A stretch of DNA of 64,000 bases, from positions 85,704 through 149,703 of the forward strand of contig SUUE01000001.1 of NCBI GenBank assembly GCA_015062685.1, read 5' to 3'. Position 1 is the first letter of the stretch. Each line of letters begins with the position of its first letter. Both the position numbers and the translations under genes were made by a program. Origin of the DNA: Coriobacteriaceae bacterium (lineage in GTDB: Bacteria > Actinomycetota > Coriobacteriia > Coriobacteriales > Eggerthellaceae). Below are positions 1-64,000 of the stretch, piece by piece. The notes under the pieces were generated by a model. It did not search any database, was not told where the DNA came from, and saw only the letters and a program-made list of their open reading frames with translations.

Positions 1-2008
1 TGTTGCCGAGGATGTCGCCTTCGCGCCTCAGCGAGAGGTCGTAGGACGCGAGCTCGAAGCCGTCGTCCGTGCGCTCCATGGCCGACAGCCTGTCGAGGGC
101 GCTCTCCTTCCGCGTGCCGGAAATGAGGTGAACCTCCCCCGGCAGGCCGCCGCGCCCTACGCGCCCGCGCAGCTGGTGGAGCTGCGACAAGCCGAACCTA
201 TCGGCGTCTTCCACGATCATGACCGTCGCATTGGGCACGTCGACGCCCACCTCGATGACGGTCGTCGCCACGAGCACGTCCACCTCGCCTGCCCTGAAGC
301 GGGACATGACGTCTTCCTTCTCCGCCGCCGAGAGCTTGCCGTGAACGAGCCCCACGACGTTATCGGTGAACACCTTGGCCTGGAGGAACGCCGCCTCGCT
401 CTCCGCGGCGCGCGCGTTGCCGCCCGCCATGTCCTCGTCGCCCTCGATCACGATGTCGGCATACTCGTACGCGTCGTCCTCTTCGGACGGCTTCGTTTTC
501 TTCTTGCCGTCGTCGCTTCGCTTCTCGCCCACGAGCGGGCACACGACGTAGACCTGCTCGCCGCGCGCGCACGCGGCGCGCGCGGCATCGTAGGCTTTGC
601 CCTTGTCTGAGAGCGTGTGCAGGAACGTCTTTCGCGGCGCGGTGGCGTTCGGCCGTTCCTTGATGTAGGAGAGCGACAGGTTTCCGAAGAGAGCGAGCGC
701 CAACGTGCGCGGGATGGGCGTTGCGGTGAGGAAGAGCGCGTCGGGGCACTCCCCTTTCGCGATGAGACCCGCGCGCTGCTCGACGCCGAAGCGTTGCTGC
801 TCGTCTATTACGACGAGCGTGCAGTTCCTGGCGGCCACGTCCGGCTCCAGGAGGGCATGCGTCCCGAAGAGCACGTCGATGCTCCCTTCGGCGAACGCGG
901 CGATGGCCTTCTCGCGCTCCTCCGGCATGGTTGAGCCGGTCAGCAGCGCCGATGTGACGCCCGCGCCCTCGAGAATCGGGCCCAGGCTCGCCGCATGCTG
1001 GCGCGCGAGGATCTCGGTCGGGGCCATGAAGAGCGCTTGACCGCCTGAGTCAGCCGCGCACGCGAGCGCGAACGCGGCAACGATGGTCTTGCCCGTGCCG
1101 ACGTCGCCGAGCAGCATGTGGTTTGCCGCCTTGGGCGCCGCCATGCGGCCCAGGATGTCGTCGCGCGCCGCAGCCTGCTCCCCCGTCAGCTCGAAGGGGA
1201 CAGCGCCCGCAAGGGCCTTCACGCGCGGGCCGTCCGAAACGTGCTGCACGGCTGTCTTGCCCGCGCTCCTCTCCGAAGAGTCGCGCATGAGCATGAGCTC
1301 GAGCAGCAGGATCTCCTCGTAGGCGAGGCGCCGGCGCGCTTCCTCCTGCTCCTGCATGGAGTGCGGAAAGTGGATGCACGACAGGGCCTGGTTGCGGCTC
1401 ATGAGACGGTACTTGACGCGCAGCGGCAGCGGTAACGGGTCGATGACGCCCTGCACCTCCTCGAGCGCGTTCGAGACGAGGCGCCTCATGAGGCCCGCCT
1501 TGATGGCTCCAGTGAGCGGGTGCACGGGGATGATCATGCCGTGGAAACCGGCGTCGGCCTCCAGCTGCTCGATGTAGGGGTTCGTCATGCGCTTGAAGCC
1601 GTAGTCGAACTCCACCTTGCCCGATACCGCTACCGTCATCCCCTTGGACAGCTGGTCCATGAGCCAAGGCTGCCTGAACGCGGTGACCATGAGGGTGCCG
1701 CTCTCGTCCACGAGCGTTATCTCGACGAGCGGAAGGTTGGGCCTCGGGCGCTTGAGCTTCATGTCGTGGATGCTCGCGCGGATGGTGCACGCCTCGCCGA
1801 TGACCGAGGTTGCCACCGTCTTGACCTGAGACATGTCAATGTATCTGCGCGGGAAGTTGCCCACGAGATCGCGCACGGTCGTGATGCCGAGTTTGCCGAG
1901 CGCCTGCGCCCTCTTGGGGCTGACCATGTTCACCTTCGTGACGGGCGTGTCCAGGGCGAGCGTGGCCTGCAGGCGGTCTACGGGGGGCTTGTTCTTCTTG
2001 TCTGCCAT
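1..2008 (-). CDS. recG: ATP-dependent DNA helicase RecG (C-terminus runs off window start)
   Basis: Minus-strand frame starting at ATG 2008 translates MADKKNKPPVDRLQATLALDTPVTKVNMVSPKRAQALGKLGITTVRDLVGNFPRRYIDMS..., with LLGDVGTGKTIVAAFA (Walker A), VVIDEQQRFGVEQR and FLTATPIPRTLAL helicase motifs. Missing from the ORF track because it is open at the window edge. Confidence 0.93.
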   Translation of the reverse strand, partial: MADKKNKPPVDRLQATLALDTPVTKVNMVSPKRAQALGKLGITTVRDLVGNFPRRYIDMSQVKTVATSVIGEACTIRASIHDMKLKRPRPNLPLVEITLVDESGTLMVTAFRQPWLMDQLSKGMTVAVSGKVEFDYGFKRMTNPYIEQLEADAGFHGMIIPVHPLTGAIKAGLMRRLVSNALEEVQGVIDPLPLPLRVKYRLMSRNQALSCIHFPHSMQEQEEARRRLAYEEILLLELMLMRDSSERSAGKTAVQHVSDGPRVKALAGAVPFELTGEQAAARDDILGRMAAPKAANHMLLGDVGTGKTIVAAFALACAADSGGQALFMAPTEILARQHAASLGPILEGAGVTSALLTGSTMPEEREKAIAAFAEGSIDVLFGTHALLEPDVAARNCTLVVIDEQQRFGVEQRAGLIAKGECPDALFLTATPIPRTLALALFGNLSLSYIKERPNATAPRKTFLHTLSDKGKAYDAARAACARGEQVYVVCPLVGEKRSDDGKKKTKPSEEDDAYEYADIVIEGDEDMAGGNARAAESEAAFLQAKVFTDNVVGLVHGKLSAAEKEDVMSRFRAGEVDVLVATTVIEVGVDVPNATVMIVEDADRFGLSQLHQLRGRVGRGGLPGEVHLISGTRKESALDRLSAMERTDDGFELASYDLSLRREGDILGN

Positions 2009-2057
2009 GCGCCATACTTTACCAGCAATTCCAGTGCCGAAGGGTTACTATGTAACC

Positions 2058-2849
2058 ATGAAATCGCATACGTTTACATTCATGGGAACGGGAGCCGGCT
2101 GCGGCGTTCCAGCTTTCTTCTGCGATTGCCCCGCTTGCGAGGAGGCGCGCCGCAACCCCCGCGCGCGCCGCGGCGATTGCGGCGTCATGGTTACGGGCGA
2201 AACGCGCACGCTCATCGACACGCCGCCCGACATCCGCCAGTACTTCCTCCGCGAGGGCGTGAGCTACGTGGACGACCTCGTGTTCACGCACTGGCACTAC
2301 GACCACGTGGGAGGCCTGGGCGAGCTGGAGTACATGGTGCAACTCAAGACGAAGGCCCCGCTGGCCACCTATGCGAGCCCGTATACGCTCGAGAGCATCG
2401 GGCGCGAGTTCGGCTACATGATGTACTGCCTCGCGACCTCCCCCGTCGAGCCGTTCGATACGTTCGCGATCGACGGCGTGCGCTACACGGCGCTTCCCGT
2501 GAAGCACGCGCCGGGCACGTACGGCTACCTCATCGAGACCGCCGACACCAAGCTGTTCTATGCGAGCGACACGGGCGCGCTACCGCCCGAGACGCGCGAG
2601 GCCGTGCGCGGGGTGGACATCCTAGCCATGGACGCCACATATTGGAAGCACAACGGATACCCCGAGAGCCACCACAGTATCCAGGAATGCATCGAGGAGG
2701 GGCTCGAACTCGATGCGGGCAAGGTGTACCTGACGCACATGTGCATGCACTACGCCGAGCCGATCACGCTTGCCGAGCTCGAGGAATACCTCAAGCAGTA
2801 CGAGGGGCGCGTCGAACCCGCGGCCGACGGCCTCTCCTTCGCGATCTAG
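2058..2849 (+). CDS. MBL-fold metallohydrolase, PhnP-like
   Basis: MKSHTFTFMGTGAGCGVPAFFCDCPACEEARRNPR... with THWHYDHVGG metal-binding motif; internal ATG of ORF 1833..2849. Confidence 0.85.
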   Translation: MKSHTFTFMGTGAGCGVPAFFCDCPACEEARRNPRARRGDCGVMVTGETRTLIDTPPDIRQYFLREGVSYVDDLVFTHWHYDHVGGLGELEYMVQLKTKAPLATYASPYTLESIGREFGYMMYCLATSPVEPFDTFAIDGVRYTALPVKHAPGTYGYLIETADTKLFYASDTGALPPETREAVRGVDILAMDATYWKHNGYPESHHSIQECIEEGLELDAGKVYLTHMCMHYAEPITLAELEEYLKQYEGRVEPAADGLSFAI

Positions 2850-2850
2850 C

Positions 2851-3489
2851 ATGGTCGAGCTCGTAGAAACCCCCGAGGGCCTCACGCTGACGGATGGCGA
2901 AATGAGCATCCGGGGTGATTTCTCCCGGCTCCTCCCCCGTCTAGGAGCCAGCAAGCTTGGCCGCGAGCTGCTCGTGAAAGCGGCAAAGATCAAGGGCAAT
3001 CCCGCGCCATTGGCCGTTGACGCCACCGCCGGCCTTGGGGAGGATTCATTCCTTCTCGCCGCCGCGGGTTTCGAGGTCACGCTGTTCGAGCGCAACGCGA
3101 CGATCGCGGCGCTGCTCGAGGACGCCATGAAGCGCGCGGAGCTCGACCCGGCGCTCTCCGGTCCCGTATCGAGGATGAAGCTCGTGCCGGACGATTCGGT
3201 CGAGGGGCTCAGATCGTTGTCGACCACGCCGGACATCGTGTTCCTCGACCCGATGTTCCCGGAGAAGCGCAAGAGCTCGTCGGTCAAGAAGAAGCTCCAG
3301 CTGCTCCAGCAGCTGGAGGAACCGTGCGACGACGAACGCGAGCTCTTCGAGGCGGCAAAGAATGCGAACCCGCTCAAAATCGTCGTGAAGCGCCCGCTCA
3401 AGGGGCCATTCCTCGCGAACGAGAAACCGAGCCACAGCTTGTCCGGCAAAGCCGTGCGCTACGATTGCTACGCCTTCGCGCGCCGTTGA
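2851..3489 (+). CDS. RsmJ-like class I SAM-dependent rRNA methyltransferase
   Basis: PLAVDATAGLGEDSFLLAAAGFEVTLFERN SAM motif and DIVFLDPMFPEKRKSS catalytic motif; ATG directly follows the preceding stop. Confidence 0.8.
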   Translation: MVELVETPEGLTLTDGEMSIRGDFSRLLPRLGASKLGRELLVKAAKIKGNPAPLAVDATAGLGEDSFLLAAAGFEVTLFERNATIAALLEDAMKRAELDPALSGPVSRMKLVPDDSVEGLRSLSTTPDIVFLDPMFPEKRKSSSVKKKLQLLQQLEEPCDDERELFEAAKNANPLKIVVKRPLKGPFLANEKPSHSLSGKAVRYDCYAFARR

Positions 3490-3552
3490 CGCAATCGCTG
3501 TTTCACTTCACGCCCTCTTCCTGTACAATGCTCGAGCGCTCGGATGAGTCGG

Positions 3553-3645
3553 GCGCCGGGGAGCTCGCGCAATGCGTGCTGAGAGGAAGCGTATGGCCGC
3601 TTCGACCCGAAGTACCTGATGCGGATAATGCCGCCGGAGGGAGCA
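3553..3645 (+). promoter_or_regulatory. TPP riboswitch (thi box)
   Basis: GGGGAGC...GTGCTGAGAGG...CGACCCGAAGTACCTGATGCGGATAATGCCGCCGGAGGGAGCA matches the thi-box core (CTGAGA; ACCTGATnnGGnTAATGCCnGCGnAGGGA), immediately upstream of a CytX-like transporter. Confidence 0.93.
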
Positions 3646-3648
3646 GAT

Positions 3649-4860
3649 ATGCCAAGCCATGCCAATAATCGATCTCTGTCCACGCCCGTTCTGGGCCTTA
3701 TCTGGTTCGGGGCCTCGGTTTCACTCGCCGAAATCCTAACCGGAACGTTCTTCGCGCCGCTCGGCCTCGAGCTGGGACTTGCCGCCATCTTGCTAGGCCA
3801 CGTCATAGGAGGCGCGCTCTTCGCGCTCGTGGCGTACGTGAGCGCCAAGACCGGCACGTCGGCGATGGGTGCCGCCGCCCGTTCGTTCGGGCGCGCGGGA
3901 GCGGGCGCCTTCTCGATCGCCAACGTCATCCAGCTCGTTGGTTGGACCGCGATCATGGTCGCATCGGGCGGCCTCGCCGCATCGCTTCTCGCCCCGTCGA
4001 TCGGCTTCGCGCCCTGGTGCGGCATCATTGGCGCCCTCATCGTGGCCTGGATAGCCATCGGCGTTAAGCGCATGGGCAAGGTTCAGTCCATCGCGGCCGC
4101 CCTCTTGTTCGCACTGACGGTCATCGTGAGCTTCACCGTGTTCGAGTTCTCTCAAGCGACGGTCCCCGCCGAAGAAAGCGCGCTCACGTTCGGGGCAGCC
4201 GTCGAGCTCGCCGTAGCCATGCCCTTGTCATGGCTTCCCGTCGTGGGCGATTACGTTCGCGAGGCGAAGAGCCCGAAGGCCGGCGTGGCCGCTTCGACGG
4301 CGCTGTATTTCATCGGGAGCTGCTGGATGTTCGTGATCGGTTTGGGTTGCGCACTGTTCGCGGGTTCCAACGATATCGCCACCGTGCTCGGGGCGAGCGG
4401 CATGGGAATCGTCGGCCTGCTCGTCGTCGTATTCTCCACGGTCACCACGACGTTCCTCGACGCGCAGTCAGCAGGCGTTTCCGCCAAGGGCATCGCGTCT
4501 TCGCTGGATGAGCGCGCCGTCGGCATCGCAGCCGCCATCGTGGGAACCGTCCTGGCCATCTTCGCCCCCGTTAACGACTTCGAGGGCTTCCTCTACCTTA
4601 TAGGCTCGGTCTTCGCCCCCATGGCGGCCATCGTCTGTGTGGACTTCTTCATCCTCCACCGCGATGCGTCGAGCTCGAAAGTTGATGTGCGCAACATCGT
4701 CCTCTGGGTGTGCGGCTTCGCCCTCTACCGCCTCTCCCTCACCTGGGACCTCCCCTGCGGCAACACCCTACCCGTCATGGTTATCATCGCGATCGCAGCC
4801 ATAGCCGTAGACGCAGTAGCGAAGTCTCGCGCCAGAAGCCTAGCAAGCCAAACGGAATAG
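3649..4860 (+). CDS. cytX: CytX-like hydroxymethylpyrimidine/NCS1-type transporter
   Basis: MPSHANNRSLSTPVLGLIWFGASVSLAEILTGTFFAPLGLELGLAAILLGHVIGG...; multi-TM; downstream of TPP riboswitch. Confidence 0.85.
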   Translation: MPSHANNRSLSTPVLGLIWFGASVSLAEILTGTFFAPLGLELGLAAILLGHVIGGALFALVAYVSAKTGTSAMGAAARSFGRAGAGAFSIANVIQLVGWTAIMVASGGLAASLLAPSIGFAPWCGIIGALIVAWIAIGVKRMGKVQSIAAALLFALTVIVSFTVFEFSQATVPAEESALTFGAAVELAVAMPLSWLPVVGDYVREAKSPKAGVAASTALYFIGSCWMFVIGLGCALFAGSNDIATVLGASGMGIVGLLVVVFSTVTTTFLDAQSAGVSAKGIASSLDERAVGIAAAIVGTVLAIFAPVNDFEGFLYLIGSVFAPMAAIVCVDFFILHRDASSSKVDVRNIVLWVCGFALYRLSLTWDLPCGNTLPVMVIIAIAAIAVDAVAKSRARSLASQTE

Positions 4861-4900
4861 CAAGAAAAGATAAAGAACAAGCGCCTCATCTCGCACTAAG

Positions 4901-5042
4901 CCTCGTGTTGAACCCGGCTGCGGGCTACGCTCGCCGCGTCGTCGCTTCGAGCTAACTTTTCCGCCAAGGGCGGGCGGAAAAGTGGATCTCTCAGCTCCTT
5001 TGGCTTGACCTCGCTTCGCCCGCAGCCGGGTTCAACACGAGG
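4901..5042. repeat. Long palindromic (MITE-like) element, copy 1
   Basis: 25-bp perfect terminal inverted repeats CCTCGTGTTGAACCCGGCTGCGGGC (4901-4925) / GCCCGCAGCCGGGTTCAACACGAGG (5018-5042). Confidence 0.85.
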
Positions 5043-5102
5043 CGGAACGCGCCCCTACAGGAAATCGCGGCTGGCAAGGGCACTCCCGTTGATAAAAGTG
5101 CA

Positions 5103-5160
5103 CGCAACCCCCGATCTCGTGCATTTCGCCCTCGCCGAATGCACGAGATTGGGGGTTGCG
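5103..5160. repeat. Hairpin repeat A, copy 1
   Basis: CGCAACCCCCGATCTCGTGCATTTCG ccctcg CCGAATGCACGAGATTGGGGGTTGCG near-perfect dyad. Confidence 0.85.
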
Positions 5161-5264
5161 CGTAGTTTTCAACGATACCCAGCGGAAGCTCTCAATTCGC
5201 CTTCAGCGAAACACCTGGTCAAGGGCACGTATGAAATCGAAGCTGTGATTCTGTTCCCGAAGAA

Positions 5265-5334
5265 CTGCGCGCGACCCCCGATTTGGTGCATTTCGCCCTC
5301 GCCAAATGCACGAGATTGGGGGTTGGGCGCAGTT
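5265..5334. repeat. Hairpin repeat A, copy 2
   Basis: ACTGCGCGCGACCCCCGATTTGGTGCATTTCG...CCAAATGCACGAGATTGGGGGTTGGGCGCAGT; same family as 5103-5160. Confidence 0.8.
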
Positions 5335-5489
5335 TTGCTGTAGGAGAATAAATGTGGCAGGAGCCGTTCAAGGTATCGAGAGCGCCGATCACGACGCGAG
5401 TCGGACACGCGGAGCGCACCCCTACAGGATATCTCGGGGAGCGAATGGGCGGCGAGGTCAGGCGCCACTGCTCATTCCCGATAAAGCAG

Positions 5490-5629
5490 CCTCGTGTTGA
5501 ACCCGGTCGCGGGCGAAGCGAGGTCAAGCCAAAGGAGGAGCGAAATCCACTTTTCGCCTGTACTTGGCGAAAAGTTAGTTCGCGACGACGACGCGTCGAG
5601 CGAAGCCTGCGGCCGGGTTCAACACGGGG
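5490..5629. repeat. Long palindromic (MITE-like) element, copy 2, core inverted
   Basis: CCTCGTGTTGAACCCGG (5490-5506) / CCGGGTTCAACACGGGG (5613-5629); interior is approximately the reverse complement of the copy-1 interior. Confidence 0.82.
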
Positions 5630-5693
5630 CGGACGCGCGGAGCGCGCCCCTACATGACGTTTCGGAGCTTATACCGGAAAGCCTCTGCAAAAC

Positions 5694-5721
5694 AAAGGCG
5701 CCCGATTGCTCGGGCGCCTTT
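5694..5721 (-). terminator. Rho-independent terminator of EF-G-like gene
   Basis: AAAGGCGCCCGA ttgc TCGGGCGCCTTT dyad just past the stop at 5744, T-rich on the minus strand. Confidence 0.8.
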
Positions 5722-5743
5722 CTCGTTCGCTGAAAGCTCGGCG

Positions 5744-7825
5744 TTAGTTGCCAGCAGCGCGGGCGGCTTGGTACTCATCGACGAGCTTCTTTTGCACGTC
5801 TCCGGGCACCTGCTCGTAGCCGTTGATCTCGATGGTGTAGCTGCCCTGACCGCGGGTCATGGAGCGCAGGTCGCGCGTGTAGTTGACCACCTCGGCGTAA
5901 GGCGCGCGCATGATGATGACCGTCTCGCCCGCATCTGCAGCCTCGGTGCCCACGATGCGGCCTCGGCGCGTGGAGATGTCGCCCATGACGGCGCCCGCGA
6001 ACTCGTCGGTCACGGTTACGCGCAGGTCGGCCATCGGCTCGAGGATCACCGGGTTGGCTTTCTCGCAGCATGCGCGGAAACCGATGCGCGCAGCCGTCTT
6101 GAACGCCATTTCGTTGGAGTCGACGGAGTGGTAGGAACCGTCGAACACGGTGCACTTGATGTCCTCCATCGGATAGCCGGCCAGGAAACCCTCGACCATG
6201 GCGTCTTGGACGCCCTTGTCGACGGCGGGGATCAGGCCGCCGGGGATGGCGCCGCCCTTGATCTCGTCCACGAACTCGTAGCCCATGCCGGTGTTCGGCT
6301 CGAGGCGCAGCCAGCAATCGCCGAACTGGCCGGAACCGCCGGTCTGCTTCTTGTGACGGCCCTGGGCCTCAGCCTTGGCGCGGATGGTCTCGCGGTATGG
6401 GATGCGAACGGGGATGAGCTTGGCCTCGACGTTCGCGGCCTCCTTCATGCGGATGAGCAGCGTGTTGATCTGCTCGTCGCCCATCGCGTTGATGATGGTC
6501 TGGTGCGTCTCCTCGTCGCGGCGGATCTGGATGGTGGGATCGGTCTCGGCAGCCCTCGAGAGGAACGTGCCGAGCTTGTCCTCTTCCTTCTTGTTGACCG
6601 CTTCGATGGCCACCGGGTAAAGCGGCGTCGGGAACGGGATGGGCGCGATGGCAATCTTGCCCGATGCGGAGTACGTGTCGGAGGGGCGCGCCTCGTCGAG
6701 CTTCGGGATGACGATGATGTCGCCGGCCTTGGCCGACTTGACCTCAGTCGATTCCTTGCCCATCATGACGAGCAGCTTGCCCACGCGGTCCTTGTCGCCC
6801 GTGCGCGCATTGATGAGGTCCTGACCCGGCTCGAGCACGCCCGTGAGCACCTTGATGTAGCTCAGGCGGCCGACGAACGCGTCGGCAGTGGTCTTGAAGA
6901 CGAAGCCCGCAGCCTCGCCGTTCTCGTCGATCTTGATCTTGTCGCCGTTCTCCAGCACGTAGGCCGCATGCTCGCGGGGGTGCGGGAAGAACGTCGCGAT
7001 GTCCTCCATAAGGCCCTGGATGCCCTGCTTGATGATGGTGGAACCGGTGTAGACCGGCACGAAGATGCCCTGGTTGATCGCGTCGTGGATGCACTTCTCG
7101 AGCTCTTCCTGAGTCACTTCCTCGCCCTCGAGGTACTTCATCATGACTTCCTCGTCGGCCTCGGCCACGGCGTCGATCAGCCTCTCGCGAGCTGAGTCGG
7201 CGCGCTCCTGGTATTCTGCCGGGATGTCCTCGATGCGCTCGGCGGTGTCGTCCTTGCCGAAGTAGCGGGCCTTCATGCGGACGACGTCGATGACGCCCTC
7301 GAAGTCGGCCTGCTGGCCAATGGGCAGCGTAACGGGCGAGAGCCTCTTGCCGAAGCGCGCGTGCAGCAGAGCCATGGCGGCGCCGAAGTCGGCGTTCTCG
7401 CGATCTACATGGTTGATGAAGATCGAGCGAGAGATGTTCATCTTCTCGGCCGACTTCCAAAGCTTGGTGGTCATGACCTGAGGGCCGTCGACGGCGTCGA
7501 CGACGAACATGGCCATCTCGGCTGCGTACATGGTGGCGATGGTGTCGCCGATGAAATCGGGGTGACCCGACGTGTCAAGGAGATTGATCTTGTAGTCGTT
7601 GTAGGGAATGGGGGCCACAGACGTGCTGATGGTGAACTTGCGACGAATCTCCTCATCGTCGAAGTCGAGGTACGACTTGCCGTCATGCGTCGTTCCCATG
7701 CGCTGGGTGCGACCCGAGACGAACAGCATCGCCTCTGCAAGAGACGTCTTACCGGCCCCATCTTGGCCGACAAGCGCAATGTTACGAACATGCTCAGGAA
7801 TAGGTGCAGCCATGCAAACCACCAT
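5744..7825 (-). CDS. Elongation factor G-like GTPase (EF-G paralog)
   Basis: NIALVGQDGAGKTSLAEAMLF (G1), DTSGHPDF (G3), EF-G domain IV/V-like C-terminus (GQGSYTIEINGYEQVPGDVQKKLVDEY). Confidence 0.92.
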   Translation of the reverse strand: MVVCMAAPIPEHVRNIALVGQDGAGKTSLAEAMLFVSGRTQRMGTTHDGKSYLDFDDEEIRRKFTISTSVAPIPYNDYKINLLDTSGHPDFIGDTIATMYAAEMAMFVVDAVDGPQVMTTKLWKSAEKMNISRSIFINHVDRENADFGAAMALLHARFGKRLSPVTLPIGQQADFEGVIDVVRMKARYFGKDDTAERIEDIPAEYQERADSARERLIDAVAEADEEVMMKYLEGEEVTQEELEKCIHDAINQGIFVPVYTGSTIIKQGIQGLMEDIATFFPHPREHAAYVLENGDKIKIDENGEAAGFVFKTTADAFVGRLSYIKVLTGVLEPGQDLINARTGDKDRVGKLLVMMGKESTEVKSAKAGDIIVIPKLDEARPSDTYSASGKIAIAPIPFPTPLYPVAIEAVNKKEEDKLGTFLSRAAETDPTIQIRRDEETHQTIINAMGDEQINTLLIRMKEAANVEAKLIPVRIPYRETIRAKAEAQGRHKKQTGGSGQFGDCWLRLEPNTGMGYEFVDEIKGGAIPGGLIPAVDKGVQDAMVEGFLAGYPMEDIKCTVFDGSYHSVDSNEMAFKTAARIGFRACCEKANPVILEPMADLRVTVTDEFAGAVMGDISTRRGRIVGTEAADAGETVIIMRAPYAEVVNYTRDLRSMTRGQGSYTIEINGYEQVPGDVQKKLVDEYQAARAAGN

Positions 7826-7941
7826 CTTTCATCCGAGGGCTTAGCCCGTTAACAGATAAAACACAGTTTATCCGATTTTTGGTCAAATTTGCCCAGAATC
7901 GGAAATCGTCTGCATGGCTGTTTTTGGCGTTCTACGAGCCT

Positions 7942-9240
7942 TTATGCAAGTTCGGCCTGGATGCGCTTCGTACGCTCCACGACCTCGGACTTAACGCGCT
8001 CGATGTCGATCTTCGGCCACGACCCGTCGCGGTAGACCACCTCGCCGTCGCACATGGTGAGCACGACGTCGGAGCCGTGTCCCGCATACACCACGTTGGT
8101 CAGCATGTCGTTGACGGGGCACCACGACGTGCCGCTCACGTCCAGCACGCAGAGGTCCGCCTTAAAGCCCTCCTTCAGGAGGCCGCAGTCCTCGCGCCCC
8201 TGCGCCAAGGCGCCCGCCCTCGTGGCCGCGTTGAGCGCCTGCTTGGGCGTGATGAGCGTCGGATCGAGCTGGCTGCCCTTCGGGAGGAGCGCCATGAGGT
8301 ACATGTCCTGGAACATGTCGTGGTTGTTGTTGGAAGCCATGCCGTCGGTGCCGAGTGCGACGTTCACGCCCGCGTCGATCATCTTCGCGACGGGTGCGAA
8401 ACCGCTCGAGAGCTTCATGTTGGAAGCGGGGTTGTGCGCAACCGTCACTCCATGCTTCGCGAGGATGGCGATGTCGTCATCGTCCACCCACACGCAATGG
8501 GCGGCGATGGCCGGCACGTCGAACGCACCGAGCGACTCGAGCCACTGCACGGGCGACATGCCGTCGTGCCTCTCGCGGCAGCCGGCAACCTCGGATTCGG
8601 TTTCGGATACGTGCACGTGCATGCGCGCGTTGTTGGCCTTGGCCCAATCGAACACGCTCTTAGCGGTAACGTCGTTGTTGGTGTACTCGGCATGGATGCA
8701 GCCCTCGAACTTGATGCGGCCACCCGCCATGCCGTCCACGTTGGCCACGCCGTCCTCCATTTCGGAGAAGACGTCGTATTCCTGAATCGGCTTCGGCTCG
8801 AACGCAATGGGCGACGTGCAAAGGTTGGCCTTCATGCCGATCTCGTCGACGGCCTTCGCGCGCGCGGGCGTATGGTAATACATGTCGGAGAAGCTCACGA
8901 CGCCGTAGCGGAGCATCTCGGCACCGGCGAGCAGCGTGGCCCAGTAATTGTCCTCGCCCGTCATCTTGCCCTCGAACGGCCAGCATTTCTGCTCGAGCCA
9001 CGCCTGCAACGGGAGGTTCTCCGCATAGCCGCGCAGTAACGTCATGGGCGCATGGGAATGCGCGTTGTAGAACGCGGACATGAGCATCTTGCCGGAACCG
9101 TCGTAGACCTCGCCGTACCGGGCAGCATCAGCGGGCTCCTCTGCTCCGATGTAGTCGATGGCATCCCCCAGGATGCCGACCCACTGATGCTCCTTGTAGT
9201 CGAGGCTCTCGTCGATGATCGCTATGTCCTTGAACAGCAT
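7942..9240 (-). CDS. Amidohydrolase, MtaD/SAH-deaminase-like
   Basis: NAHSHAPMTLLRGYAENLPLQAWLEQKCWPFE, HVHVSETESEV, AHCVWVDDDDIAIL, LGTDGMASNNNHDMF. Confidence 0.9.
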   Translation of the reverse strand: MLFKDIAIIDESLDYKEHQWVGILGDAIDYIGAEEPADAARYGEVYDGSGKMLMSAFYNAHSHAPMTLLRGYAENLPLQAWLEQKCWPFEGKMTGEDNYWATLLAGAEMLRYGVVSFSDMYYHTPARAKAVDEIGMKANLCTSPIAFEPKPIQEYDVFSEMEDGVANVDGMAGGRIKFEGCIHAEYTNNDVTAKSVFDWAKANNARMHVHVSETESEVAGCRERHDGMSPVQWLESLGAFDVPAIAAHCVWVDDDDIAILAKHGVTVAHNPASNMKLSSGFAPVAKMIDAGVNVALGTDGMASNNNHDMFQDMYLMALLPKGSQLDPTLITPKQALNAATRAGALAQGREDCGLLKEGFKADLCVLDVSGTSWCPVNDMLTNVVYAGHGSDVVLTMCDGEVVYRDGSWPKIDIERVKSEVVERTKRIQAELA

Positions 9241-9433
9241 GTGGCCGTCTCCTTTCGTTCGGTATGCCCCTAATTATAAGATGATGTCATACATTCTATT
9301 TGGAAATCTTCGATTGGATGGACGCGCGGAGCGCGCCCCTACGGGCAACCGCCAATCACACGAGCGCGCACGTAGCGCGCTCCTACAAGTGGTATCATGC
9401 GCTCTGTTCAAACGAGATGAGAGAGAGGCATCT

Positions 9434-10291
9434 ATGGCAGAACAAGATCCTTCGAATTGCAATGGAGTTTGCAGCGGCTGCAGTTCGGCTAGCTGCGGCG
9501 AGCGGACGGAGCCCAAGAAGCCGACCGCCCGCGCCAACGTCAAGCACGTCATCGGCGTCGTATCCGGCAAGGGCGGCGTCGGCAAGTCCCTCGTGACGAG
9601 CCTCCTGGCCGCCGAGATGGCGCGCAAGGGGTTCAAGGTGGGCATCCTCGACGCCGACATCACGGGCCCTTCGATTCCCAAGACGTTCGGCATCAAGGGG
9701 CGCCTGTCGGCTGACGAGGACGGCATCAACCCCGCGCTCACGGACAGCGGCATCAAGGTCATGTCGCTCAACCTGATGCTCCCGCAGGACGACATGCCCG
9801 TCGCATGGCGCGGCCCCGTCATCACCGGCATCCTCAACCAGTTCTGGAACGAGACCAACTGGGAAGACGTCGACTACATGTTCGTGGACATGCCCCCGGG
9901 AACGTCCGACGTGTTCCTGACGGTCATGCAGTCGTTCCCGCTCGACGGCATCGTTTCGGTGTCGGCTCCGCAGGAGCTCGTCGCCATGATCGTGGGAAAG
10001 GCCGTTAACCTCGCACACGACATGAACGTGTCGGTGCTCGGCCTGGTGGAGAACATGGCGTACTTCAAGTGCGACGAGTGCGGCAAGGAGCACTTCGTGT
10101 TCGGCGAGCCCCAGGGCAAGACCGTCGCCCGCCGCTACCAGATCCCCGCATACGCGACGCTCCCGATGGATCCCGCGTTCGCGCGTCTCTGCGATGCGGG
10201 CAAGGTCGAGGAATACGACGTCGACAAGGCACTCGACCCCATCATCGAGCAGATCGAGGCCGTTGCGGCCCGCAAGGACGCAGCCGAATAG
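9434..10291 (+). CDS. Mrp/NBP35-family ATP-binding protein (iron-sulfur carrier type)
   Basis: N-terminal CNGVCSGCSSASC cluster, GVVSGKGGVGKSLVTSLLA deviant Walker A, YMFVDMPPGTSDVFLT. Confidence 0.93.
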   Translation: MAEQDPSNCNGVCSGCSSASCGERTEPKKPTARANVKHVIGVVSGKGGVGKSLVTSLLAAEMARKGFKVGILDADITGPSIPKTFGIKGRLSADEDGINPALTDSGIKVMSLNLMLPQDDMPVAWRGPVITGILNQFWNETNWEDVDYMFVDMPPGTSDVFLTVMQSFPLDGIVSVSAPQELVAMIVGKAVNLAHDMNVSVLGLVENMAYFKCDECGKEHFVFGEPQGKTVARRYQIPAYATLPMDPAFARLCDAGKVEEYDVDKALDPIIEQIEAVAARKDAAE

Positions 10292-10320
10292 GCCAGGTTG
10301 CAAACAGCACCGAGAACGCG

Positions 10321-10344
10321 AGGGGGCTTCTTCAGAAGCCCCCT
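10321..10344 (+). terminator. Intrinsic terminator downstream of mrp-like gene
   Basis: AGGGGGCTTC ttca GAAGCCCCCT followed by cctgttt. Confidence 0.75.
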
Positions 10345-10431
10345 CCTGTTTGGGCGGCCACAGCGCCCCTTGCAAACGGGGCCCTTGTCGGCCGATAATG
10401 ATTCGGCTAGCTCACGCCGAACGGAGGGCAC

Positions 10432-10962
10432 ATGGCTGATATCGAAACCGTCAACAAAGCGAACACGGGAAACGGAGTCCTTCGCGAGAAGGTCGACGAT
10501 TACAAGAAGTCGCATCCAGAGAGCCTCCCCGAACTCGATTACGCCTTCTTCCTGAGGTCGATCTCCAAAGTCAACGACAGCTCCCCCGTCAAGATCGCAC
10601 GCAACGCGTTCAACGACAAACGCGAGTGGATCCCCGGCACCAAAACCTACAACGTTTCCGGCGTCTTCCTGAGCGAGGACAACAACGTCACGTTCGTCAT
10701 GAGCGGTTCCGAGCACTGCACGACCGCGGACGCCCTCCTCGACGAGCTGGAGAAAATAAACAAGAAGCTCCCGCTCAAGAACGTGCCAATCATGATTCAG
10801 ATAGACCACGAGACGACTGTTCAAGCCACCGACCTCTACGCCCATTCGCTCGTTACGGAAGCATGGGCCGGCATGCCTGCAGACTTCGTGCTCTGCTACA
10901 ACCAGGAGAAGAAGCAGCCGCAACACCAGCAGCCGGCCGCTGATCAGTCAGCGGCCGAATAG
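10432..10962 (+). CDS. Hypothetical protein, 176 aa
   Basis: ATG preceded by ACGGAGGG SD-like sequence; no recognised family; C-terminus overlaps the convergent HD-GYP gene by 19 bp. Confidence 0.7.
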   Translation: MADIETVNKANTGNGVLREKVDDYKKSHPESLPELDYAFFLRSISKVNDSSPVKIARNAFNDKREWIPGTKTYNVSGVFLSEDNNVTFVMSGSEHCTTADALLDELEKINKKLPLKNVPIMIQIDHETTVQATDLYAHSLVTEAWAGMPADFVLCYNQEKKQPQHQQPAADQSAAE

Positions 10963-12638
10963 TAGTTCTCCAGCTTTTCGCGGCAAGCGAGGAACACGGA
11001 GCGCATGTTGGGGTCGAAGTGCGTACCCATGCCCTCTTCCATGATCCTGCTGGCCTCCTCGAAGCTCAGCGGCTTCTTGTAAACGCGCTCGCTCACGAGG
11101 GTGTCGTATACGTCGGCAACGGCCATGATGCGCGCCTCGAGCGGGATCATTTCGCCCACGAGGCCATCGGGGTAGCCCTTTCCGTCCCAACGCTCGTGAT
11201 GATAGCGGGCCACGTTGAAAGCCGTCTTCACGAAGTGCTCTTCCTCCACGCCGTCGAGCAGAATCATGACCATCTCGCCGCTCGTGGCCGAGTGCGTCTT
11301 CATGACTTCGTACTCCTCCTCGGTCAGCTGGGTCGGCTTGTTGAGAATGCTCTCGTCGATGCTGATCTTTCCCAAGTCGTGCATTGGCGCGGCTCGCACG
11401 ATGTCGCGCGCGAGCACGCCGTTGAGCTGGATATGGCCGTTGAGCATGATTTCGTCCACGAGAATCTGGATGATGTCGCTCGTCCTCTTGACGTGGCCGC
11501 CTGTGTTGCCATCGCGGTTCTCGATCATGTTCGCCATGCCGAGAACGATCTTGCGCTGGATCATCTGGATATGCTCGGTCTTTTCCGACACCTCGCGGTT
11601 GAGCATGTCATTGTAGTCGGAGAGGATGTCGAGATTCCGCTGCTCCTGCGTCGCGTCACGCAGCATGATCAGGTAACCCTGGGGAACCCCGTCGCGCCTG
11701 AGGGTGAAATTGGTGACGGCGCCCTCGCATGTCATGGTTCCCGACCGGAACTTCGATGTGGTCACGCCACTTTCCTTGAAGCCGTCGATGAGGCCGTACA
11801 GCGCGCTTGCGACATTGCCATCTTGGGGGAACGGCCTGTCAACGCGCTGCGCCCTCAATTCCGGTAGAAAGTCGTAGCTTTTCTCGTTGCAGCTCAAGAA
11901 CCTGCCGTCCAGCCCAACTGCTACGAAACCGCGCTCGGAACTGCCCTTCCGCTGCTCCGATATGAGGCATGTAATGTCATGGGAGTGGATGCGGTCGTAG
12001 CTTATGGCCAGCAACGCTGACGCGGCCGCGAATACGAACGGGAGCATCGTCATCTCGAGGTTCATGACGCGCTCGCTTGCGTACATGGCTATTCCCAGCG
12101 CGGTCACCGCAGCGAACCCGACCACCGTGCGCCGCGAATACGTGGCCCTATCCGAGCGTATGAGAGCGATCGCGCAGATGGCAAGTATCGCAATGCCCAA
12201 CACGAACGAATACTGGGCGAACCAGAGAGTGTCCCACGTCACAGCCGCCACATGGCCGTTGCCCGCGCTGTATACGCGAATCAAGCCGCCCGACATGTTG
12301 TCCTGAATGAGCAGCCATATAACGAGCAACTGGGCGAACGCCGCTCCGTACAGAACCACCTTCATCCACGGGTGCACCCGGAAGCCAATGTCGCGAAGCA
12401 AGCCGAACAGAATTGCCACGAGCATGATGTTCGTGCCGAGGTTTATGTAATAGAACAGGGATATGAGCGCATCGATAGACAACGCTTGCGCGCTCATCCA
12501 ATAGCCCATGTTCACGACAGGTATCATGACGAGGGCAGTCCAGTACTGGCTGTCGATGTTCTCGTATCCCTTCTGCGCTGTATAGATAGCCGCCAGGGCC
12601 GAGATCAGGAAGCATATCCCGTAGCCAGCTGCGAACAC
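10944..12638 (-). CDS. Membrane HD-GYP c-di-GMP phosphodiesterase-type protein with PAS-like region
   Basis: N-terminal TM segments; GGHVKRTSDIIQIL, APMHDLGKISI, YHHERWDGKGYPDGL. Confidence 0.9.
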   Translation of the reverse strand: MFAAGYGICFLISALAAIYTAQKGYENIDSQYWTALVMIPVVNMGYWMSAQALSIDALISLFYYINLGTNIMLVAILFGLLRDIGFRVHPWMKVVLYGAAFAQLLVIWLLIQDNMSGGLIRVYSAGNGHVAAVTWDTLWFAQYSFVLGIAILAICAIALIRSDRATYSRRTVVGFAAVTALGIAMYASERVMNLEMTMLPFVFAAASALLAISYDRIHSHDITCLISEQRKGSSERGFVAVGLDGRFLSCNEKSYDFLPELRAQRVDRPFPQDGNVASALYGLIDGFKESGVTTSKFRSGTMTCEGAVTNFTLRRDGVPQGYLIMLRDATQEQRNLDILSDYNDMLNREVSEKTEHIQMIQRKIVLGMANMIENRDGNTGGHVKRTSDIIQILVDEIMLNGHIQLNGVLARDIVRAAPMHDLGKISIDESILNKPTQLTEEEYEVMKTHSATSGEMVMILLDGVEEEHFVKTAFNVARYHHERWDGKGYPDGLVGEMIPLEARIMAVADVYDTLVSERVYKKPLSFEEASRIMEEGMGTHFDPNMRSVFLACREKLENYYSAAD

Positions 12639-12716
12639 TTGATTATTCCCTCCATCCTATTCCCGAAACCACGGCGGTCCCAGTTTTGACCGCGGGACAT
12701 CATGACATACCTATCG

Positions 12717-14585
12717 TTAAGAGCGTGCGCCCTCGACCAAGATTTCACCAACAGGCGCCGCATCGACAACGTCCTGCTCGATTTCGAAGTAGCACTCGTG
12801 CCAGCCGTCGTCTGACTGCACTTCCTTGAACTCGGAACCCATGAGCCCGAGGAGCCCGGCGGCGAGGCTCATGCGGACGCGCACGTGCTCGTCCGCATGA
12901 GCGCGCGCTTGCACGGATGCGCCCGACTCGACGGCGCGCACCGACACGAGAAGGTGCGCCTTGTCGCCCATGCCCTTGCCAAACACGGAGAGCTTCACGC
13001 TGCCCTCCTCGATGGCATCGGCCTGGCTTGCAACGACCGCGTACATGACCTCCTCGAGCCTCTTGGCATCGCCATGGAGCCCGCGCGGCAGCTCGGTTTC
13101 AACGTCCATCTGGAATGAAATGCCCCGCTCGGCGGCCATTGTCCTCGCGCGCTCGGCGATGCCCTCGATCAGGTCCTTAAGAGAATAATCAACCGGCAAG
13201 AGGGACATCCCGCCAGTTTCCAGCTTCGAGTAGTCGAGCATGCCGCCAACGAAAGCAAGCAGGTCTTCGCCCTCGCTGCACAGCCCCTGCGCAAGCTCGC
13301 GCACACCCTCCTCGCCGCTCTCGGCGGCTATGCGCTTCCCTGTCTCAACCATGGACGCAAGCGGTTCGCGCACTTCCTGCGATACGTCGACCATGAACGC
13401 GTAGCGGGCCTTGGCCTCGGTTTCCGCGCGGTTCACCTGCTCCTCGATCCGATCGAGCTCGCTCTTCTCCTCGTTGATGTCCTGGACGGTGCATATGATC
13501 GTCTTCGGTAGCTGTCCCCCAACCCGGTCCATCGCGAAGAAGCGCATGCTGCTCCAGCCGTAGGTCTTGCTTATAAACTCGCACACGATGCTGTCGCGCT
13601 CGGCCATCCTAGCGGCGAGCGTATCCAAGTCGGCGAATTCAGAGATGACGTCTGCATAGGCGCTGTCGGCGTCCTCGATGATCCTTCCCAAGAACTCCCT
13701 CGCACCCGCGCGCCAGGGACGCGAATGCTCGTCCCGGCCCTTCGCGGATATCGGCGTCATATCGCCCGACGACAGGTCGACGAGGTAAATTGCCTCGTAC
13801 ATGTCAGAGAGCCAAGAAAGCCCCGACTTCCGAAGCTCCATCTCGTTTTGCGCCCGCTTGTAGGCGATGTCGCTCGCGAAGTATGTGAGCGCGAAAATGA
13901 AGCACATGACGGCCAACACTGCAAACACGAGGAACGTCGGCCCCTGCGTGATCGCCCTATCGTATTTGAACGTAAGCGTGTAATCGGACAAATCGATGGA
14001 ATCCAAGTAGTAGAAGATGACGCCGATCTTCACGCTATCGTTAGCGGCCAGCGGGACTTCCTTGAACTTCTCGTTGGGATAGTAGATGACGTAGTCGCCC
14101 GCCTTAAGGGGTATCAGCATATCTCCGTCGTATAGGTACTCGAGCTTAACGTCGTCGAGCTCGTAGTTTTGGAGGTTCAACCGCTGGACCACTTCTTTGG
14201 CCGTGCCGACGTTCTGGTGTATTTCCACCTCGCCGTTCCAGGACTGGTTGATGAGGCAGTCGCCCTTGATGTTAATCCTGAGAGTCCAGTCTCCGATCGT
14301 GTCGCTGGAAGTGTTGTGCAGCTCGCCGTCTATCGTGGCGCCCGTGATGTCTACGGTCTTGCCGTAGAGGTCGTAATCGCGCTTTTTCCAGGTGCTCGTC
14401 GTGTCCTTGCGGGCATCGAGATCCATATACGACGCGCTCGTGTCGTCGTTGCCGTATACGTGGTACTCGCGCTTGTTGAAAGCGTCAAGGGTAACGAGAT
14501 GCACGACCAGCGAGACTGCGGCCGCGGCGAGCAGAAGCCAGCAGACTTTCTTCAGATCCATCCTGCCGTCGACCATGGTCACCAA
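12717..14585 (-). CDS. Membrane sensor with degenerate histidine kinase region (pseudokinase-like)
   Basis: Two TM segments, extracytoplasmic beta-rich domain, then FMVDVSQEVREPLASM (H-box with Gln in place of His) and poorly conserved HATPase region. Confidence 0.75.
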   Translation of the reverse strand: MVTMVDGRMDLKKVCWLLLAAAAVSLVVHLVTLDAFNKREYHVYGNDDTSASYMDLDARKDTTSTWKKRDYDLYGKTVDITGATIDGELHNTSSDTIGDWTLRINIKGDCLINQSWNGEVEIHQNVGTAKEVVQRLNLQNYELDDVKLEYLYDGDMLIPLKAGDYVIYYPNEKFKEVPLAANDSVKIGVIFYYLDSIDLSDYTLTFKYDRAITQGPTFLVFAVLAVMCFIFALTYFASDIAYKRAQNEMELRKSGLSWLSDMYEAIYLVDLSSGDMTPISAKGRDEHSRPWRAGAREFLGRIIEDADSAYADVISEFADLDTLAARMAERDSIVCEFISKTYGWSSMRFFAMDRVGGQLPKTIICTVQDINEEKSELDRIEEQVNRAETEAKARYAFMVDVSQEVREPLASMVETGKRIAAESGEEGVRELAQGLCSEGEDLLAFVGGMLDYSKLETGGMSLLPVDYSLKDLIEGIAERARTMAAERGISFQMDVETELPRGLHGDAKRLEEVMYAVVASQADAIEEGSVKLSVFGKGMGDKAHLLVSVRAVESGASVQARAHADEHVRVRMSLAAGLLGLMGSEFKEVQSDDGWHECYFEIEQDVVDAAPVGEILVEGARS

Positions 14586-14699
14586 CCCCTAATGCAACCA
14601 TAATGATACCTAATGAAGCGTGGTAACGAGCCAATAAAGTGGTATAACAGTACCTGATTGTAACCGTTATCGATTACAATCGTTAGCAATTGTAGACGG

Positions 14700-16211
14700 A
14701 TGGGCAACGCAACCGCTGCGCCCCCACAAACGGAGGCCATCATAAGCGATCAGCGACATTCCGGAACCGCCCTAGCGAACGACATCCCTGTTCAGCGAAG
14801 GACCGTTGACCTCATCATCGAGGTCATGGATAAGCTCATGCGCGGCGGCGACTACGAAACCACCATGAAAGACGTGCTCGAAACGCTCTCGAGCGTCCTC
14901 CATGCGGATAGGATCTATATCCTCGAGATGCGCAGGCGGCTCGGCAGCCGGTATGTCGAATGGTGCAAAGACGGCGTTCACCCACGCATCGAAGAGCTGT
15001 TCAAGATCAGCGATGGCGCGCTGAGGCGTTTCGTGTTGCGCTTCAAGGACACGAACCTGCTCATGGCCTCATCGCTCGACGAGCTCGGCGTCAAAGACGA
15101 ATTGGAGCTCGGCTACTTCCGCAGCTACGGCGTCGAGAGCATCTTCTCGCTGGCACTCTACGAGAACGGCCGCTTCGTAGGGTGCCTCGCAGCGGACAAC
15201 TATTCCATCGACCCGGGTATCGACCTCAAACGCCTCGTCGATACCATCGGGCCGTGCATGGCCACCGCCATTTCGAACCACCAGCTCCTCGAAGAGCTCG
15301 AATGGTCCGGCACCCACGACTCGCTCACCGGCATCTTGAACAGGCCAGGCATCGACGCCGCGGCTGCCGAACTCGTCGAAAAAGGCCCGGACACCCCGTT
15401 CGCGCTTGCCCTCGTGGACATCGACGATTTCAAGGCGGTCAACGACCTCTACGGGCACGAGGCGGGCGACGAAGCCCTCATCAACCTCGCATTGTCGCTC
15501 GAGGATTCGCTCCCAGAGGGCTCCATCATCGGCCGAAACGGCGGTGACGAAGTGCTCGTCATCCTGATCGGGGATGCCGTCCCGAAGGCGGGCCCGCTTC
15601 TCGGCGCCTTCGCGAGCACGCCCATCGTCTTCACGACGGGCGGCAAGCGAGCGAGCATCACGTGCTCCATCGGCTTCGCCACCTACCCCGACCAAGCGCA
15701 GAGCCTTTCGGAGGTATCACGCCTGGCCGACGCGGCGCTCTACTCTGCGAAGCTCTCCGGAAAGGCACAAGCAGCGCGATACTCCGAGAAGCTCGACTTC
15801 AGCGCGCGCTCGCAGCTCGGGTTCACATCTCGTGACATTGCCGACAACGCGCCATGCGCTGTTGCGGTTTATCGCCCGGACGAAAACGGCACGATCCTCT
15901 TCTGCAACAGCATGGCGGCGGAGATGTGCGGCTGCAAGGACATAGCGGAGTTCCTCGAATATTCGAAGGGGAGCTACCGCAGCATCATCCATCCCGACGA
16001 CGAGCATCTCGTTGAAAGCGAAGCGGCCGAGCGCATAGCGAACAGTGACGACGGCATCTTCTCCGTCGACTTCAGGATCGTCACGAAAGACGGCACGATC
16101 AAGAACGTAGCACAGAACGGTCACTACGTTGAGAACGACGGCATGGAGCCCGTGGTGTACGCCATATTCATCGATTTCGCCGACCACGCGGGACTCGCCG
16201 CCAAGGAATGA
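14700..16211 (+). CDS. GAF-GGDEF-PAS diguanylate cyclase-type protein
   Basis: FALALVDIDDFKAVNDLYGHEAGDEAL...IIGRNGGDEVLVIL (GGDEV); C-terminal PAS-like PCAVAVYRPDENGTILFCNSMAAEMCG. Confidence 0.88.
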   Translation: MGNATAAPPQTEAIISDQRHSGTALANDIPVQRRTVDLIIEVMDKLMRGGDYETTMKDVLETLSSVLHADRIYILEMRRRLGSRYVEWCKDGVHPRIEELFKISDGALRRFVLRFKDTNLLMASSLDELGVKDELELGYFRSYGVESIFSLALYENGRFVGCLAADNYSIDPGIDLKRLVDTIGPCMATAISNHQLLEELEWSGTHDSLTGILNRPGIDAAAAELVEKGPDTPFALALVDIDDFKAVNDLYGHEAGDEALINLALSLEDSLPEGSIIGRNGGDEVLVILIGDAVPKAGPLLGAFASTPIVFTTGGKRASITCSIGFATYPDQAQSLSEVSRLADAALYSAKLSGKAQAARYSEKLDFSARSQLGFTSRDIADNAPCAVAVYRPDENGTILFCNSMAAEMCGCKDIAEFLEYSKGSYRSIIHPDDEHLVESEAAERIANSDDGIFSVDFRIVTKDGTIKNVAQNGHYVENDGMEPVVYAIFIDFADHAGLAAKE

Positions 16212-16223
16212 CGGGAGGCGCTC

Positions 16224-17381
16224 GTGAACGACGGCAACGAAAAGGGTGTCAGCTGGAAGACATGCATGAAGCTCGCGATCACCGCCGTGGCAGTGTTCCT
16301 GATCATCCGTTACTGGGGATCCGTTGAGAGCTTCGTGGGCCTGCTGCTTGGAGGCATGCTCGCGATCTTCGCGGGCCTCGTCATCTCCTACATCGTGAAC
16401 ATCCCCCTGCGCTTCTTCGAGCGCAAGCTGCCGGGACCGACCGGCGATGGCACGCGGAACCGCGCGCTGTCCATCGCGCTGTCCGTCATCTGCGCGGTCG
16501 CGGTGCTCCTGTTCGTGGGAATGCTCGTGATTCCGCACCTGATCGAGGCCATCGTCACGCTCGCGCAGGCGACGCCCGAGGCCATCGACACCATCTCGAA
16601 CAACCAGTTCATAGCATCGCTCATTCCCGCCCAGCTCGTCGCTCAGCTCAAATCCATAGACTGGAACGAGGTTGTGAACAGCATCGTTTCGTGGCTCCAA
16701 TCCGGCGTCGCGAGCTCGCTTCCGCAAATCATGACCATCGTCGGCCAAATCGGCGCCTGGTTCATGGGCGTCATCCTGGCGTTCTGGTTCCTGAGCGAGA
16801 AGGACAAGCTCTCGGCCGGCGTGCATAAGGTCGTGAAAACCTATCTGGGCGAACGCGCCGACGCCGTCTTCGTGAACGCCATCAAGGTGGCCGACAGCAG
16901 TTTCCACGGTTACATCGTGGGCGCGGCGCTCGAGAGCATCATCTTCGGCTCGCTCGTGGCGATAGCGTGCACGCTGGCGGGCATGCCGGACGCGCTCATG
17001 CTCGGCGCGCTCGTGGGCGTCATGTCGCTCATACCCATGATCGGCGCGCTCATCGGCGCGATCTTGGGCGCGATCATCATCCTCGCCACCTCATGGCAGA
17101 AGGCGATCATCTTCCTCGTGGTGTTCTTCATCGTGCAGCAGATCGAGGCTAACGTGTTCTATCCGCGCGTCGTCGGCAGGCAGGTCGGGCTCACCGGCAT
17201 GTGGCCGCTCATCGGTATCACGCTCGGCGTGGCGATCTTCGGGTTCGTCGGCGCTTTCGTCGGCGTGCCGCTCACGGCCACCGTCTTCAGGATCGCGCGG
17301 GCTGACATCAAGCGTCGCGAGGAGCTTCCCGGCGACAGCCCGAGCCCCCTCGAGAAGATTCACCAATCGCTATCGGACTAA
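16224..17381 (+). CDS. AI-2E family permease
   Basis: GTG start with GGGAGG SD; multi-TM; QQIEANVFYPRVVGRQVGLTGMWPLIGITLG family signature. Confidence 0.88.
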   Translation: MNDGNEKGVSWKTCMKLAITAVAVFLIIRYWGSVESFVGLLLGGMLAIFAGLVISYIVNIPLRFFERKLPGPTGDGTRNRALSIALSVICAVAVLLFVGMLVIPHLIEAIVTLAQATPEAIDTISNNQFIASLIPAQLVAQLKSIDWNEVVNSIVSWLQSGVASSLPQIMTIVGQIGAWFMGVILAFWFLSEKDKLSAGVHKVVKTYLGERADAVFVNAIKVADSSFHGYIVGAALESIIFGSLVAIACTLAGMPDALMLGALVGVMSLIPMIGALIGAILGAIIILATSWQKAIIFLVVFFIVQQIEANVFYPRVVGRQVGLTGMWPLIGITLGVAIFGFVGAFVGVPLTATVFRIARADIKRREELPGDSPSPLEKIHQSLSD

Positions 17382-17395
17382 CCCGTACCACGCGG

Positions 17396-18466
17396 CTAGC
17401 GGGCTTTGCAGCTTTCGGATAGGAACGTATCGATCGCGTTGACCAGGTCCGGGTTGGCCTCGTTCGCGCGCTTCGCATCGTAATCCCTCATGAGCTCTGA
17501 TACGACGCTCTCGGGTAACCCCTCCGGGTGCTTCTCCTGAAGGTCCTTGAGCTCTTCGCCCACCTTGTTCAGGTAGTCGTTTGCAGCAACGGAATAGAAG
17601 TACGAGTTGTGCCCATCGCGGCCCTTGTCGTCTATGGCAAGGTACTGCACGTTATTGTTGGTAATCCGGTCGCGCTGCGCGATGATCGAGGATCCGGCGA
17701 ACTCGACCACCTGGTCATTGACACCATGAACGACGAGCACGGGCACGTTCGACTTGTTGATTCCGTCGAGCGCCGTGCGGTCGGCGTCGTTGCCGAACGC
17801 GAGCTTATTGTTCAGCCACATCGTCGGGTACTGCGTTACGGCGAAGGGGCCGAGCTTGCGTGCCGTGAACTCCATGAGCACGTCAACCGGGGAATTGTAG
17901 CCGGACATCGTGACGCACGCGTCGACATCGGGCACGATGTCCAATGCGGCGGCTACGCCATAACCGCCCCAGCTATGGCCCCAGAGCGCGAGCGGCAAAT
18001 CGCCAACCAAACCATTGGAGCGCGCGTACTCGACCGCAGCCGCAACGTCGAGCGGGCTTTGCGCCATGCCCTTCACGTTGTCGCCGTCGCTCGTTCCGCA
18101 CCCTATGGCGTCATAGGCGAACACCGTCCACCCGCGGTCGACCATGGCGCATATCAGCGCAAGGTAATCTGCGTGCTCGGAAGTGATGCCATGCCTGAAC
18201 ACGATGAAGCCCTTCGGGGCTGCGGCCTTGTAGACGTGCCCTCTCAACGTCTTTCCCTGAAACTGGAACTCGACGGGTTCGGCATCGTAGCCCGCGGCGT
18301 AATCCTGCGTGGGCAAGAGTCTCGGGTAGTCGGGCTCGACGCGCGCGAAGGACTCGTCGAGCGCCTGCTTGTCGAAGAAAAACGATGCCACGAAGAACGC
18401 GACGATTATGACGACTGCGGCAATCGCAACGCGTTTGCCGGCCTTTCCGCGCTTGTCCTCTGCCAT
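17396..18466 (-). CDS. Membrane-anchored alpha/beta hydrolase
   Basis: N-terminal TM; GFIVFRHGITSEHADYLAL, LALWGHSWGGYGVAAAL nucleophile elbow. Confidence 0.88.
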   Translation of the reverse strand: MAEDKRGKAGKRVAIAAVVIIVAFFVASFFFDKQALDESFARVEPDYPRLLPTQDYAAGYDAEPVEFQFQGKTLRGHVYKAAAPKGFIVFRHGITSEHADYLALICAMVDRGWTVFAYDAIGCGTSDGDNVKGMAQSPLDVAAAVEYARSNGLVGDLPLALWGHSWGGYGVAAALDIVPDVDACVTMSGYNSPVDVLMEFTARKLGPFAVTQYPTMWLNNKLAFGNDADRTALDGINKSNVPVLVVHGVNDQVVEFAGSSIIAQRDRITNNNVQYLAIDDKGRDGHNSYFYSVAANDYLNKVGEELKDLQEKHPEGLPESVVSELMRDYDAKRANEANPDLVNAIDTFLSESCKAR

Positions 18467-18510
18467 ATGGGGTACCTCCTTTTCGCCTCATCATACCCCA
18501 TGCGACAAAC

Positions 18511-18621
18511 GGGTGAGACAGAGGGGTCAGGGCCCTTTGTCTCATTGAAATAACGCTTGCGCGCATTGCGCCGAAGGTCTTACGCAATGAGACAAAGGGC
18601 CCTGACCCCTCTGTCTCACCC
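18511..18621. repeat. 37-bp perfect inverted repeat (REP/MITE-like)
   Basis: GGGTGAGACAGAGGGGTCAGGGCCCTTTGTCTCATTG (18511-18547) / exact reverse complement at 18585-18621. Confidence 0.92.
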
Positions 18622-18629
18622 ATCGCCAC

Positions 18630-19424
18630 TTAACGTGCCGCAGCGTCGAGCAACGGCTTGAACGGAGTGAGCTTGCCACTCTTGTTGAGCCACATCAGGT
18701 AACCGTACACAGCGTTTACCAGGTAAGCTCCCCACATGACTATCATCACGGGGTCGCCCGCAACGCACCAGAGCACCACGGTAATCGCGTCGACGACGAT
18801 CCAGAAGAACCATTGCTCGGAATAGCGCAGCGCCATGAGGATGGTGGCAAAAATGGACAGCACCGTGCTGGCTCCGTCGAGGAGCGTCATCGCTCCGCCC
18901 ATGCTCTCGAGCACAAAGTGATACCCAACTGTAACCGCAGCTACAATTGCGCACGCCGCGATAAGCTGAGGCACCGTGAGCGCCCTCGCCTTCACTTCCT
19001 TGCCCCCGCGGTCCTCGTCCTTGTGCTTCGTCCACATGGCGTACGCAACGATGTTGGACGGAATGTAGAAGAGCACGTTGAGCATGACCTCGCCGTAGTA
19101 CTGGTTGTGGAAGGAAATGAACGCGTAGCCCACAACGTTCACGAGGCCGAAGATAAACCCGGAGCGCTTGCCCTTGGCGCAGAGCACGACCGAGCAGATT
19201 CCGCAGAACGCCGCGACGAGGTCGACGGCAGCATATCCGACGGACTCGGCGTCGAGGACGGCGCCCCCGCCGCCTATCGCCAAGGCGAAGAAGTACGCGG
19301 AGATGACCGCCACCACCGCTATCATAGCGAGCTCGAACGGGTTGAAACCGGCGACCCGCATCGGGACCTTTGCGGATACCGCGCCTGCAGCCACGGCGTG
19401 TTTCTCGTTATTGAACATTTGCAT
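18630..19424 (-). CDS. pnuC: Nicotinamide riboside/mononucleotide transporter PnuC
   Basis: GFIFGLVNVVGYAFISFHNQYYGEVMLNVLFYIPSNIVAYAMW, typical PnuC; overlaps nadR stop by 17 bp. Confidence 0.9.
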   Translation of the reverse strand: MQMFNNEKHAVAAGAVSAKVPMRVAGFNPFELAMIAVVAVISAYFFALAIGGGGAVLDAESVGYAAVDLVAAFCGICSVVLCAKGKRSGFIFGLVNVVGYAFISFHNQYYGEVMLNVLFYIPSNIVAYAMWTKHKDEDRGGKEVKARALTVPQLIAACAIVAAVTVGYHFVLESMGGAMTLLDGASTVLSIFATILMALRYSEQWFFWIVVDAITVVLWCVAGDPVMIVMWGAYLVNAVYGYLMWLNKSGKLTPFKPLLDAAAR

Positions 19425-20547
19425 TGGTGGTCTCCCCTTCCAAATTGCATCCTTGTTTTCCGATAAGGGCCTCGATCTCGCTCAAGGCCCGCTCATAGTT
19501 CTCGCGATAATCGCCGTCGAGCGTGACGAGCCGGTATCCGAGGGCGCCATATGCCTCCTTCAGCATGCGGCTCTGCTCTTCGCGCGCCTCCTGCTGCGCG
19601 CACACGCGCAGCCCGTCTTCCACCCAGGGAACCGTCGGCTCAACGAAGAAGACGAGGTCCCAGTTGTTCTGAGCGGCAACTTGGCGCGCGAGTGGCATGG
19701 CATCAACGCCCTCGAGCATCCTCAGGTAGAGCTCGGTCACGATCGCGTCCGTATCGCAGAGCGCCACCATGTTCGCCTCCGCGACGGCTCGCGTGTCCGC
19801 CATGGCTTGCTCGTGCACGAACCGCGGGTACATCTCGGCCCCTGGCGAGGAGACCCCGAACCGCTCGCAAGCGAGCTTGCCCATCTCCTCCGTGTAGGAC
19901 GTGTTCAGCACGGCCGCAAGCTTCCGCACGAGCGTGCTCTTGCCGCAGGACTCGGGCCCCGTGAAGAGCACCTTCTTGTTCACGAGCTTCTGGTATTCGC
20001 GGGGCAGGTGCCGGTACGCTTCGCAAAACGGCATGCTCCTGATCTCCGTTGCGGAAATGGGGTTGCGCGAACGGCGCTCGTCGAGCAGCTCGGCCCGCGC
20101 CCAGGGGTAGAACTCGGCGAAGTACCGCGAATACTTAGGCTCGCTCGAATACGCCACGTCGAAGTGGCCCATGAGCCTGACGAGGTCCTTGCACTCGTAG
20201 AACCACGGGTGTTTTCCCTCGCGCATCGCGCGCTCGTCGGCTTCGAGGCAATCGTAAGAGATCACCTCGATGTTGCCGAACGGTGCCAGCTCGGCGCGCA
20301 ACGCGAGCTCCCTCACGTGGGCGCTCAGATGCTCTTTCGGAAATGGCCCCCGGTAATCTGCGAGGATGTCGCGCTCCTCGGGGCCGTTGTGCATGAGCAC
20401 GACGTAGATCTTCTCGCATTCGGAGGCGCAGCGCAGAATGCAATCGAGGTGCCCCCGATGGAACGGCAGGAACTTCCCTCCGAAGAACCCCGTTCCGTAC
20501 TCGCAGCCGTTTAGAGACCGCTGCTGGTCTTCCAATCTGTTTTGCAT
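19408..20547 (-). CDS. nadR: NadR-like NMN adenylyltransferase / ribosylnicotinamide kinase
   Basis: GTGFFGGKFLPFHRGHLDCI (nucleotidyltransferase) and KKVLFTGPESCGKSTLVRKLA (P-loop kinase); internal ATG (MQNRLEDQQ) chosen. Confidence 0.88.
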   Translation of the reverse strand: MQNRLEDQQRSLNGCEYGTGFFGGKFLPFHRGHLDCILRCASECEKIYVVLMHNGPEERDILADYRGPFPKEHLSAHVRELALRAELAPFGNIEVISYDCLEADERAMREGKHPWFYECKDLVRLMGHFDVAYSSEPKYSRYFAEFYPWARAELLDERRSRNPISATEIRSMPFCEAYRHLPREYQKLVNKKVLFTGPESCGKSTLVRKLAAVLNTSYTEEMGKLACERFGVSSPGAEMYPRFVHEQAMADTRAVAEANMVALCDTDAIVTELYLRMLEGVDAMPLARQVAAQNNWDLVFFVEPTVPWVEDGLRVCAQQEAREEQSRMLKEAYGALGYRLVTLDGDYRENYERALSEIEALIGKQGCNLEGETTNANVQ

Positions 20548-20680
20548 GTTCTGAATCTTTCTGCCATTGGAACAGTTTTTCGGCGGGTCATACGCGATGG
20601 CAGCGAACCTTGGACCCAACGATCGGCTTTCTTTGAGCTTTCCTCCTTCCCGTTGCGGAAGGGCGCCTCGCCAATAAAGA

Positions 20681-20711
20681 AGCCCTCCCGGCAACCAAAA
20701 CCGAGAGGGCT
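20681..20711 (-). terminator. Terminator-like hairpin between larE and nadR
   Basis: Minus strand AGCCCTCTCGG TTTTGGTTG CCGGGAGGGCT followed by TCTTTATT. Confidence 0.6.
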
Positions 20712-20889
20712 GACGCAACACAGCTATCTCGACGTTTTGGATGACAGTTTTGATGACGGGACGTAATTTGCGACAACGTCAAACATCTTGGTCCCGGCCG
20801 GCTGAAGTGCGTGCCGACAGTTTTAAGATACTCCCGCGCAATCAGGCGGGAACGCATGAAGCGAGCAGTTAATCATTTGTTCATACAGC

Positions 20890-20932
20890 GGTGAGGCAAC
20901 GGTGCCTGACCCCATTGCTCATCTGCCTCACC
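20890..20932. repeat. Palindromic repeat related to 18511-18621
   Basis: GGTGAGGCA acGGTGCCTGACCCCattgctcatc TGCCTCACC. Confidence 0.65.
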
Positions 20933-20938
20933 ATCAAG

Positions 20939-21742
20939 CTAGTTCAGAGTCTCGTTGGAGCTGCCGGTGCGGTAGCCCTGCAGGTCGAGCGAGACGTATT
21001 TGAAACCGGCGTCCTTCAGAGCCGAAACAACCTGGGAACGGATATCGGCCGAAGCTATGCGCTCGATGTCCTCGGGCGACACCTCGATGCGCGCGGTTTC
21101 ATCGCGCAGGCGGACGCGCACCTGCGCGAAACCGAGGGAGCGGATGGCCTCCTCGGCGGTGTCGACCATGACGAGCCGTTCGGACGTTATCAGGTCACCG
21201 TAGGCGAATCGCGAGTTGAGGCAGGCGAAAGCGGGCTTGTCCCACACGCCGAGGCCCATTTGCCTGGCGAGCTCGCGCACATCCGCCTTGGTAAGGCCCG
21301 CTTCGTGCAGCGGGCTCAAGACGCCCATCTCCTTGACCGCACGCGCCCCGGGACGGTAATCCGCATCGTCGTCGAGGTTCGAGCCCTCCGCCATGTAGGC
21401 GACGCCCTCCTCCTCTGCCACACGCTTCAGGCTGGAGAATATCTCCTTCTTGCAGATGTAGCAGCGGTCGGGCGGGTTGCGGTCGAAGCCCTCGATTTCG
21501 AACTCGTGCGTGTCCACCACCCTATGCCGTATACCGCGCTCGGCGCAGAACGCGCGCGTGGCATCGATTTCGCGCTGCGGAACAGATGGGCTGCGCCCCG
21601 TAACCGCGAGCACGTCGTCGCCGAGCACTTCGTGCGCGACTGCCAAGAGGAGCGTCGAGTCGACGCCCCCCGAGAACGCGACGGCCACGCTCCCGCAAGC
21701 CCGCAGATTATCCCGCAATTTCGTAAGCTTATCCTGCAACAT
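20939..21742 (-). CDS. larE: LarE-like ATP-dependent sacrificial sulfur transferase
   Basis: VAVAFSGGVDSTLLLAVAHEVLG (PP-loop), NPPDRCYICKKEIFSSLK. Confidence 0.92.
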   Translation of the reverse strand: MLQDKLTKLRDNLRACGSVAVAFSGGVDSTLLLAVAHEVLGDDVLAVTGRSPSVPQREIDATRAFCAERGIRHRVVDTHEFEIEGFDRNPPDRCYICKKEIFSSLKRVAEEEGVAYMAEGSNLDDDADYRPGARAVKEMGVLSPLHEAGLTKADVRELARQMGLGVWDKPAFACLNSRFAYGDLITSERLVMVDTAEEAIRSLGFAQVRVRLRDETARIEVSPEDIERIASADIRSQVVSALKDAGFKYVSLDLQGYRTGSSNETLN

Positions 21743-21855
21743 TAGCTGAACGACCTCCGAATCCGCTCCAAAAATTTATTGGTGTATTATGTCATGGATA
21801 ACGGCCCATCGGGTGACGAGCCGTTAACAACCTTCTCGCTGGACGGAGGCGCTCC

Positions 21856-22626
21856 ATGGACAAGCGCGAACTCGAAAAGCTCCTGCATGCTGTTGCATCG
21901 GGCCAAACATCCCCCGAAGAAGCGGCGCAGAAGCTGCGCGCGGAACCGTATTCGGATCTCGGTTTCGCAAAGGTCGACCACCATCGCGGCATCCGCCAGG
22001 GCGTCTCTGAAGTCATATACGGCGAGGGGAAAACGCCGAGCCAGATGGCTGCGATCATAAAGAGCATGGTTAGCGCCGACCAAGAGCGCATCCTCGTAAC
22101 ACGCATCAGCGAAGCTGCCGCCAACGAACTCAAAGCGCTCGTGATGCCCGGACTCGACGGTCTCGAGTTCGCCTACCACGAACCCCCGCGCCTCGTGACC
22201 ATCGGGGCCATGCCGGAACCAGACGGCATCGGTCCTATTGCCGTATGCTGCGGCGGCACGAGCGATCTCTACGCGGCCGAAGAGGCCGCCATTACGGCGG
22301 AGATGCTCGGCAACGAGGTTATCCGCCTCTACGACGTAGGCGTATCCGGCTTGCACAGGCTTCTCTCAAACTATGACGCGCTCGGGTCTGCGCGCGTCGT
22401 CGTCGCCGTCGCGGGCATGGAGGGCGCTCTAGCCTCAGTCGTCGGCGGACTCGTATCATGTCCCGTCATCGCCGTGCCCACGAGCGTCGGATACGGCGCG
22501 TCGTTCGGGGGCATATCCGCACTGCTTGCCATGCTCAACTCGTGCGCGTCGGGCGTTTCCGTCGTGAACATAGACAACGGCTTCGGTGCGGGCTATCAGG
22601 CAAGCTTGATCAACCACCTCTCCTAA
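21856..22626 (+). CDS. larB: LarB-like nickel pincer cofactor biosynthesis carboxylase
   Basis: MDKRELEKLLHAVASGQTSPEEAAQKL...; C-terminal AIR-carboxylase-like VVVAVAGMEGALASVVGGLVSCPVIAVPTSVGYGASFGG. Confidence 0.92.
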   Translation: MDKRELEKLLHAVASGQTSPEEAAQKLRAEPYSDLGFAKVDHHRGIRQGVSEVIYGEGKTPSQMAAIIKSMVSADQERILVTRISEAAANELKALVMPGLDGLEFAYHEPPRLVTIGAMPEPDGIGPIAVCCGGTSDLYAAEEAAITAEMLGNEVIRLYDVGVSGLHRLLSNYDALGSARVVVAVAGMEGALASVVGGLVSCPVIAVPTSVGYGASFGGISALLAMLNSCASGVSVVNIDNGFGAGYQASLINHLS

Positions 22627-22789
22627 CCCGCTTGCGAGGCGCGCACCATAGGCAGCATCATGCTCCAAAGAAGGTGAAACCCCTGGTTGCACCTATGCGC
22701 CGCTTAGTTTCTTCCCATCGGTTTCCCCAGCTGATTGAATAAGCAATATGCTCATGAATTGAGCGCATGGTAAGGAGAGGTGAAAGGGG

Positions 22790-24421
22790 ATGCACATGAA
22801 GGAAATCGATGTTTCGCGAAGGGGATTCCTCAAGGGAGGCGCCGTTGCGGCGGCGGTTGCGGGAATCTCGATGGCAGGCGTAGCAGGCTGCTCGAGCAAG
22901 CCCGCGAGCGCTGGCTCTGCAGCAGCTTCGGGTTCGGCCGCTGCCAGCGCGGTGACCTACAAGCCCGAGACCACGAAGGACTTCGACGTCGTCGTCATCG
23001 GCGCTGGCGCGTCCGGCATCAGCTGCGCCGTGCGATGCGCCGAGAAGGGCCTGAAGGCCGCGCTGCTCGAGAAGACCACTAATATCGGCGGCGCCTCCAA
23101 CTCGGTGTTCTCCGCCATGGTGCGCACTCCCGAAGAGGTCGGCTCCGAAGTAGACGCCTGGGTGGCCGACTGCCACTGGCGCGTCGACGCGACCGCCATC
23201 GGTAACATCCTCGGCCACTCCGAGGAAGCCTTCAACTGGCTGCGCGACAACTGGGGCTGGGGCTTCACCCCCGTCAACTCGATGGGCGTCGCCAACTGGA
23301 AGATCGACGTGCCTTACAAGGACCGCCCCGCGCAGTACCAGAACATGATCGACAAGTCGGGCGTCACGCTCGAATCCGGCATGACCGCCAAGCAGCTCGT
23401 CCAGGGCAGCGACGGGTCCGTGACCGGCGTCATCGCCATCGACGGAAGCAACAAGGCCACGCAGTACAACGCCAAGGCCGTCGTCATTGCAACGGGCGGC
23501 TACGCAGGCAACTCCGAGATGGTGGCAGCCGCATTCGGACGCACCCCGCTCTGCGGCGGCCTTCCCCAGAACATCGGCGAGGGCCTGGAGATGGCCTGGG
23601 CCGCAGGCGGCGCCAAACCGCAGAACTACGGCATGCAGATGCCGCACCAGACCTACACCGAAGCCACCGAGAAGCTCGCGTCCACGCAGAGCGATTTCGA
23701 GTCGAAGTACCCGATGCTCTGCGCCTATGCGCCGTCCTTCCTTAACGTGAGCGAGTTGGGCAAGCGCTTCCGCAACGAGGGCATCCTCTACAACGCCGAT
23801 GCGGCCGCCAACTCCACGATGTTCCAGGGCGACTACCACTGGACGATCGTTTCCGCCGACCAGTTGAAGAAGCTCGAGGAGGGTGGCCTCGCCGCCATGG
23901 GTGTGGACAAGAAGCTCACCATCCCGCCCAACATGCTCCCGAAGCTCGACAGCGGCGAGTTCGACCTGAACACCCCATGGCCGGACGCCACGAAGATATT
24001 CGACAAGATGTGCGAGGTGGGCGGCGGCTTCAAGGGCAACACGCCAGAAGACCTCGCCAAAGCCGCGAGCATGGACCCCGCCTCGTTCAAGAAGGCCTTC
24101 GAGGACTACGAGAACATCTGCAAGGCAGCGTTCGACTCGCAGTGCGGCAAGGACCCGATGTACCTCATCCCCATGGGAAGCGGCCCATACTACGCCATCG
24201 ACACGCGCGTGAACAACCTGAGCTCCGTCGGCGGCGTCGCGGTGGACACCTCCTTCCGCGTGCTCGACGAGAAGGGCGCGTTCATCCCCGGGCTGTACGC
24301 CATTGGCGTCGAGTGCATGTCCAACCTGTACAACGACACCTACACCGGCGTTGGCGCCGCGCTCTGCACCGTCTACACCACTGGCTACCTGACCGCCGAG
24401 GGCATCGCTGCGAACAAGTAG
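22790..24421 (+). CDS. Tat-exported FAD-dependent reductase (fumarate reductase flavoprotein family), likely lipoprotein
   Basis: DVSRRGFLKGGAVAAAVAGISMAGVAGCSSKPAS Tat/lipobox; VVVIGAGASGISCAVRCAEKGLKAALLEK FAD site; C-terminal GLYAIGVECMSNLYNDTYTGVGAALCTVYTTGYLTAEGI. Confidence 0.9.
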   Translation: MHMKEIDVSRRGFLKGGAVAAAVAGISMAGVAGCSSKPASAGSAAASGSAAASAVTYKPETTKDFDVVVIGAGASGISCAVRCAEKGLKAALLEKTTNIGGASNSVFSAMVRTPEEVGSEVDAWVADCHWRVDATAIGNILGHSEEAFNWLRDNWGWGFTPVNSMGVANWKIDVPYKDRPAQYQNMIDKSGVTLESGMTAKQLVQGSDGSVTGVIAIDGSNKATQYNAKAVVIATGGYAGNSEMVAAAFGRTPLCGGLPQNIGEGLEMAWAAGGAKPQNYGMQMPHQTYTEATEKLASTQSDFESKYPMLCAYAPSFLNVSELGKRFRNEGILYNADAAANSTMFQGDYHWTIVSADQLKKLEEGGLAAMGVDKKLTIPPNMLPKLDSGEFDLNTPWPDATKIFDKMCEVGGGFKGNTPEDLAKAASMDPASFKKAFEDYENICKAAFDSQCGKDPMYLIPMGSGPYYAIDTRVNNLSSVGGVAVDTSFRVLDEKGAFIPGLYAIGVECMSNLYNDTYTGVGAALCTVYTTGYLTAEGIAANK

Positions 24422-24446
24422 CGCGAACCCGCTAGCTGGTTGCACC

Positions 24447-24477
24447 AAGGAGCCGCTTATGCGGCTCCTTTCCTTTT
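24447..24477 (+). terminator. Intrinsic terminator
   Basis: AAGGAGCCGC ttat GCGGCTCCTT TCCTTTT after the reductase gene. Confidence 0.85.
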
Positions 24478-24609
24478 GGAGAAATGGGCTTGCTGAAGCC
24501 GAGGAACCGCTTCCCCACCTGTAACTTTATCGTTAGATTTGAGGAAGAATCCGCAGTCAGCGCCACGATATACTTATGCGGTATTTGTAATATATACGAG
24601 GAGGCCCCC

Positions 24610-27600
24610 GTGAGTACGCTGAAAGCTTCTTGGCGCATACCCCTATGCGTGCTGATGGCGTTCGTTTTGGCTATTGGCATGACCCCCACCGTGCCGAGGG
24701 CATTTGCCGCCAACGAGGACAAGCCGGAATCGGTGAGCATGCAGCTGCCCGGAAAGTCCGAAAAGATCGACGTCATGAAGCAGGTGGTCAACCTCGACAA
24801 CAACATGGCCAAGAATGCCACCATCAGCCTCGAAGTACGCGATAAGTACAGCAGCCTCTCTTCAAACGACAAGAAACGCGAGCTCGTGTTCGAGGACTCT
24901 TCCGGCAAGCAAACGAAGATCGGCGAGGAAACCGGCGACAAGCTGAGCATCAAACCCGAAAAGCTCGTCGTCGGGCAGAAGCTCAAGCTCATCACATCCA
25001 CCAAAGACGGCGGCGGCAACTTCGTCAAGCGCTACGAGCAGCAGCTGAACGTGCGCGTGAACGACACGAAGAAAGCCGAGATGAACTCGAGCGCGGGCGG
25101 CACGGGCGCCGGAGCGGGCATATCCCCCGACGGCAAAACGTGGTCGCTCACGGACGGCCTGAAAGTCGACATCAAGGGCACGGGGTTCAAGTTCCTCGAC
25201 GGCACCTCCATCACCCTGGGCGGCATGATGCTTCCGCTCAAATACAAGCATGACACTGACGGCACGACGATCGTCGGCATCAACTGCGATCCGAACAACG
25301 AGGCGTTCTACAAAGCGGTCAAGAACGGCAACCCCTTCCAGAAGTACTCGAGCGAGAAGATGCTCAAGATGGTCGAGCAGATGGAAAAGGGCTGGTCCGG
25401 CAAGGGTTTCGGCAAATGGGGCGGCAAGGCGTTCGATTGGAACGTCATGGGCTACATGGAATACAACACCAAGGACCCCAGCGCCCCGCGCGCGGTTAAT
25501 CTGATAATACAGATGGGCGTGAAGGCCGAAGGCCATGCGCAGTACCTGTGCTTCACGGGTTCGATCACGTTCACCGCCGGGGGCAAGGCAACGCTCGTCG
25601 GCAAGTTCACGCCGGCGAAGGGCGTCGACGGCAAATTCGGGCTCGGTGGGTACGGCGCGCTCGAGCTCTACATCGGGCTGGGCCTGAACTACGTCGCCTC
25701 CATCGGCACCTACGGCAAGGGCCAGATCAACATCGACTTCCAGGTGCTGCCGCAGTTCTTCCTCGATACCATCAAGGTGAACGGCTCGTTCGGCGTGAAA
25801 GCAAAGGTATTCGGCTTCACCATCTTCAACTGGACCATCCTGCAAGGAGAGAAGCTCCTCTACCCGAAGGAAAAGAACGGCAAGAAGATGCCTGCGATGA
25901 ACGCTGACGGGACGGCCGCATCGCCCTTCAACGTGGACGCCGACACGGTCTACCCCGTAGAATTGCGGGACTACCTCGAGAACGGAACCGACCTCACTGC
26001 GGGGCAAAGCGACCTGCTCACAGCGCAAGCGTCGTCCTCGGCGAGCACCATCCTCGAGGGCATTTACAGCGAGACCGAACTCGCATGCGCCACGACCAAC
26101 AGCGGGCCGGTCATCGCCTACATCGCCGATGCGGCGCAAGTGGGCGGAGATCCTCGAGAGGCAGCTAACCGCAGCGTCCTCGTGTACAAGCGCATGAAGA
26201 ACGATGGAACGTGGTCGAGCCCGCGGATCATCGACACGTCGCCGACGAAGGACTGCGCCGACTACTCCCCCACGATCCATACGGATGGCGAGAACTGCTA
26301 CGTGACATGGCTCGCCGCCAAGGAGAAGATCACCAGCGAGGACTCCATAGGCGAAGTTGGCAAGAAGCTCGACGTGAAAGTCGCCACCATCACGAAGGGC
26401 GCCGACATCACGAGCGACGGTATTGCGGTCGAAACCGTCTATGCGGAGAGCGGCAACAGCGACTCGATGCCCGCGAACCCCGCGGCGGTCAAGATCGGTA
26501 GCGACCTCTACGTCGGCTGGTACACCAACCAGACGAGCGGCTCAGAGGGCGAAGTCATCGGCGTCTCCGGTAACCACAACATCCGCCTGTACAAGAAGAG
26601 CGGTTCGACCTGGACGAAGGTGAGCGAAGTGACGTCGGGCCAGAATGGCGCCATCACGTCCTTCGACGTCGGGGTGTATGGCGGCAAGGCCGCATGCGCA
26701 TGGTCGCTCGACGCGCAGTTCGCCAAGAAGTACACCGAGTCCGCGAATACGGATGACGACACCAGTGAGTCAAAGGAAAAAGGCGAGAACGAGGGCATCG
26801 GCCTCAATAGCACGGAATCGCTCGCGGCCTCCGAAGTATATGCGCTCACGCCGGATTCCAGCTCGGAGGTAATCGTAGCCACGAAGGCAACCAACGCCCA
26901 ATTCGCGAAGCAGGAAGGAAGCGACGTCCTCACCTACGCTACGCTGAACGATGCGAACGACGGGATCTCGAACCCCTACGTTTCCGTGCTGAGCTCTGCC
27001 GCCCTGGGCGATGCAGGCTCGGTCGTCCTCGACGGCTCGAAGGTGTACCTGCCGACGACCCATTACGTGATAACGGGTGATTTGGGCAAGGGCCGCGCCG
27101 GCAACATCTCCTTCCTCAAGACCGGCAACGGAACGTGCGACATCCAGGCGCTCGTCACAACGGGAGCGGGCAACACCGACTGGACGTCCATCCTCGAGGC
27201 CACGGCCGACACGGCGACCATCACGGATTACTGCGCTACGTATGCTAACGGGCTGCCCCTGTTCATCTACACGACCGAACGCGTCATAGACAAGGACGCA
27301 AAGAATCTAAACGGTCAAGCTGAAGACAACGGCTCGGTCGATATGAGCCAAACCACCGATGCATCGCTCAAGCACTTGAGCGTGAGCGACATCGACTACG
27401 ACGAATACGAGGCCGATTCTGGCCAGAAGATGCCGATTACGGTCTACTTCGAGAACGACGGCATGCTCGACGTGACGGGCGTCGACCTGTGGAAGCTCGA
27501 AGACGGCACCGCCACGAAGGTTGCGAGCAGCAACGACGCCATCGCGATCGGCGAAGAGGGCTTGATATCGTTCGATTACACCATCCCCCCGAAGGACGAG

Positions 27601-28224
27601 TTCACCAAGGCCCGCGAGTTCACGCTGTACGCGGCGCCGGCCAACGCTGCAGTGACGGCCAACAAGATCACCCGCGAGCTCGCGGACGAGTCCGCCATGA
27701 ACGTCTCGTTCGGCGCTGCGTCGCTCTCGCTCGAAACGAACCACCAGATCGTCGACGACCAGGAATCGATCGTGGCCACGGTTACGAACGACGGCATAGC
27801 CCCGCACGCAGCCAAGCTCGTGTTCCTGAACTCCGATACGGGCGACACGCTCAAGACGGTTGACGTGCCCGAGCTCGGCGAGAACCAGACGTTCACGGCC
27901 ACGTACGACGCCCCCAGCGGCTACTTCCAGAACGATGGCGTGAACAACATCACGATCACGCTCGAGGACGACGGCACAGAGACCGAGGGCTACGAGATCA
28001 ACAACACCGAGTTCGTAAGCGCCTGGGAGGTCACTCCCAACGAGAAGGCCCCGGCCGATGGCGGAAAGCAGAGCACGAAGGCGTCGTCTTCGTCGCCGAA
28101 ATCGGGCGACGCGATAGCGCCCTGGGTCATCCTGGCCATCATCGCCGCCGTGGCCATTTCGACAACCATCGCCGTGCGCGCCTACAGAAGGGCCCGCAAG
28201 CGGCGAAGCGATACGCGGCTATAG
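24610..28224 (+). CDS. Large secreted, probably wall-anchored surface protein
   Basis: GTG start with GAGGAGG SD; signal peptide WRIPLCVLMAFVLAIGMTPTVPRAFAA; C-terminal SSPKSGD + hydrophobic helix + RAYRRARKRR; CARDB-like C-terminal repeats. Confidence 0.8.
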   Translation: MSTLKASWRIPLCVLMAFVLAIGMTPTVPRAFAANEDKPESVSMQLPGKSEKIDVMKQVVNLDNNMAKNATISLEVRDKYSSLSSNDKKRELVFEDSSGKQTKIGEETGDKLSIKPEKLVVGQKLKLITSTKDGGGNFVKRYEQQLNVRVNDTKKAEMNSSAGGTGAGAGISPDGKTWSLTDGLKVDIKGTGFKFLDGTSITLGGMMLPLKYKHDTDGTTIVGINCDPNNEAFYKAVKNGNPFQKYSSEKMLKMVEQMEKGWSGKGFGKWGGKAFDWNVMGYMEYNTKDPSAPRAVNLIIQMGVKAEGHAQYLCFTGSITFTAGGKATLVGKFTPAKGVDGKFGLGGYGALELYIGLGLNYVASIGTYGKGQINIDFQVLPQFFLDTIKVNGSFGVKAKVFGFTIFNWTILQGEKLLYPKEKNGKKMPAMNADGTAASPFNVDADTVYPVELRDYLENGTDLTAGQSDLLTAQASSSASTILEGIYSETELACATTNSGPVIAYIADAAQVGGDPREAANRSVLVYKRMKNDGTWSSPRIIDTSPTKDCADYSPTIHTDGENCYVTWLAAKEKITSEDSIGEVGKKLDVKVATITKGADITSDGIAVETVYAESGNSDSMPANPAAVKIGSDLYVGWYTNQTSGSEGEVIGVSGNHNIRLYKKSGSTWTKVSEVTSGQNGAITSFDVGVYGGKAACAWSLDAQFAKKYTESANTDDDTSESKEKGENEGIGLNSTESLAASEVYALTPDSSSEVIVATKATNAQFAKQEGSDVLTYATLNDANDGISNPYVSVLSSAALGDAGSVVLDGSKVYLPTTHYVITGDLGKGRAGNISFLKTGNGTCDIQALVTTGAGNTDWTSILEATADTATITDYCATYANGLPLFIYTTERVIDKDAKNLNGQAEDNGSVDMSQTTDASLKHLSVSDIDYDEYEADSGQKMPITVYFENDGMLDVTGVDLWKLEDGTATKVASSNDAIAIGEEGLISFDYTIPPKDEFTKAREFTLYAAPANAAVTANKITRELADESAMNVSFGAASLSLETNHQIVDDQESIVATVTNDGIAPHAAKLVFLNSDTGDTLKTVDVPELGENQTFTATYDAPSGYFQNDGVNNITITLEDDGTETEGYEINNTEFVSAWEVTPNEKAPADGGKQSTKASSSSPKSGDAIAPWVILAIIAAVAISTTIAVRAYRRARKRRSDTRL

Positions 28225-28234
28225 CGACGAAAGG

Positions 28235-28266
28235 GCGAGACGGAGGGGCCGGGGCCCCTTGTCTCA
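28235..28266. repeat. Degenerate palindromic repeat related to 18511-18621
   Basis: GGCGAGACGGAGGGGCCGGGGCCCCTTGTCTC versus GGTGAGACAGAGGGGTCAGGGCCCTTTGTCTC. Confidence 0.65.
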
Positions 28267-28812
28267 CTCCTGGAATTCTTGCATCGCCTGGGTCAGCACC
28301 ATGGGCGCCCAGGCGGTGAACTTCTCGGGGTCTTCCGCGAGCTCCTTCGCCAGGTCGTCGAAGCCGATCCAGCGAACCTCGCTCACCTCCGACGGGTCTA
28401 GGTCTAGCTGCCCGGCAAAACCGCCGACGATGACGTGGTCGTACTCGTGCTCGGTCACCCCGTTGTCGAACTCTGCGCGGTACACGAACGCGCACACTTC
28501 GCGCAGGCCCTCCGCCTCGCACCCGAGCTCCTCCTTGACGCGCCGGTAAGCCGCATCGACGACTTCCTCCCCCGTACGCGGGTGAGAGCAACACGTGTTG
28601 GCCCAGAGACCGCCCGAATGGTATTTCCCCTCGCAACGCCGCGAGAGCAGCATCTCCGGACCGCCGGCACCGTCGCGGACGAGCACCACCGAAAACGCCC
28701 GGTGCAAGCGGCCCTTGCCGATATGCGCTTCAAGCTTCGTGGCCGTGCCGACCTCACGGTCAAGGCCGTCAACGAGTATGAGAAGGTCATCGCGGCTCAG
28801 GTCGTTTTCCAT
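28264..28812 (-). CDS. idi: Isopentenyl-diphosphate delta-isomerase, type 1
   Basis: LHRAFSVVLVRD...LLSRRCEGKYHSGGLWANTCCSHPRTGEEVVDAAYRRVKEELG. Confidence 0.93.
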   Translation of the reverse strand: MENDLSRDDLLILVDGLDREVGTATKLEAHIGKGRLHRAFSVVLVRDGAGGPEMLLSRRCEGKYHSGGLWANTCCSHPRTGEEVVDAAYRRVKEELGCEAEGLREVCAFVYRAEFDNGVTEHEYDHVIVGGFAGQLDLDPSEVSEVRWIGFDDLAKELAEDPEKFTAWAPMVLTQAMQEFQE

Positions 28813-28911
28813 GATGCTCCAATCGGTCGTGGTTAGTTCATTTTTACCCTATCCAAACCTTTTCTTCAATGCTTCGGTAAATGTTATTATGCAAGTGTTA
28901 AGTCATGAGAT

Positions 28912-30297
28912 GTGAGCTGGTTGCTTGGCCGCTCACATGGGAAGAAATGCATGGGCGACTGGGTTCTCTACTTCAACTTCACGGCAACCACGAGTGCACT
29001 CATGGTTGCGCTGATGGGCTTGCTGCTTTCCGCTACCGCTTCCTATATCGAGCAATGGGAACGGACCTATTTCCGGGCCACGTTCATGATGCTCTTCATC
29101 TACGCGGCCTCCGATCTCGTAGCCCAAGTGTCCTTAGATTTCCTTGGGCCTGAATACACGGGCCTCTCGCAGGCCGGCGTGTTTTGCGAGCTGCTCTTCT
29201 CGGCCATGATCATCCCCCTCATCATGGCCTACCTGCTCCATTGCACGGGCGAGGACAGGCAGACGAACACGTTGTTCAGATGCCTGATGGTGTTCTTCGC
29301 GCTATACGTCGCGCTCCTATTCGCTGCGCAGTTCACCGACGCCGTTTACACGATCTCTCCCGATAACAACAGCCTGATACCAGGGCCGCTCTACCCGGCT
29401 TTGTTCGTGCCGCCCGTCGCGCTCATGATCGTGAGCTCCATTGCCTTGGCCCGTCGAATGGACGCCCTCACGCCTCGAAAGCGCATCGCTTTTTCCGTAT
29501 ACGTCTTCGTCCCCTTCCTGAGCGTTTTCATCCAATCGTTGCTCTTCGACCTCAGGATCGTCGTCGTGGGCACGAACCTGTCGGCGCTGGCCATGTTCGT
29601 CTACGTGCTCCAGGACCAGATGGATGCGCACGTGCGCCACTGCGAGGAAGCGGCGCAGCGCCGAGCGCAGGTCATAGCGCTTCAAATGCGGCCGCATTTC
29701 ATCTACAACGTCTTGACGAGCATCTACTACCTTTGCGCCCAGAACCCTAAGCGCGCCCAGCAGGTAACGCTCGATTTCACAGACTACCTGCGCGCGAACT
29801 TCGATGCCATAGCCCAACAGGGCGAGGTTCCGTTCGCCAAAGAGCTCGAACACGCCCGGGCTTACCTGAGCGTCGAGCAGGCACGGCTCGAGCAGGGCCT
29901 GATCGTGGATATCGATTGCCCCCACACCGCCTTCAGACTGCCTCCGCTGACCCTGCAGCCCCTGGCGGAAAACGCCGTGAAGCACGGATCCGACCCCGAG
30001 CTCCCTCCCCTGCACGTTCGCATTGCAACGTATGCGGAGCCCGGCTGCTCTGTTATCACGGTGGAGGACACCGGACTAGGATACGGCGACCCGCTGCCCC
30101 AATACGATGGCGACAACATGCCATCGACGCACCATGGGCCGAACGCTTCGCCGTCAAACCACGCGTCAGCGCTCGACAACATACGCGAGCGGCTCTCGGC
30201 ATGCGGTGGCACGCTTCAATTCGGGCCGCGCAGGGGCGGCGGCACCATCGCCATCGTGCGCATCCCAACCGAATGGCACTCTTCGCTCGCCGAATAG
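28912..30297 (+). CDS. LytS/YehU-type membrane sensor histidine kinase
   Basis: ALQMRPHFIYNVLTSIYYLC (His_kinase), LPPLTLQPLAENAVKHG N-box, VEDTGLGYGDP; true start may be 28948 (MGDWVLYFNF). Confidence 0.85.
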   Translation: MSWLLGRSHGKKCMGDWVLYFNFTATTSALMVALMGLLLSATASYIEQWERTYFRATFMMLFIYAASDLVAQVSLDFLGPEYTGLSQAGVFCELLFSAMIIPLIMAYLLHCTGEDRQTNTLFRCLMVFFALYVALLFAAQFTDAVYTISPDNNSLIPGPLYPALFVPPVALMIVSSIALARRMDALTPRKRIAFSVYVFVPFLSVFIQSLLFDLRIVVVGTNLSALAMFVYVLQDQMDAHVRHCEEAAQRRAQVIALQMRPHFIYNVLTSIYYLCAQNPKRAQQVTLDFTDYLRANFDAIAQQGEVPFAKELEHARAYLSVEQARLEQGLIVDIDCPHTAFRLPPLTLQPLAENAVKHGSDPELPPLHVRIATYAEPGCSVITVEDTGLGYGDPLPQYDGDNMPSTHHGPNASPSNHASALDNIRERLSACGGTLQFGPRRGGGTIAIVRIPTEWHSSLAE

Positions 30298-30421
30298 CGA
30301 GCACCCAACCGTCACGTATTTGCGTCTAAACGGTTTCCTTCACCCCTAGCTATGCTGGTATTATCCAAATTGGGATAATATATAAACGAATAGTCTTCTG
30401 CAGAAACGAAAAGGCAGCATA

Positions 30422-31498
30422 ATGGTTCTCGACTACATCCTGCAGAACTGGCCGTTGATCCTCATACTTGCGGCAATGGCCATTTCTTTCAAGCTGACGG
30501 TGTTCCTCGACAGGAAGACCATCAGGCGCTATTACGTTCTCGTAGTCGAAATATTCCTCCTCTCGATAGCCGTGTTCGTCGAATTCAAGCTCGTAGGCGT
30601 GAGCGAATCTCAAGACCTGCGTTCCGTGCTCATGGCGGTGCGATACAGCGCAACGCCGATCATCATCGCTCAGATCATCTACACGCTCGTGCGCCAGCTC
30701 AGGTGGTTCGTATTCGTTCCCGCGATCCTGCTCGCGGGCGTGAACGTGGCATCGATCTTCACCGGCATCGTCTTCAGCATAGACGGTGACGGTGCGCTCG
30801 TTCGCGGCCCCCTCGGCCTCGTCCCCTTCATCGCGGTCGGCTTGTACGGCGTGTTCCTCGTCATCGTGCTCTACCGGCAGAGCAACAAGCGTATCGAGGA
30901 AATCGTCCCCATCGCCTTCATGCTCCTATCGCTCAGCACGAGCCTCGCATTGCCGTTCCTGCTCGGGCCCTCCTATTCCGGCATCTTCTGCGCGAACATC
31001 GCCATCGCTGTGTTCACGTACTTCATGTTCTCGATACTCCAGCTCACCAAGAAGGACGCGCTGACCGGCCTGCTCAACCGCCAAGCCTACTATGCCGACA
31101 CTCAGAAGAAGCATTCGGACGTCACGGCGCTCATCTCCATCGACATGAACGGCCTCAAGCAGCTAAACGACACGAAGGGCCATGACGCCGGCGACGAAGC
31201 TTTGAGCACCCTCGCAACCTGCTTCCAAAAGGCCCTGACGCATAAGCAGACCGCTTACAGGATTGGCGGCGACGAGTTCGTCATCCTATGCAAGCGGACG
31301 AAGCGCACAGAACTGAAGCAGCTCATACAGCGCATCCGCGAGAACGTGGCCGTGACGGAGTACTCCTGCTCCATCGGCTACGGCTTCTCCCCGGGCAACC
31401 GAAAGCCCATCGACGTGCTCCTCAAGGAATCCGACGAGCGCATGTACGCCGAGAAATCGCGCTACTATTCGGAAGCCCATAGGGAAAGGCGGCACTAG
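30422..31498 (+). CDS. Membrane diguanylate cyclase
   Basis: TM segments; KDALTGLLNRQAYY...AYRIGGDEFVILCKR. Confidence 0.9.
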   Translation: MVLDYILQNWPLILILAAMAISFKLTVFLDRKTIRRYYVLVVEIFLLSIAVFVEFKLVGVSESQDLRSVLMAVRYSATPIIIAQIIYTLVRQLRWFVFVPAILLAGVNVASIFTGIVFSIDGDGALVRGPLGLVPFIAVGLYGVFLVIVLYRQSNKRIEEIVPIAFMLLSLSTSLALPFLLGPSYSGIFCANIAIAVFTYFMFSILQLTKKDALTGLLNRQAYYADTQKKHSDVTALISIDMNGLKQLNDTKGHDAGDEALSTLATCFQKALTHKQTAYRIGGDEFVILCKRTKRTELKQLIQRIRENVAVTEYSCSIGYGFSPGNRKPIDVLLKESDERMYAEKSRYYSEAHRERRH

Positions 31499-31536
31499 GC
31501 AGGGGTGATTGCCGGGGCGTTCCTGGCACCCTTTTC

Positions 31537-33072
31537 CTATGTTGCCACGGAGCCGTCGGAACCGTTATCGAGACCGAAAGACGCCCATCGCCTGTCGATG
31601 CCGGCTTCCCTGTAGAATCTATCCTTCTCGGCATACATGCTCGCATCGGCCATATGCTCCAAATCGTCCACCGATGCGCCTGGGTTATCGGCGCGCGAAG
31701 CGTAACCGATAGCGAGCGTGACCTCGTCGGAATACACCCCGCTCCACTCTCCCGCCTTCCGCTGGATCTCATCTCGAACGCGCCAAGGCTCCCGCGTATG
31801 CACGATGGCCATGAACTCGTCGCCGCCGGTTCGATAGACCTTGCCGGCCTGTCCGATCGACAACACCATGCACTCCGCAGCTCCCTTGATCAGCTCGTCG
31901 CCGGCAGCATGCCCCTTGGTGTCGTTAACCACTTTCAAGCCGTTGACATCTATGGAGAACATGACGAGGTCGTCGTCCATCTCGCCTTCCCTGAGCTTGG
32001 CCAGGGCATCTACGAAGCTCCTGCGGTTGTAAAGCCTCGTGAGCTCGTCTGTCATGGACAGCCTGACAAGACGCTCCACGCGCTTCTTCTCGTCGTCCAC
32101 GTTTCGCGTCGTGTAGATAACGACGTCCGGCATTCCGTCGGCACCCTCTTCCACAGCGATGTACTGGGCTCGGAACCACCCCGACACCACGTCGATGAAA
32201 TCGGCGCTGATGACCTTCTTGTGCCTCATCCTTTCCCTGACGGTTGTTATGTTGGTGAACGCGAGGAAGTCTTCCAGATGGTCCGGCATGACGCGTTTCT
32301 TTATGCGCTGGTTCATGGCCGTGTGCGTCTGCCTCTGCATGTCGATGCCAAATTTCTGCTGGCTTGGATCGCGCAGCGAAACCTCCGTGTTGTCGACGAA
32401 GCTTATCAGGTTCACGTTGTCGTAGATCTCCGCCATCGATGCCAGGACGTGCATCTTCTCCTGCTCGTTCTCCTCCTTGTCTTCGATGATCGCCTGTTGC
32501 TGGAACAAGCCCTCGAAGTAATCACCCACTATCTTGACGGCAAGATACCCCGACACGGCCATGATGAGCGTCTCGATGGTGTACCCGCCGACGGTGTTGA
32601 AGAAGTACGCCTGCTCGGTACCGTAATGCGGATGAAGCCCGACGTAATACGAAGATGCCGCCCAGGTACACCCGAGCATAAACGCGTAGTTCATCGTTAG
32701 CGCGTAGAAATACAGGCGCTTGTCGCAATACAGAATGCTCAGGAACGGCACGAGGAACCAGGTGATATGAATGTTCACATGCCCCAACACCATGTAGACC
32801 ATGATGGCATCGAGCGCCGTGAGCGCGAACACGCTCGTAATGGGAGAATAGGGCTTGCACTTCACGAGGATGAGGTGCGCCCCTGACAATATTGTGACCA
32901 AAATCGATATGTTCAAACAGGTGAGGTAGTCGGTATGCGGGAAAATGCCCGCATACACGCCCAGGGCGATGGCCGGCCCCGTCGCGATGAACAACCAGAG
33001 GGCCGTATTGAGGTAGCGGTTGATCCGCGCCCTGTTCTGCAGGATGAAACCCTGGAAATCGATTGACGCCAT
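31537..33072 (-). CDS. Membrane diguanylate cyclase
   Basis: MTDELTRLYNRRSFVDAL...VYRTGGDEFMAIVHTRE; internal ATG at 33072 preceded by G-rich SD. Confidence 0.88.
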   Translation of the reverse strand: MASIDFQGFILQNRARINRYLNTALWLFIATGPAIALGVYAGIFPHTDYLTCLNISILVTILSGAHLILVKCKPYSPITSVFALTALDAIMVYMVLGHVNIHITWFLVPFLSILYCDKRLYFYALTMNYAFMLGCTWAASSYYVGLHPHYGTEQAYFFNTVGGYTIETLIMAVSGYLAVKIVGDYFEGLFQQQAIIEDKEENEQEKMHVLASMAEIYDNVNLISFVDNTEVSLRDPSQQKFGIDMQRQTHTAMNQRIKKRVMPDHLEDFLAFTNITTVRERMRHKKVISADFIDVVSGWFRAQYIAVEEGADGMPDVVIYTTRNVDDEKKRVERLVRLSMTDELTRLYNRRSFVDALAKLREGEMDDDLVMFSIDVNGLKVVNDTKGHAAGDELIKGAAECMVLSIGQAGKVYRTGGDEFMAIVHTREPWRVRDEIQRKAGEWSGVYSDEVTLAIGYASRADNPGASVDDLEHMADASMYAEKDRFYREAGIDRRWASFGLDNGSDGSVAT

Positions 33073-33184
33073 GACCGCCACCCCCTTCGCCATCGTGCTT
33101 CGCATGGAGCATGAGCTGCATGAGCACCGAGCGTCTGCAACGACCATTCTGACAGGAAAAAGGGCGATGGAGCCGTCCTGATAC

Positions 33185-35371
33185 CTATCTGTTTTCGAGC
33201 TGCTGGCGTTTCACGAGATCGGCGAACGCGCCGCCCTTTGAGACGAGCTCCTCATAGGTGCCCATCTCCACGATGCGGCCGCCGTCGAGCATAACAATGC
33301 GGTCGGCGAGCTTGATGGTGGACAGACGGTGGGCAACGACGATGCGCGTGCATTTGAGGCGGGTGAGCGAATCGCTCACATGCTTTTGCGTTACGTTGTC
33401 CAGGGCGCTCGTGGCCTCGTCGAACATGAGGACTCGCGGCTTCGAGCACACGGCGCGCGCGATGAGAATGCGCTGACGCTGACCGCCCGACACGCCGCCC
33501 GAACCCTCGGTGATGAGCGTATGCATGCCCATGGGCATATCGCGGATGTCGTCGGCGACGCCGGCAAGCTCAGCGGCTTCCCAAGCATCGTCCATCGTGG
33601 CACGGGGCGATGCCAGCACGATGTTGCTGAACAAGGTGCCCGCGAACAGCTTCCCGTTCTGCAAGCACACACCGATGACCCTGCGCAGGCTGCGCGTGTC
33701 CATGTCCGCGACGTCCTGCCCGCCGTAGTAGATAGCACCGCGCTCGGGCTTCTCGAATCCCATGAGGAGGCGCAGCAAGGTCGACTTGCCCGAGCCCGAC
33801 GTTCCCACGATCGCCAGGTACTCGCCCGATGTCACCTTGAGCGAAAGGTCCTCGAGAACCGGCTTCTGGGTGGGATCGTATCGGAACGTGACGCCCGCCA
33901 CCTCGATAGACCCCGAGAGACTTGTGATCTGCTTGCCATGCTTCGCGGATTCGGGCTGCTCCTCGAGGATGGGCTTGATGGCCTCGAGGTACGACTGCAC
34001 CTGCACCAGCCTGCCAGCGGTGCCAGCCAGCATGAGGATTGCGGCCGATATGGAGCCGTATGCCACGTTGAACGCCATGAAGTCGGCGAGCGAGACGCCG
34101 GCTGAACCCGCGAACCAGTAGATGAAGATTGTTCCAATCAGCGTGACGAGCGCGGGCAGCGTATCCGCCACCTTGAACCATAACGGCACATCGTATTGCG
34201 CGGCGAGGTAATTGGCTTCGGCGTCGGCCCAGCGCGCGAACGCGCGCTTCTCAGCACCGGACAGCTTCAGCTTGGAGATGCCGTTCAGCAGTGCCGGGAC
34301 CAAGCCTGAAACGACGAGGTCGGCATCGACGATCATGCGCTGCCTGCGCGCCTTCGCCTGCGTTATGAGCAAGCTGAGCACGACCTGCACGAGGATGATC
34401 GCGATTGCCGGCACGACGAGCGACGGGGTGTACGCCGCGATCTGCGCGATGTACACGAGCGAGAACAGGCTCGTGAGCGCCGTTCCCAGCAAGACGCCGG
34501 TAAGCATGGTCACGACGTTGCGGACCCTGCTGACGCGCTTCGCGAGATCGCCCGCTTGCCTGTCCTTGAAGAAAGACGGCGGCAGCGACAGGACGCGCGC
34601 CATGATGGCGGCTTCCATTTGCATGGAGAGCTTGCTCGACAATCGATCAGTGACGAGCACGCGCAAGATGCCTATGAGAGCGCTCGCTATCGTCACGCCC
34701 AAGAGCATCGCGCAAATGGGCACGATAAGCGCCATTTCGCCAGAAGGTATGATGCGGTCGAACAGCAGGCTGTTTGCCACGGGAGGAAGCAGCCCGACGA
34801 GAGCCACCGCGAGCGAGGCGATGGCGATACGCAGGTAATCGCCCGGATCGAGCGATGCGACCATGAACTGCATCAGGTCGCGCAACGAGAGCTTCTCCTC
34901 GGGGAGCGGCCTGTAGAAGCAATACGCCTCGGGCATGATGTTTGCGGCAGCCCGGGAGGTCAGCAGCACTTTCTTGTTGGTGACTGGATCGACGAAGCCG
35001 TAGCTGCGCAAGCCGAATGGGATAATCGCGACAGGCTCGCCCGTCGCTAGCTGGCCCAGATAGGCACCCGAGGCATCGGTCCACCAATTGCCCTCGAGCA
35101 CCACCTTGCGCTTCATCATGCCGCACGACCTGATCGCGTAGTCCATGCGGTCAGAGGGGTCGGTGACAGATTCAGGCACGGCCGCGGGCTTCTTCCCGAA
35201 ATAGCGCAGCAGGGTTTCCACGGCGCTATCGGTTGCAGCCACGTCATCGAACGACATGCGCGCCGTGCGCCTCGACCCCTCGACGGCGCGGGCAATGCGC
35301 TCGTAAGCCTCGGCGACCTGATCGTCGTCAAGGCGCTTGCGCATCTCCAGTTGTTCCTCAAACCAACTCAT
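33185..35371 (-). CDS. NHLM/NHLP-type bacteriocin export ABC transporter permease/ATPase (no peptidase)
   Basis: N-terminal regulatory-like region, TM domain, GTSGSGKSTLLRLLMGFEKPERG, SGGQRQRILIARAV. Confidence 0.87.
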   Translation of the reverse strand: MSWFEEQLEMRKRLDDDQVAEAYERIARAVEGSRRTARMSFDDVAATDSAVETLLRYFGKKPAAVPESVTDPSDRMDYAIRSCGMMKRKVVLEGNWWTDASGAYLGQLATGEPVAIIPFGLRSYGFVDPVTNKKVLLTSRAAANIMPEAYCFYRPLPEEKLSLRDLMQFMVASLDPGDYLRIAIASLAVALVGLLPPVANSLLFDRIIPSGEMALIVPICAMLLGVTIASALIGILRVLVTDRLSSKLSMQMEAAIMARVLSLPPSFFKDRQAGDLAKRVSRVRNVVTMLTGVLLGTALTSLFSLVYIAQIAAYTPSLVVPAIAIILVQVVLSLLITQAKARRQRMIVDADLVVSGLVPALLNGISKLKLSGAEKRAFARWADAEANYLAAQYDVPLWFKVADTLPALVTLIGTIFIYWFAGSAGVSLADFMAFNVAYGSISAAILMLAGTAGRLVQVQSYLEAIKPILEEQPESAKHGKQITSLSGSIEVAGVTFRYDPTQKPVLEDLSLKVTSGEYLAIVGTSGSGKSTLLRLLMGFEKPERGAIYYGGQDVADMDTRSLRRVIGVCLQNGKLFAGTLFSNIVLASPRATMDDAWEAAELAGVADDIRDMPMGMHTLITEGSGGVSGGQRQRILIARAVCSKPRVLMFDEATSALDNVTQKHVSDSLTRLKCTRIVVAHRLSTIKLADRIVMLDGGRIVEMGTYEELVSKGGAFADLVKRQQLENR

Positions 35372-35439
35372 GCCCTACCCGTCTTCTCCTGCTTCCCGCG
35401 AGCTCCGAGCCATTCCCGAAGCACGTTTCTGGTGTTCGT

Positions 35440-37641
35440 TTAATCGCTCCTCACGAGCTCGGCGTAAACCCCGTCGAGCGCCATTAGCTCCTCATGCGTG
35501 CCGCGCTCAGCCACGCGCCCGTGGTCGAGCACGATGATCTCGTCGCAATCTCGGATCGTCGAGAGCCTGTGCGCCACGACGATGCACGTAATCTCGCGCC
35601 TGCGAATTGCCTTGATGACCCTCTCCTCTGTCTTGGCGTCGAGGGCGCTCGTTGCCTCGTCCAAGATGGCGATGGTCGGGTCCTGGGCCAGCACGCGAGC
35701 GATCTCGAGGCGCTGCAGCTGACCGCCCGAGAAATTGCGCCCGCCTGGGAGCACGCGCCCATGGTAGCCGTCCTCGCGCGAGAGGATCTCGTCGTGGATG
35801 TCGGCATCGCGACACGCCATAATGACCTCGAAGTCCTCGATCGAGCCGTCCCACAATGCCACGTTTTCCCTAATGGTGCCGTCGAACATCGAGATGTCCT
35901 GGTCCACGACGGCAATAGACCCGCGTAACTGCTCGTGCGGGATGTCCCCGAGCAGCTTCCCATCGAAGCGGATCTCGCCTTCCCACGGCTTGTACAGGCC
36001 GCTTATGAGCTTGGCGATGGTCGACTTGCCCGAACCCGAACCGCCCACGAGGGCGATCCACTGACCGGGTTCCGCATGGAGGTCGAGTTCCGCGACGGTC
36101 GGCTTCTCGAGCCGCGAGTAGCCGAACGTCAGGCCCTTCACGTCGATGGCGCCCGAGAGCTTGTAGAGGCCCGTCTGCGGCACGTCGCCATCGCCCGCGT
36201 CGAGGGCTTCCGACGCCGCCTTCGATTCCAAGCCGGTCATGACGTCGGGCTCGTATTTGAGGACGTCCTGCACGCGCTCCATCTCCGTCCGCGCTTCCTG
36301 GATGGTCTGTCCCAAGTTCACGAGTGAATTCACTGGCGCCATGAACGCGGAGAGGAAGCCCTGGAAAGCGAGCAGCATGCCAGCCGTGAACTCGCCGTTC
36401 ATGATGAGCATCGTGCCCACCATGAGCACGGCAACGTTCGCCAGCTGCACGAGCAGCCCGGGCACCGCCCCGAGGTAGGCGTTCAGCTTCGCGAAACGCG
36501 ACATGCCATTGCTCACGAGCGCCTGCATGCCGCTCCACCGCTCGAAGAAGCCCTCCTCGGCGCCCGATGCCTTGATGGTCTCGACCATGTCGATGCCGGC
36601 AACCGTGGTTGCGCCCAGCCTGCCTGCGTCGCGCACCTGCTGCCGCATGATGTTCACGCGCTTGTTGGAGATGTAGCGTGCCAGGAACGCGTTCAGCACG
36701 ACCGTCCCCACGCCCACGAGCGCCAGGGGCACGCTGTAAACCAGCATGACGATCAGGTAGAGGATGATGAGGAGGCTGTTCAAGACCGCGGGCGCGAGCT
36801 GCTGCACTACGGTCATGGCGATCGTCTCGTTGGCAGCTTGCCGCTGCTGCAAGTCGCCCACGTGGCGCTGCGCGTAGAATTCCACGGGCAGGTGAAGCAG
36901 ATGCCAGAAGAACTGCGATGCTGCAACGGCTTCGAACTTGCCGCGTATCTTAAGCAGGTAAATAGCGTTCGCGAACGAGACGATGCATTGCACGAGGGCC
37001 ATTATGGCCAACGTCACCACGAGCAAGGTGAGCGCCGGGCCGTTGCTGCCCGCGTTGCCGAGAACAGCATCGGCGAACACGCGTGACATGGCCGAGTTGA
37101 CGATGCCGACAATGGACAGGATGGTCGTTGCCAGCGCCACGAACGCGATCGGCCCCGCCATGCCGCGCAACCGCTCGCGCACGAACTCAAGCGTGGAAGG
37201 CGGCTCGCCCGCGGGTTCGAAGTTATCGCCCGGATGCATGATGAGCGCGATGCCGGTGAACGATTCGTCGAACTGCTCGATGGGCACCCTCACCTGGCCA
37301 CGCGCCGGGTCGTTCAGATAGGCGAACTTCCCATTGTTGGAGAAGCCCGTGAGCACGACGAAGTGGCTGAAGTTCCAGAATATGATGCAGGGCAGCTCGG
37401 CATTCGCCTGCAACCCCTCAAGGTCGAACGTGTAGCCGTCGCATTCCATGCCATACGAGCGCGCCGCACGCATGATGTTGACCGCCTTGCTGCCATCGCG
37501 CGACACGCCGCACGCCGAACGCGCCTCCTCGAGCGGTATCCAGCGCCCGTAGTGCGCGAGGATCATGGTCAGGCAGGCGGCACCGCACTCGGTGGCCTCC
37601 ATCTGCATGACCTGGGGGACGTTTCGGATACGGCGGGCCAT
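35440..37641 (-). CDS. NHLM/NHLP-type peptidase-containing (C39) ABC exporter
   Basis: QMEATECGAACLTMILAHYGRWIPLEE C39 Cys motif, WNFSHFVVLTGF His, then ABC ATPase GGSGSGKSTIAKLISG. Confidence 0.92.
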   Translation of the reverse strand: MARRIRNVPQVMQMEATECGAACLTMILAHYGRWIPLEEARSACGVSRDGSKAVNIMRAARSYGMECDGYTFDLEGLQANAELPCIIFWNFSHFVVLTGFSNNGKFAYLNDPARGQVRVPIEQFDESFTGIALIMHPGDNFEPAGEPPSTLEFVRERLRGMAGPIAFVALATTILSIVGIVNSAMSRVFADAVLGNAGSNGPALTLLVVTLAIMALVQCIVSFANAIYLLKIRGKFEAVAASQFFWHLLHLPVEFYAQRHVGDLQQRQAANETIAMTVVQQLAPAVLNSLLIILYLIVMLVYSVPLALVGVGTVVLNAFLARYISNKRVNIMRQQVRDAGRLGATTVAGIDMVETIKASGAEEGFFERWSGMQALVSNGMSRFAKLNAYLGAVPGLLVQLANVAVLMVGTMLIMNGEFTAGMLLAFQGFLSAFMAPVNSLVNLGQTIQEARTEMERVQDVLKYEPDVMTGLESKAASEALDAGDGDVPQTGLYKLSGAIDVKGLTFGYSRLEKPTVAELDLHAEPGQWIALVGGSGSGKSTIAKLISGLYKPWEGEIRFDGKLLGDIPHEQLRGSIAVVDQDISMFDGTIRENVALWDGSIEDFEVIMACRDADIHDEILSREDGYHGRVLPGGRNFSGGQLQRLEIARVLAQDPTIAILDEATSALDAKTEERVIKAIRRREITCIVVAHRLSTIRDCDEIIVLDHGRVAERGTHEELMALDGVYAELVRSD

Positions 37642-37644
37642 AGA

Positions 37645-38181
37645 CTACTTCGCCCCACCGAAGAGGTATCCGAGCGGCGCCACTTCCTTCGTCGTTATCA
37701 CGACGGGCACGTCGTCGCCCTCTTCCCAAGAAGACAGTTCGTCCGGAAGCGCGATGACCACCTTGTAGCTCCATGCGACTGAACCCATTGACGCAGCGGC
37801 GTAGTCGCTGCTCAATGCCTCCGACACCTCGCGCTGCGAATACGGGCTGTCGTCCACGGAGACGATGCTCGCATCGCGGCCAGCGGCAGTGACCTTGCTA
37901 TCGGTCGTGGCAACCGCGTCCTTGCCCAAGGGCAGGAAGCAAACCACTTGCCCGTCCTTCACGACGCCCGTCGCTGTTTGCGATATGGGCAGGGAGGCCG
38001 TCATTCCCCATATGAGGCCGGCGATCACCAGCACCGTCACGGCACCGATGACGACCCAGGCCGATGGGTTCGTCACCTTGAGGTAGCGGTCGAGGTCATC
38101 GGCCGACGACATCTTGCTCAGCGCCGTCTCCCGGAACATCTGCGTGCCAAGGGTGCTTCGCTTTTCCGTTGATTCCGCCAC
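37645..38181 (-). CDS. Short NHLM-type HlyD-like secretion protein
   Basis: SSADDLDRYLKVTNPSAWVVIGAVTVLVIAGLIWGMTASLPISQTATGVVKDGQV; same strand, directly upstream of the two ABC genes. Confidence 0.82.
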   Translation of the reverse strand: MAESTEKRSTLGTQMFRETALSKMSSADDLDRYLKVTNPSAWVVIGAVTVLVIAGLIWGMTASLPISQTATGVVKDGQVVCFLPLGKDAVATTDSKVTAAGRDASIVSVDDSPYSQREVSEALSSDYAAASMGSVAWSYKVVIALPDELSSWEEGDDVPVVITTKEVAPLGYLFGGAK

Positions 38182-38469
38182 GGCAACCCTCTCCCGCCTC
38201 TTCGACCGGTATTATCTCGCGCTACGCCAAAACAGCAGATGATAGCGCGCAATGAAATAATAATACCTGAACGGCCCCTACGCTAACTAACATAACGTTT
38301 ACAATTTGAGTCTTGTTATCCTTCGGGCGGCGCGCCCATGGGCCGGCGAGCGATCGCGAAACAAATCGCTTACGACTCGCGTGACGCCTTCTGCCGACTC
38401 ATTTCCCGTATTACTATAGGCAGTAAGCGCGCCAATTTCAGCGCTAGCAGCCAACATATGGGGTGCCGC

Positions 38470-41109
38470 ATGAAGACTTCGTCCAAAAAGCAGCTATCGA
38501 AGCTATTCTGGGGGCCGATGGCCAGCCTCGAACTCTCGAAACGCGTGGTGACGCTCACGTTCACGGTCGTCGCGATCGCGTCGCTCTCGTTCTGCCAGCT
38601 TGCATTCTTCCCGGTGGCCGAAGTGGGCGGCGACCAGGTGTACGTCCTCTTGACCATTGCGCCGCTCCTGATGGGCGCCATCCTGTTCGGCCCCCTCATG
38701 GGGCTTTGCCTCGGATTGTACGCGGGCACGGTGCTCTTCATCCACGCGAACGTTCTGCCGCTCGACTACTACGAGTACTACTATCTCACGGGCCCCCTCA
38801 GCTCACTCGTCTTGTTCACGTGCGTGGGCGCCGTAGCGGGGTTCGCATTCCATTTCATATCCACCCGTAAGCTCTCTGCCGCGGTAAGGGGCGCCCTCGT
38901 CATCTTGTTCTGCATGTTCGCCTCGGTCGTCGTAAGCGGCGTGCTCGTTGCACTCGTCATCTCCGCGAACACCGCGCTGGGCAGCCTGCAGTTGTCGAAC
39001 GACGAGCTCTTCATCTCCCAAACGGGAGTGATCATCCAGATGGTCATCGATGGCGTGGCGGCATCGGCCGTCTGCCTCGCGGCCAACGCCATAGCTAAGC
39101 GCGTCTCCCGCACCGGTGCCAAGCGGAAACTGTCCTCCGTGTTCCAGAACTGGATGATTTTGGTATCTGCCATCGTGTTCATGGTAACGAGCTCCGCCAT
39201 CTTCACGCTCGAGTCGCTCAATTGCTACAACAAAGCGCAGGAGAACATGCGTAGCGAGGTTGCCTACCTCGCCTCCCAGCTCGAAACATCGGACGACGAG
39301 GGCACGCTCTCTATCGACCCGAAGCGACTGCTGACGGGCTACAGCGTCGACCTCGACGGATCCGTTTTGTTAACTGACCTGTCGGGCACGATACTCGCGA
39401 CTGACGATCCCGACAGATGGCCCGTCGGGGAATCGTACTCAGAGCTGAGCGGCTACAGCAACCAAGCGATCGCGGAATACTACAACGTCGAATACTACTC
39501 CGAAAGCTCCTGCCTCGTGCTGAAAGTGCTGTCGGAGATGGAATACGCTCAGGAGATGCAGCTTCGCGATGCCGACGGCCGCGTGATGACCCAGCCCGTT
39601 TACGCATACAGCGAGTCGTACGGCGCAGGATATGCGGTGATGATGCGTGACACCGCAGCGGTCTTCGCCACACGCTCCGGCACCATGACAGCCGCGACCG
39701 TGCTTGCTGCGCTGCTCATCGCCGCGATTGCCGCGCTCGCGAACGGACTGCTTCGCAGAATGGTGGTGCGCCACATCGACGACACCAATTCCTCACTCGA
39801 GAAGATCACGTACGGCAACCTCAACGTCCGCGTTGACGACCAGGACACGATCGAGTTCGATTCGCTGTCCTCGGGCATCAACGCTACGGTGGTGGCCCTC
39901 AAGGAGACGATCGACGAAGTCGAGCACAGGAACGCCCAGGACCTCGCCACTGCCAAGGCCATTCAAGAGGACGCGCTTCCCAAGGACTTCCCCGCGTTCC
40001 CCGACATCGACAAGTTCGATATCTACGCGTCCATGAAGACGGCCAAGGAAGTCGGCGGCGACTTCTACGACTTCTTCGAGATCGAGGGCACGACGAAGAT
40101 CGGATTCGTCATGGCCGACGTATCGGGCAAGGGCATCCCCGCAGCGCTCTTCATGATGACTTCCAAGACGCAGCTGCGCAACCACATGCAGGCGGGCATG
40201 TCCGTCGACGAGGCTGTCAACGCAGCCAACCACCAGTTGTGCCTGGGCAACGAGGCGGGCATGTTCGTGACTGCGCTCGTGTGCATGCTTGACTACGAAA
40301 CGGGACACATCGAGTACGTCAACGCCGGGCACAACCCGCCGCTCGTGCTCCACGACGGCGCCTGGAGCTGGAAAACCGAGGTATCGGGCATGCCGCTCGG
40401 CCTGTTCGACGGCATCCCCTACGACCTGCTCGAGTTCGACATGGCGCCCGAGGACACGTTCTACCTCTACACGGACGGCGTAACCGAGGCCATGAACGTG
40501 AGCGACGAGCTGTTCGGCGAGGAGCGCCTTGAGCAAACGCTCGGCCACTACAGCGGCATGAACCCTCGCTCGATCGGCGTCGGCGTGCGCCGCGCGCTCA
40601 CGGACTTCACGCAGGACGCCGAGCAATCCGACGACATCACGATGCTCGCGCTCAAATACGGCGTGCCGCCCGAGGAGAAGGCCGTTATGGTGCTCGAGGC
40701 GAAGCGCAACCAGCTGGTGCACGTGGTCAACTACATCCACGCCGAGCTCTACCGCAGGCGCGCCCCCAAGTCGGTTTACCCGCAGTTAGACCTGGCCTGC
40801 GAGGAGCTGTTCACCAACGTGTGCAGCTACGCCTACCCTGACGCCACCGAGGAGAACCCGGGCGCGGTGCGCATCCAGTTCGAGTACACCCCCACGCCGC
40901 CCACGCTCACCGTGCAAATTTCCGACGACGGCGTGCCGTATAACCCGCTCGAGAAGGAAGACGCCAAGACGGCCGACCAGTTCGACGACGTCATGGACAT
41001 CCCGATCGGCGGCTTGGGCATCCTGCTCGCCAAGAAGAACGTGGACGAGATGACCTACGAGCGCAAGGACGGCACGAGCAACGTGGTCACGCTCAAGAAG
41101 AGCTGGTAG
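38470..41109 (+). CDS. Membrane SpoIIE-type PP2C phosphatase fused to RsbW-type HATPase (paralog 1)
   Basis: KEVGGDFYDFF, VMADVSGKGIPAALFM, LYTDGVTEAMN, SDDITMLAL (PP2C); LACEELFTNVCSYAYPD, SDDGVPYNPL, GGLGI (HATPase). Confidence 0.9.
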   Translation: MKTSSKKQLSKLFWGPMASLELSKRVVTLTFTVVAIASLSFCQLAFFPVAEVGGDQVYVLLTIAPLLMGAILFGPLMGLCLGLYAGTVLFIHANVLPLDYYEYYYLTGPLSSLVLFTCVGAVAGFAFHFISTRKLSAAVRGALVILFCMFASVVVSGVLVALVISANTALGSLQLSNDELFISQTGVIIQMVIDGVAASAVCLAANAIAKRVSRTGAKRKLSSVFQNWMILVSAIVFMVTSSAIFTLESLNCYNKAQENMRSEVAYLASQLETSDDEGTLSIDPKRLLTGYSVDLDGSVLLTDLSGTILATDDPDRWPVGESYSELSGYSNQAIAEYYNVEYYSESSCLVLKVLSEMEYAQEMQLRDADGRVMTQPVYAYSESYGAGYAVMMRDTAAVFATRSGTMTAATVLAALLIAAIAALANGLLRRMVVRHIDDTNSSLEKITYGNLNVRVDDQDTIEFDSLSSGINATVVALKETIDEVEHRNAQDLATAKAIQEDALPKDFPAFPDIDKFDIYASMKTAKEVGGDFYDFFEIEGTTKIGFVMADVSGKGIPAALFMMTSKTQLRNHMQAGMSVDEAVNAANHQLCLGNEAGMFVTALVCMLDYETGHIEYVNAGHNPPLVLHDGAWSWKTEVSGMPLGLFDGIPYDLLEFDMAPEDTFYLYTDGVTEAMNVSDELFGEERLEQTLGHYSGMNPRSIGVGVRRALTDFTQDAEQSDDITMLALKYGVPPEEKAVMVLEAKRNQLVHVVNYIHAELYRRRAPKSVYPQLDLACEELFTNVCSYAYPDATEENPGAVRIQFEYTPTPPTLTVQISDDGVPYNPLEKEDAKTADQFDDVMDIPIGGLGILLAKKNVDEMTYERKDGTSNVVTLKKSW

Positions 41110-41124
41110 CGCTTCGCCGAACGC

Positions 41125-42894
41125 CTAGATGCGCAACGTGATGATGTTCAAGTCAAGCGTGCTGACGTAGGCAACGTCCTTCGCCATGCCGCATACCAGC
41201 TTGATGCCCATGTTCACGCTCGGATCCTCGCTCGCGTTGAGTTCGATCCACTTCACGGGATCGAACGCGCGGCCGTTGTCGCGCAGGCGCAGAACCCACT
41301 CCTCAGACAGGTGCACGATGCGGATCTCCAGCAGGCCGCCCTTCCCTTCCGCGAACGAGTATTCGGCAACATTGGACCCCAGTTCTTCGATGAACAGCAC
41401 CACGCGGTAGCGCGTCTTCTCGTCGGCTCCCCACGCGCGACAGAAGCTGCCGGCGCGCTCGCACGCCGGCACGACGTGATCCATGTCGCTTATAGCGATG
41501 TCGAGCACCTCGTCGTCCGGCGCTCCGAAGGGCTCCTTCAGGAACACGAAGTCCTTGGCCCTTGTTGGCAGCCCGTGCTTCATGGCGGCAGCAAGAGCGA
41601 AGATGGCGATCGTGGTAAGAGTCTCGCCCACGGGATACGCCACCCACACGGCATCGGAATCGAGGATGCCATGAAGCGCGAGCGCAGGGATGGCTACGAA
41701 CACGAAGTTCTGCAGGAAGCAATAGCATGCCGACAGCCCCGTGCGACGCATGCCCTGCGTATAGTTAACGAACGCGTTGTTCACGCCGAAGAGAATGACG
41801 CTGAAGGCGTAGAAATGCAGGCCGCGCGTGGCGAGGCGCACCATCTCCTCGCCGCTGGAGCTCCCGAAAAGGGGCGCGATGACGCCCGCGAACGCGAAGA
41901 CGACGACGGCGAGCGCCACACCGAGCGCGAACGCCGTGCGCATAGCGACCCTCACGAGCTTCTCCGCAGAGGCGCGGTCCTGCTCGCCGAGCACCATTCC
42001 CGCGATCATGCCCGTCGTCATGCCAACGCCGATGAGCACGCACGAGACGAACCCCTGCACGACATTCAGGACGCCGAGGGCGCCGACGGCCATGGTGGAT
42101 GCCGCGCTTGCGAGCATGACCTGGTTCAGGGTGAAGCTGCGCGCCATGGTGGAGACGTTGCCCACGGCGGAGGGGCAGCCTGAAACCAGGATGTGCTTCA
42201 AGTCGTCCAGATTCAGGCCCTTGAGCGAGAACTTGAATATGATGTCGCGCTTCCTGAAGTGGAGCAGCATGATAACGAGCGCGACGAGGTAACTGATGGT
42301 CGTAGCCAGACCCATGCCGAACATTCCGCCACCCAGCACGAGCGCGTTCAGGAGGTCGCCCGCGATGTCGAGGACGGTCATCGTGAGAACCGCTACGATG
42401 ACGCGCATGGAATCGCCGTCGAGACGCATGAGCGAGTTGAACTCGAAGAGCAGTATCGTCGCCGGGAACGAGAGCGCGAGGCCCCGCAGGTAGTCGCCGA
42501 CCAGAGGCTGCAAATCGGAAGAGGCGCCGCGGGCGCCGAGGAGCGAAGAGATGTCCTGCGTGAAAACGAGCACGACGAACACGAGCACCGCCGACACGAA
42601 CACCGTGACGACCATGCTCACCGAGAAGACGTTGCGTGCTCGATTCACGTCGCCCTTGCCCAGGTTCATGGCGCAAATCACCTGCGTGCCCTCAGTCAAG
42701 AGTCCGCTCAACGCGGTGACGAGACTCGTTATCGGTGCCGACAGGCTGTAGGCGGCCATGCATTCCGGGCCGAGGAAGCGGCCAATCACGATGCCGTCGA
42801 TGACGATGCCGAGCATAGTTACCACGACGGCAGCCGTCATGCTCACGAGGCTCGTGCGGAAGACCTTCTCGATGATCGATCCCGTGCTCTCCAT
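41125..42894 (-). CDS. MATE-family transporter with C-terminal RsbW-like HATPase domain
   Basis: N-terminal MATE TM region; C-terminal RVVLFIEELGSNVAEYSF, LRLRDNGRAFDP, NMGIKLVCGMAKDVAY. Confidence 0.85.
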   Translation of the reverse strand: MESTGSIIEKVFRTSLVSMTAAVVVTMLGIVIDGIVIGRFLGPECMAAYSLSAPITSLVTALSGLLTEGTQVICAMNLGKGDVNRARNVFSVSMVVTVFVSAVLVFVVLVFTQDISSLLGARGASSDLQPLVGDYLRGLALSFPATILLFEFNSLMRLDGDSMRVIVAVLTMTVLDIAGDLLNALVLGGGMFGMGLATTISYLVALVIMLLHFRKRDIIFKFSLKGLNLDDLKHILVSGCPSAVGNVSTMARSFTLNQVMLASAASTMAVGALGVLNVVQGFVSCVLIGVGMTTGMIAGMVLGEQDRASAEKLVRVAMRTAFALGVALAVVVFAFAGVIAPLFGSSSGEEMVRLATRGLHFYAFSVILFGVNNAFVNYTQGMRRTGLSACYCFLQNFVFVAIPALALHGILDSDAVWVAYPVGETLTTIAIFALAAAMKHGLPTRAKDFVFLKEPFGAPDDEVLDIAISDMDHVVPACERAGSFCRAWGADEKTRYRVVLFIEELGSNVAEYSFAEGKGGLLEIRIVHLSEEWVLRLRDNGRAFDPVKWIELNASEDPSVNMGIKLVCGMAKDVAYVSTLDLNIITLRI

Positions 42895-43041
42895 ACCACC
42901 GCCCTATTGCCCGACGAGAACGTTCTGGCAAACCATCTTAAACCTATCTTTCGTAAAAAATGAGTTTCGGCGGCGTCCCGTAACCCACCGAGTGGTAATA
43001 CTATTCATCTCACCGTACGAGCAATAGAAAGGCTTTTATTG

Positions 43042-44226
43042 ATGGATTACGCTCAGGAATCTTTGAAGAAGCACGGCGAATGGCGCGGCAAGATCGAAGT
43101 GATCAGCCGCGTGCCCGCCAAGAATGCAGACGACCTCTCACTCGCCTACACGCCGGGCGTCGCGCAGCCCTGCCTCGAGATCCAGAAGGACCCCCAGAAG
43201 AGCTTCGAGCTCACGAGACGTCACAACATGTGCCTCGTCGTGACGGACGGCACGGCCGTGCTCGGCTTGGGCGACATCGGGCCGGAAGCCGCCATGCCCG
43301 TCATGGAGGGAAAGTGCGTGCTCTTCAAGGAGTTCGGCAACGTTGACGCCTTCCCCCTGTGCATCAAGAGCAAGGACGTCGACACCATCGTCGACACCAT
43401 CTCCCTCATCTCGGGCAGCTTCGGCGGCGTGAACCTAGAGGACATCTCCGCTCCGCGCTGCTTCGAGATCGAACGCAAGCTCAAGGAGCGCTGCTCGATC
43501 CCCATCTTCCACGACGACCAGCACGGCACCGCCGTCATCACGCTCGCCGGCCTCATGAACGCGTGCAAGGTCACCGGCCGCGCGCTCGAGAGCGTCCGCG
43601 TCGTGGTGAGCGGCGCAGGTGCGGCGGCTATCGCCATCACCAAGCTGCTCATGCAGGCAGGCGTGGAGGACGTCGTTCTCTGCGACCGCGCGGGCGCCAT
43701 CTACGTCGGCCGCGAGAGCAACATGAACGAGGTCAAGAACGAGATGGCTCAGATCACCAACCCACGCAAGGTGAAGGGCAGCCTGGCCGACGCCCTCGTG
43801 GACGCCGACGTGTTCATCGGCGTGAGCGCCCCCGGCCTTGTGACCACCGCCATGGTCGAGTCCATGGCCCCGAACCCCATCGTGTTCGCGTGCGCCAACC
43901 CCACGCCCGAGATCTTCCCCGACGAAGCCGTCAAGGGCGGTGCCGCCGTGGTCGCCACGGGCCGTTCGGATTTCCCGAACCAGATCAACAACGTGCTCGC
44001 GTTCCCCGGCATCTTCAGGGGAACGTTCGACAGCCGCGCGAGCGACATCAACGACGCCATGAAGCTCGCGGCTGCGAAGGCCATCGCGGGCCTGGTGTCC
44101 GACGATCAGCTCTCGGCCACCCACATCGTGCCCGAGGCCTTCGACGAGCGCGTGGCGCCGGCGGTCGCCCAAGCCGTAAGCGAGGCGGCTGTCGCAAGCG
44201 GCGCCGCACGGCCCCAGGAGTCGTAA
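43042..44226 (+). CDS. NAD(P)-dependent malic enzyme
   Basis: LSLAYTPGVAQPCLEI, TDGTAVLGLGDIGPEAAMPVMEGK, DDQHGTAVITLAGLMNA. Confidence 0.95.
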   Translation: MDYAQESLKKHGEWRGKIEVISRVPAKNADDLSLAYTPGVAQPCLEIQKDPQKSFELTRRHNMCLVVTDGTAVLGLGDIGPEAAMPVMEGKCVLFKEFGNVDAFPLCIKSKDVDTIVDTISLISGSFGGVNLEDISAPRCFEIERKLKERCSIPIFHDDQHGTAVITLAGLMNACKVTGRALESVRVVVSGAGAAAIAITKLLMQAGVEDVVLCDRAGAIYVGRESNMNEVKNEMAQITNPRKVKGSLADALVDADVFIGVSAPGLVTTAMVESMAPNPIVFACANPTPEIFPDEAVKGGAAVVATGRSDFPNQINNVLAFPGIFRGTFDSRASDINDAMKLAAAKAIAGLVSDDQLSATHIVPEAFDERVAPAVAQAVSEAAVASGAARPQES

Positions 44227-44234
44227 CTCTAAAA

Positions 44235-44282
44235 GAGCTGCAGGACGTTCCCTCCATGCATTCCGGGAACGTCCTGCAGCTC
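44235..44282. terminator. 18-bp perfect dyad after malic enzyme gene (possible bidirectional terminator)
   Basis: GAGCTGCAGGACGTTCCC tccatgcattcc GGGAACGTCCTGCAGCTC; lacks a clear U-tract. Confidence 0.5.
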
Positions 44283-44314
44283 GATACGCAAACGTTCTTA
44301 GCTTGTATGCACCC

Positions 44315-44554
44315 TTAGAAACGGGTGCCGCAACCGTCGCAAGCCCACAAGCCGGTGAACGAGTCCAGGTTCACATTGGAGCCGCCGCACACAGGGCAGG
44401 ACACAAGACCGCCCCAGCTGCCGCCCGAAATCGCTTCGATTTGCTCGTCGGAAAGCTCCACGCCCTCTTCCTCGGCAAGCCGCCTCAGGTCGTCGGCGTT
44501 CCTGCACGTACGCACTTTTTCCTGCTGCTTTAGCGTCAGTTCCTCAAACTTCAT
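44315..44554 (-). CDS. Candidate RiPP/bacteriocin-type precursor with Nif11/GG-type leader and CxxC...CxxC core
   Basis: MKFEELTLKQQEKVRTCRNADDLRRLAEEEGVELSDEQIEAISGG|SWGGLVSCPVCGGSNVNLDSFTGLWACDGCGTRF; GGGAGGGG SD before ATG 44554. Confidence 0.72.
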   Translation of the reverse strand: MKFEELTLKQQEKVRTCRNADDLRRLAEEEGVELSDEQIEAISGGSWGGLVSCPVCGGSNVNLDSFTGLWACDGCGTRF

Positions 44555-44754
44555 GATGACCCCTCCCGAAGCAGCGAAACACTTTTGGCTACAGCATACG
44601 TATCTTCCTATTTTAAGCGTCCAAGCTAACTGACGTCCCTTCAATACGCATGCGTTGACGTGCTGTAACGCTGTTTGCAGGTCGGCGCAAATGAGAGACG
44701 GGAAAATGCGCTTCGGGAGCTTTCGCATGCGCATTCTCGTGTAATATCGGGCAT

Positions 44755-46347
44755 ATGCGTAGGGGGAAGACATATCAACAAAGCTTCCGAATTCGGAAAG
44801 GCGATTTCGCAGGCGCGTATGCGTTTGCCAATGACCTGCTGACGCGCAAGGACGTAAGCAAGGAGACGGCGCATGAAACCCTCCTTGTTTTCGAGGCTCT
44901 CCTGCAAAAGCTCGTTGACTCGGGGGTGGACGAGAACACCGACCTGAGAATCTCCGGCATGGACAAGCTCGGCGACTTTCGCATCAAGATCATGTTCGAA
45001 GGGCCCATGTTCGTTCCCGACCACGATACGGCGGACTCCATCGAGGACCGCATCCTGAGCGGCTATGACGACAGGATCGACTGCAGCTACTATTCGGGCT
45101 GTAACACGATTACCATCTCGGTGAGCAGGAGGAACCGATCGCTGTTCTCCTGTGCCATCGCGTTTCTATGCGCAATCGTGGTGTACCTCCCGCTATCTTG
45201 TCTGCTCGACGCGGACGCACAGAAAGAGCTGCTCACGGACTACGTGTTCCCTGTCGAGAAGGTATACGCCAACGCCATGCTCATGATAGGCGCACCCATG
45301 ACGTTCTTCTCCCTGCTGAAGAACCTCACGAACACCTACGTCATGGCACAGATCAACTCTGGTCTGCGGCAGCTCCAAGCACGGACGCTCGCAACCTCCG
45401 CGGTCGCGATCATTCTGGCGTTCGCGGTGTTTCTCGTTTTTGTCATTCCGCTGTCCAGCATGGAGACGGGACTCTACGGCTCCGGTATCACCCACCTCGA
45501 GTACCTCAATACGTCGTTTTCCGAAGTCGTCGGCACAATCGTGACCCCTAGCATTTTCGAGCCCTTCGAGGCCGTCTCGCCCGTTCCGTTGATGGTCGTC
45601 GCCCTGCTTTGCACCTACGCCTTGTGCTCGGCCGGCAAGTACTTCGACCCCCTGAGGCATGCCATGATGGCCTGCTACACGCTCTTCTCCCGCATGCTGC
45701 ACGTCTCCATCGCCGCGCTCCCGTTCTTCTTCTTCCTCTCGATGCTGGACGTGCTGCTCGAGGACGGTCTGATTGTCATCATCGAACTCTTCGGCTACTT
45801 CGTGGCCGCTTCACTGGGCGTCTTGCTGCTATTCGGCACCTACGCCATCAGGCTGCGCGCCCACGACATCAAGATCATCCCCTTCGTGCGGAACATCATC
45901 CCCCTTCTCCGCGAGAACCTTAGAATCGGGTCGGTCATCAACGCTGCGCCGTACAACACCAGGTACTGCGCGAAGAACATGAAGATGAGCAGAAGCATGC
46001 TCGAACGCAACCTCCCGCTGCTCGCTGAAATCAACCTCGACGGCAACTGCTTCGTGCTCATGTTTTTCGCGCTGGCCATCTCCTTCGTCATGGGCAAGTA
46101 CCTGACGTGGGTGAACATCGTCGGCCTGGGGCTGCTCGTGCTGCTCCTCTCGCTCGGCGCGCCGAACCAGCCGGGCAGCATCTTGATCGGCATGCTGATT
46201 CTCACCACCTACCTGAACTCAAGTAACGCGCTGTGCACGGCCATCTACCTGGAGGCGTTCTTCGGCAGCACGCAGAACCTCATCAACGTCATCGGCGACA
46301 TTGTCATGGTAGCCATCGAGGACAAGAAGGAGAAAGCCCTCGCTTAA
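44755..46347 (+). CDS. SDF-family dicarboxylate/amino acid:cation symporter with N-terminal HATPase-like domain (paralog 1)
   Basis: C-terminal NLDGNCFVLMF, GAPNQPGSILIGMLILT, TQNLINVIGDIVMVAI; about 125-aa soluble N-terminal extension. Confidence 0.8.
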   Translation: MRRGKTYQQSFRIRKGDFAGAYAFANDLLTRKDVSKETAHETLLVFEALLQKLVDSGVDENTDLRISGMDKLGDFRIKIMFEGPMFVPDHDTADSIEDRILSGYDDRIDCSYYSGCNTITISVSRRNRSLFSCAIAFLCAIVVYLPLSCLLDADAQKELLTDYVFPVEKVYANAMLMIGAPMTFFSLLKNLTNTYVMAQINSGLRQLQARTLATSAVAIILAFAVFLVFVIPLSSMETGLYGSGITHLEYLNTSFSEVVGTIVTPSIFEPFEAVSPVPLMVVALLCTYALCSAGKYFDPLRHAMMACYTLFSRMLHVSIAALPFFFFLSMLDVLLEDGLIVIIELFGYFVAASLGVLLLFGTYAIRLRAHDIKIIPFVRNIIPLLRENLRIGSVINAAPYNTRYCAKNMKMSRSMLERNLPLLAEINLDGNCFVLMFFALAISFVMGKYLTWVNIVGLGLLVLLLSLGAPNQPGSILIGMLILTTYLNSSNALCTAIYLEAFFGSTQNLINVIGDIVMVAIEDKKEKALA

Positions 46348-46373
46348 TGAGCTAGGGCTACGCATCAACGCCC

Positions 46374-47615
46374 TTACTTCACCAGGCGGTCGACCAGCGC
46401 GTCTATCTGGCCATCGGTCATGCCGCCCATTTTCAGGTACTCGCGCGCAGGGCCAACGTAGTCGATGGCGGTCAGGTCGGCCCCTTCGCCTGCTTTCGCG
46501 ATGGTCCGCAGCATGTCGGCGAACTGCTGGTTCGAGATGGCCTCGTACTTGCTGGGGTCGCTTTCCTTGGTTATGCCGTAATAGTTCGCGTACGTCTCCA
46601 TGTAGTCGGACAGCATCTCGTCGTACGTCGCGCCGCACAGCGCCTCGAGCAACAGGCACACGAAGCCCGTGCGGTCCTTGCCCTCGACGCAGTGCACGAG
46701 ATAGGGCCCGTCGTGCTCCGTCATGCTCACGAGCCCGCCGGCGAGCGTGCGGGCGTAACTCTCCGAAGGATAGCTGGCGCTCAAGTCGAGCAATGCCACG
46801 CAGCCGGAAGCGCTCAGCTCCTCGAATCGCGACACATCGATGCCCTGGGCCTTGTCTTCGGCAACGAACTCATTTGCCTCGGTTTTGTTGTCGGACAAGT
46901 TGAGGATGTACGCCACGCCTGCCTGCTTCATGAGACCCTCAACATAGGGCGCCCGGTTGTGCTCGTTATCGATGGGCGAAGCCGAGCGGTAGGCAACACC
47001 CGGCTTCATTGACCCGCCGCGCAGCGCGCGGAAGTTCGCGAACTGCTCGTCGGAAGCGTAATCAGCCCGATTGTCCGTGTACGTGATGTCGAAGGCCTCC
47101 TGGATGTTCGAGAAGGCACCCGCTTCCCGCAGCGTGACGTTAGCCGTATCGCCAGCCTGCACGCCCGAGACGTCCCAGAGCGGGTCGCCGAAGTTGATTG
47201 CAACCTCGATGTGCGGGTAACCCGGGTAACCCACGACGAGCGGGTCACCTATGCTCGTGTAGTACCCGTTGTAGTAAGGGATGCCTTCCAGCTTGTAGCC
47301 GTTCGAGAACTCGACGTCCACGCTGTCGCCGTATTCGAACCCGAGTCGGTTGAAGTCGTCGATCGTGATGTCGATGCACACGCCGCCGAAGCTCTCGTCG
47401 CGCATCACGGCTACGCCTTCGAGCGAAGTCGTGCGCGCGAACGCCGCCGGGGCCGAAGTCGATGCTGCGCTCGACGCCGCCTGCTGCTGCGCGCCCTGTT
47501 GCCCGCTCGCGCACGCCGCGAGCGCGCACGCCCCCATTCCCAACGCAAGCAGGATTGCGATTGCAGTTCTCTTCATGCGCACCGGATTCATATGCCCCCA
47601 ATCGTTGAGTTTCAT
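46374..47615 (-). CDS. Secreted tyrosine phosphatase-like lipoprotein
   Basis: Lipobox GACALAACASG; PTP motif VHCVEGKDRTGF. Confidence 0.87.
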   Translation of the reverse strand: MKLNDWGHMNPVRMKRTAIAILLALGMGACALAACASGQQGAQQQAASSAASTSAPAAFARTTSLEGVAVMRDESFGGVCIDITIDDFNRLGFEYGDSVDVEFSNGYKLEGIPYYNGYYTSIGDPLVVGYPGYPHIEVAINFGDPLWDVSGVQAGDTANVTLREAGAFSNIQEAFDITYTDNRADYASDEQFANFRALRGGSMKPGVAYRSASPIDNEHNRAPYVEGLMKQAGVAYILNLSDNKTEANEFVAEDKAQGIDVSRFEELSASGCVALLDLSASYPSESYARTLAGGLVSMTEHDGPYLVHCVEGKDRTGFVCLLLEALCGATYDEMLSDYMETYANYYGITKESDPSKYEAISNQQFADMLRTIAKAGEGADLTAIDYVGPAREYLKMGGMTDGQIDALVDRLVK

Positions 47616-47619
47616 CCCA

Positions 47620-47958
47620 TCATTTTAATGGATGGGCCTCTATAACGGCACTTCCCGGGAAATGCGCAAGCACCACCCCGACGAATGCATTGTCTAGCTT
47701 TCGACCTTGAGGTCCTCGATGAGCTCGTCGATCAAGGAGCGGTCCGCGTTCTGCATCACCACGACGTGCTATAGCCTTCTGGTCGTCGATCCCGCCCTTG
47801 AAGGTGGTAATGCCTGCCGAAGTAGATGCCGCGCTCGATGCCGCGGCCGCGCTCCCCGAAGCGCCCGCCCCAGGCGATTGGGCACCCGCGGCGCAGCCTA
47901 CGACCAGAAGCATGGAAATCGCGGCGAGCAGAACAGCCAGCAAAAGACGTTTACGCAT
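47620..47958 (-). pseudogene. Short lipoprotein gene with probable frameshift
   Basis: MRKRLLLAVLLAAISMLLVVGCAAG... then low-quality C-terminus; a neighbouring frame gives VVMQNADRSLIDELIEDLKVES* ending at about 47696. Confidence 0.45.
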
Positions 47959-48091
47959 TTCGGGACCACCTTCCCTCAGTAAACTACCTGGTAATTAGCA
48001 GCCTGCGAGCAATCACCACGGTTTTACAGGAAACCGAGCGGTGCGCGCACGTGCGCGAGCATGGGGGAATTCGCTCGCGTTCGCCCTCATT

Positions 48092-48288
48092 GGCAAAAAA
48101 ACCGACTTGCCGACGATTTCGCGGAGCCGTTGCCGATCGCCGAAATTGCGCACTCGTTTTACCTGGGCGTTTAGAACCCCGCTTTGGGCGATTGGCGATC
48201 CACGCTCTCAAAATCGTCGGCAAGTCGGTTTTTTTGCCACCGCCGAGCGCCAAACGATAAAAATCGTCGGCAAGTCGGATTTTTTGCC
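48092..48288. repeat. Three copies of a 28-bp repeat (one inverted, two direct)
   Basis: GGCAAAAAAACCGACTTGCCGACGATTT 48092-48119; its exact reverse complement 48211-48238; one-mismatch copy 48261-48288. Confidence 0.92.
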
Positions 48289-48474
48289 ATATCGGAACCG
48301 TAGCGCAAGGCTTCAAAGCCACCACGCACTCGAGTCAAACGGTTGCGTATCAAAGAAGACGGAACTGTGCGGTGCGCCCATCGTTGGTTTATCATTTTCG
48401 CCAGAGCGAAGGGGCCGCGTAGGTGGCAAACCGCCAGCCCTCCCCTTCGACGCCCACGATGATGGAGTGGTTGC

Positions 48475-50010
48475 ATGGCAGATAGAGCCATAAGGAGCCT
48501 GCTGTTCGCGTTGCTCGCCATGATGGCGGTGGCAGCCGTTGCGCTCGCGCCCGCGCTCGCGCACGCAGATGATTTGACCCCCGAGTACCAGACGCTCGAC
48601 GAGATGTCGGGCAAGCGCTTCGCCTACGTGAACGGCAGCGTCTACAACCAGCGCATCCAAGAGCGCCTCGAGGGCACATCGGAGGACTTCTACCCATCGC
48701 TCTCGGAGTGCGTGGCCGCCGTCGAGGCGGGCAAGGCCGACGGAGCGGTGCAGCTCTCGTACTGCTGCCAACTCGCCGTGAACCGTCGCCCCGGCACGGT
48801 GGTGCTGCTGCCCGAACCCGTGGCCGATGTCTCGGAGGGCTTCTTCTTCCCGAAGGGCTCCAAGCTCACCGGCCAGTTCAACGCCGTCATCAAGCGCTTC
48901 TCGGAAGACGGGACACTCGCGAAGCTCGAGGAGAAATGGGTCGCAGCCGACGAATCGGGAAAGACCCTGCCCGAGCAGGACTGGGACGCGCCCAATGGCA
49001 CCCTGAAGTTCGCGACCTCAGGCGTCATCGAGCCCTTCTCGTATGTTGGCGAAGGCGGGCAGCCCAAGGGCTACGACGTGGAGCTGGCCCTGCTCATCGC
49101 GCGCGAGCTCGGCTACCACCTGGAAGTCACCACCATCCCCATGGACTCCATCTTCGCATCGGTGGACACCGGCAAGGCCGACTTCGGCGGCACCCTCACG
49201 AACACGCCCGAGCGCGCCGCCATATGCGACTTCAGCGAGCCCGTCATGCCCACCACCATCTCGGTCATCGTAAAGTCCAAGGAAGCGTCCTCGCCCACGG
49301 GCTTCCTGGAGGTGATGTCCAACTCCTTCCAGAAGACATTCATCGACGACAACCGCTGGATGCTCGTGCTCTCGGGCCTGGGCACCACCATTCTCATCAG
49401 CGTGTGCGCGGGCGCGTTCGGCCTGCTTCTGGGCTACGGTATCGTCCTCGCCCGGCGCAGCAGGGTGCGCTGGGTGGGCAAGGTCGTCGACTGCTTCCAG
49501 GCGCTCATCAGCAGGATCCCCATCGTGGTGGTGCTTATGCTGCTCTACTACGTGGTGTTCGGCTCCATCGACATCGCTGGCGAGATCGTGGCCATCATCG
49601 CGTTCACGCTGGCCTTCGGAGCCACCGTTGGCTCCACCATGTGGACCGCCATCGAGGGCGTCGACGTCATCCAGGAGGAGACGGGGCTCGCCCTGGGCTA
49701 CACGCGCTGGCAGGTGTTCTCAAAGATCATATTCCCGCAAGCACGCCAGCAGTTCACGCCGCAGCTCATGGGCCAGTTCGTCAGCCTCGTAAAGGACACC
49801 GCCATCGTGGGCTACATATCCGTGCTTGACCTAACCCGCGCGAGCGATCTCATACGCGCCCGCACCATGGACGCGTTCTTCCCGCTTATCTCCACGGCGG
49901 TCATCTATTTCCTGTTCTGCCTGCTGCTGTCCTGGGTGTTGCATAGAATCGCCGCGCGGATCGATGTCACCAACCGCCCGCGCAAGATCGAGGGAGTCGA
50001 TGAGCGATGA
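48475..50010 (+). CDS. Amino-acid ABC transporter, fused substrate-binding and permease protein
   Basis: Signal peptide; SBP_bac_3-like [41 protein letters not shown]; permease [25 protein letters not shown]. Confidence 0.88.
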
Positions 50011-51116
50011 GCCTCATAGAAGTAAGGCACCTGCGCAAGGAATACTCAGGCGTCGTCCCCCTGAAGGACGTGAACGCCACTGTCGATGAAGGTGAGGTCA
50101 TCTCTATCATCGGCCCTTCGGGCACGGGAAAGTCCACCTTCATCCGCTGCCTCAACCGCCTGGAAACGCCCACGTCTGGCCAGATCCTCGTCGACGGCGT
50201 CGACATGTGCGCCCCCGACGTCGACCTGCCGAAGATGCGCCAGAAGATGGGCATGGTGTTCCAGAACTACGCGCTGTTCAACCACAAGCTCGTCGTCGAG
50301 AACCTCATGATGGCACCTATGGACTTGCTAGGCATGTCCAAACAAGACGCCTACGACCAGGCTCTCGAACTGCTGAAGATGGTCGGCTTGAAGGACAAGG
50401 CGCTCAGCTGGCCGCACGAGCTCTCCGGCGGGCAGCGCCAGCGCGTCGCCATCGCCCGCGGCCTGGCCATGAACCCCAAGATCCTCCTGTTCGACGAGCC
50501 CACGAGCGCGCTCGACCCGCAGATGGTGTCCGAGGTTCTATCCGTTATCACGAGCCTCGCCGAGCGCGGGCTCACGATGCTCGTGGTCACGCACGAAATG
50601 CGCTTCGCCCGCGACGCCAGCACGCGCGTGTTCTACATGGACCAAGGCGAGCTTTGGGAATCGGGCACGCCGAGGCAGATATTCGAGAACCCCCAGCGTC
50701 GGGAAACGCGCGACTTCGTGTTCCGCGTGCGCAATTGGAACTGGGAGATCCGCAGCGTCGATCCCGACTTCCCCGCCATGTCCTCGTCGCTCCAGGCGTT
50801 CTGCGCGCGCCAGTTCCTCGGGCGCCACCTGACCCTCGCGTGCCAGCTCGCGATCGAGGAGATCTCGGCTTCCCTCCTCGTCAAGGTAGCGCGGGCGCGC
50901 GAGATTGCCGACCCGCAGATCAGGTACGAGCTTTCGGTGGGCGAAGGCGGCAAAGAGGCGAGCCTGCTCATCGACATAGACAAGCTCACAGCAGCCGGCG
51001 TGAGCGCCGACGAGCTCAACGCCGCCGCCGACGACATGTCGAGGCAGATTTTGGAAAACATCATCTCGCGCCAAAGCGTGGACGATTCCGGAAAGCTCCA
51101 CCTCGTCATTAGCTAA
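50007..51116 (+). CDS. GlnQ-type amino-acid ABC ATPase with about 110-aa C-terminal RsbW-like extension
   Basis: [35 protein letters not shown]; extension [22 protein letters not shown]...; ATGA overlap with upstream gene. Confidence 0.87.
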
Positions 51117-51355
51117 GCGCGCGCCACCCAGCTCTCACGGGCCGGTATGTAAACGGTTGCTAAACCATAGGCGTATCGCTACCAGGTCAGCTCGGCCGAC
51201 TACGCCTAACAGCGGCCCCCGCGCTAATAATCAACAACATCGAAACGCGCTACCAGCGCAGCCAGTTGCGGTTGCCATGATGCATTATGTTCAATGCGCA
51301 CATGTTGGAGGTTTACGCCCGCACCTCCTATACTGAGCATGTCAGGAGGAGCCGC

Positions 51356-53950
51356 ATGGCAGAAGCGGAGAAAACAACATCCAGGATAGCTTCCCTGTTC
51401 TGGGGGCGCGTGGCCCCCCTGAGCCTTCGAATCCGTATCGTGGCGCCGGTGTTCGCGATGGCCGTTATCGTGGCGCTCTCGTTCTGCCAGCTGGGCTTCT
51501 GGCCCATTGGCGAAGTGGCGGGGCGAGCGGTCTACATCATGCTGATATTGGTCCCTCCCGTCGTGGGCGCCCTTCTGTTCGGACCGGTCACGGGCGCATT
51601 GCTTGGGTTGTTCGCGGGCGCGATGGCGTTCACGCACGCGCAAATGATGCCGCTCGACTTCTACGAGAACAACGTCATGACGCCGATGAACACGTTCGGA
51701 ATGCTCACGCTGATGGGCCTTCTCTCCGGCTTGCTGTTCAAATTCGCCTTGCGCAACGACCCGAGGGGCGGCAAGCGCACGGGCATTATCGTAGGCGCCT
51801 GCATTGCCCTATCGGCCGTGGCAAGCGGCTTCATCATGGTGAGCATGACAGCCCAGTTCGGCGGCCAAAAGCTTTCGGCAATCATGGAGTACCTGCTCAT
51901 GACCCCGGAGGGCATGATCTCCCAAATGACCGTCGACGCGGTGGCGCTCATCGCCCTATGCCTCGTGGTGGACGCGATGCTCCTCTCGCTGACCACGCGC
52001 AACCCGAGCGAACGCAAGCTGCTCACCGTGTTCAGCGGCTGGATGATCACCATTTCCGCTATCGTGTTCATGCTTGCGAGCGCGTTCATCTTCACGACGA
52101 TCACCATCCAGGAGGACGAGAAGACGAGCGAAACGATGATGAGCGAAGCCCAGTACCTCGCCGGCCAGCTGGATGCGCACCCGGATTCCGACCCCTCCAC
52201 GGTGCTCGATGGCTACTCCATGGAGGACTACGGCAACGTCGTCGTCACGGACAAGCTCTACACCATCCTTGGAACCAACAATGAAGAGCGGTTCCCCGTG
52301 GGCGATTCGTTCGTGGACGACATTGGCTATGCCGAGGCGTTCCCCAACCCGGAAGACCCCTCGAGCAACCTGCTGCAGTTCATCGTCGACAGCGACGAGA
52401 CCTCCCAGATCCAAACGTACACGGCTGAAGGCACCTGGACCATGGAGTTCTCCTATATATCGGTAGCGGCATGCGAAAAGGGGTACGTGGCGGAAGTTCG
52501 CACCACGGAAATGGTCTTCCCATCAAGGTTCAGCACGCTGGCCTCGACGACGCTGCTTGCGTTCCTGCTGATCTTCGCCACGGCACTCGTGGCATCGTGG
52601 CTCTTGAGGTCCGACATCGCGAAGCACATCGACGAGACGAACGCGTCGCTGAAGAAGATCACTGACGGCAACCTGGACGAGCGCGTGTCCGTGCGCGACA
52701 GCAGCGAGTTCGCATCGCTATCCGCCGGCATCAACGCGACGGTGGCGACGCTCAAGGAAACGATCGAGGAAGTGGAGCAGAAGAACGCGCAGGAGCTGCT
52801 CACCGCGAAGGCCATCCAGCAAAGCGCGCTCCCCTCCTCCGAGCCGACTTTCCTGGGCATCGACGCGTTTGACCTGTATGCTTCGATGGATGCGGCACGC
52901 CAGGTGGGCGGCGATTTCTACGACTACTTCGACCTGGGCGGCGGGCGCATCGGCTTCGTGGTGGCCGACGTCAGCGGCAAGGGCATACCCGCGGCGCTGT
53001 TCATGATGGCGGCCAAGACGGAGATCCGCGCAGCAATGGAAACGAACGCGGACCTTGCGGAGGCCATCGGCATCGCCAACCGGAACCTGTGCGAGGGCAA
53101 CGAGGCCGAGATGTTCGTCACCGTGTTCGCCGGCGTGCTCGAATACGAAACCGGCAAGCTGACCTACGTGAACGCCGGACACAACAAGCCCCTCGTGATG
53201 CGCGGCGGCGAATGGTCCTGGCTCACCGAGCGGTCGGGCCCCTACATGGGCTCGTTCGATTGGATCGAGTACAAGCAGTTCGAGACGCAACTGCAACAGG
53301 GCGACGAGCTATTCGCCTACACCGACGGCGTGAACGAGGCGTTCAACGCGGAAGGCGAGCTCTACGGCAACGACCGGCTGGAGGCCTTCCTGTCGACGCA
53401 CGGCGAGCTGCACCCGCGACGGCTTCTGCGCGCCCTGCGCGCCGAGCTCGGCGGCTGGTCGTTCGGCATCGAGCAGTCAGACGACATCACCATGCTCGCG
53501 CTCATGTTCGGCATACCGCCCGAGCACGGCGCCTCGCTGACGACGACGGCTGAGCTCGAGAACTTCGAGGAAGTCGAAAGCTTCGTCCTGAAGAAGCTCG
53601 ACGAGGCCGGCTGCCCGTCGAAAGAGGCCAACCACGTGATGATCGCGGTCGAGGAGCTGGTCGTGAACGTATGCAGCTACGCATACCCCGACGCCACCCC
53701 GAGCGACCCCGGGCTGCTGTACACGCACATTACGCTGCAGACGCGGCCGAACGCCGTCATCGTCGAGATCAGCGATACCGGCGTGGCGTTCAACCCGCTC
53801 GAACAGGAAGACCCCGAACGCCCCGCAAGCGTCGAGGATGCAAAGATCGGGGGCCTCGGCCTGTTCATGACCAAGAAGCTCATGGACAAGGTGGAATACG
53901 TGCGCGAAGGCCTGACGAACACCACCACCGTCACGAAATACTGGGAATAG
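51356..53950 (+). CDS. Membrane SpoIIE-type PP2C phosphatase fused to RsbW-type HATPase (paralog 2)
   Basis: RQVGGDFYDYF, VVADVSGKGIPAALFM, AYTDGVNEAFN, SDDITMLAL; IAVEELVVNVCSYAYPD, SDTGVAFNPL, GGLGLF; AGGAGGA SD. Confidence 0.9.
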   Translation: MAEAEKTTSRIASLFWGRVAPLSLRIRIVAPVFAMAVIVALSFCQLGFWPIGEVAGRAVYIMLILVPPVVGALLFGPVTGALLGLFAGAMAFTHAQMMPLDFYENNVMTPMNTFGMLTLMGLLSGLLFKFALRNDPRGGKRTGIIVGACIALSAVASGFIMVSMTAQFGGQKLSAIMEYLLMTPEGMISQMTVDAVALIALCLVVDAMLLSLTTRNPSERKLLTVFSGWMITISAIVFMLASAFIFTTITIQEDEKTSETMMSEAQYLAGQLDAHPDSDPSTVLDGYSMEDYGNVVVTDKLYTILGTNNEERFPVGDSFVDDIGYAEAFPNPEDPSSNLLQFIVDSDETSQIQTYTAEGTWTMEFSYISVAACEKGYVAEVRTTEMVFPSRFSTLASTTLLAFLLIFATALVASWLLRSDIAKHIDETNASLKKITDGNLDERVSVRDSSEFASLSAGINATVATLKETIEEVEQKNAQELLTAKAIQQSALPSSEPTFLGIDAFDLYASMDAARQVGGDFYDYFDLGGGRIGFVVADVSGKGIPAALFMMAAKTEIRAAMETNADLAEAIGIANRNLCEGNEAEMFVTVFAGVLEYETGKLTYVNAGHNKPLVMRGGEWSWLTERSGPYMGSFDWIEYKQFETQLQQGDELFAYTDGVNEAFNAEGELYGNDRLEAFLSTHGELHPRRLLRALRAELGGWSFGIEQSDDITMLALMFGIPPEHGASLTTTAELENFEEVESFVLKKLDEAGCPSKEANHVMIAVEELVVNVCSYAYPDATPSDPGLLYTHITLQTRPNAVIVEISDTGVAFNPLEQEDPERPASVEDAKIGGLGLFMTKKLMDKVEYVREGLTNTTTVTKYWE

Positions 53951-54003
53951 CCCACAACGCCGCCGTGGCGGCCCATCTCGGGAACGACCCTAGCCGCTTT
54001 ATA

Positions 54004-54306
54004 CTAGCGCTCGATTTCGAGGATGTCGACGAGGCCGGTGACGTCGAAGACCTCCATGACCTCGTCGTTGGGGTTCGTTATACGCATCGAGCCGCCCTTG
54101 CGCTGCATGCTCTTCGCCTGCGAAACAACCACGCGCAAGCCCGCCGAAGCCACGTAATCGAGGTTGGACAAGTCCAAGACGAGGTCGCTCGCATCACCGG
54201 GAAGGGCCGCGAAAGCCGCTTCGAGCTTGGGAGCCGTTACAACCGTGAGGTTTCCGACGATGGCTATGGTCGCGTTTGCGCCGTCGATTGTCGTGTTAAT
54301 CTCCAC
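54004..54306 (-). CDS. STAS-domain anti-sigma factor antagonist-like protein
   Basis: LVLDLSNLDYVASAGLRVVVSQAKSMQRKGGSMRITNPNDEVMEVFDVTGLVDILEI. Confidence 0.9.
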   Translation of the reverse strand: MEINTTIDGANATIAIVGNLTVVTAPKLEAAFAALPGDASDLVLDLSNLDYVASAGLRVVVSQAKSMQRKGGSMRITNPNDEVMEVFDVTGLVDILEIER

Positions 54307-54424
54307 CTTGTATTCCCTCCACCCGGGTTCATGCTGGCTTTAGGTTGATGCCATTGTACCTCAAGCATATTACGCGCGTAACGGCTCCCTCACGGCGCCC
54401 GATCGGTGAAGCCGGCACGCCGCC

Positions 54425-55609
54425 TCAGCGGCTTGCGAGAGCGATCCCGTTAACGTATTCGCGCTGAATGGCGAACAGGCGCACGACGAGCTCCGAGAAG
54501 CCGGAGGGCAGGCTCCCGTTGGACGCGTATGCCTCCACGATGCGACCCTCGAAACCGTCGAGCGCGCGCGGGTCGTACCAAGACCAATCCCACGACGACC
54601 GCAAGTACGAGAAGTGATGCATGCAGAGCAACTCTGCGAGAAAGGGCTTCTCGCAGAAAGCCGAGATCTGGCCTTCAGCGAACGGGAAACCGAATGAACC
54701 GTCGTAATCGAAGATGGGCGCAGGGCGCCAAACGTCCGAACCGACCTTGCGTATGGCGCCGAAGTTTCCCGCATGGAAGTCCGCGAGAAGCGACAGACAC
54801 GAGCAGCACGCCATCCTGGCAACGTGCGCGGAGGCGTCCTTTATCCCCATGGCATCATAGGCGCTGATGCGCACGTCGCATAGCTCGGGCGAGATTCGCC
54901 CGCCGCCTTTCGCCAGAATGCCCGTCACCATGGATATCCAGTCCCCATCGACGAGCTCCTCATCGTGCGCCAGCATGAGCGGGGTGGCCGAGCAGAGCCG
55001 GCCGCACCGCTCCACGATGCTCACGGGCACGTAGCAGCCCTCGGCGAACAGCATCGCGCTCATATCAGATGCGAGCTTTATGCCCTTGAGCTCGGCGCCG
55101 TCGTAACGCTCGGACACCTTGACGAGGAGGATTCCGTCATCGCTCCGCTCCCATGTCTTGACCGCGTGGCCGCGCGTCGTGGCGTCGGGCACGTCGGGAG
55201 AGCAAGACGCGAGACGGGCGTAGTCCTCCTCGAAGACAGCCGCCCCGAAAGCAGGGTCCCACTCGTTGTCGAAGAAGTTGACGCCCTCCCAGCGTTCCGC
55301 CGAGCCGGGCGCGCGATACCAGTATTGATCGGAAAGCGACAGGCCATGCCCCATGAGAGCGAGGTCGACGGCCGACTTCGCGCCGAAAGCCCCAAGGATG
55401 CTTTCCAAGTCCGGGCGCATGGCCGAAATGGCACGGGAGCCCACCAGCTTGCCGAGGAGCCAGCCCTCGTCCCGCTGGACGGCGTCGGCGCAAGCGAGGA
55501 GATCCTCGCCCGCTTCGGACAAATCCACGATGCGCACCTCGCCCGTCGTGGGCTCAATCTCGAAGTCGACCAACTCCTGGTTGCGTCGCATGAGCGTGCG
55601 TCTGACCAA
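54425..55609 (-). CDS. HipA-like kinase-fold protein
   Basis: ILLVKVSERYDGAELKG...LLADFHAGNFGAIRKVGSDVWRPAPIFDYDGSFGFPF resembles HipA catalytic DxHxxNxG and metal-binding D; no HipB-type HTH gene beside it. Confidence 0.65.
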   Translation of the reverse strand: MVRRTLMRRNQELVDFEIEPTTGEVRIVDLSEAGEDLLACADAVQRDEGWLLGKLVGSRAISAMRPDLESILGAFGAKSAVDLALMGHGLSLSDQYWYRAPGSAERWEGVNFFDNEWDPAFGAAVFEEDYARLASCSPDVPDATTRGHAVKTWERSDDGILLVKVSERYDGAELKGIKLASDMSAMLFAEGCYVPVSIVERCGRLCSATPLMLAHDEELVDGDWISMVTGILAKGGGRISPELCDVRISAYDAMGIKDASAHVARMACCSCLSLLADFHAGNFGAIRKVGSDVWRPAPIFDYDGSFGFPFAEGQISAFCEKPFLAELLCMHHFSYLRSSWDWSWYDPRALDGFEGRIVEAYASNGSLPSGFSELVVRLFAIQREYVNGIALASR

Positions 55610-55689
55610 TGTGCTCCCCTTCTTGTTAGATGCGCATGAGTTTCCAAGCGTCCCCTAACCCCATTTTACGCATCCGCGCTCCCCCGGGC

Positions 55690-55878
55690 CTAGACGAAGT
55701 AACCGTCGTACGGCTCGATAGTCGGAGTCCTGTCGGAAGGTTTCACATAGTAATTCTTGGGGTTAACGCCGCCGGCTACTTCCTCGAGCGTCTCGTCGGT
55801 AACCTCCCGCACGTCATCCACCGTCTTCTCGGTCGTCTCCTTGGACACCGGAACCCTGCCTTTTTCCTCGCGCTCCAT
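55690..55878 (-). CDS. Candidate double-glycine-leader peptide precursor
   Basis: MEREEKGRVPVSKETTEKTVDDVREVTDETLEEVAGG|VNPKNYYVKPSDRTPTIEPYDGYFV. Confidence 0.65.
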   Translation of the reverse strand: MEREEKGRVPVSKETTEKTVDDVREVTDETLEEVAGGVNPKNYYVKPSDRTPTIEPYDGYFV

Positions 55879-56097
55879 AGCCCTTCCTTCCTCGCCGTTT
55901 GCCGCTGCATCTCTATACGCACTAAAGGCGTCATCGTTTCAGCGCCTTTTATCCTACGCAGTTAAACGCTCACTTGGACGCAACGCCGCCTCGTGTTCGA
56001 GACGGAATTCTAACTATAATGAGTTTAAGGAAGTGAACCGCGATAGCGCGCCGCTGCGCTTCCGTCATCCTAAGCAGCCATGCAAAGGAGATACCCG

Positions 56098-57381
56098 ATG
56101 GACGACATGCCCAGCTCAAATGAAGCAGCAGTCGATTACTCCCTGCTCGAAAAGGTAAACCCGGTGTTTCTCACCGCGAAGATGACGCTTTTCCAGCTTG
56201 CAGCCAATGGAGACCCCGATGCGGCCGCGCTCGCAGAGAGCATGGGCCTGACACTGGAGGAAACTCAGAACAGCGCGAACACCACCACCACGCCCGAGCA
56301 AGTCCTCGGTGGCACCATCATGCTCGAAGCCCGTTATCGCACGATGGCGAGCCTGGCGGAAAGCTCTGGTTACACGCTAGTCGACCTGCCATGCGGCTAC
56401 ACCCCGCGAGCGATTACGTTCGCGAAGAAGGGGCTTCCCTATTACGGGCTGGATCTCCCCGTAGTGATTCGTGAGATCTCGAGCCAGGTGAATGCGATGG
56501 TTTCACCCGAGGAGCGCGAGTTCATCCACTACAAGGAAGTAGATGCAACGAACTACGCCTCGCTCGAAAAGGCGGTGAGCGACATCGACGGCGAAGTCTG
56601 CATAAACACCGAGGGACTGCTCATGTACTTCACCGATTCCGAAGCCGGGGCGCTCTGCAACAACATCCGCCGTATCCTGAAAATGAAGGGTGGCTGCTGG
56701 TACGTGGCTGATCCGGAATCCTCCCTTCAATACATCGCCACCATGCGCGCGCTGGTGGGAGACCGCTTCCTTCAGATCATGCAAAACGCCAAGCAGCAGA
56801 CGAAGGATAAATCTGACGTGGAAATTGGCAAGAACTCCCTGATGGCGAGCCCGGCCGACATAGAAGGCACCACCAAGCGCGCCATGGCCTTCCTCGCCGA
56901 GCACGGCTTGAAGAGGGAGCGCGTCATCGTGGCGGAGCACCTGCCGGAACTGGATTCGCTTTCCAAGATCAGCCCGGAGCAAGCCAACGCCATACGGGAG
57001 GGAATGAGCAGCTGCGCCTACTGGAAGGTCACGCTCGACGAAACCGCACCCACCGTCGAGCTTCCCTCATCCGAGGCGAAGAACTTCACCTTGAACGGCG
57101 CGATACAGAACGGCACCCTGTCCCTCAACTTGTCAGGGCGGCTTGACACCATTTCCGCGCCCACCCTGCTCACCTTCTTCGAGAAGGTCGAGAAAGAGCA
57201 CTCGGTTGAATCCGTCTTGGTGGATTGCAGCAATCTCGAATACGTCTCCTCTGCGGGCCTGCGCGTTCTCGCGATCATGCGCAGGGCTTGCGCAGGGGGC
57301 GTGACGCTCGCCAACTCCAACGAGTTCGTCGCAGACGTCATTGAGCAGACCGGCTTCGGCGCCGTGCTAACGATCGTGTAA
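56098..57381 (+). CDS. SAM-dependent (leucine carboxyl methyltransferase-like) methyltransferase fused to C-terminal STAS domain
   Basis: N-terminal class I MTase with EARYRTMASLAESSGYTLVDLPCGYTPRAITFAKKGLPYYGLDLP; C-terminal LSGRLDTISAPTLLTFF...VLVDCSNLEYVSSAGLRVLAIMRRA. Confidence 0.82.
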   Translation: MDDMPSSNEAAVDYSLLEKVNPVFLTAKMTLFQLAANGDPDAAALAESMGLTLEETQNSANTTTTPEQVLGGTIMLEARYRTMASLAESSGYTLVDLPCGYTPRAITFAKKGLPYYGLDLPVVIREISSQVNAMVSPEEREFIHYKEVDATNYASLEKAVSDIDGEVCINTEGLLMYFTDSEAGALCNNIRRILKMKGGCWYVADPESSLQYIATMRALVGDRFLQIMQNAKQQTKDKSDVEIGKNSLMASPADIEGTTKRAMAFLAEHGLKRERVIVAEHLPELDSLSKISPEQANAIREGMSSCAYWKVTLDETAPTVELPSSEAKNFTLNGAIQNGTLSLNLSGRLDTISAPTLLTFFEKVEKEHSVESVLVDCSNLEYVSSAGLRVLAIMRRACAGGVTLANSNEFVADVIEQTGFGAVLTIV

Positions 57382-57496
57382 TTCGAATCGACAGCCGATT
57401 ACATTCGCGGCCATCGCACGAAGCCTCAGGGCAATGCCCACCTGGAGTTCATGAGGCCCGATCAGCGCTTGCTCGGAGTCGAGTCGGCAAAATCGC

Positions 57497-57683
57497 CTTT
57501 CGTGGCAGGATATGCAGCTAGTCTGAAGCCCAAACAATCAGACTAGCGGCATATCCTGCCAAATGCTTTCAGACTAGCGCGATATCCTGACAAAGCCGTT
57601 CAGACTAACGTCGTATCCTGCCACGAAAGCCCGTAATCGCGGATGGAACCCGCCGTTTTTCAGACTAGCGCGAGATCCTGCCA
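57497..57683. repeat. Iterated 23-bp repeat (four direct copies, one inverted)
   Basis: CAGACTAGCGNNRTATCCTGCCA at 57539, 57570, 57601, 57661; inverted at 57503-57525. Confidence 0.92.
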
Positions 57684-57931
57684 CGGATGGATGAATAGTT
57701 CAGACACTTTGATTCATTGGGGGCCGCAAACCTGACGGCAGCTGCTTCGCATGCTCTTCGCGATCGCTTCCTCACCTGTTCAGCTCCTAAACATGCGGCA
57801 TTCGCCTTGACCGGAACGCGGGGGTGACATTTTGGAACCCCTTTTGTACGGGCTGTAGGTGGCACTATAGAATGAAATGCAACCCATCCGGCAATCACAG
57901 GGGCCGGCATTACGGAAGGTTGGTGGCTGCA

Positions 57932-58834
57932 ATGAGCCAGAAACAGCGTTCGCTCATGATGCGCGGCATGGGAACGTTTGCCGCCGTTCTCGTAGTATTG
58001 CTGGCTCTGGGAACGTTCTACGATTACCCGCTAGCGCAGGCGATTTACACGCCCGATAACACCCTGGTAATCTTTTTCTCGAGCCTTGGCCTCCTCGCCA
58101 TGGCCTATCCCGCCCTCCTTCTCCTGGGCGTGCTTGCCCAGCGCAGCCTCGCCAGCCAAAAAACGAGCCTCCTGCGCATCGCGGGCGCCATTCTGTGCGT
58201 CGTTCTTGCGCTTCTCTTCGGCGCCCTCGTCACGAAGGCGGTGCTCTCGATACGCGATGGCTTCGGCGGCATGTTCGGGGTCGAGCCTCCCGAGACGCTG
58301 CGCCTCGGCATCGGCGCGGTGATCGGTGCGGGCCTCTGCGCAATGGGCTTTCATGCCGGCAAGGCGAACGACGCCAAGGATCTGGCGCGCAACGTGCTCA
58401 TGGTCGTCGTGGCGCTGCTTGCCTCGTATGCGCTGATAGAGATCGTGAAGAGCTCCATGGCGCGCCCGCGTCCGCGCCTGCTGTTTGCGGGATACGAGGG
58501 CATCGAGTTTTGCCCCTGGTATCAGCGGTATTCAGGAGCCGAGGGGTTCATGGGCGCCTACGGTATCGAAAAGGACGCCTTCAAGTCGTTCCCCAGCGGC
58601 CACTCGGCGCAGGCAGCCGCCCTCCTCACCGCGTTCTACGGGCTGAGCTTCGTCTACCCCCAGCTGCGCAAGAAGCTGGGGCTCGTCCTTGTGATCCAGA
58701 TCATCTTCGCCTTAGTCGTCATGTCTTGCCGCATGATCCTGGGCGCTCACTTCTTGAGCGACGTCAGCATGGGAGCGCTCGTGAGCGTCATCACGTTCCT
58801 TATCCTGATGGCCTCATGCAACGCCCGCGCCTGA
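57932..58834 (+). CDS. PAP2-family membrane phosphatase
   Basis: KSSMARPRPRLLF, FKSFPSGHSAQAAAL, MILGAHFLSDVSMGA phosphatase motifs. Confidence 0.92.
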   Translation: MSQKQRSLMMRGMGTFAAVLVVLLALGTFYDYPLAQAIYTPDNTLVIFFSSLGLLAMAYPALLLLGVLAQRSLASQKTSLLRIAGAILCVVLALLFGALVTKAVLSIRDGFGGMFGVEPPETLRLGIGAVIGAGLCAMGFHAGKANDAKDLARNVLMVVVALLASYALIEIVKSSMARPRPRLLFAGYEGIEFCPWYQRYSGAEGFMGAYGIEKDAFKSFPSGHSAQAAALLTAFYGLSFVYPQLRKKLGLVLVIQIIFALVVMSCRMILGAHFLSDVSMGALVSVITFLILMASCNARA

Positions 58835-58888
58835 AGGCGTCGTTGACGGCATGAGCCAACAATGGTCACGACGCGAAGGAGTCGCTCC

Positions 58889-60907
58889 ATGCTCTTTTCC
58901 GAGATGCTAGACCGCGGGCAAGGCAGCGCCACTGCCATCGTCGATTCGCAGGGGCTTGTCACGTACGGCGGTTTTCGCGCCGCCGTGGCCGGGTTCGCCG
59001 CGCACCTGCACGACATGGGCCTCGCCAAGGGCGACCGCGTGGCGCTCTGGGGATACAATTCGGCGAACTGGCTCGTAGCCTTCTTCGCCATCGTGCGCGC
59101 GGGTGGCGTGGCGCTGCTCCTTAACTACAGCATGGGCATCGACGATGCGGCCGAGCTGCTAAGGTCAGCGAACGCGCGCTTCCTCGTCTGCGGCGACAAC
59201 GGCCAGACCAAGCGCCGCGACGATGCAATCGAGGCGCTCGCCGAAGCCGCGGGCATCGAGCTTTCACACTGCGTGGACGCAAGGAGCGATTCCCGCGACC
59301 TCGCGGACGCCTACGCGGGAGCAGAGAGCCTCGCCGAGCAGCGCCAGCCAACCGAAGAAGCCGACACCGCGTTCATCATCTTCACGAGCGGTACGACATC
59401 GTCCCCCAAAGCCGTGTGCATCTCCCAGCGAGCCCTCGCCGCCGACGCGCAGGCCCTCATGGCGGGCCTCGAGGGAACGATGGGCGGCTCCATCTGCGTC
59501 GCGGTGCCACTCTTCCACATCCTTGGCCTGCTCACCAGCTTCGCCTACCTCACGCTGGGATCCACGGTGTGCCTGCCCGCAAGCTACCGGGCCGACGCAC
59601 TCATCACGATGGTGGGCGAAAACCAGGTGAGCGACATGGCCGCGGTGGGAGCCGTATACCAGGGCCTTGCAAGCGCCGACGGATTCGGGGAAATGGTCGC
59701 GCCCCATTTGCGAACATGCCTCATCGCAGGCGGCATGTCCACTCCGGTGCAGATGATGCGCCTCGAGCTGGATTTCACGAACGCCACCTTCATCAACATG
59801 TACGGCCAGAGCGAAGGCGCGCCCCTCACCATGGTACGGCCATCCGACCTCGTAGAGCTGCGCGCGAGCACGGTCGGGCGCGCCGTCGACGGCGTCGAGC
59901 TGCGCATCGCGGGCCTAGACGGCTCGCCGCTGCCGAATGGCGAAGTGGGCGAAGTCTTGGCCCGCGGCGTTTGCCTCATGAACGGCTACGAGGGGCTGCC
60001 CGCAGACGCCCAGGCCATCGACGCGGGCGGTTGGCTTCACACGGGGGACCTGGGCTTTCTTGACCCTGCGGGATACCTGCACCTTGCCGGGCGCATCAAG
60101 GACGTCATCATCCGCGGCGGCGAGAACATCTCCCCTGCCGAGATCGAGGCGGAGCTCACCACCATCGAGGGCGTGTCAGACGCGAAGGTCATGGGCGCGC
60201 CGCACGCCATCTACGGCGAGAGCGTTGAGGCCTGCGTGACCACACATGGCGCGGCGGCGTTTGACGAGGGACACGCGCTCGAGGTCCTTCGCTCGCGCAT
60301 GCCCCGCTACAAAGTTCCCGCGCACGTCTTCCCCTATAGCGAATTTCCACTCAACGTAAACGGGAAGCTCGACCAGCGCGCGCTCTACATTGACATGCTG
60401 GGGAGGCTTCTCGAAATCGAGGTGGACGAGGAGCTCGCGAGCGGCATCACGGTGTTCGAGATTACCGTCAAGAACTCCAGCTACGCCATCGGGCCGGTGG
60501 CCGCGCTCGTGGACGAGCTGGCTGCCTCCATCGGGTACGGGCGCCGCCGGGCCTCTAGAATCCGGCTCGCGGTCGAGGAGATGCTCATCGAGCGCATCAT
60601 GTATGCCTACTCGGGCGCGGGCGACATCCGCGTGCGCGTTTCGCTCATGCCGGAATGGCTTCGCGTGTCCTTCAGCGACGACGGCGCCGAGTACATAATC
60701 GACAAGCGCAGGGACAAGTCCACGAGCGCTCGCATCATCCTAGGCTCTGTTGACAACTTCCACACGGAGAGGCACGAGGGCAAACCCGAGTACTGCATGG
60801 ACTTCCTCTACGACGGCGACCTGGATGTGAAGGGGTTCCTGAAGCGCAATAAGGAGAACGTCGAGAAATGGGAGGACTTCGGCGGGGCTCTGGAGTCACT
60901 GCCGTAG
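58889..60907 (+). CDS. AMP-binding (acyl/aryl-CoA ligase-like) enzyme with C-terminal HATPase-like domain
   Basis: IIFTSGTTSSPKAV, LHTGDLGFLDPAGYLHLAGRIKDVIIRGGENISPAEIE; C-terminal RIRLAVEEMLIERIMYAYSG...SFSDDGAEYIID; AAGGAG SD. Confidence 0.87.
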   Translation: MLFSEMLDRGQGSATAIVDSQGLVTYGGFRAAVAGFAAHLHDMGLAKGDRVALWGYNSANWLVAFFAIVRAGGVALLLNYSMGIDDAAELLRSANARFLVCGDNGQTKRRDDAIEALAEAAGIELSHCVDARSDSRDLADAYAGAESLAEQRQPTEEADTAFIIFTSGTTSSPKAVCISQRALAADAQALMAGLEGTMGGSICVAVPLFHILGLLTSFAYLTLGSTVCLPASYRADALITMVGENQVSDMAAVGAVYQGLASADGFGEMVAPHLRTCLIAGGMSTPVQMMRLELDFTNATFINMYGQSEGAPLTMVRPSDLVELRASTVGRAVDGVELRIAGLDGSPLPNGEVGEVLARGVCLMNGYEGLPADAQAIDAGGWLHTGDLGFLDPAGYLHLAGRIKDVIIRGGENISPAEIEAELTTIEGVSDAKVMGAPHAIYGESVEACVTTHGAAAFDEGHALEVLRSRMPRYKVPAHVFPYSEFPLNVNGKLDQRALYIDMLGRLLEIEVDEELASGITVFEITVKNSSYAIGPVAALVDELAASIGYGRRRASRIRLAVEEMLIERIMYAYSGAGDIRVRVSLMPEWLRVSFSDDGAEYIIDKRRDKSTSARIILGSVDNFHTERHEGKPEYCMDFLYDGDLDVKGFLKRNKENVEKWEDFGGALESLP

Positions 60908-60985
60908 AAGCTGGGCCCGTGGGGCCTTTCGAAAACCAGTGGTAAACCGAATGGCAGCTTCGTCATTCTCGATGAGAGGAGATAG

Positions 60986-62311
60986 ATGACCATGAGCAAC
61001 AGCCGCCCGACATTCGAGAAGAAGGAGATGGCGATCTCCGCGTCGCCCTATGTGTACCTTCCGAAAGAGCTCCCCCTGTACGTAGTGGAGGTCACCCACG
61101 AGGACGAGGTGGACGCCGGGCTCCTGCAGAAGGCCCTTGACCGCACGATTGCGCGCATGCCCTACCTGGCCGACACCCTCCAGATCGAGGGCGGCGCCGT
61201 GTACTATGCCGCCAACCCGCTCCCCATGGAAGTGGGTCGCGGAATGCAGCTGCGCCCCGTAGGCGGGCATGAGACCAACTACCACATGCTCGACCTCACC
61301 TGCGAGGGCAAGGTAACGCGCTTCTCCATGTTCCACGGCTTCTGCGACGGACAGGGCATCAACGCGTTCATTGAATCAACGCTCTATCACTACTACTGCA
61401 TGCGCGACGGCGTGGAATACGACCCTTGCGGCATTCGCACCAACGCGAGCGTCATGTCGGAGGCAGAGGAGCTCGAGCCCTGCAGGGCTGACTACAAGGT
61501 AAGCCCCGACTTCGAGATGCCCCAGATACACACGCCGGAAACGCCCTACCACCTGCCCGAGCTATCGCCCTCTGCGGGCAACGAGGTGCGCGACTGGGGC
61601 CTTCAGGTCGATTCGGAAAGCCTCATGTCGTTCGTGAAGGCCAACGGCACATCCCCTTCTGTTGCGATCTCCATGCTCGTAGCCGAGGCGGTAGCCGCCG
61701 TCCATCCCGACAGGGACGCCCCCGTCTTCGCGAACCTGCCGATATCGGTTCGGCGCATGCTGGGCTGCGAGGAGACCTTCAAGAACTGCTCCTCGCGCAT
61801 TATCCTGCCAGTCAGCGGCACTCCGCTCGACGCCCTGCCATTCGATGCCCGCGCAACGAAGCTGCGAGGCATCCTCAAGCAGCAGATGGACCCCGACCGG
61901 TGGCGCAACACGTACAACATGCTGAGCTCCAGGCACATAACGCGCATGGAAGTGGCCACCGACTATTGGGAGGAGACCAGGAAGCCCTCGGGCTTCGCCG
62001 GCATCTCCCACGACACCTTCTACATCGACTACATCGGCCGCCTGCGCCAGACGGGCTATTCCGACAAGCTTGCCGACGTCCGCTTCATCTGCAAGCCGGC
62101 TATGGGCAACACGCTTCATTTGAACGTGATCGACCACGGCGGGAAGTTCCGGATCGACCTCCTTGCGTGCGGCGACGTAACGGCGATCGTCGACGCGTTG
62201 GAGCGAGCGCTTGCGTCCCATGGCCTTTCGGCCGAGCGAAAGCCGGAAACCCGCTTCACGTTGCCCTCCACCGCCTGGCGCGAAGGCCTTGAAGCACCTG
62301 GCGCAGATTGA
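60986..62311 (+). CDS. Acyltransferase/condensation-like (CAT-fold) protein
   Basis: Central SMFHGFCDGQGINAFI resembles the (H)HxxxDG motif of condensation/alcohol acyltransferase folds. Confidence 0.6.
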   Translation: MTMSNSRPTFEKKEMAISASPYVYLPKELPLYVVEVTHEDEVDAGLLQKALDRTIARMPYLADTLQIEGGAVYYAANPLPMEVGRGMQLRPVGGHETNYHMLDLTCEGKVTRFSMFHGFCDGQGINAFIESTLYHYYCMRDGVEYDPCGIRTNASVMSEAEELEPCRADYKVSPDFEMPQIHTPETPYHLPELSPSAGNEVRDWGLQVDSESLMSFVKANGTSPSVAISMLVAEAVAAVHPDRDAPVFANLPISVRRMLGCEETFKNCSSRIILPVSGTPLDALPFDARATKLRGILKQQMDPDRWRNTYNMLSSRHITRMEVATDYWEETRKPSGFAGISHDTFYIDYIGRLRQTGYSDKLADVRFICKPAMGNTLHLNVIDHGGKFRIDLLACGDVTAIVDALERALASHGLSAERKPETRFTLPSTAWREGLEAPGAD

Positions 62312-62344
62312 TGAAGCGCTCGGCGAAATCGGCAGGGAAATCGA

Positions 62345-63940
62345 CTACATAGTTTCTAGCCGTTCTCGCTCTTCCTCGCTCGCGCTCTCGACGGCTGCCA
62401 CCATGCTACTGATGACGTTGATGATGTTTTGAAGGCCGCCGCAGAAAAGTTCGAAGCACAAAGCCATCTGGACGTCGGCCTTGGAGACCAGGTACGTCGA
62501 GACTATCAAGATGCCGATGAGAATAGAGCCCGGCTGGTTGGGAGAACCGGACGACATGAACAACACGATGAGGCCCATGATCGCAATGCTCAGCCACGAC
62601 CCCTCGCCATTTGCGAACATGATATAGGCCACGCCGACGAACATGAGGATGTAGCAGTTACCATCCAGATTGGTCTGCGCCGTTACCGGGAGCTCCTTTT
62701 CCAGCCTCTCCCGCTTGAAGCCGAAATGCTCAACGCAATAGCGCACGTTGTAGGGCACCGCATCGATGATGGAACCGATCTTGTAGTTCTCCTTCACCAG
62801 CGGCCATAGCTTCCTCGCGAACTCCCGCACGTTAATGCGCTTCGCCTTCAGTCTTAACGCGTACACGGCGATCAAGAGCAGCGCGCACAAGAATATGTCT
62901 GCGGCCACGGACATGACCTGCAGGAAGGCCTCGATCTTGTTCGTCAGCAGGATTTCCAGGAAAAGCAGGAAGCACGCCAGAGGGAAAAAGTTCATAACTA
63001 TCGCGAGTATTGCCGAGAACAGGTCGTAGCACGCGTCGATCGCGCGCTTCACCGAACCGAAGCTCTTCCCCACGGTGACGAGCGCGCCGACGACCAGAAG
63101 CGCCACAACGATCATGGGAACAGGAGAAACGGTCATAAAGGGCTCAAGGATATTCGACGGGATTATCTTGTCCACGGCCGACGCCAGCGACCAGTTGGCA
63201 ATACCCTGGTCGATTCTCAGCTTCTCGCCGGTAATCCCCCCGAACGCAATAACGTATGCGACAGCCGCGACGAGGGCAACCACGATTGCAACGACGGACG
63301 AGCGCAGCGAGGTCATGAACAGCTTGCGCGAAGTTGAATTGCGCTCCGACAGAATGAAGGAGTCGGATGCGTTCTTCAGCAGCGAGAACAGCGTCATCGG
63401 CCCGCCCACCATCAACACGGCGTTGGTGAACAGGTTCTCCAGGGGCGCCACCCACTGTTCCGCCAGCTGCTGCTGGCCCGCATCGTCAAGCACGAGGGAG
63501 AGCACGAGGCCCACGACGATGGCCGCGCCGGCGGCGATGAGGTTCGGGAGGAGGAAGGCGCGTGCGCTTTGGCTCACGGAAATCTTGATGACGTTGTCGC
63601 CAGCCAGATACGAGGTCGACAGCTTGTCGGAAAACGCCTCGATGATCTTGGCATCGGGATCGTCAGACGCACCACCCTCGGGCAGAGAGAAGCGTTTGCC
63701 CGGAAACATCAGCTTTATATCCGCGCTCCCGAGCTTGACGATGCTGCTGATCTCAATCTTTGCCGCCGCGTCGTCTGCTTCGGAAGCGACCACGCGGAAA
63801 ACGGCCTCAAACAGCGCCATCGTCTCTGAGGAGATAGCATTGCTGGCAAGACGTTTATCGAGCGTACCCGTTACGAAAGCCTTGGCCTGGGGAAGGCTTT
63901 TCTCGTCCAAGTCTATTTCGATAGTCTTAGTTCGAGCCAT
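62345..63940 (-). CDS. SDF-family symporter with N-terminal HATPase-like domain (paralog 2)
   Basis: NLDGNCYILMF, GSPNQPGSILIGILIVSTYL; paralog of 44755..46347 along its full length. Confidence 0.8.
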   Translation of the reverse strand: MARTKTIEIDLDEKSLPQAKAFVTGTLDKRLASNAISSETMALFEAVFRVVASEADDAAAKIEISSIVKLGSADIKLMFPGKRFSLPEGGASDDPDAKIIEAFSDKLSTSYLAGDNVIKISVSQSARAFLLPNLIAAGAAIVVGLVLSLVLDDAGQQQLAEQWVAPLENLFTNAVLMVGGPMTLFSLLKNASDSFILSERNSTSRKLFMTSLRSSVVAIVVALVAAVAYVIAFGGITGEKLRIDQGIANWSLASAVDKIIPSNILEPFMTVSPVPMIVVALLVVGALVTVGKSFGSVKRAIDACYDLFSAILAIVMNFFPLACFLLFLEILLTNKIEAFLQVMSVAADIFLCALLLIAVYALRLKAKRINVREFARKLWPLVKENYKIGSIIDAVPYNVRYCVEHFGFKRERLEKELPVTAQTNLDGNCYILMFVGVAYIMFANGEGSWLSIAIMGLIVLFMSSGSPNQPGSILIGILIVSTYLVSKADVQMALCFELFCGGLQNIINVISSMVAAVESASEEERERLETM

Positions 63941-64000
63941 GAGGCCATGTTATCAGAACTCGGCGGGATGACTTGGGGGTGTGACATTCTGGAACCGCCC

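Follow-up and report, generated by a model that had tools for sequence, protein, structure and literature searches.

A MATE-type exporter whose C-terminus is a domain of the RsbW/SpoIIAB anti-sigma-kinase fold is encoded in the window (that is, the whole stretch of 64,000 nucleotides that was analysed), and it belongs to a family of such fusions in which the usual ATP lid of the kinase has been lost. Many members of the family lie close to genes for STAS proteins and SpoIIE-type phosphatases. The reading that we favour, with moderate confidence, is that the mostly non-catalytic RsbW-like tail serves as a docking site for a STAS protein, so that a partner switch would gate export. The features of the exporter gene are as follows:

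41125..42894, minus strand: MATE exporter with an RsbW-like C-terminal domain (589 aa, ATG start; from the ORF, Pfam and AlphaFold)
41575..42879, minus strand: MATE transport domain, residues 6-440 (nearest solved folds PfMATE, VcmN and DinF-BH; ClbM is also among the matches)
41128..41517, minus strand: RsbW/SpoIIAB-like GHKL domain, residues 460-589 (from Pfam, the tail model and structure matches)
41371..41394, minus strand: N-box FIEELGSN, residues 501-508 (Glu504, of catalytic type, and Asn508 present)
41257..41286, minus strand: G1 box LRDNGRAFDP, residues 537-546 (Asp539, Gly541 and Phe544 present)
41203..41217, minus strand: degraded G2/ATP-lid motif VNMGI, residues 560-564 (GGLG[IL] in kinases)

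The Pfam search of the 41125-42894 product showed that a MatE pair and HATPase_c_2 are combined in one protein: MatE was matched in two stretches with 100.8 bits (gathering score 24.9), and HATPase_c_2 covered residues 470-588 with 48.3 bits (cut-off 27.4; 52.3 bits in the whole-genome scan). The sequence-only reading of this DNA had proposed an RsbW-like domain at the C-terminus of a MATE transporter and placed it at 41125-41515, corresponding to residues about 460-589, and both the Pfam scores and the fold comparison (Z 13.4-15.1) bear this out. The exporter stays below the cut-off of the NCBIfam model TIGR00797 (matE subfamily; 124.2 vs 147.4 bits), which is a naming threshold and no defining property of the MATE fold, and judged by its clear homology it can be regarded as a divergent member. 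The full-length AlphaFold model, for which 26 fusion homologues were used, has high confidence over almost its whole length (mean pLDDT 87.7, pTM 0.86) and shows the MATE helices and, after them, the secondary structure of a GHKL fold; its 12-helix MATE fold matches MATE structures such as 6hfb and 3wbn at TMt 0.8-0.85. It is established for the family that the C-termini of MATE proteins are cytosolic. A SulP-type transport domain with a C-terminal STAS domain was not found by Pfam, which gave MatE and the HATPase_c_2 tail. A role in anti-phage defence was also considered and rejected, neither the exporter nor the adjacent phosphatase having a PADLOC match.

When the tail was modelled alone (pLDDT 85.4), its best structural matches were UsfX, RsbW and SpoIIAB, with Z of 15.1, 14.9 and 14.4, respectively, and a best Foldseek E of 1.4e-7, so that the HATPase_c_2-type fold for which the earlier reading had looked to AlphaFold is indeed seen. 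An ordinary histidine-kinase domain was rejected, since such domains reach Z of 7.8 at most, about 6-7 Z units below the anti-sigma kinases. At the sequence level, SpoIIAB and RsbW were the nearest solved sequences to a profile of seven tails; this profile was needed, as a single tail sequence gave no real match among solved structures. No RsbW equivalog model of NCBIfam matched the tail at E 0.001, although the two SpoIIE-fused domains encoded in the window do match the NCBIfam RsbW model, under its cut-off.

The possibility that a sequencing or assembly error had joined two ORFs, raised by the earlier reading itself, is ruled out by dN/dS, by 44 homologous fusions and by the full-length, 80% identical copy that a congener has. 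A third copy, in a further genome of the genus, is present as two pieces with 78-80% identity. Comparison of the window gene with L022 gave a dN/dS of 0.14 in the MATE part and of 0.21 in the tail, from which both parts are seen to be under purifying selection. The fusion loci were collected in Coriobacteriales, where several families including Atopobiaceae have them, and in Clostridia, including Oscillospiraceae MAGs; 44 of the collected loci were read in detail. According to the sampling tables, from which the counts per genome were taken, a fusion-sized match occurs in about 19 of the 297 genomes that were sampled from the order and in about 20 of the 291 Clostridia sampled. The choice of query mattered for the collection: a two-sequence alignment used for the contig scan returned seven named loci only, and a full-length profile applied to phylum-wide sampling returned almost only plain MATE genes.

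In the domain tree, the tails stand on one side of a branch and the other HATPase_c_2 domains on the other (SH-aLRT 98). The fused MATE domains are likewise set apart from the plain MATEs sampled (branch support 91), which is a lead and no proof of a single origin, because a tail profile was used to gather the fused set and that tree contains few plain MATEs from Clostridia. No description of the fusion was found in the literature searched, a coverage from which subscription papers and preprints were excluded. Each component domain is already known, and the combined MatE and HATPase_c_2 architecture, being so frequent, presumably already stands in protein databases under the label of MATE transporters.

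The sequence-only reading had quoted three motifs of the tail and had called the domain intact and catalytically competent. All three are present (residues 501-508, 537-546 and 561-567), together with Glu504, Asn508 and Asp539, but the third, NMGIKLV, is no normal G2 box, VNMGI taking the place of GGLG[IL], and the lid motif is missing and the loop shortened, here and in the other MATE tails, so that the description as intact holds for the first two boxes and fails at the lid. The two lid glycines occur in 0 of 44 MATE tails vs 22 of 22 comparison domains (SpoIIE-fused, STAS-fused and stand-alone RsbW-like domains, whose lid is GGLG[IL] or nearly so). Among the same 44 tails, Glu504 and Asn583 are kept in all, Asp539 in 36 and Asn508 in 29, and the position of Arg538, just ahead of the G1 Asp, is R or K in every one, which is specific to MATE tails. 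That is to say, many MATE-tail relatives are without the Mg-binding Asn, whereas the neighbouring SpoIIE-fused and stand-alone kinases have every motif. In RsbW, Glu49 of the N-box contacts the phosphorylated Ser56 of RsbV (PMC7340262), and Glu504 is by alignment the equivalent of this Glu49. The pattern fits an old subfamily in which the partner-binding face was kept and the usual lid lost.

Catalysis by the tail appears unlikely because of the lost ATP lid. Residual ATP binding or kinase activity of the window tail is possible, as Glu504, Asn508 and Asp539 are retained, and this tail retains more active-site residues than those of many relatives. A tail that acts as an active serine kinase, by which the transporter would phosphorylate a STAS protein and so inform a partner-switching pathway of its transport state, is the strongest of the alternatives to docking, and we still consider it improbable. 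It would agree with the presence of Glu504, Asn508, Asp539, Gly541 and Asn583 in the window protein, with the RsbW/SpoIIAB fold of the tail and with the STAS genes associated with the fusions, but it has to contend with a GGLG lid that is absent from 44 of 44 tails and with tails in similar loci that are missing the N-box Asn (15 of 44) or the G1 Asp (8 of 44). Moreover, the kinase role looks already filled, because genes adjoining that of the exporter encode kinase domains that are intact.

The neighbouring features in the window are as follows:

38338..41109, plus strand: SpoIIE-type PP2C phosphatase with a C-terminal HATPase_c_2 domain that has every motif (in convergent orientation to the exporter, 15 bp between the ORFs)
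44755..46347, plus strand: SDF symporter with an N-terminal domain of about 125 aa like the exporter tail, degenerate RsbW-like (from hhalign)
51287..53950, plus strand: second SpoIIE-type phosphatase with HATPase_c_2 (about 8 kb from the exporter)
54004..54306, minus strand: stand-alone STAS protein of the anti-sigma-factor-antagonist type and candidate partner of the tail (in the alignment, Ser54 takes the position of RsbV Ser56)
56080..57381, plus strand: enzyme-like protein of 433 aa with a C-terminal STAS domain
58862..60907, plus strand: AMP-binding ligase whose C-terminal domain is weakly HATPase_c_2-like (25.0 bits vs cut-off 27.4; 28 bits in the whole-genome scan)
62345..63940, minus strand: second SDF symporter with the same sort of N-terminal domain (from hhalign)

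The phosphatase at 38338-41109 converges on the exporter and shares no operon with it. The product of 54004-54306, to which the sequence-only reading had already pointed, is a STAS protein with the acceptor serine in place, and its gene, 11 kb away, is the nearest stand-alone STAS gene to the exporter of the window. In the congener, a STAS gene whose product is 67% identical to this protein lies 2.2 kb from the orthologous exporter. A second STAS paralogue of the window genome is equally close to the congener's gene; for this reason, the 54004-54306 product is only a candidate partner of the tail, and the genes at 51287-54306 are only possible orthologues of the congener's STAS and SpoIIE genes. 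The N-terminal domains of the SDF symporters are not recognised by Pfam, and profile-profile comparison by hhalign matched them to the MATE tail with 94% probability and E 1.4e-7. A similar SDF fusion adjoins the exporter in the congener and also in the Oscillospiraceae cassette L136, where an SDF symporter with the N-terminal domain is added to the MATE-tail locus, and the symporter at 44755-46347 possibly belongs to the same network as the exporter.

Further genes of the window can be recorded here as observations in their own right. The ligase at 58862-60907 is an adenylating enzyme that carries an anti-sigma-kinase-like tail. The N-terminal part of the 56080-57381 protein looks by eye like a methyltransferase and has no Pfam match, and a 441-aa protein at 60986-62311 (plus strand), also without a Pfam match, has by eye the sequence FHGFCDG, which resembles the HxxxDG motif of condensation/acyltransferase enzymes; together with the ligase, these two possibly form a small biosynthetic cluster under STAS/RsbW control. 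A 79-aa ORF at 44315-44554 (minus strand) combines a leader of the double-glycine type (..LSDEQIEAISGG) with an end rich in Cys, and 7 kb from it, at 33185-37641 (minus strand), two ABC transporters are encoded, one of them of the peptidase-C39 type, so that an exported ribosomal peptide system is a possible interpretation.

The link with STAS proteins and phosphatases was assessed with 40 plain MATE genes as controls, some of them taken from genomes that also have a fusion. A SpoIIE-type phosphatase is encoded within 8 kb of 25 of the 44 fusions and of none of the 40 controls (Fisher 9e-10), and a STAS gene within the same distance of 20 of 44 and 1 of 40, respectively (p 2e-6), p-values which overstate independence because the fusion loci include close relatives. 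AMP-binding or NRPS genes were found within 8 kb of 9 fusions and of no control. Neither STAS nor SpoIIE is present within 8 kb in 17 of the 44 loci, some of which are on short contigs, and some of the nearby SpoIIE genes may act on other outputs. In the window itself, a STAS antagonist and a SpoIIE/RsbU-type phosphatase are both nearby, the SpoIIE gene being directly adjacent. The serine at the position of RsbV Ser56 is kept in 23 of 23 STAS domains found. A STAS connection of the exporter is therefore strongly suggested by the gene neighbourhoods. The sequence-only reading had supposed that the transporter phosphorylates or binds a STAS partner; the counts favour the link as such, and between the two acts, binding by the tail is more likely than phosphorylation, as judged from its motifs.

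In the relatives, the association takes several forms. Compact cassettes of STAS, SpoIIE, an RsbW of 135-144 aa and the exporter occur in Clostridia (L222, L223 and L224), and SpoIIE, RsbW and the MATE-tail exporter are combined in L211 and L219. The order SpoIIE-HATPase, STAS, GH3-type ligase, exporter is seen in L115 and L118, and a GH3 ligase adjoins the fusion in L222 as well. Five loci of a related family have, in order, the exporter, a protein of about 300 aa with no assigned domain, and a SpoIIE-HATPase gene; the conserved protein of about 270-325 aa between the MATE-tail and SpoIIE-HATPase genes lies at 8559-9416 in L111, 8599-9402 in L112, 8505-9482 in L113 and 8603-9559 in L114, and no Pfam match was obtained for the three members tested. 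Two Clostridial proteins, at 11702-13309 (minus strand) of L206 and 8452-10041 (plus strand) of L207, bear STAS and HATPase_c_2 at opposite ends, with an APH-type kinase domain in the middle in L206, and adjoin SpoIIE, STAS and MATE-tail genes. The exporter is located downstream of an NRPS gene in L213, L214, L215 and L218. NRPS-type proteins with a terminal reductase (NAD_binding_4) are encoded beside MATE-tail exporters at 2-6949 (plus strand) of L218, 10941-13940 (minus strand) of L129 and 2234-5998 (minus strand) of L125, and the reductase end of these neighbours suggests a peptide aldehyde or alcohol as the cargo there. More generally, some relatives probably export a non-ribosomal peptide or another compound that an adenylating ligase helps to make.

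The usual output of such a switch was searched for as well. In the window genome, there are seven STAS domains; HATPase_c_2 is fused to SpoIIE or MATE six times, and one RsbW-like protein stands alone, with a STAS gene as its neighbour. A sigma factor of the SigB/F/G type was not found in this genome above the TIGR02980 family cut-off; of the four Sigma70_r2 proteins encoded there, one has the size of a housekeeping factor and the others have 183-199 aa. None of the six Coriobacteriales genomes tested had a SigB/F/G factor above this cut-off, and G026, which is among the six and 99% complete, shows a single sigma factor, yet it has SpoIIE-HATPase, STAS and the exporter. Both Clostridial genomes tested do have such factors, away from the fusion. 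In the 17 genomes checked, no Sigma70_r2 gene lies within 8 kb of the fusions.

The docking reading sets out from the fusion, its fold, lost lid and conservation, from the gene association with its adjoining intact kinase and phosphatase domains and conserved STAS serines, and from this sigma-factor inventory. The exporter tail would be a domain of RsbW/SpoIIAB type that has largely given up catalysis and has kept the N-box face for holding a STAS protein. The SpoIIE-type phosphatase would remove the phosphate from the STAS protein, and an intact RsbW-type kinase, either stand-alone or the phosphatase-fused domain, would put it back; the unphosphorylated STAS protein would then dock on the tail and alter export, instead of a sigma factor being freed. 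The docking, its dependence on phosphorylation, the direction in which transport would change and the cargo are what we infer. Weighing against this reading are the arrangement in the window (a SpoIIE gene outside any operon with the exporter, and 11 kb to the nearest stand-alone STAS gene), the 17 loci with neither gene within 8 kb, other outputs on which some nearby SpoIIE genes may act, and the active-site residues that the window tail retains. As dozens of relatives adjoin the switch proteins of RsbW-type kinases, the bacterium probably uses the switch for control of a pump and not of gene expression.

In a quite improbable variant, the transporter would be the sensor, that is, substrate-driven movement of the MATE part would free or capture the STAS protein through the tail, and the output would be a biosynthetic enzyme or another STAS-binding protein. 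The STAS- and HATPase-tailed enzymes of the window (the STAS-tailed enzyme and the AMP-ligase being example outputs) and the STAS-APH-HATPase fusions beside L206 and L207 would suit it, but no conserved downstream enzyme is common to all fusion loci, and most associated loci consist of phosphatase, STAS and exporter only. Equally doubtful is a tail that is merely a nucleotide-responsive or structural (oligomerising) module with no STAS partner: it would accommodate the conservation of the tail (dN/dS 0.21) despite degraded motifs, and the 17 loci with neither gene nearby, but leaves the SpoIIE and STAS association unexplained.

Beyond the docking reading, a more tentative proposal, to which we give rather less than even chances, is a partner-switching network of gut and rumen bacteria that works independently of sigma factors, in which degenerate RsbW-like and STAS domains are fused to MATE and SDF transporters, AMP-ligases and STAS-tailed enzymes, and a phosphatase/kinase pair would set the production and export of small molecules without transcription. 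Partner switching by RsbW-type kinases is best known for the release of sigma factors. If the docking reading is true, the partner switch would be a post-translational regulator of transport in a large family of two phyla, in genomes lacking the usual sigma factors; the fusion would mark regulated exporters in the non-ribosomal-peptide clusters of gut and rumen bacteria, and the family poses directly the question of a STAS protein that gates a pump.

Compared with RsbW, SpoIIAB and UsfX (PDB 6m37, 1tid, 1l0o and 8ih8), the tail has the same fold over its whole length and keeps the Glu and Asn of the N-box and the Asp and Gly of G1, and, as at sigB and sigF loci, the fusions occur with STAS and SpoIIE-type genes. 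Unlike them, it is fused to a transporter, has lost the GGLG lid and forms a separate branch, in a genome without a SigB/F/G-type factor and with no sigma gene beside the loci checked. The Rv1364c-type or SpoIIE-HATPase fusions (PDB 3ke6, Z 13.7) contain the same kind of domain, and such proteins adjoin the exporter; the SpoIIE-HATPase domains examined differ from the tail in keeping all kinase motifs and in being fused to a phosphatase. On the transport side, the exporter shares the complete MATE fold with the DinF-like PfMATE and with ClbM (PDB 4z3n), at TMt up to 0.85. The MATE chains compared are about 405-490 residues long and for that reason end without an RsbW-like tail, whereas the exporter has 589 aa with it, which agrees with the earlier view that the tail is foreign to normal MATE transporters. 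Several fusion relatives lie within NRPS gene clusters, and in this they resemble ClbM, which we take to be the MATE exporter of the colibactin cluster. The nearest described idea to the fusion appears to be that of the SLC26/SulP anion transporters, which carry a C-terminal STAS domain (PMC8256260): in both cases, the cytosolic side of a transporter bears one member of the STAS/anti-sigma-kinase pair, but in the exporter it is the RsbW-like member, and it is borne by an unrelated transport domain.

Follow-up and report, generated by a model that had tools for sequence, protein, structure and literature searches.

Kinases of the HipA fold are known as toxins, in the case of HipA, or as a proinflammatory kinase, in the case of CtkA. 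The window studied here, the whole 64,000-nucleotide stretch of a Coriobacteriaceae genome that was analysed, encodes a kinase that resembles HipA and the CtkA of Helicobacter pylori in its fold, in the catalytic D-x-H/N-x-G-N loop, and in the metal-binding Asp. It differs from HipBA and CtkA in having no HipB, in a HipA_C match below the cut-off, and in an identity of only 10–15%. The clade to which it belongs differs from them also in its genetic partners, namely peptides with double-glycine leaders, exporters, and enzymes of RiPP biosynthesis.

Kinases that act on RiPP precursors have been described before. PadeK and ThcoK are stand-alone kinases that phosphorylate lasso precursors (PMC9266682). 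These enzymes and PsmK resemble the window kinase in being encoded by a stand-alone gene beside a precursor gene, but they modify the C-terminal Ser of the lasso precursor, and their leader and exporter differ from those of the window system. LxmK and RosK are kinase-fold enzymes that act on Ser/Thr of the precursor, and RosX is a kinase-fold cyclase whose catalytic residues were lost (PMC12141560, PMC12291118). The class V enzymes LxmK and RosK are of the aminoglycoside-phosphotransferase type and occur with a HopA1-like lyase, whereas the window kinase has the HipA fold. A class V split dehydratase was considered and rejected, the HopA1-like lyase (PF17914) being absent from ten clade-related genomes at E 0.01. 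The clade of the window kinase also keeps the catalytic residues that RosX has lost.

The Nif11/NHLP systems (PMC2887384) share with the loci of this clade the Nif11-type double-glycine leaders and the NHLP ABC1/ABC2/HlyD exporters, although the window peptide itself has no Nif11 match. In Haft 2010 a large Ser/Thr kinase is noted next to NHLP precursors of Burkholderia, and we found no HipA-type kinase described there (PMC2887384). MppC, which prenylates Trp in a Nif11-led lanthipeptide precursor (PMC12715784), is comparable to the NETW loci presented below, where the precursor is also Nif11-led and Trp prenylation may occur. It differs in that one prenyltransferase and no kinase are mentioned in that system (PMC12715784), and the window locus has no adjacent prenyltransferase. 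In a search that covered few subscription journals, we found no literature joining HipA with Nif11 or lanthipeptides, a result that does not by itself establish novelty.

The peptide-kinase pair of the window

The window comes from a contig of 350 kb in a 2.5-Mb genome, and the named relatives are uncultured Coriobacteriales, many of them from rumen and gut. A 62-aa peptide ORF with a double-glycine leader (55690-55878 (-), ATG start, GGAAGGAAGGG upstream) lies 80 bp upstream, on the same strand, of a HipA/CtkA-fold protein kinase of 394 aa (54425-55609 (-), TTG start), which has its own Shine-Dalgarno sequence upstream (AGAAGGGGAG). The original prediction had described this peptide and its leader, and we recovered both at this position with the sequence it quoted. 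The leader ends in VTDETLEEVAGG, is followed by the core VNPKNYYVKPSDRTPTIEPYDGYFV, and agrees with the double-glycine rule (V at -12, L at -7, V at -4, G at -2 and -1). The start site is uncertain because of an internal GTG at codon 11, an alternative start that would leave a 27-residue leader (MSKETTEKTVDDVREVTDETLEEVAGG). The codon-position GC of the ORF (0.59/0.37/0.76) is like that of the neighbouring genes, as in a real gene. Of 354 short ORFs of the window tested with the strict GG-leader pattern, one matches, which is this peptide, for a chance level of 0.23 matches per random 64-kb sequence; the count alone is weak evidence, and the case is carried by the comparative evidence.

Conservation of the peptide itself was not found: a search of 140 genomes of the family revealed no homologue by sequence. 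It has no NCBIfam match to the Nif11-type leader model (TIGR03798) at E 0.01, and only its C-terminal double-glycine segment resembles such a leader.

The assignment of the kinase relies on structure and on key residues. The Pfam profile HipA_C gives a sub-threshold match (12.8 bits for a cut-off of 30.5), the HipA N-terminal domain gives no hit, other Pfam kinase families do not match, and a sequence search of solved structures with the kinase profile returns CtkA alone, and weakly. The AlphaFold2 model (pLDDT 87) matches in Foldseek HipA (4pu5, E 7.7e-8) and CtkA (3akj, E 3.5e-6), LxmKY being a weak fold match (E 0.035). Three residues, K164, N282, and D301, do not vary among 22 clade members, and a fourth, D277, is kept in 21, with E in the remaining one (L111); HipA_C matches just four of the 22 at all, with a best E of 0.014. 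An N-terminal extension, considered as a feature that might separate the clade from kinases outside it, is found in only some of the latter.

The pair is flanked on the kinase side by a STAS protein (54004-54306 (-)) and on the peptide side by a divergent STAS-domain protein (56080-57381 (+)). No helix-turn-helix family is found among these flanking genes, in line with the earlier statement that a HipB antitoxin is missing. Neither a prenyltransferase nor a LanM adjoins the pair in the window, the signals for promoters and terminators around it do not exceed those of shuffled sequences, and PADLOC gives no convincing match to a defence system.

The window also encodes an NHLP exporter, 17 kb from the pair, in the order HlyD-ABC1-ABC2-GGDEF (38181-31537) and without a kinase there. 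Its ABC1 subunit, which carries a C39 peptidase and is the candidate leader-cleaving exporter (35440..37641 (-)), and its ABC2 subunit (33185..35371 (-)) pass the curated cut-offs (TIGR03796, 910.6 bits for 853.3; TIGR03797, 721.3 for 709.4), whereas the short HlyD-like protein of 178 aa (37645..38181 (-)) fails (TIGR03794, 33.5 for 156.2). The GGDEF protein (31537..33147 (-)) ends the operon, a gene order also seen at locus L117, where clade kinases follow. The genome encodes five ABC1 genes above the cut-off, and thus has candidate exporters that match the C39 cleavage put forward earlier as a check. Within the family, an ABC1 that passes the curated cut-off is present in all eight genomes with a clade kinase (in one of which the kinase is a fragment), for 18 of the 132 others, a count inflated because the genomes sharing both genes are related.

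The exporter and the pair are surrounded by a dense cluster (31537-42894 and 51287-60907) of genes for SpoIIE phosphatases, STAS proteins, GGDEF proteins, and HATPase_c_2 fusions, the latter to MatE and to an AMP-binding enzyme. A second double-glycine, Nif11-like peptide, with a zinc-ribbon-like core, is encoded at 44315-44554 (-), inside a longer ORF (44315-44773). Such CxxC...CxxC cores (e.g., GGSWGGLVSCPVCGGSNVNLDSFTGLWACDGCGTRF) are found in several double-glycine/Nif11 peptides, including this one and those of L091, L095, L099, and L114.

A kinase clade accompanied by double-glycine peptides

We collected homologues of the kinase from the 140 family genomes and from a scan of GTDB representatives. 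Close homologues (45–66% identity) were found in Coriobacteriales only, and distant ones (~33% or less) are many, in Coriobacteriales and in other phyla; those in the plasmid collection are all distant (~25%). In the maximum-likelihood tree the 25 close sequences form one clade (support 100/100, long stem of 1.85), in which the window kinase pairs with that of L099 (97/92).

Of the 21 testable clade loci, i.e., those with enough upstream sequence, 12 have a same-strand double-glycine peptide no more than 320 bp upstream of the kinase, and outside the clade none of 54 has one (Fisher p = 1.1e-8, indicative only, since the clade loci are from different species but share common ancestry). The density of such peptides in the clade's own flanks would lead one to expect ~0.005 per kinase. 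The window was not counted and is a further case. Two more loci stand outside the 12: the NETW copy upstream of the kinase in L103 has a broken frame, and in L117 it is the second kinase that a Nif11 peptide closely precedes. Kinases outside the clade have no common partner and no double-glycine peptide. The pairing that had been predicted from the window is therefore a conserved property of the clade. It is not a universal one: a minority of clade kinases (L101, L112, L116, L119, L059) have no adjacent peptide, which in part bears out the objection, raised with the prediction, that the kinase might be conserved without it. Peptide presence inside the clade does not delimit a clean subclade, and some absences are contig edges.

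Ten of the 12 upstream peptides belong to one precursor family, which we call NETW and which combines a Nif11 leader with a core of ten residues, xW[YI]xC[ML]NETW. The core has one invariant Thr, two invariant Trp, and one invariant Cys, and Thr9 is its sole invariant hydroxyl residue. Full-length copies number 13 in 399 genomes of the order and are spread over four families; one lies at the very end of its contig (G355), and 10 of the 12 evaluable copies precede a clade kinase with a gap of 25–295 bp, the two others (G120 and G143) having no kinase. Other peptides beside clade kinases are diverse. At L099, whose kinase is the closest, the partner is a Nif11 peptide of another kind with a zinc-ribbon-like core. 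At L108 and L114, peptides of the zinc-ribbon-like type flank the kinase on its opposite side, and L115, L117, and L122 have cores containing W and Cys. The core of the window peptide shares nothing with that of NETW beyond hydroxyl-bearing residues. What is conserved is thus the place next to the kinase and the type of leader, not the core, which suggests that the clade kinase either recognises the leader or acts for a wide range of cores.

Several clade kinases are found in wider clusters. In seven of ten NETW loci, paralogous proteins of ~332 and ~350 aa are encoded upstream of the precursor. They match no Pfam or NCBIfam profile, and the model of the 332-aa type (pLDDT 91) matches ABBA-type aromatic/indole prenyltransferases. 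This predicted fold, together with the two invariant Trp, suggests, with MppC as a precedent, that Trp may be prenylated in NETW loci. The NETW-kinase pair is also found without prenyltransferases nearby (L106 and L114). Near NETW, L100 has a LanM with its own Cys-rich precursor, and L102 and L107 have LanM-like ends. Radical-SAM/SPASM maturases are encoded beside clade kinases in L103, L117, and L122, the latter related to TIGR04463 but below its cut-off. An NHLP ABC1-ABC2 lies directly upstream of the clade kinase of L116, and L117 presents the array ABC1-ABC2-GGDEF-kinase-rSAM-Nif11-kinase. The genome of the window has two kinase remnants, one that closely follows a Nif11 peptide (C31) and one (C22:47.9-49.3 kb) beside a protein that resembles, by eye, the rSAM maturase of L122.

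Relatives of the ABBA-fold proteins occur in other contexts too. One contig (L210:632-5494) has four of them, grouped around a pair of Nif11 peptides whose cores contain Trp (1771-2351), with an rSAM-like gene and no kinase. The genome of the window has two (G000:C2:17253-18239 and G000:C31:68371-69342), the C2 copy being ~2 kb from an NHLP ABC1.

Possible functions of the kinase

The pairing with the peptide, its recurrence across the clade, the presence of the exporter, and the intact kinase motifs are observed directly in the sequences. We think that the kinase is probably a RiPP-tailoring enzyme acting on double-glycine precursors. This reading draws on the biased distribution of the peptides (12/21 vs 0/54), on the fully supported clade, on the 10 of 12 NETW copies that precede a kinase, on the NHLP exporter arrays of L116 and L117 and the kinase remnants near a Nif11 peptide or a maturase-like protein, on the persistence of the NETW-kinase pair without prenyltransferases, on the retained catalytic residues and the ABC1 genes in all eight clade-kinase genomes, and on the fact that kinases of RiPP precursors are established (PadeK/ThcoK, LxmK/RosK). 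Counted against it are the clade kinases without an adjacent peptide and the NETW copies without a kinase in G120 and G143; by analogy with RosX, kinase-fold proteins in RiPP clusters can also be non-kinases. Furthermore, a single shared chemistry is hard to name because the peptide of the window is one of a kind, with a core unlike that of NETW.

We infer the substrate, the chemistry, the modified residue, the export, and the biological role along the following lines. The short ORF would encode a precursor whose leader ends in Gly-Gly, and the kinase would modify it in the cytosol with ATP, most likely by O-phosphorylation of a Ser, Thr, or Tyr of the core. An NHLP exporter with a C39 peptidase, either that encoded 17 kb from the pair or one encoded elsewhere in the genome, would cut after Gly-Gly and then secrete the modified peptide. 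In NETW, phosphorylation might be the final mark or a step towards elimination and cyclisation between Cys5 and Thr9. More tentatively, a HipA-lineage kinase may have been recruited in rumen and gut Coriobacteriales as a general, leader-guided RiPP-tailoring enzyme. Its main form, which would act with paired ABBA prenyltransferases on the ten-residue NETW core, might yield a secreted decapeptide, phosphorylated or cyclised following phosphorylation and possibly prenylated on Trp, with a role as signal or bacteriocin; we regard this full scenario as possible rather than probable.

A kinase that is accessory to the peptide, phosphorylating a host target or a regulator upon production or sensing of the peptide (self-immunity or regulation), would fit the conservation of the kinase in the face of very diverse partner cores. 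In the window, the STAS-domain genes on both sides of the pair and the SpoIIE-type phosphatases nearby make up a partner-switching environment, which points the same way. However, a cluster of such neighbours is not seen again next to the kinase at other clade loci, and the clade kinase is found inside arrays with biosynthetic enzymes and exporters, twice in the array of L117, which makes an accessory role rather unlikely. Even less credible is a kinase that helps another enzyme of the cluster, e.g., by supplying the prenyl diphosphate donor of the paired ABBA prenyltransferases or by providing the kinase component of a split dehydratase. The former idea accounts for the paired ABBA-fold enzymes upstream of most NETW genes and the latter has a precedent in LxmK/LxmY, but the NETW-kinase pairs of L106 and L114 lack nearby prenyltransferases, the four prenyltransferase relatives of L210 accompany Nif11 peptides on a contig without kinase, the HipA fold is a protein-kinase fold, and the ten clade-related genomes have no HopA1-type lyase.

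Finally, the HipA/CtkA fold, and the proximity of some related kinases outside the clade to genes common to mobile elements, would be expected of an orphan HipA-type toxin lying beside an unrelated small ORF. Given the lack of HipB, of a hit to the HipA N-terminal domain, and of a HipA_C score reaching the cut-off, and given a recurrent RiPP context specific to this kinase clade, we consider such a toxin very improbable. The original prediction had also set aside a toxin-antitoxin module, and our results agree, since two tested features of HipBA (HipB and the HipA_C cut-off) are missing. The alternative it offered, a peptide-modifying kinase or a kinase/peptide signalling pair, points in the right broad direction, with modification and signalling both presumptive and with a conserved element that is not the peptide itself. 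If the RiPP-tailoring reading is true, a clade integrated into the making and export of peptides would give the HipA fold a new function and RiPPs a new type of kinase, one unrecognised until now that would modify secreted bacterial peptides. The NETW family, a compact and conserved candidate substrate, makes the idea directly testable.

RiPP genes at the site of the pair in related genomes

Homologues of the divergent STAS-domain protein (56080-57381) are found in three relatives of the same genus, where RiPP genes of other kinds are found in the neighbouring stretch. G120 has an NHLP exporter there, and G117 has a LanM-type precursor with an apparent LanM start and an rSAM. The peptide-kinase pair therefore seems to occupy a spot that swaps RiPP modules. 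The genome of the window itself has about a dozen scattered Nif11-like peptides (12 places), most without an evident adjoining maturase.

A paralogue of the translation initiation factor IF-1 with a double-glycine leader (MSENELSSNVELDLDELDAVAGG; Pfam eIF-1a, E 5.7e-22) was not found in the window's own genome at E 1e-25, and is present in G117, G118, and G120 (L232:5961-6248 (-), L233:3945-4244 (+), and L239:508-789 (-)). In G117 and G118 it adjoins the homologue of 56080-57381, and in G117 it stands beside the LanM-type precursor.
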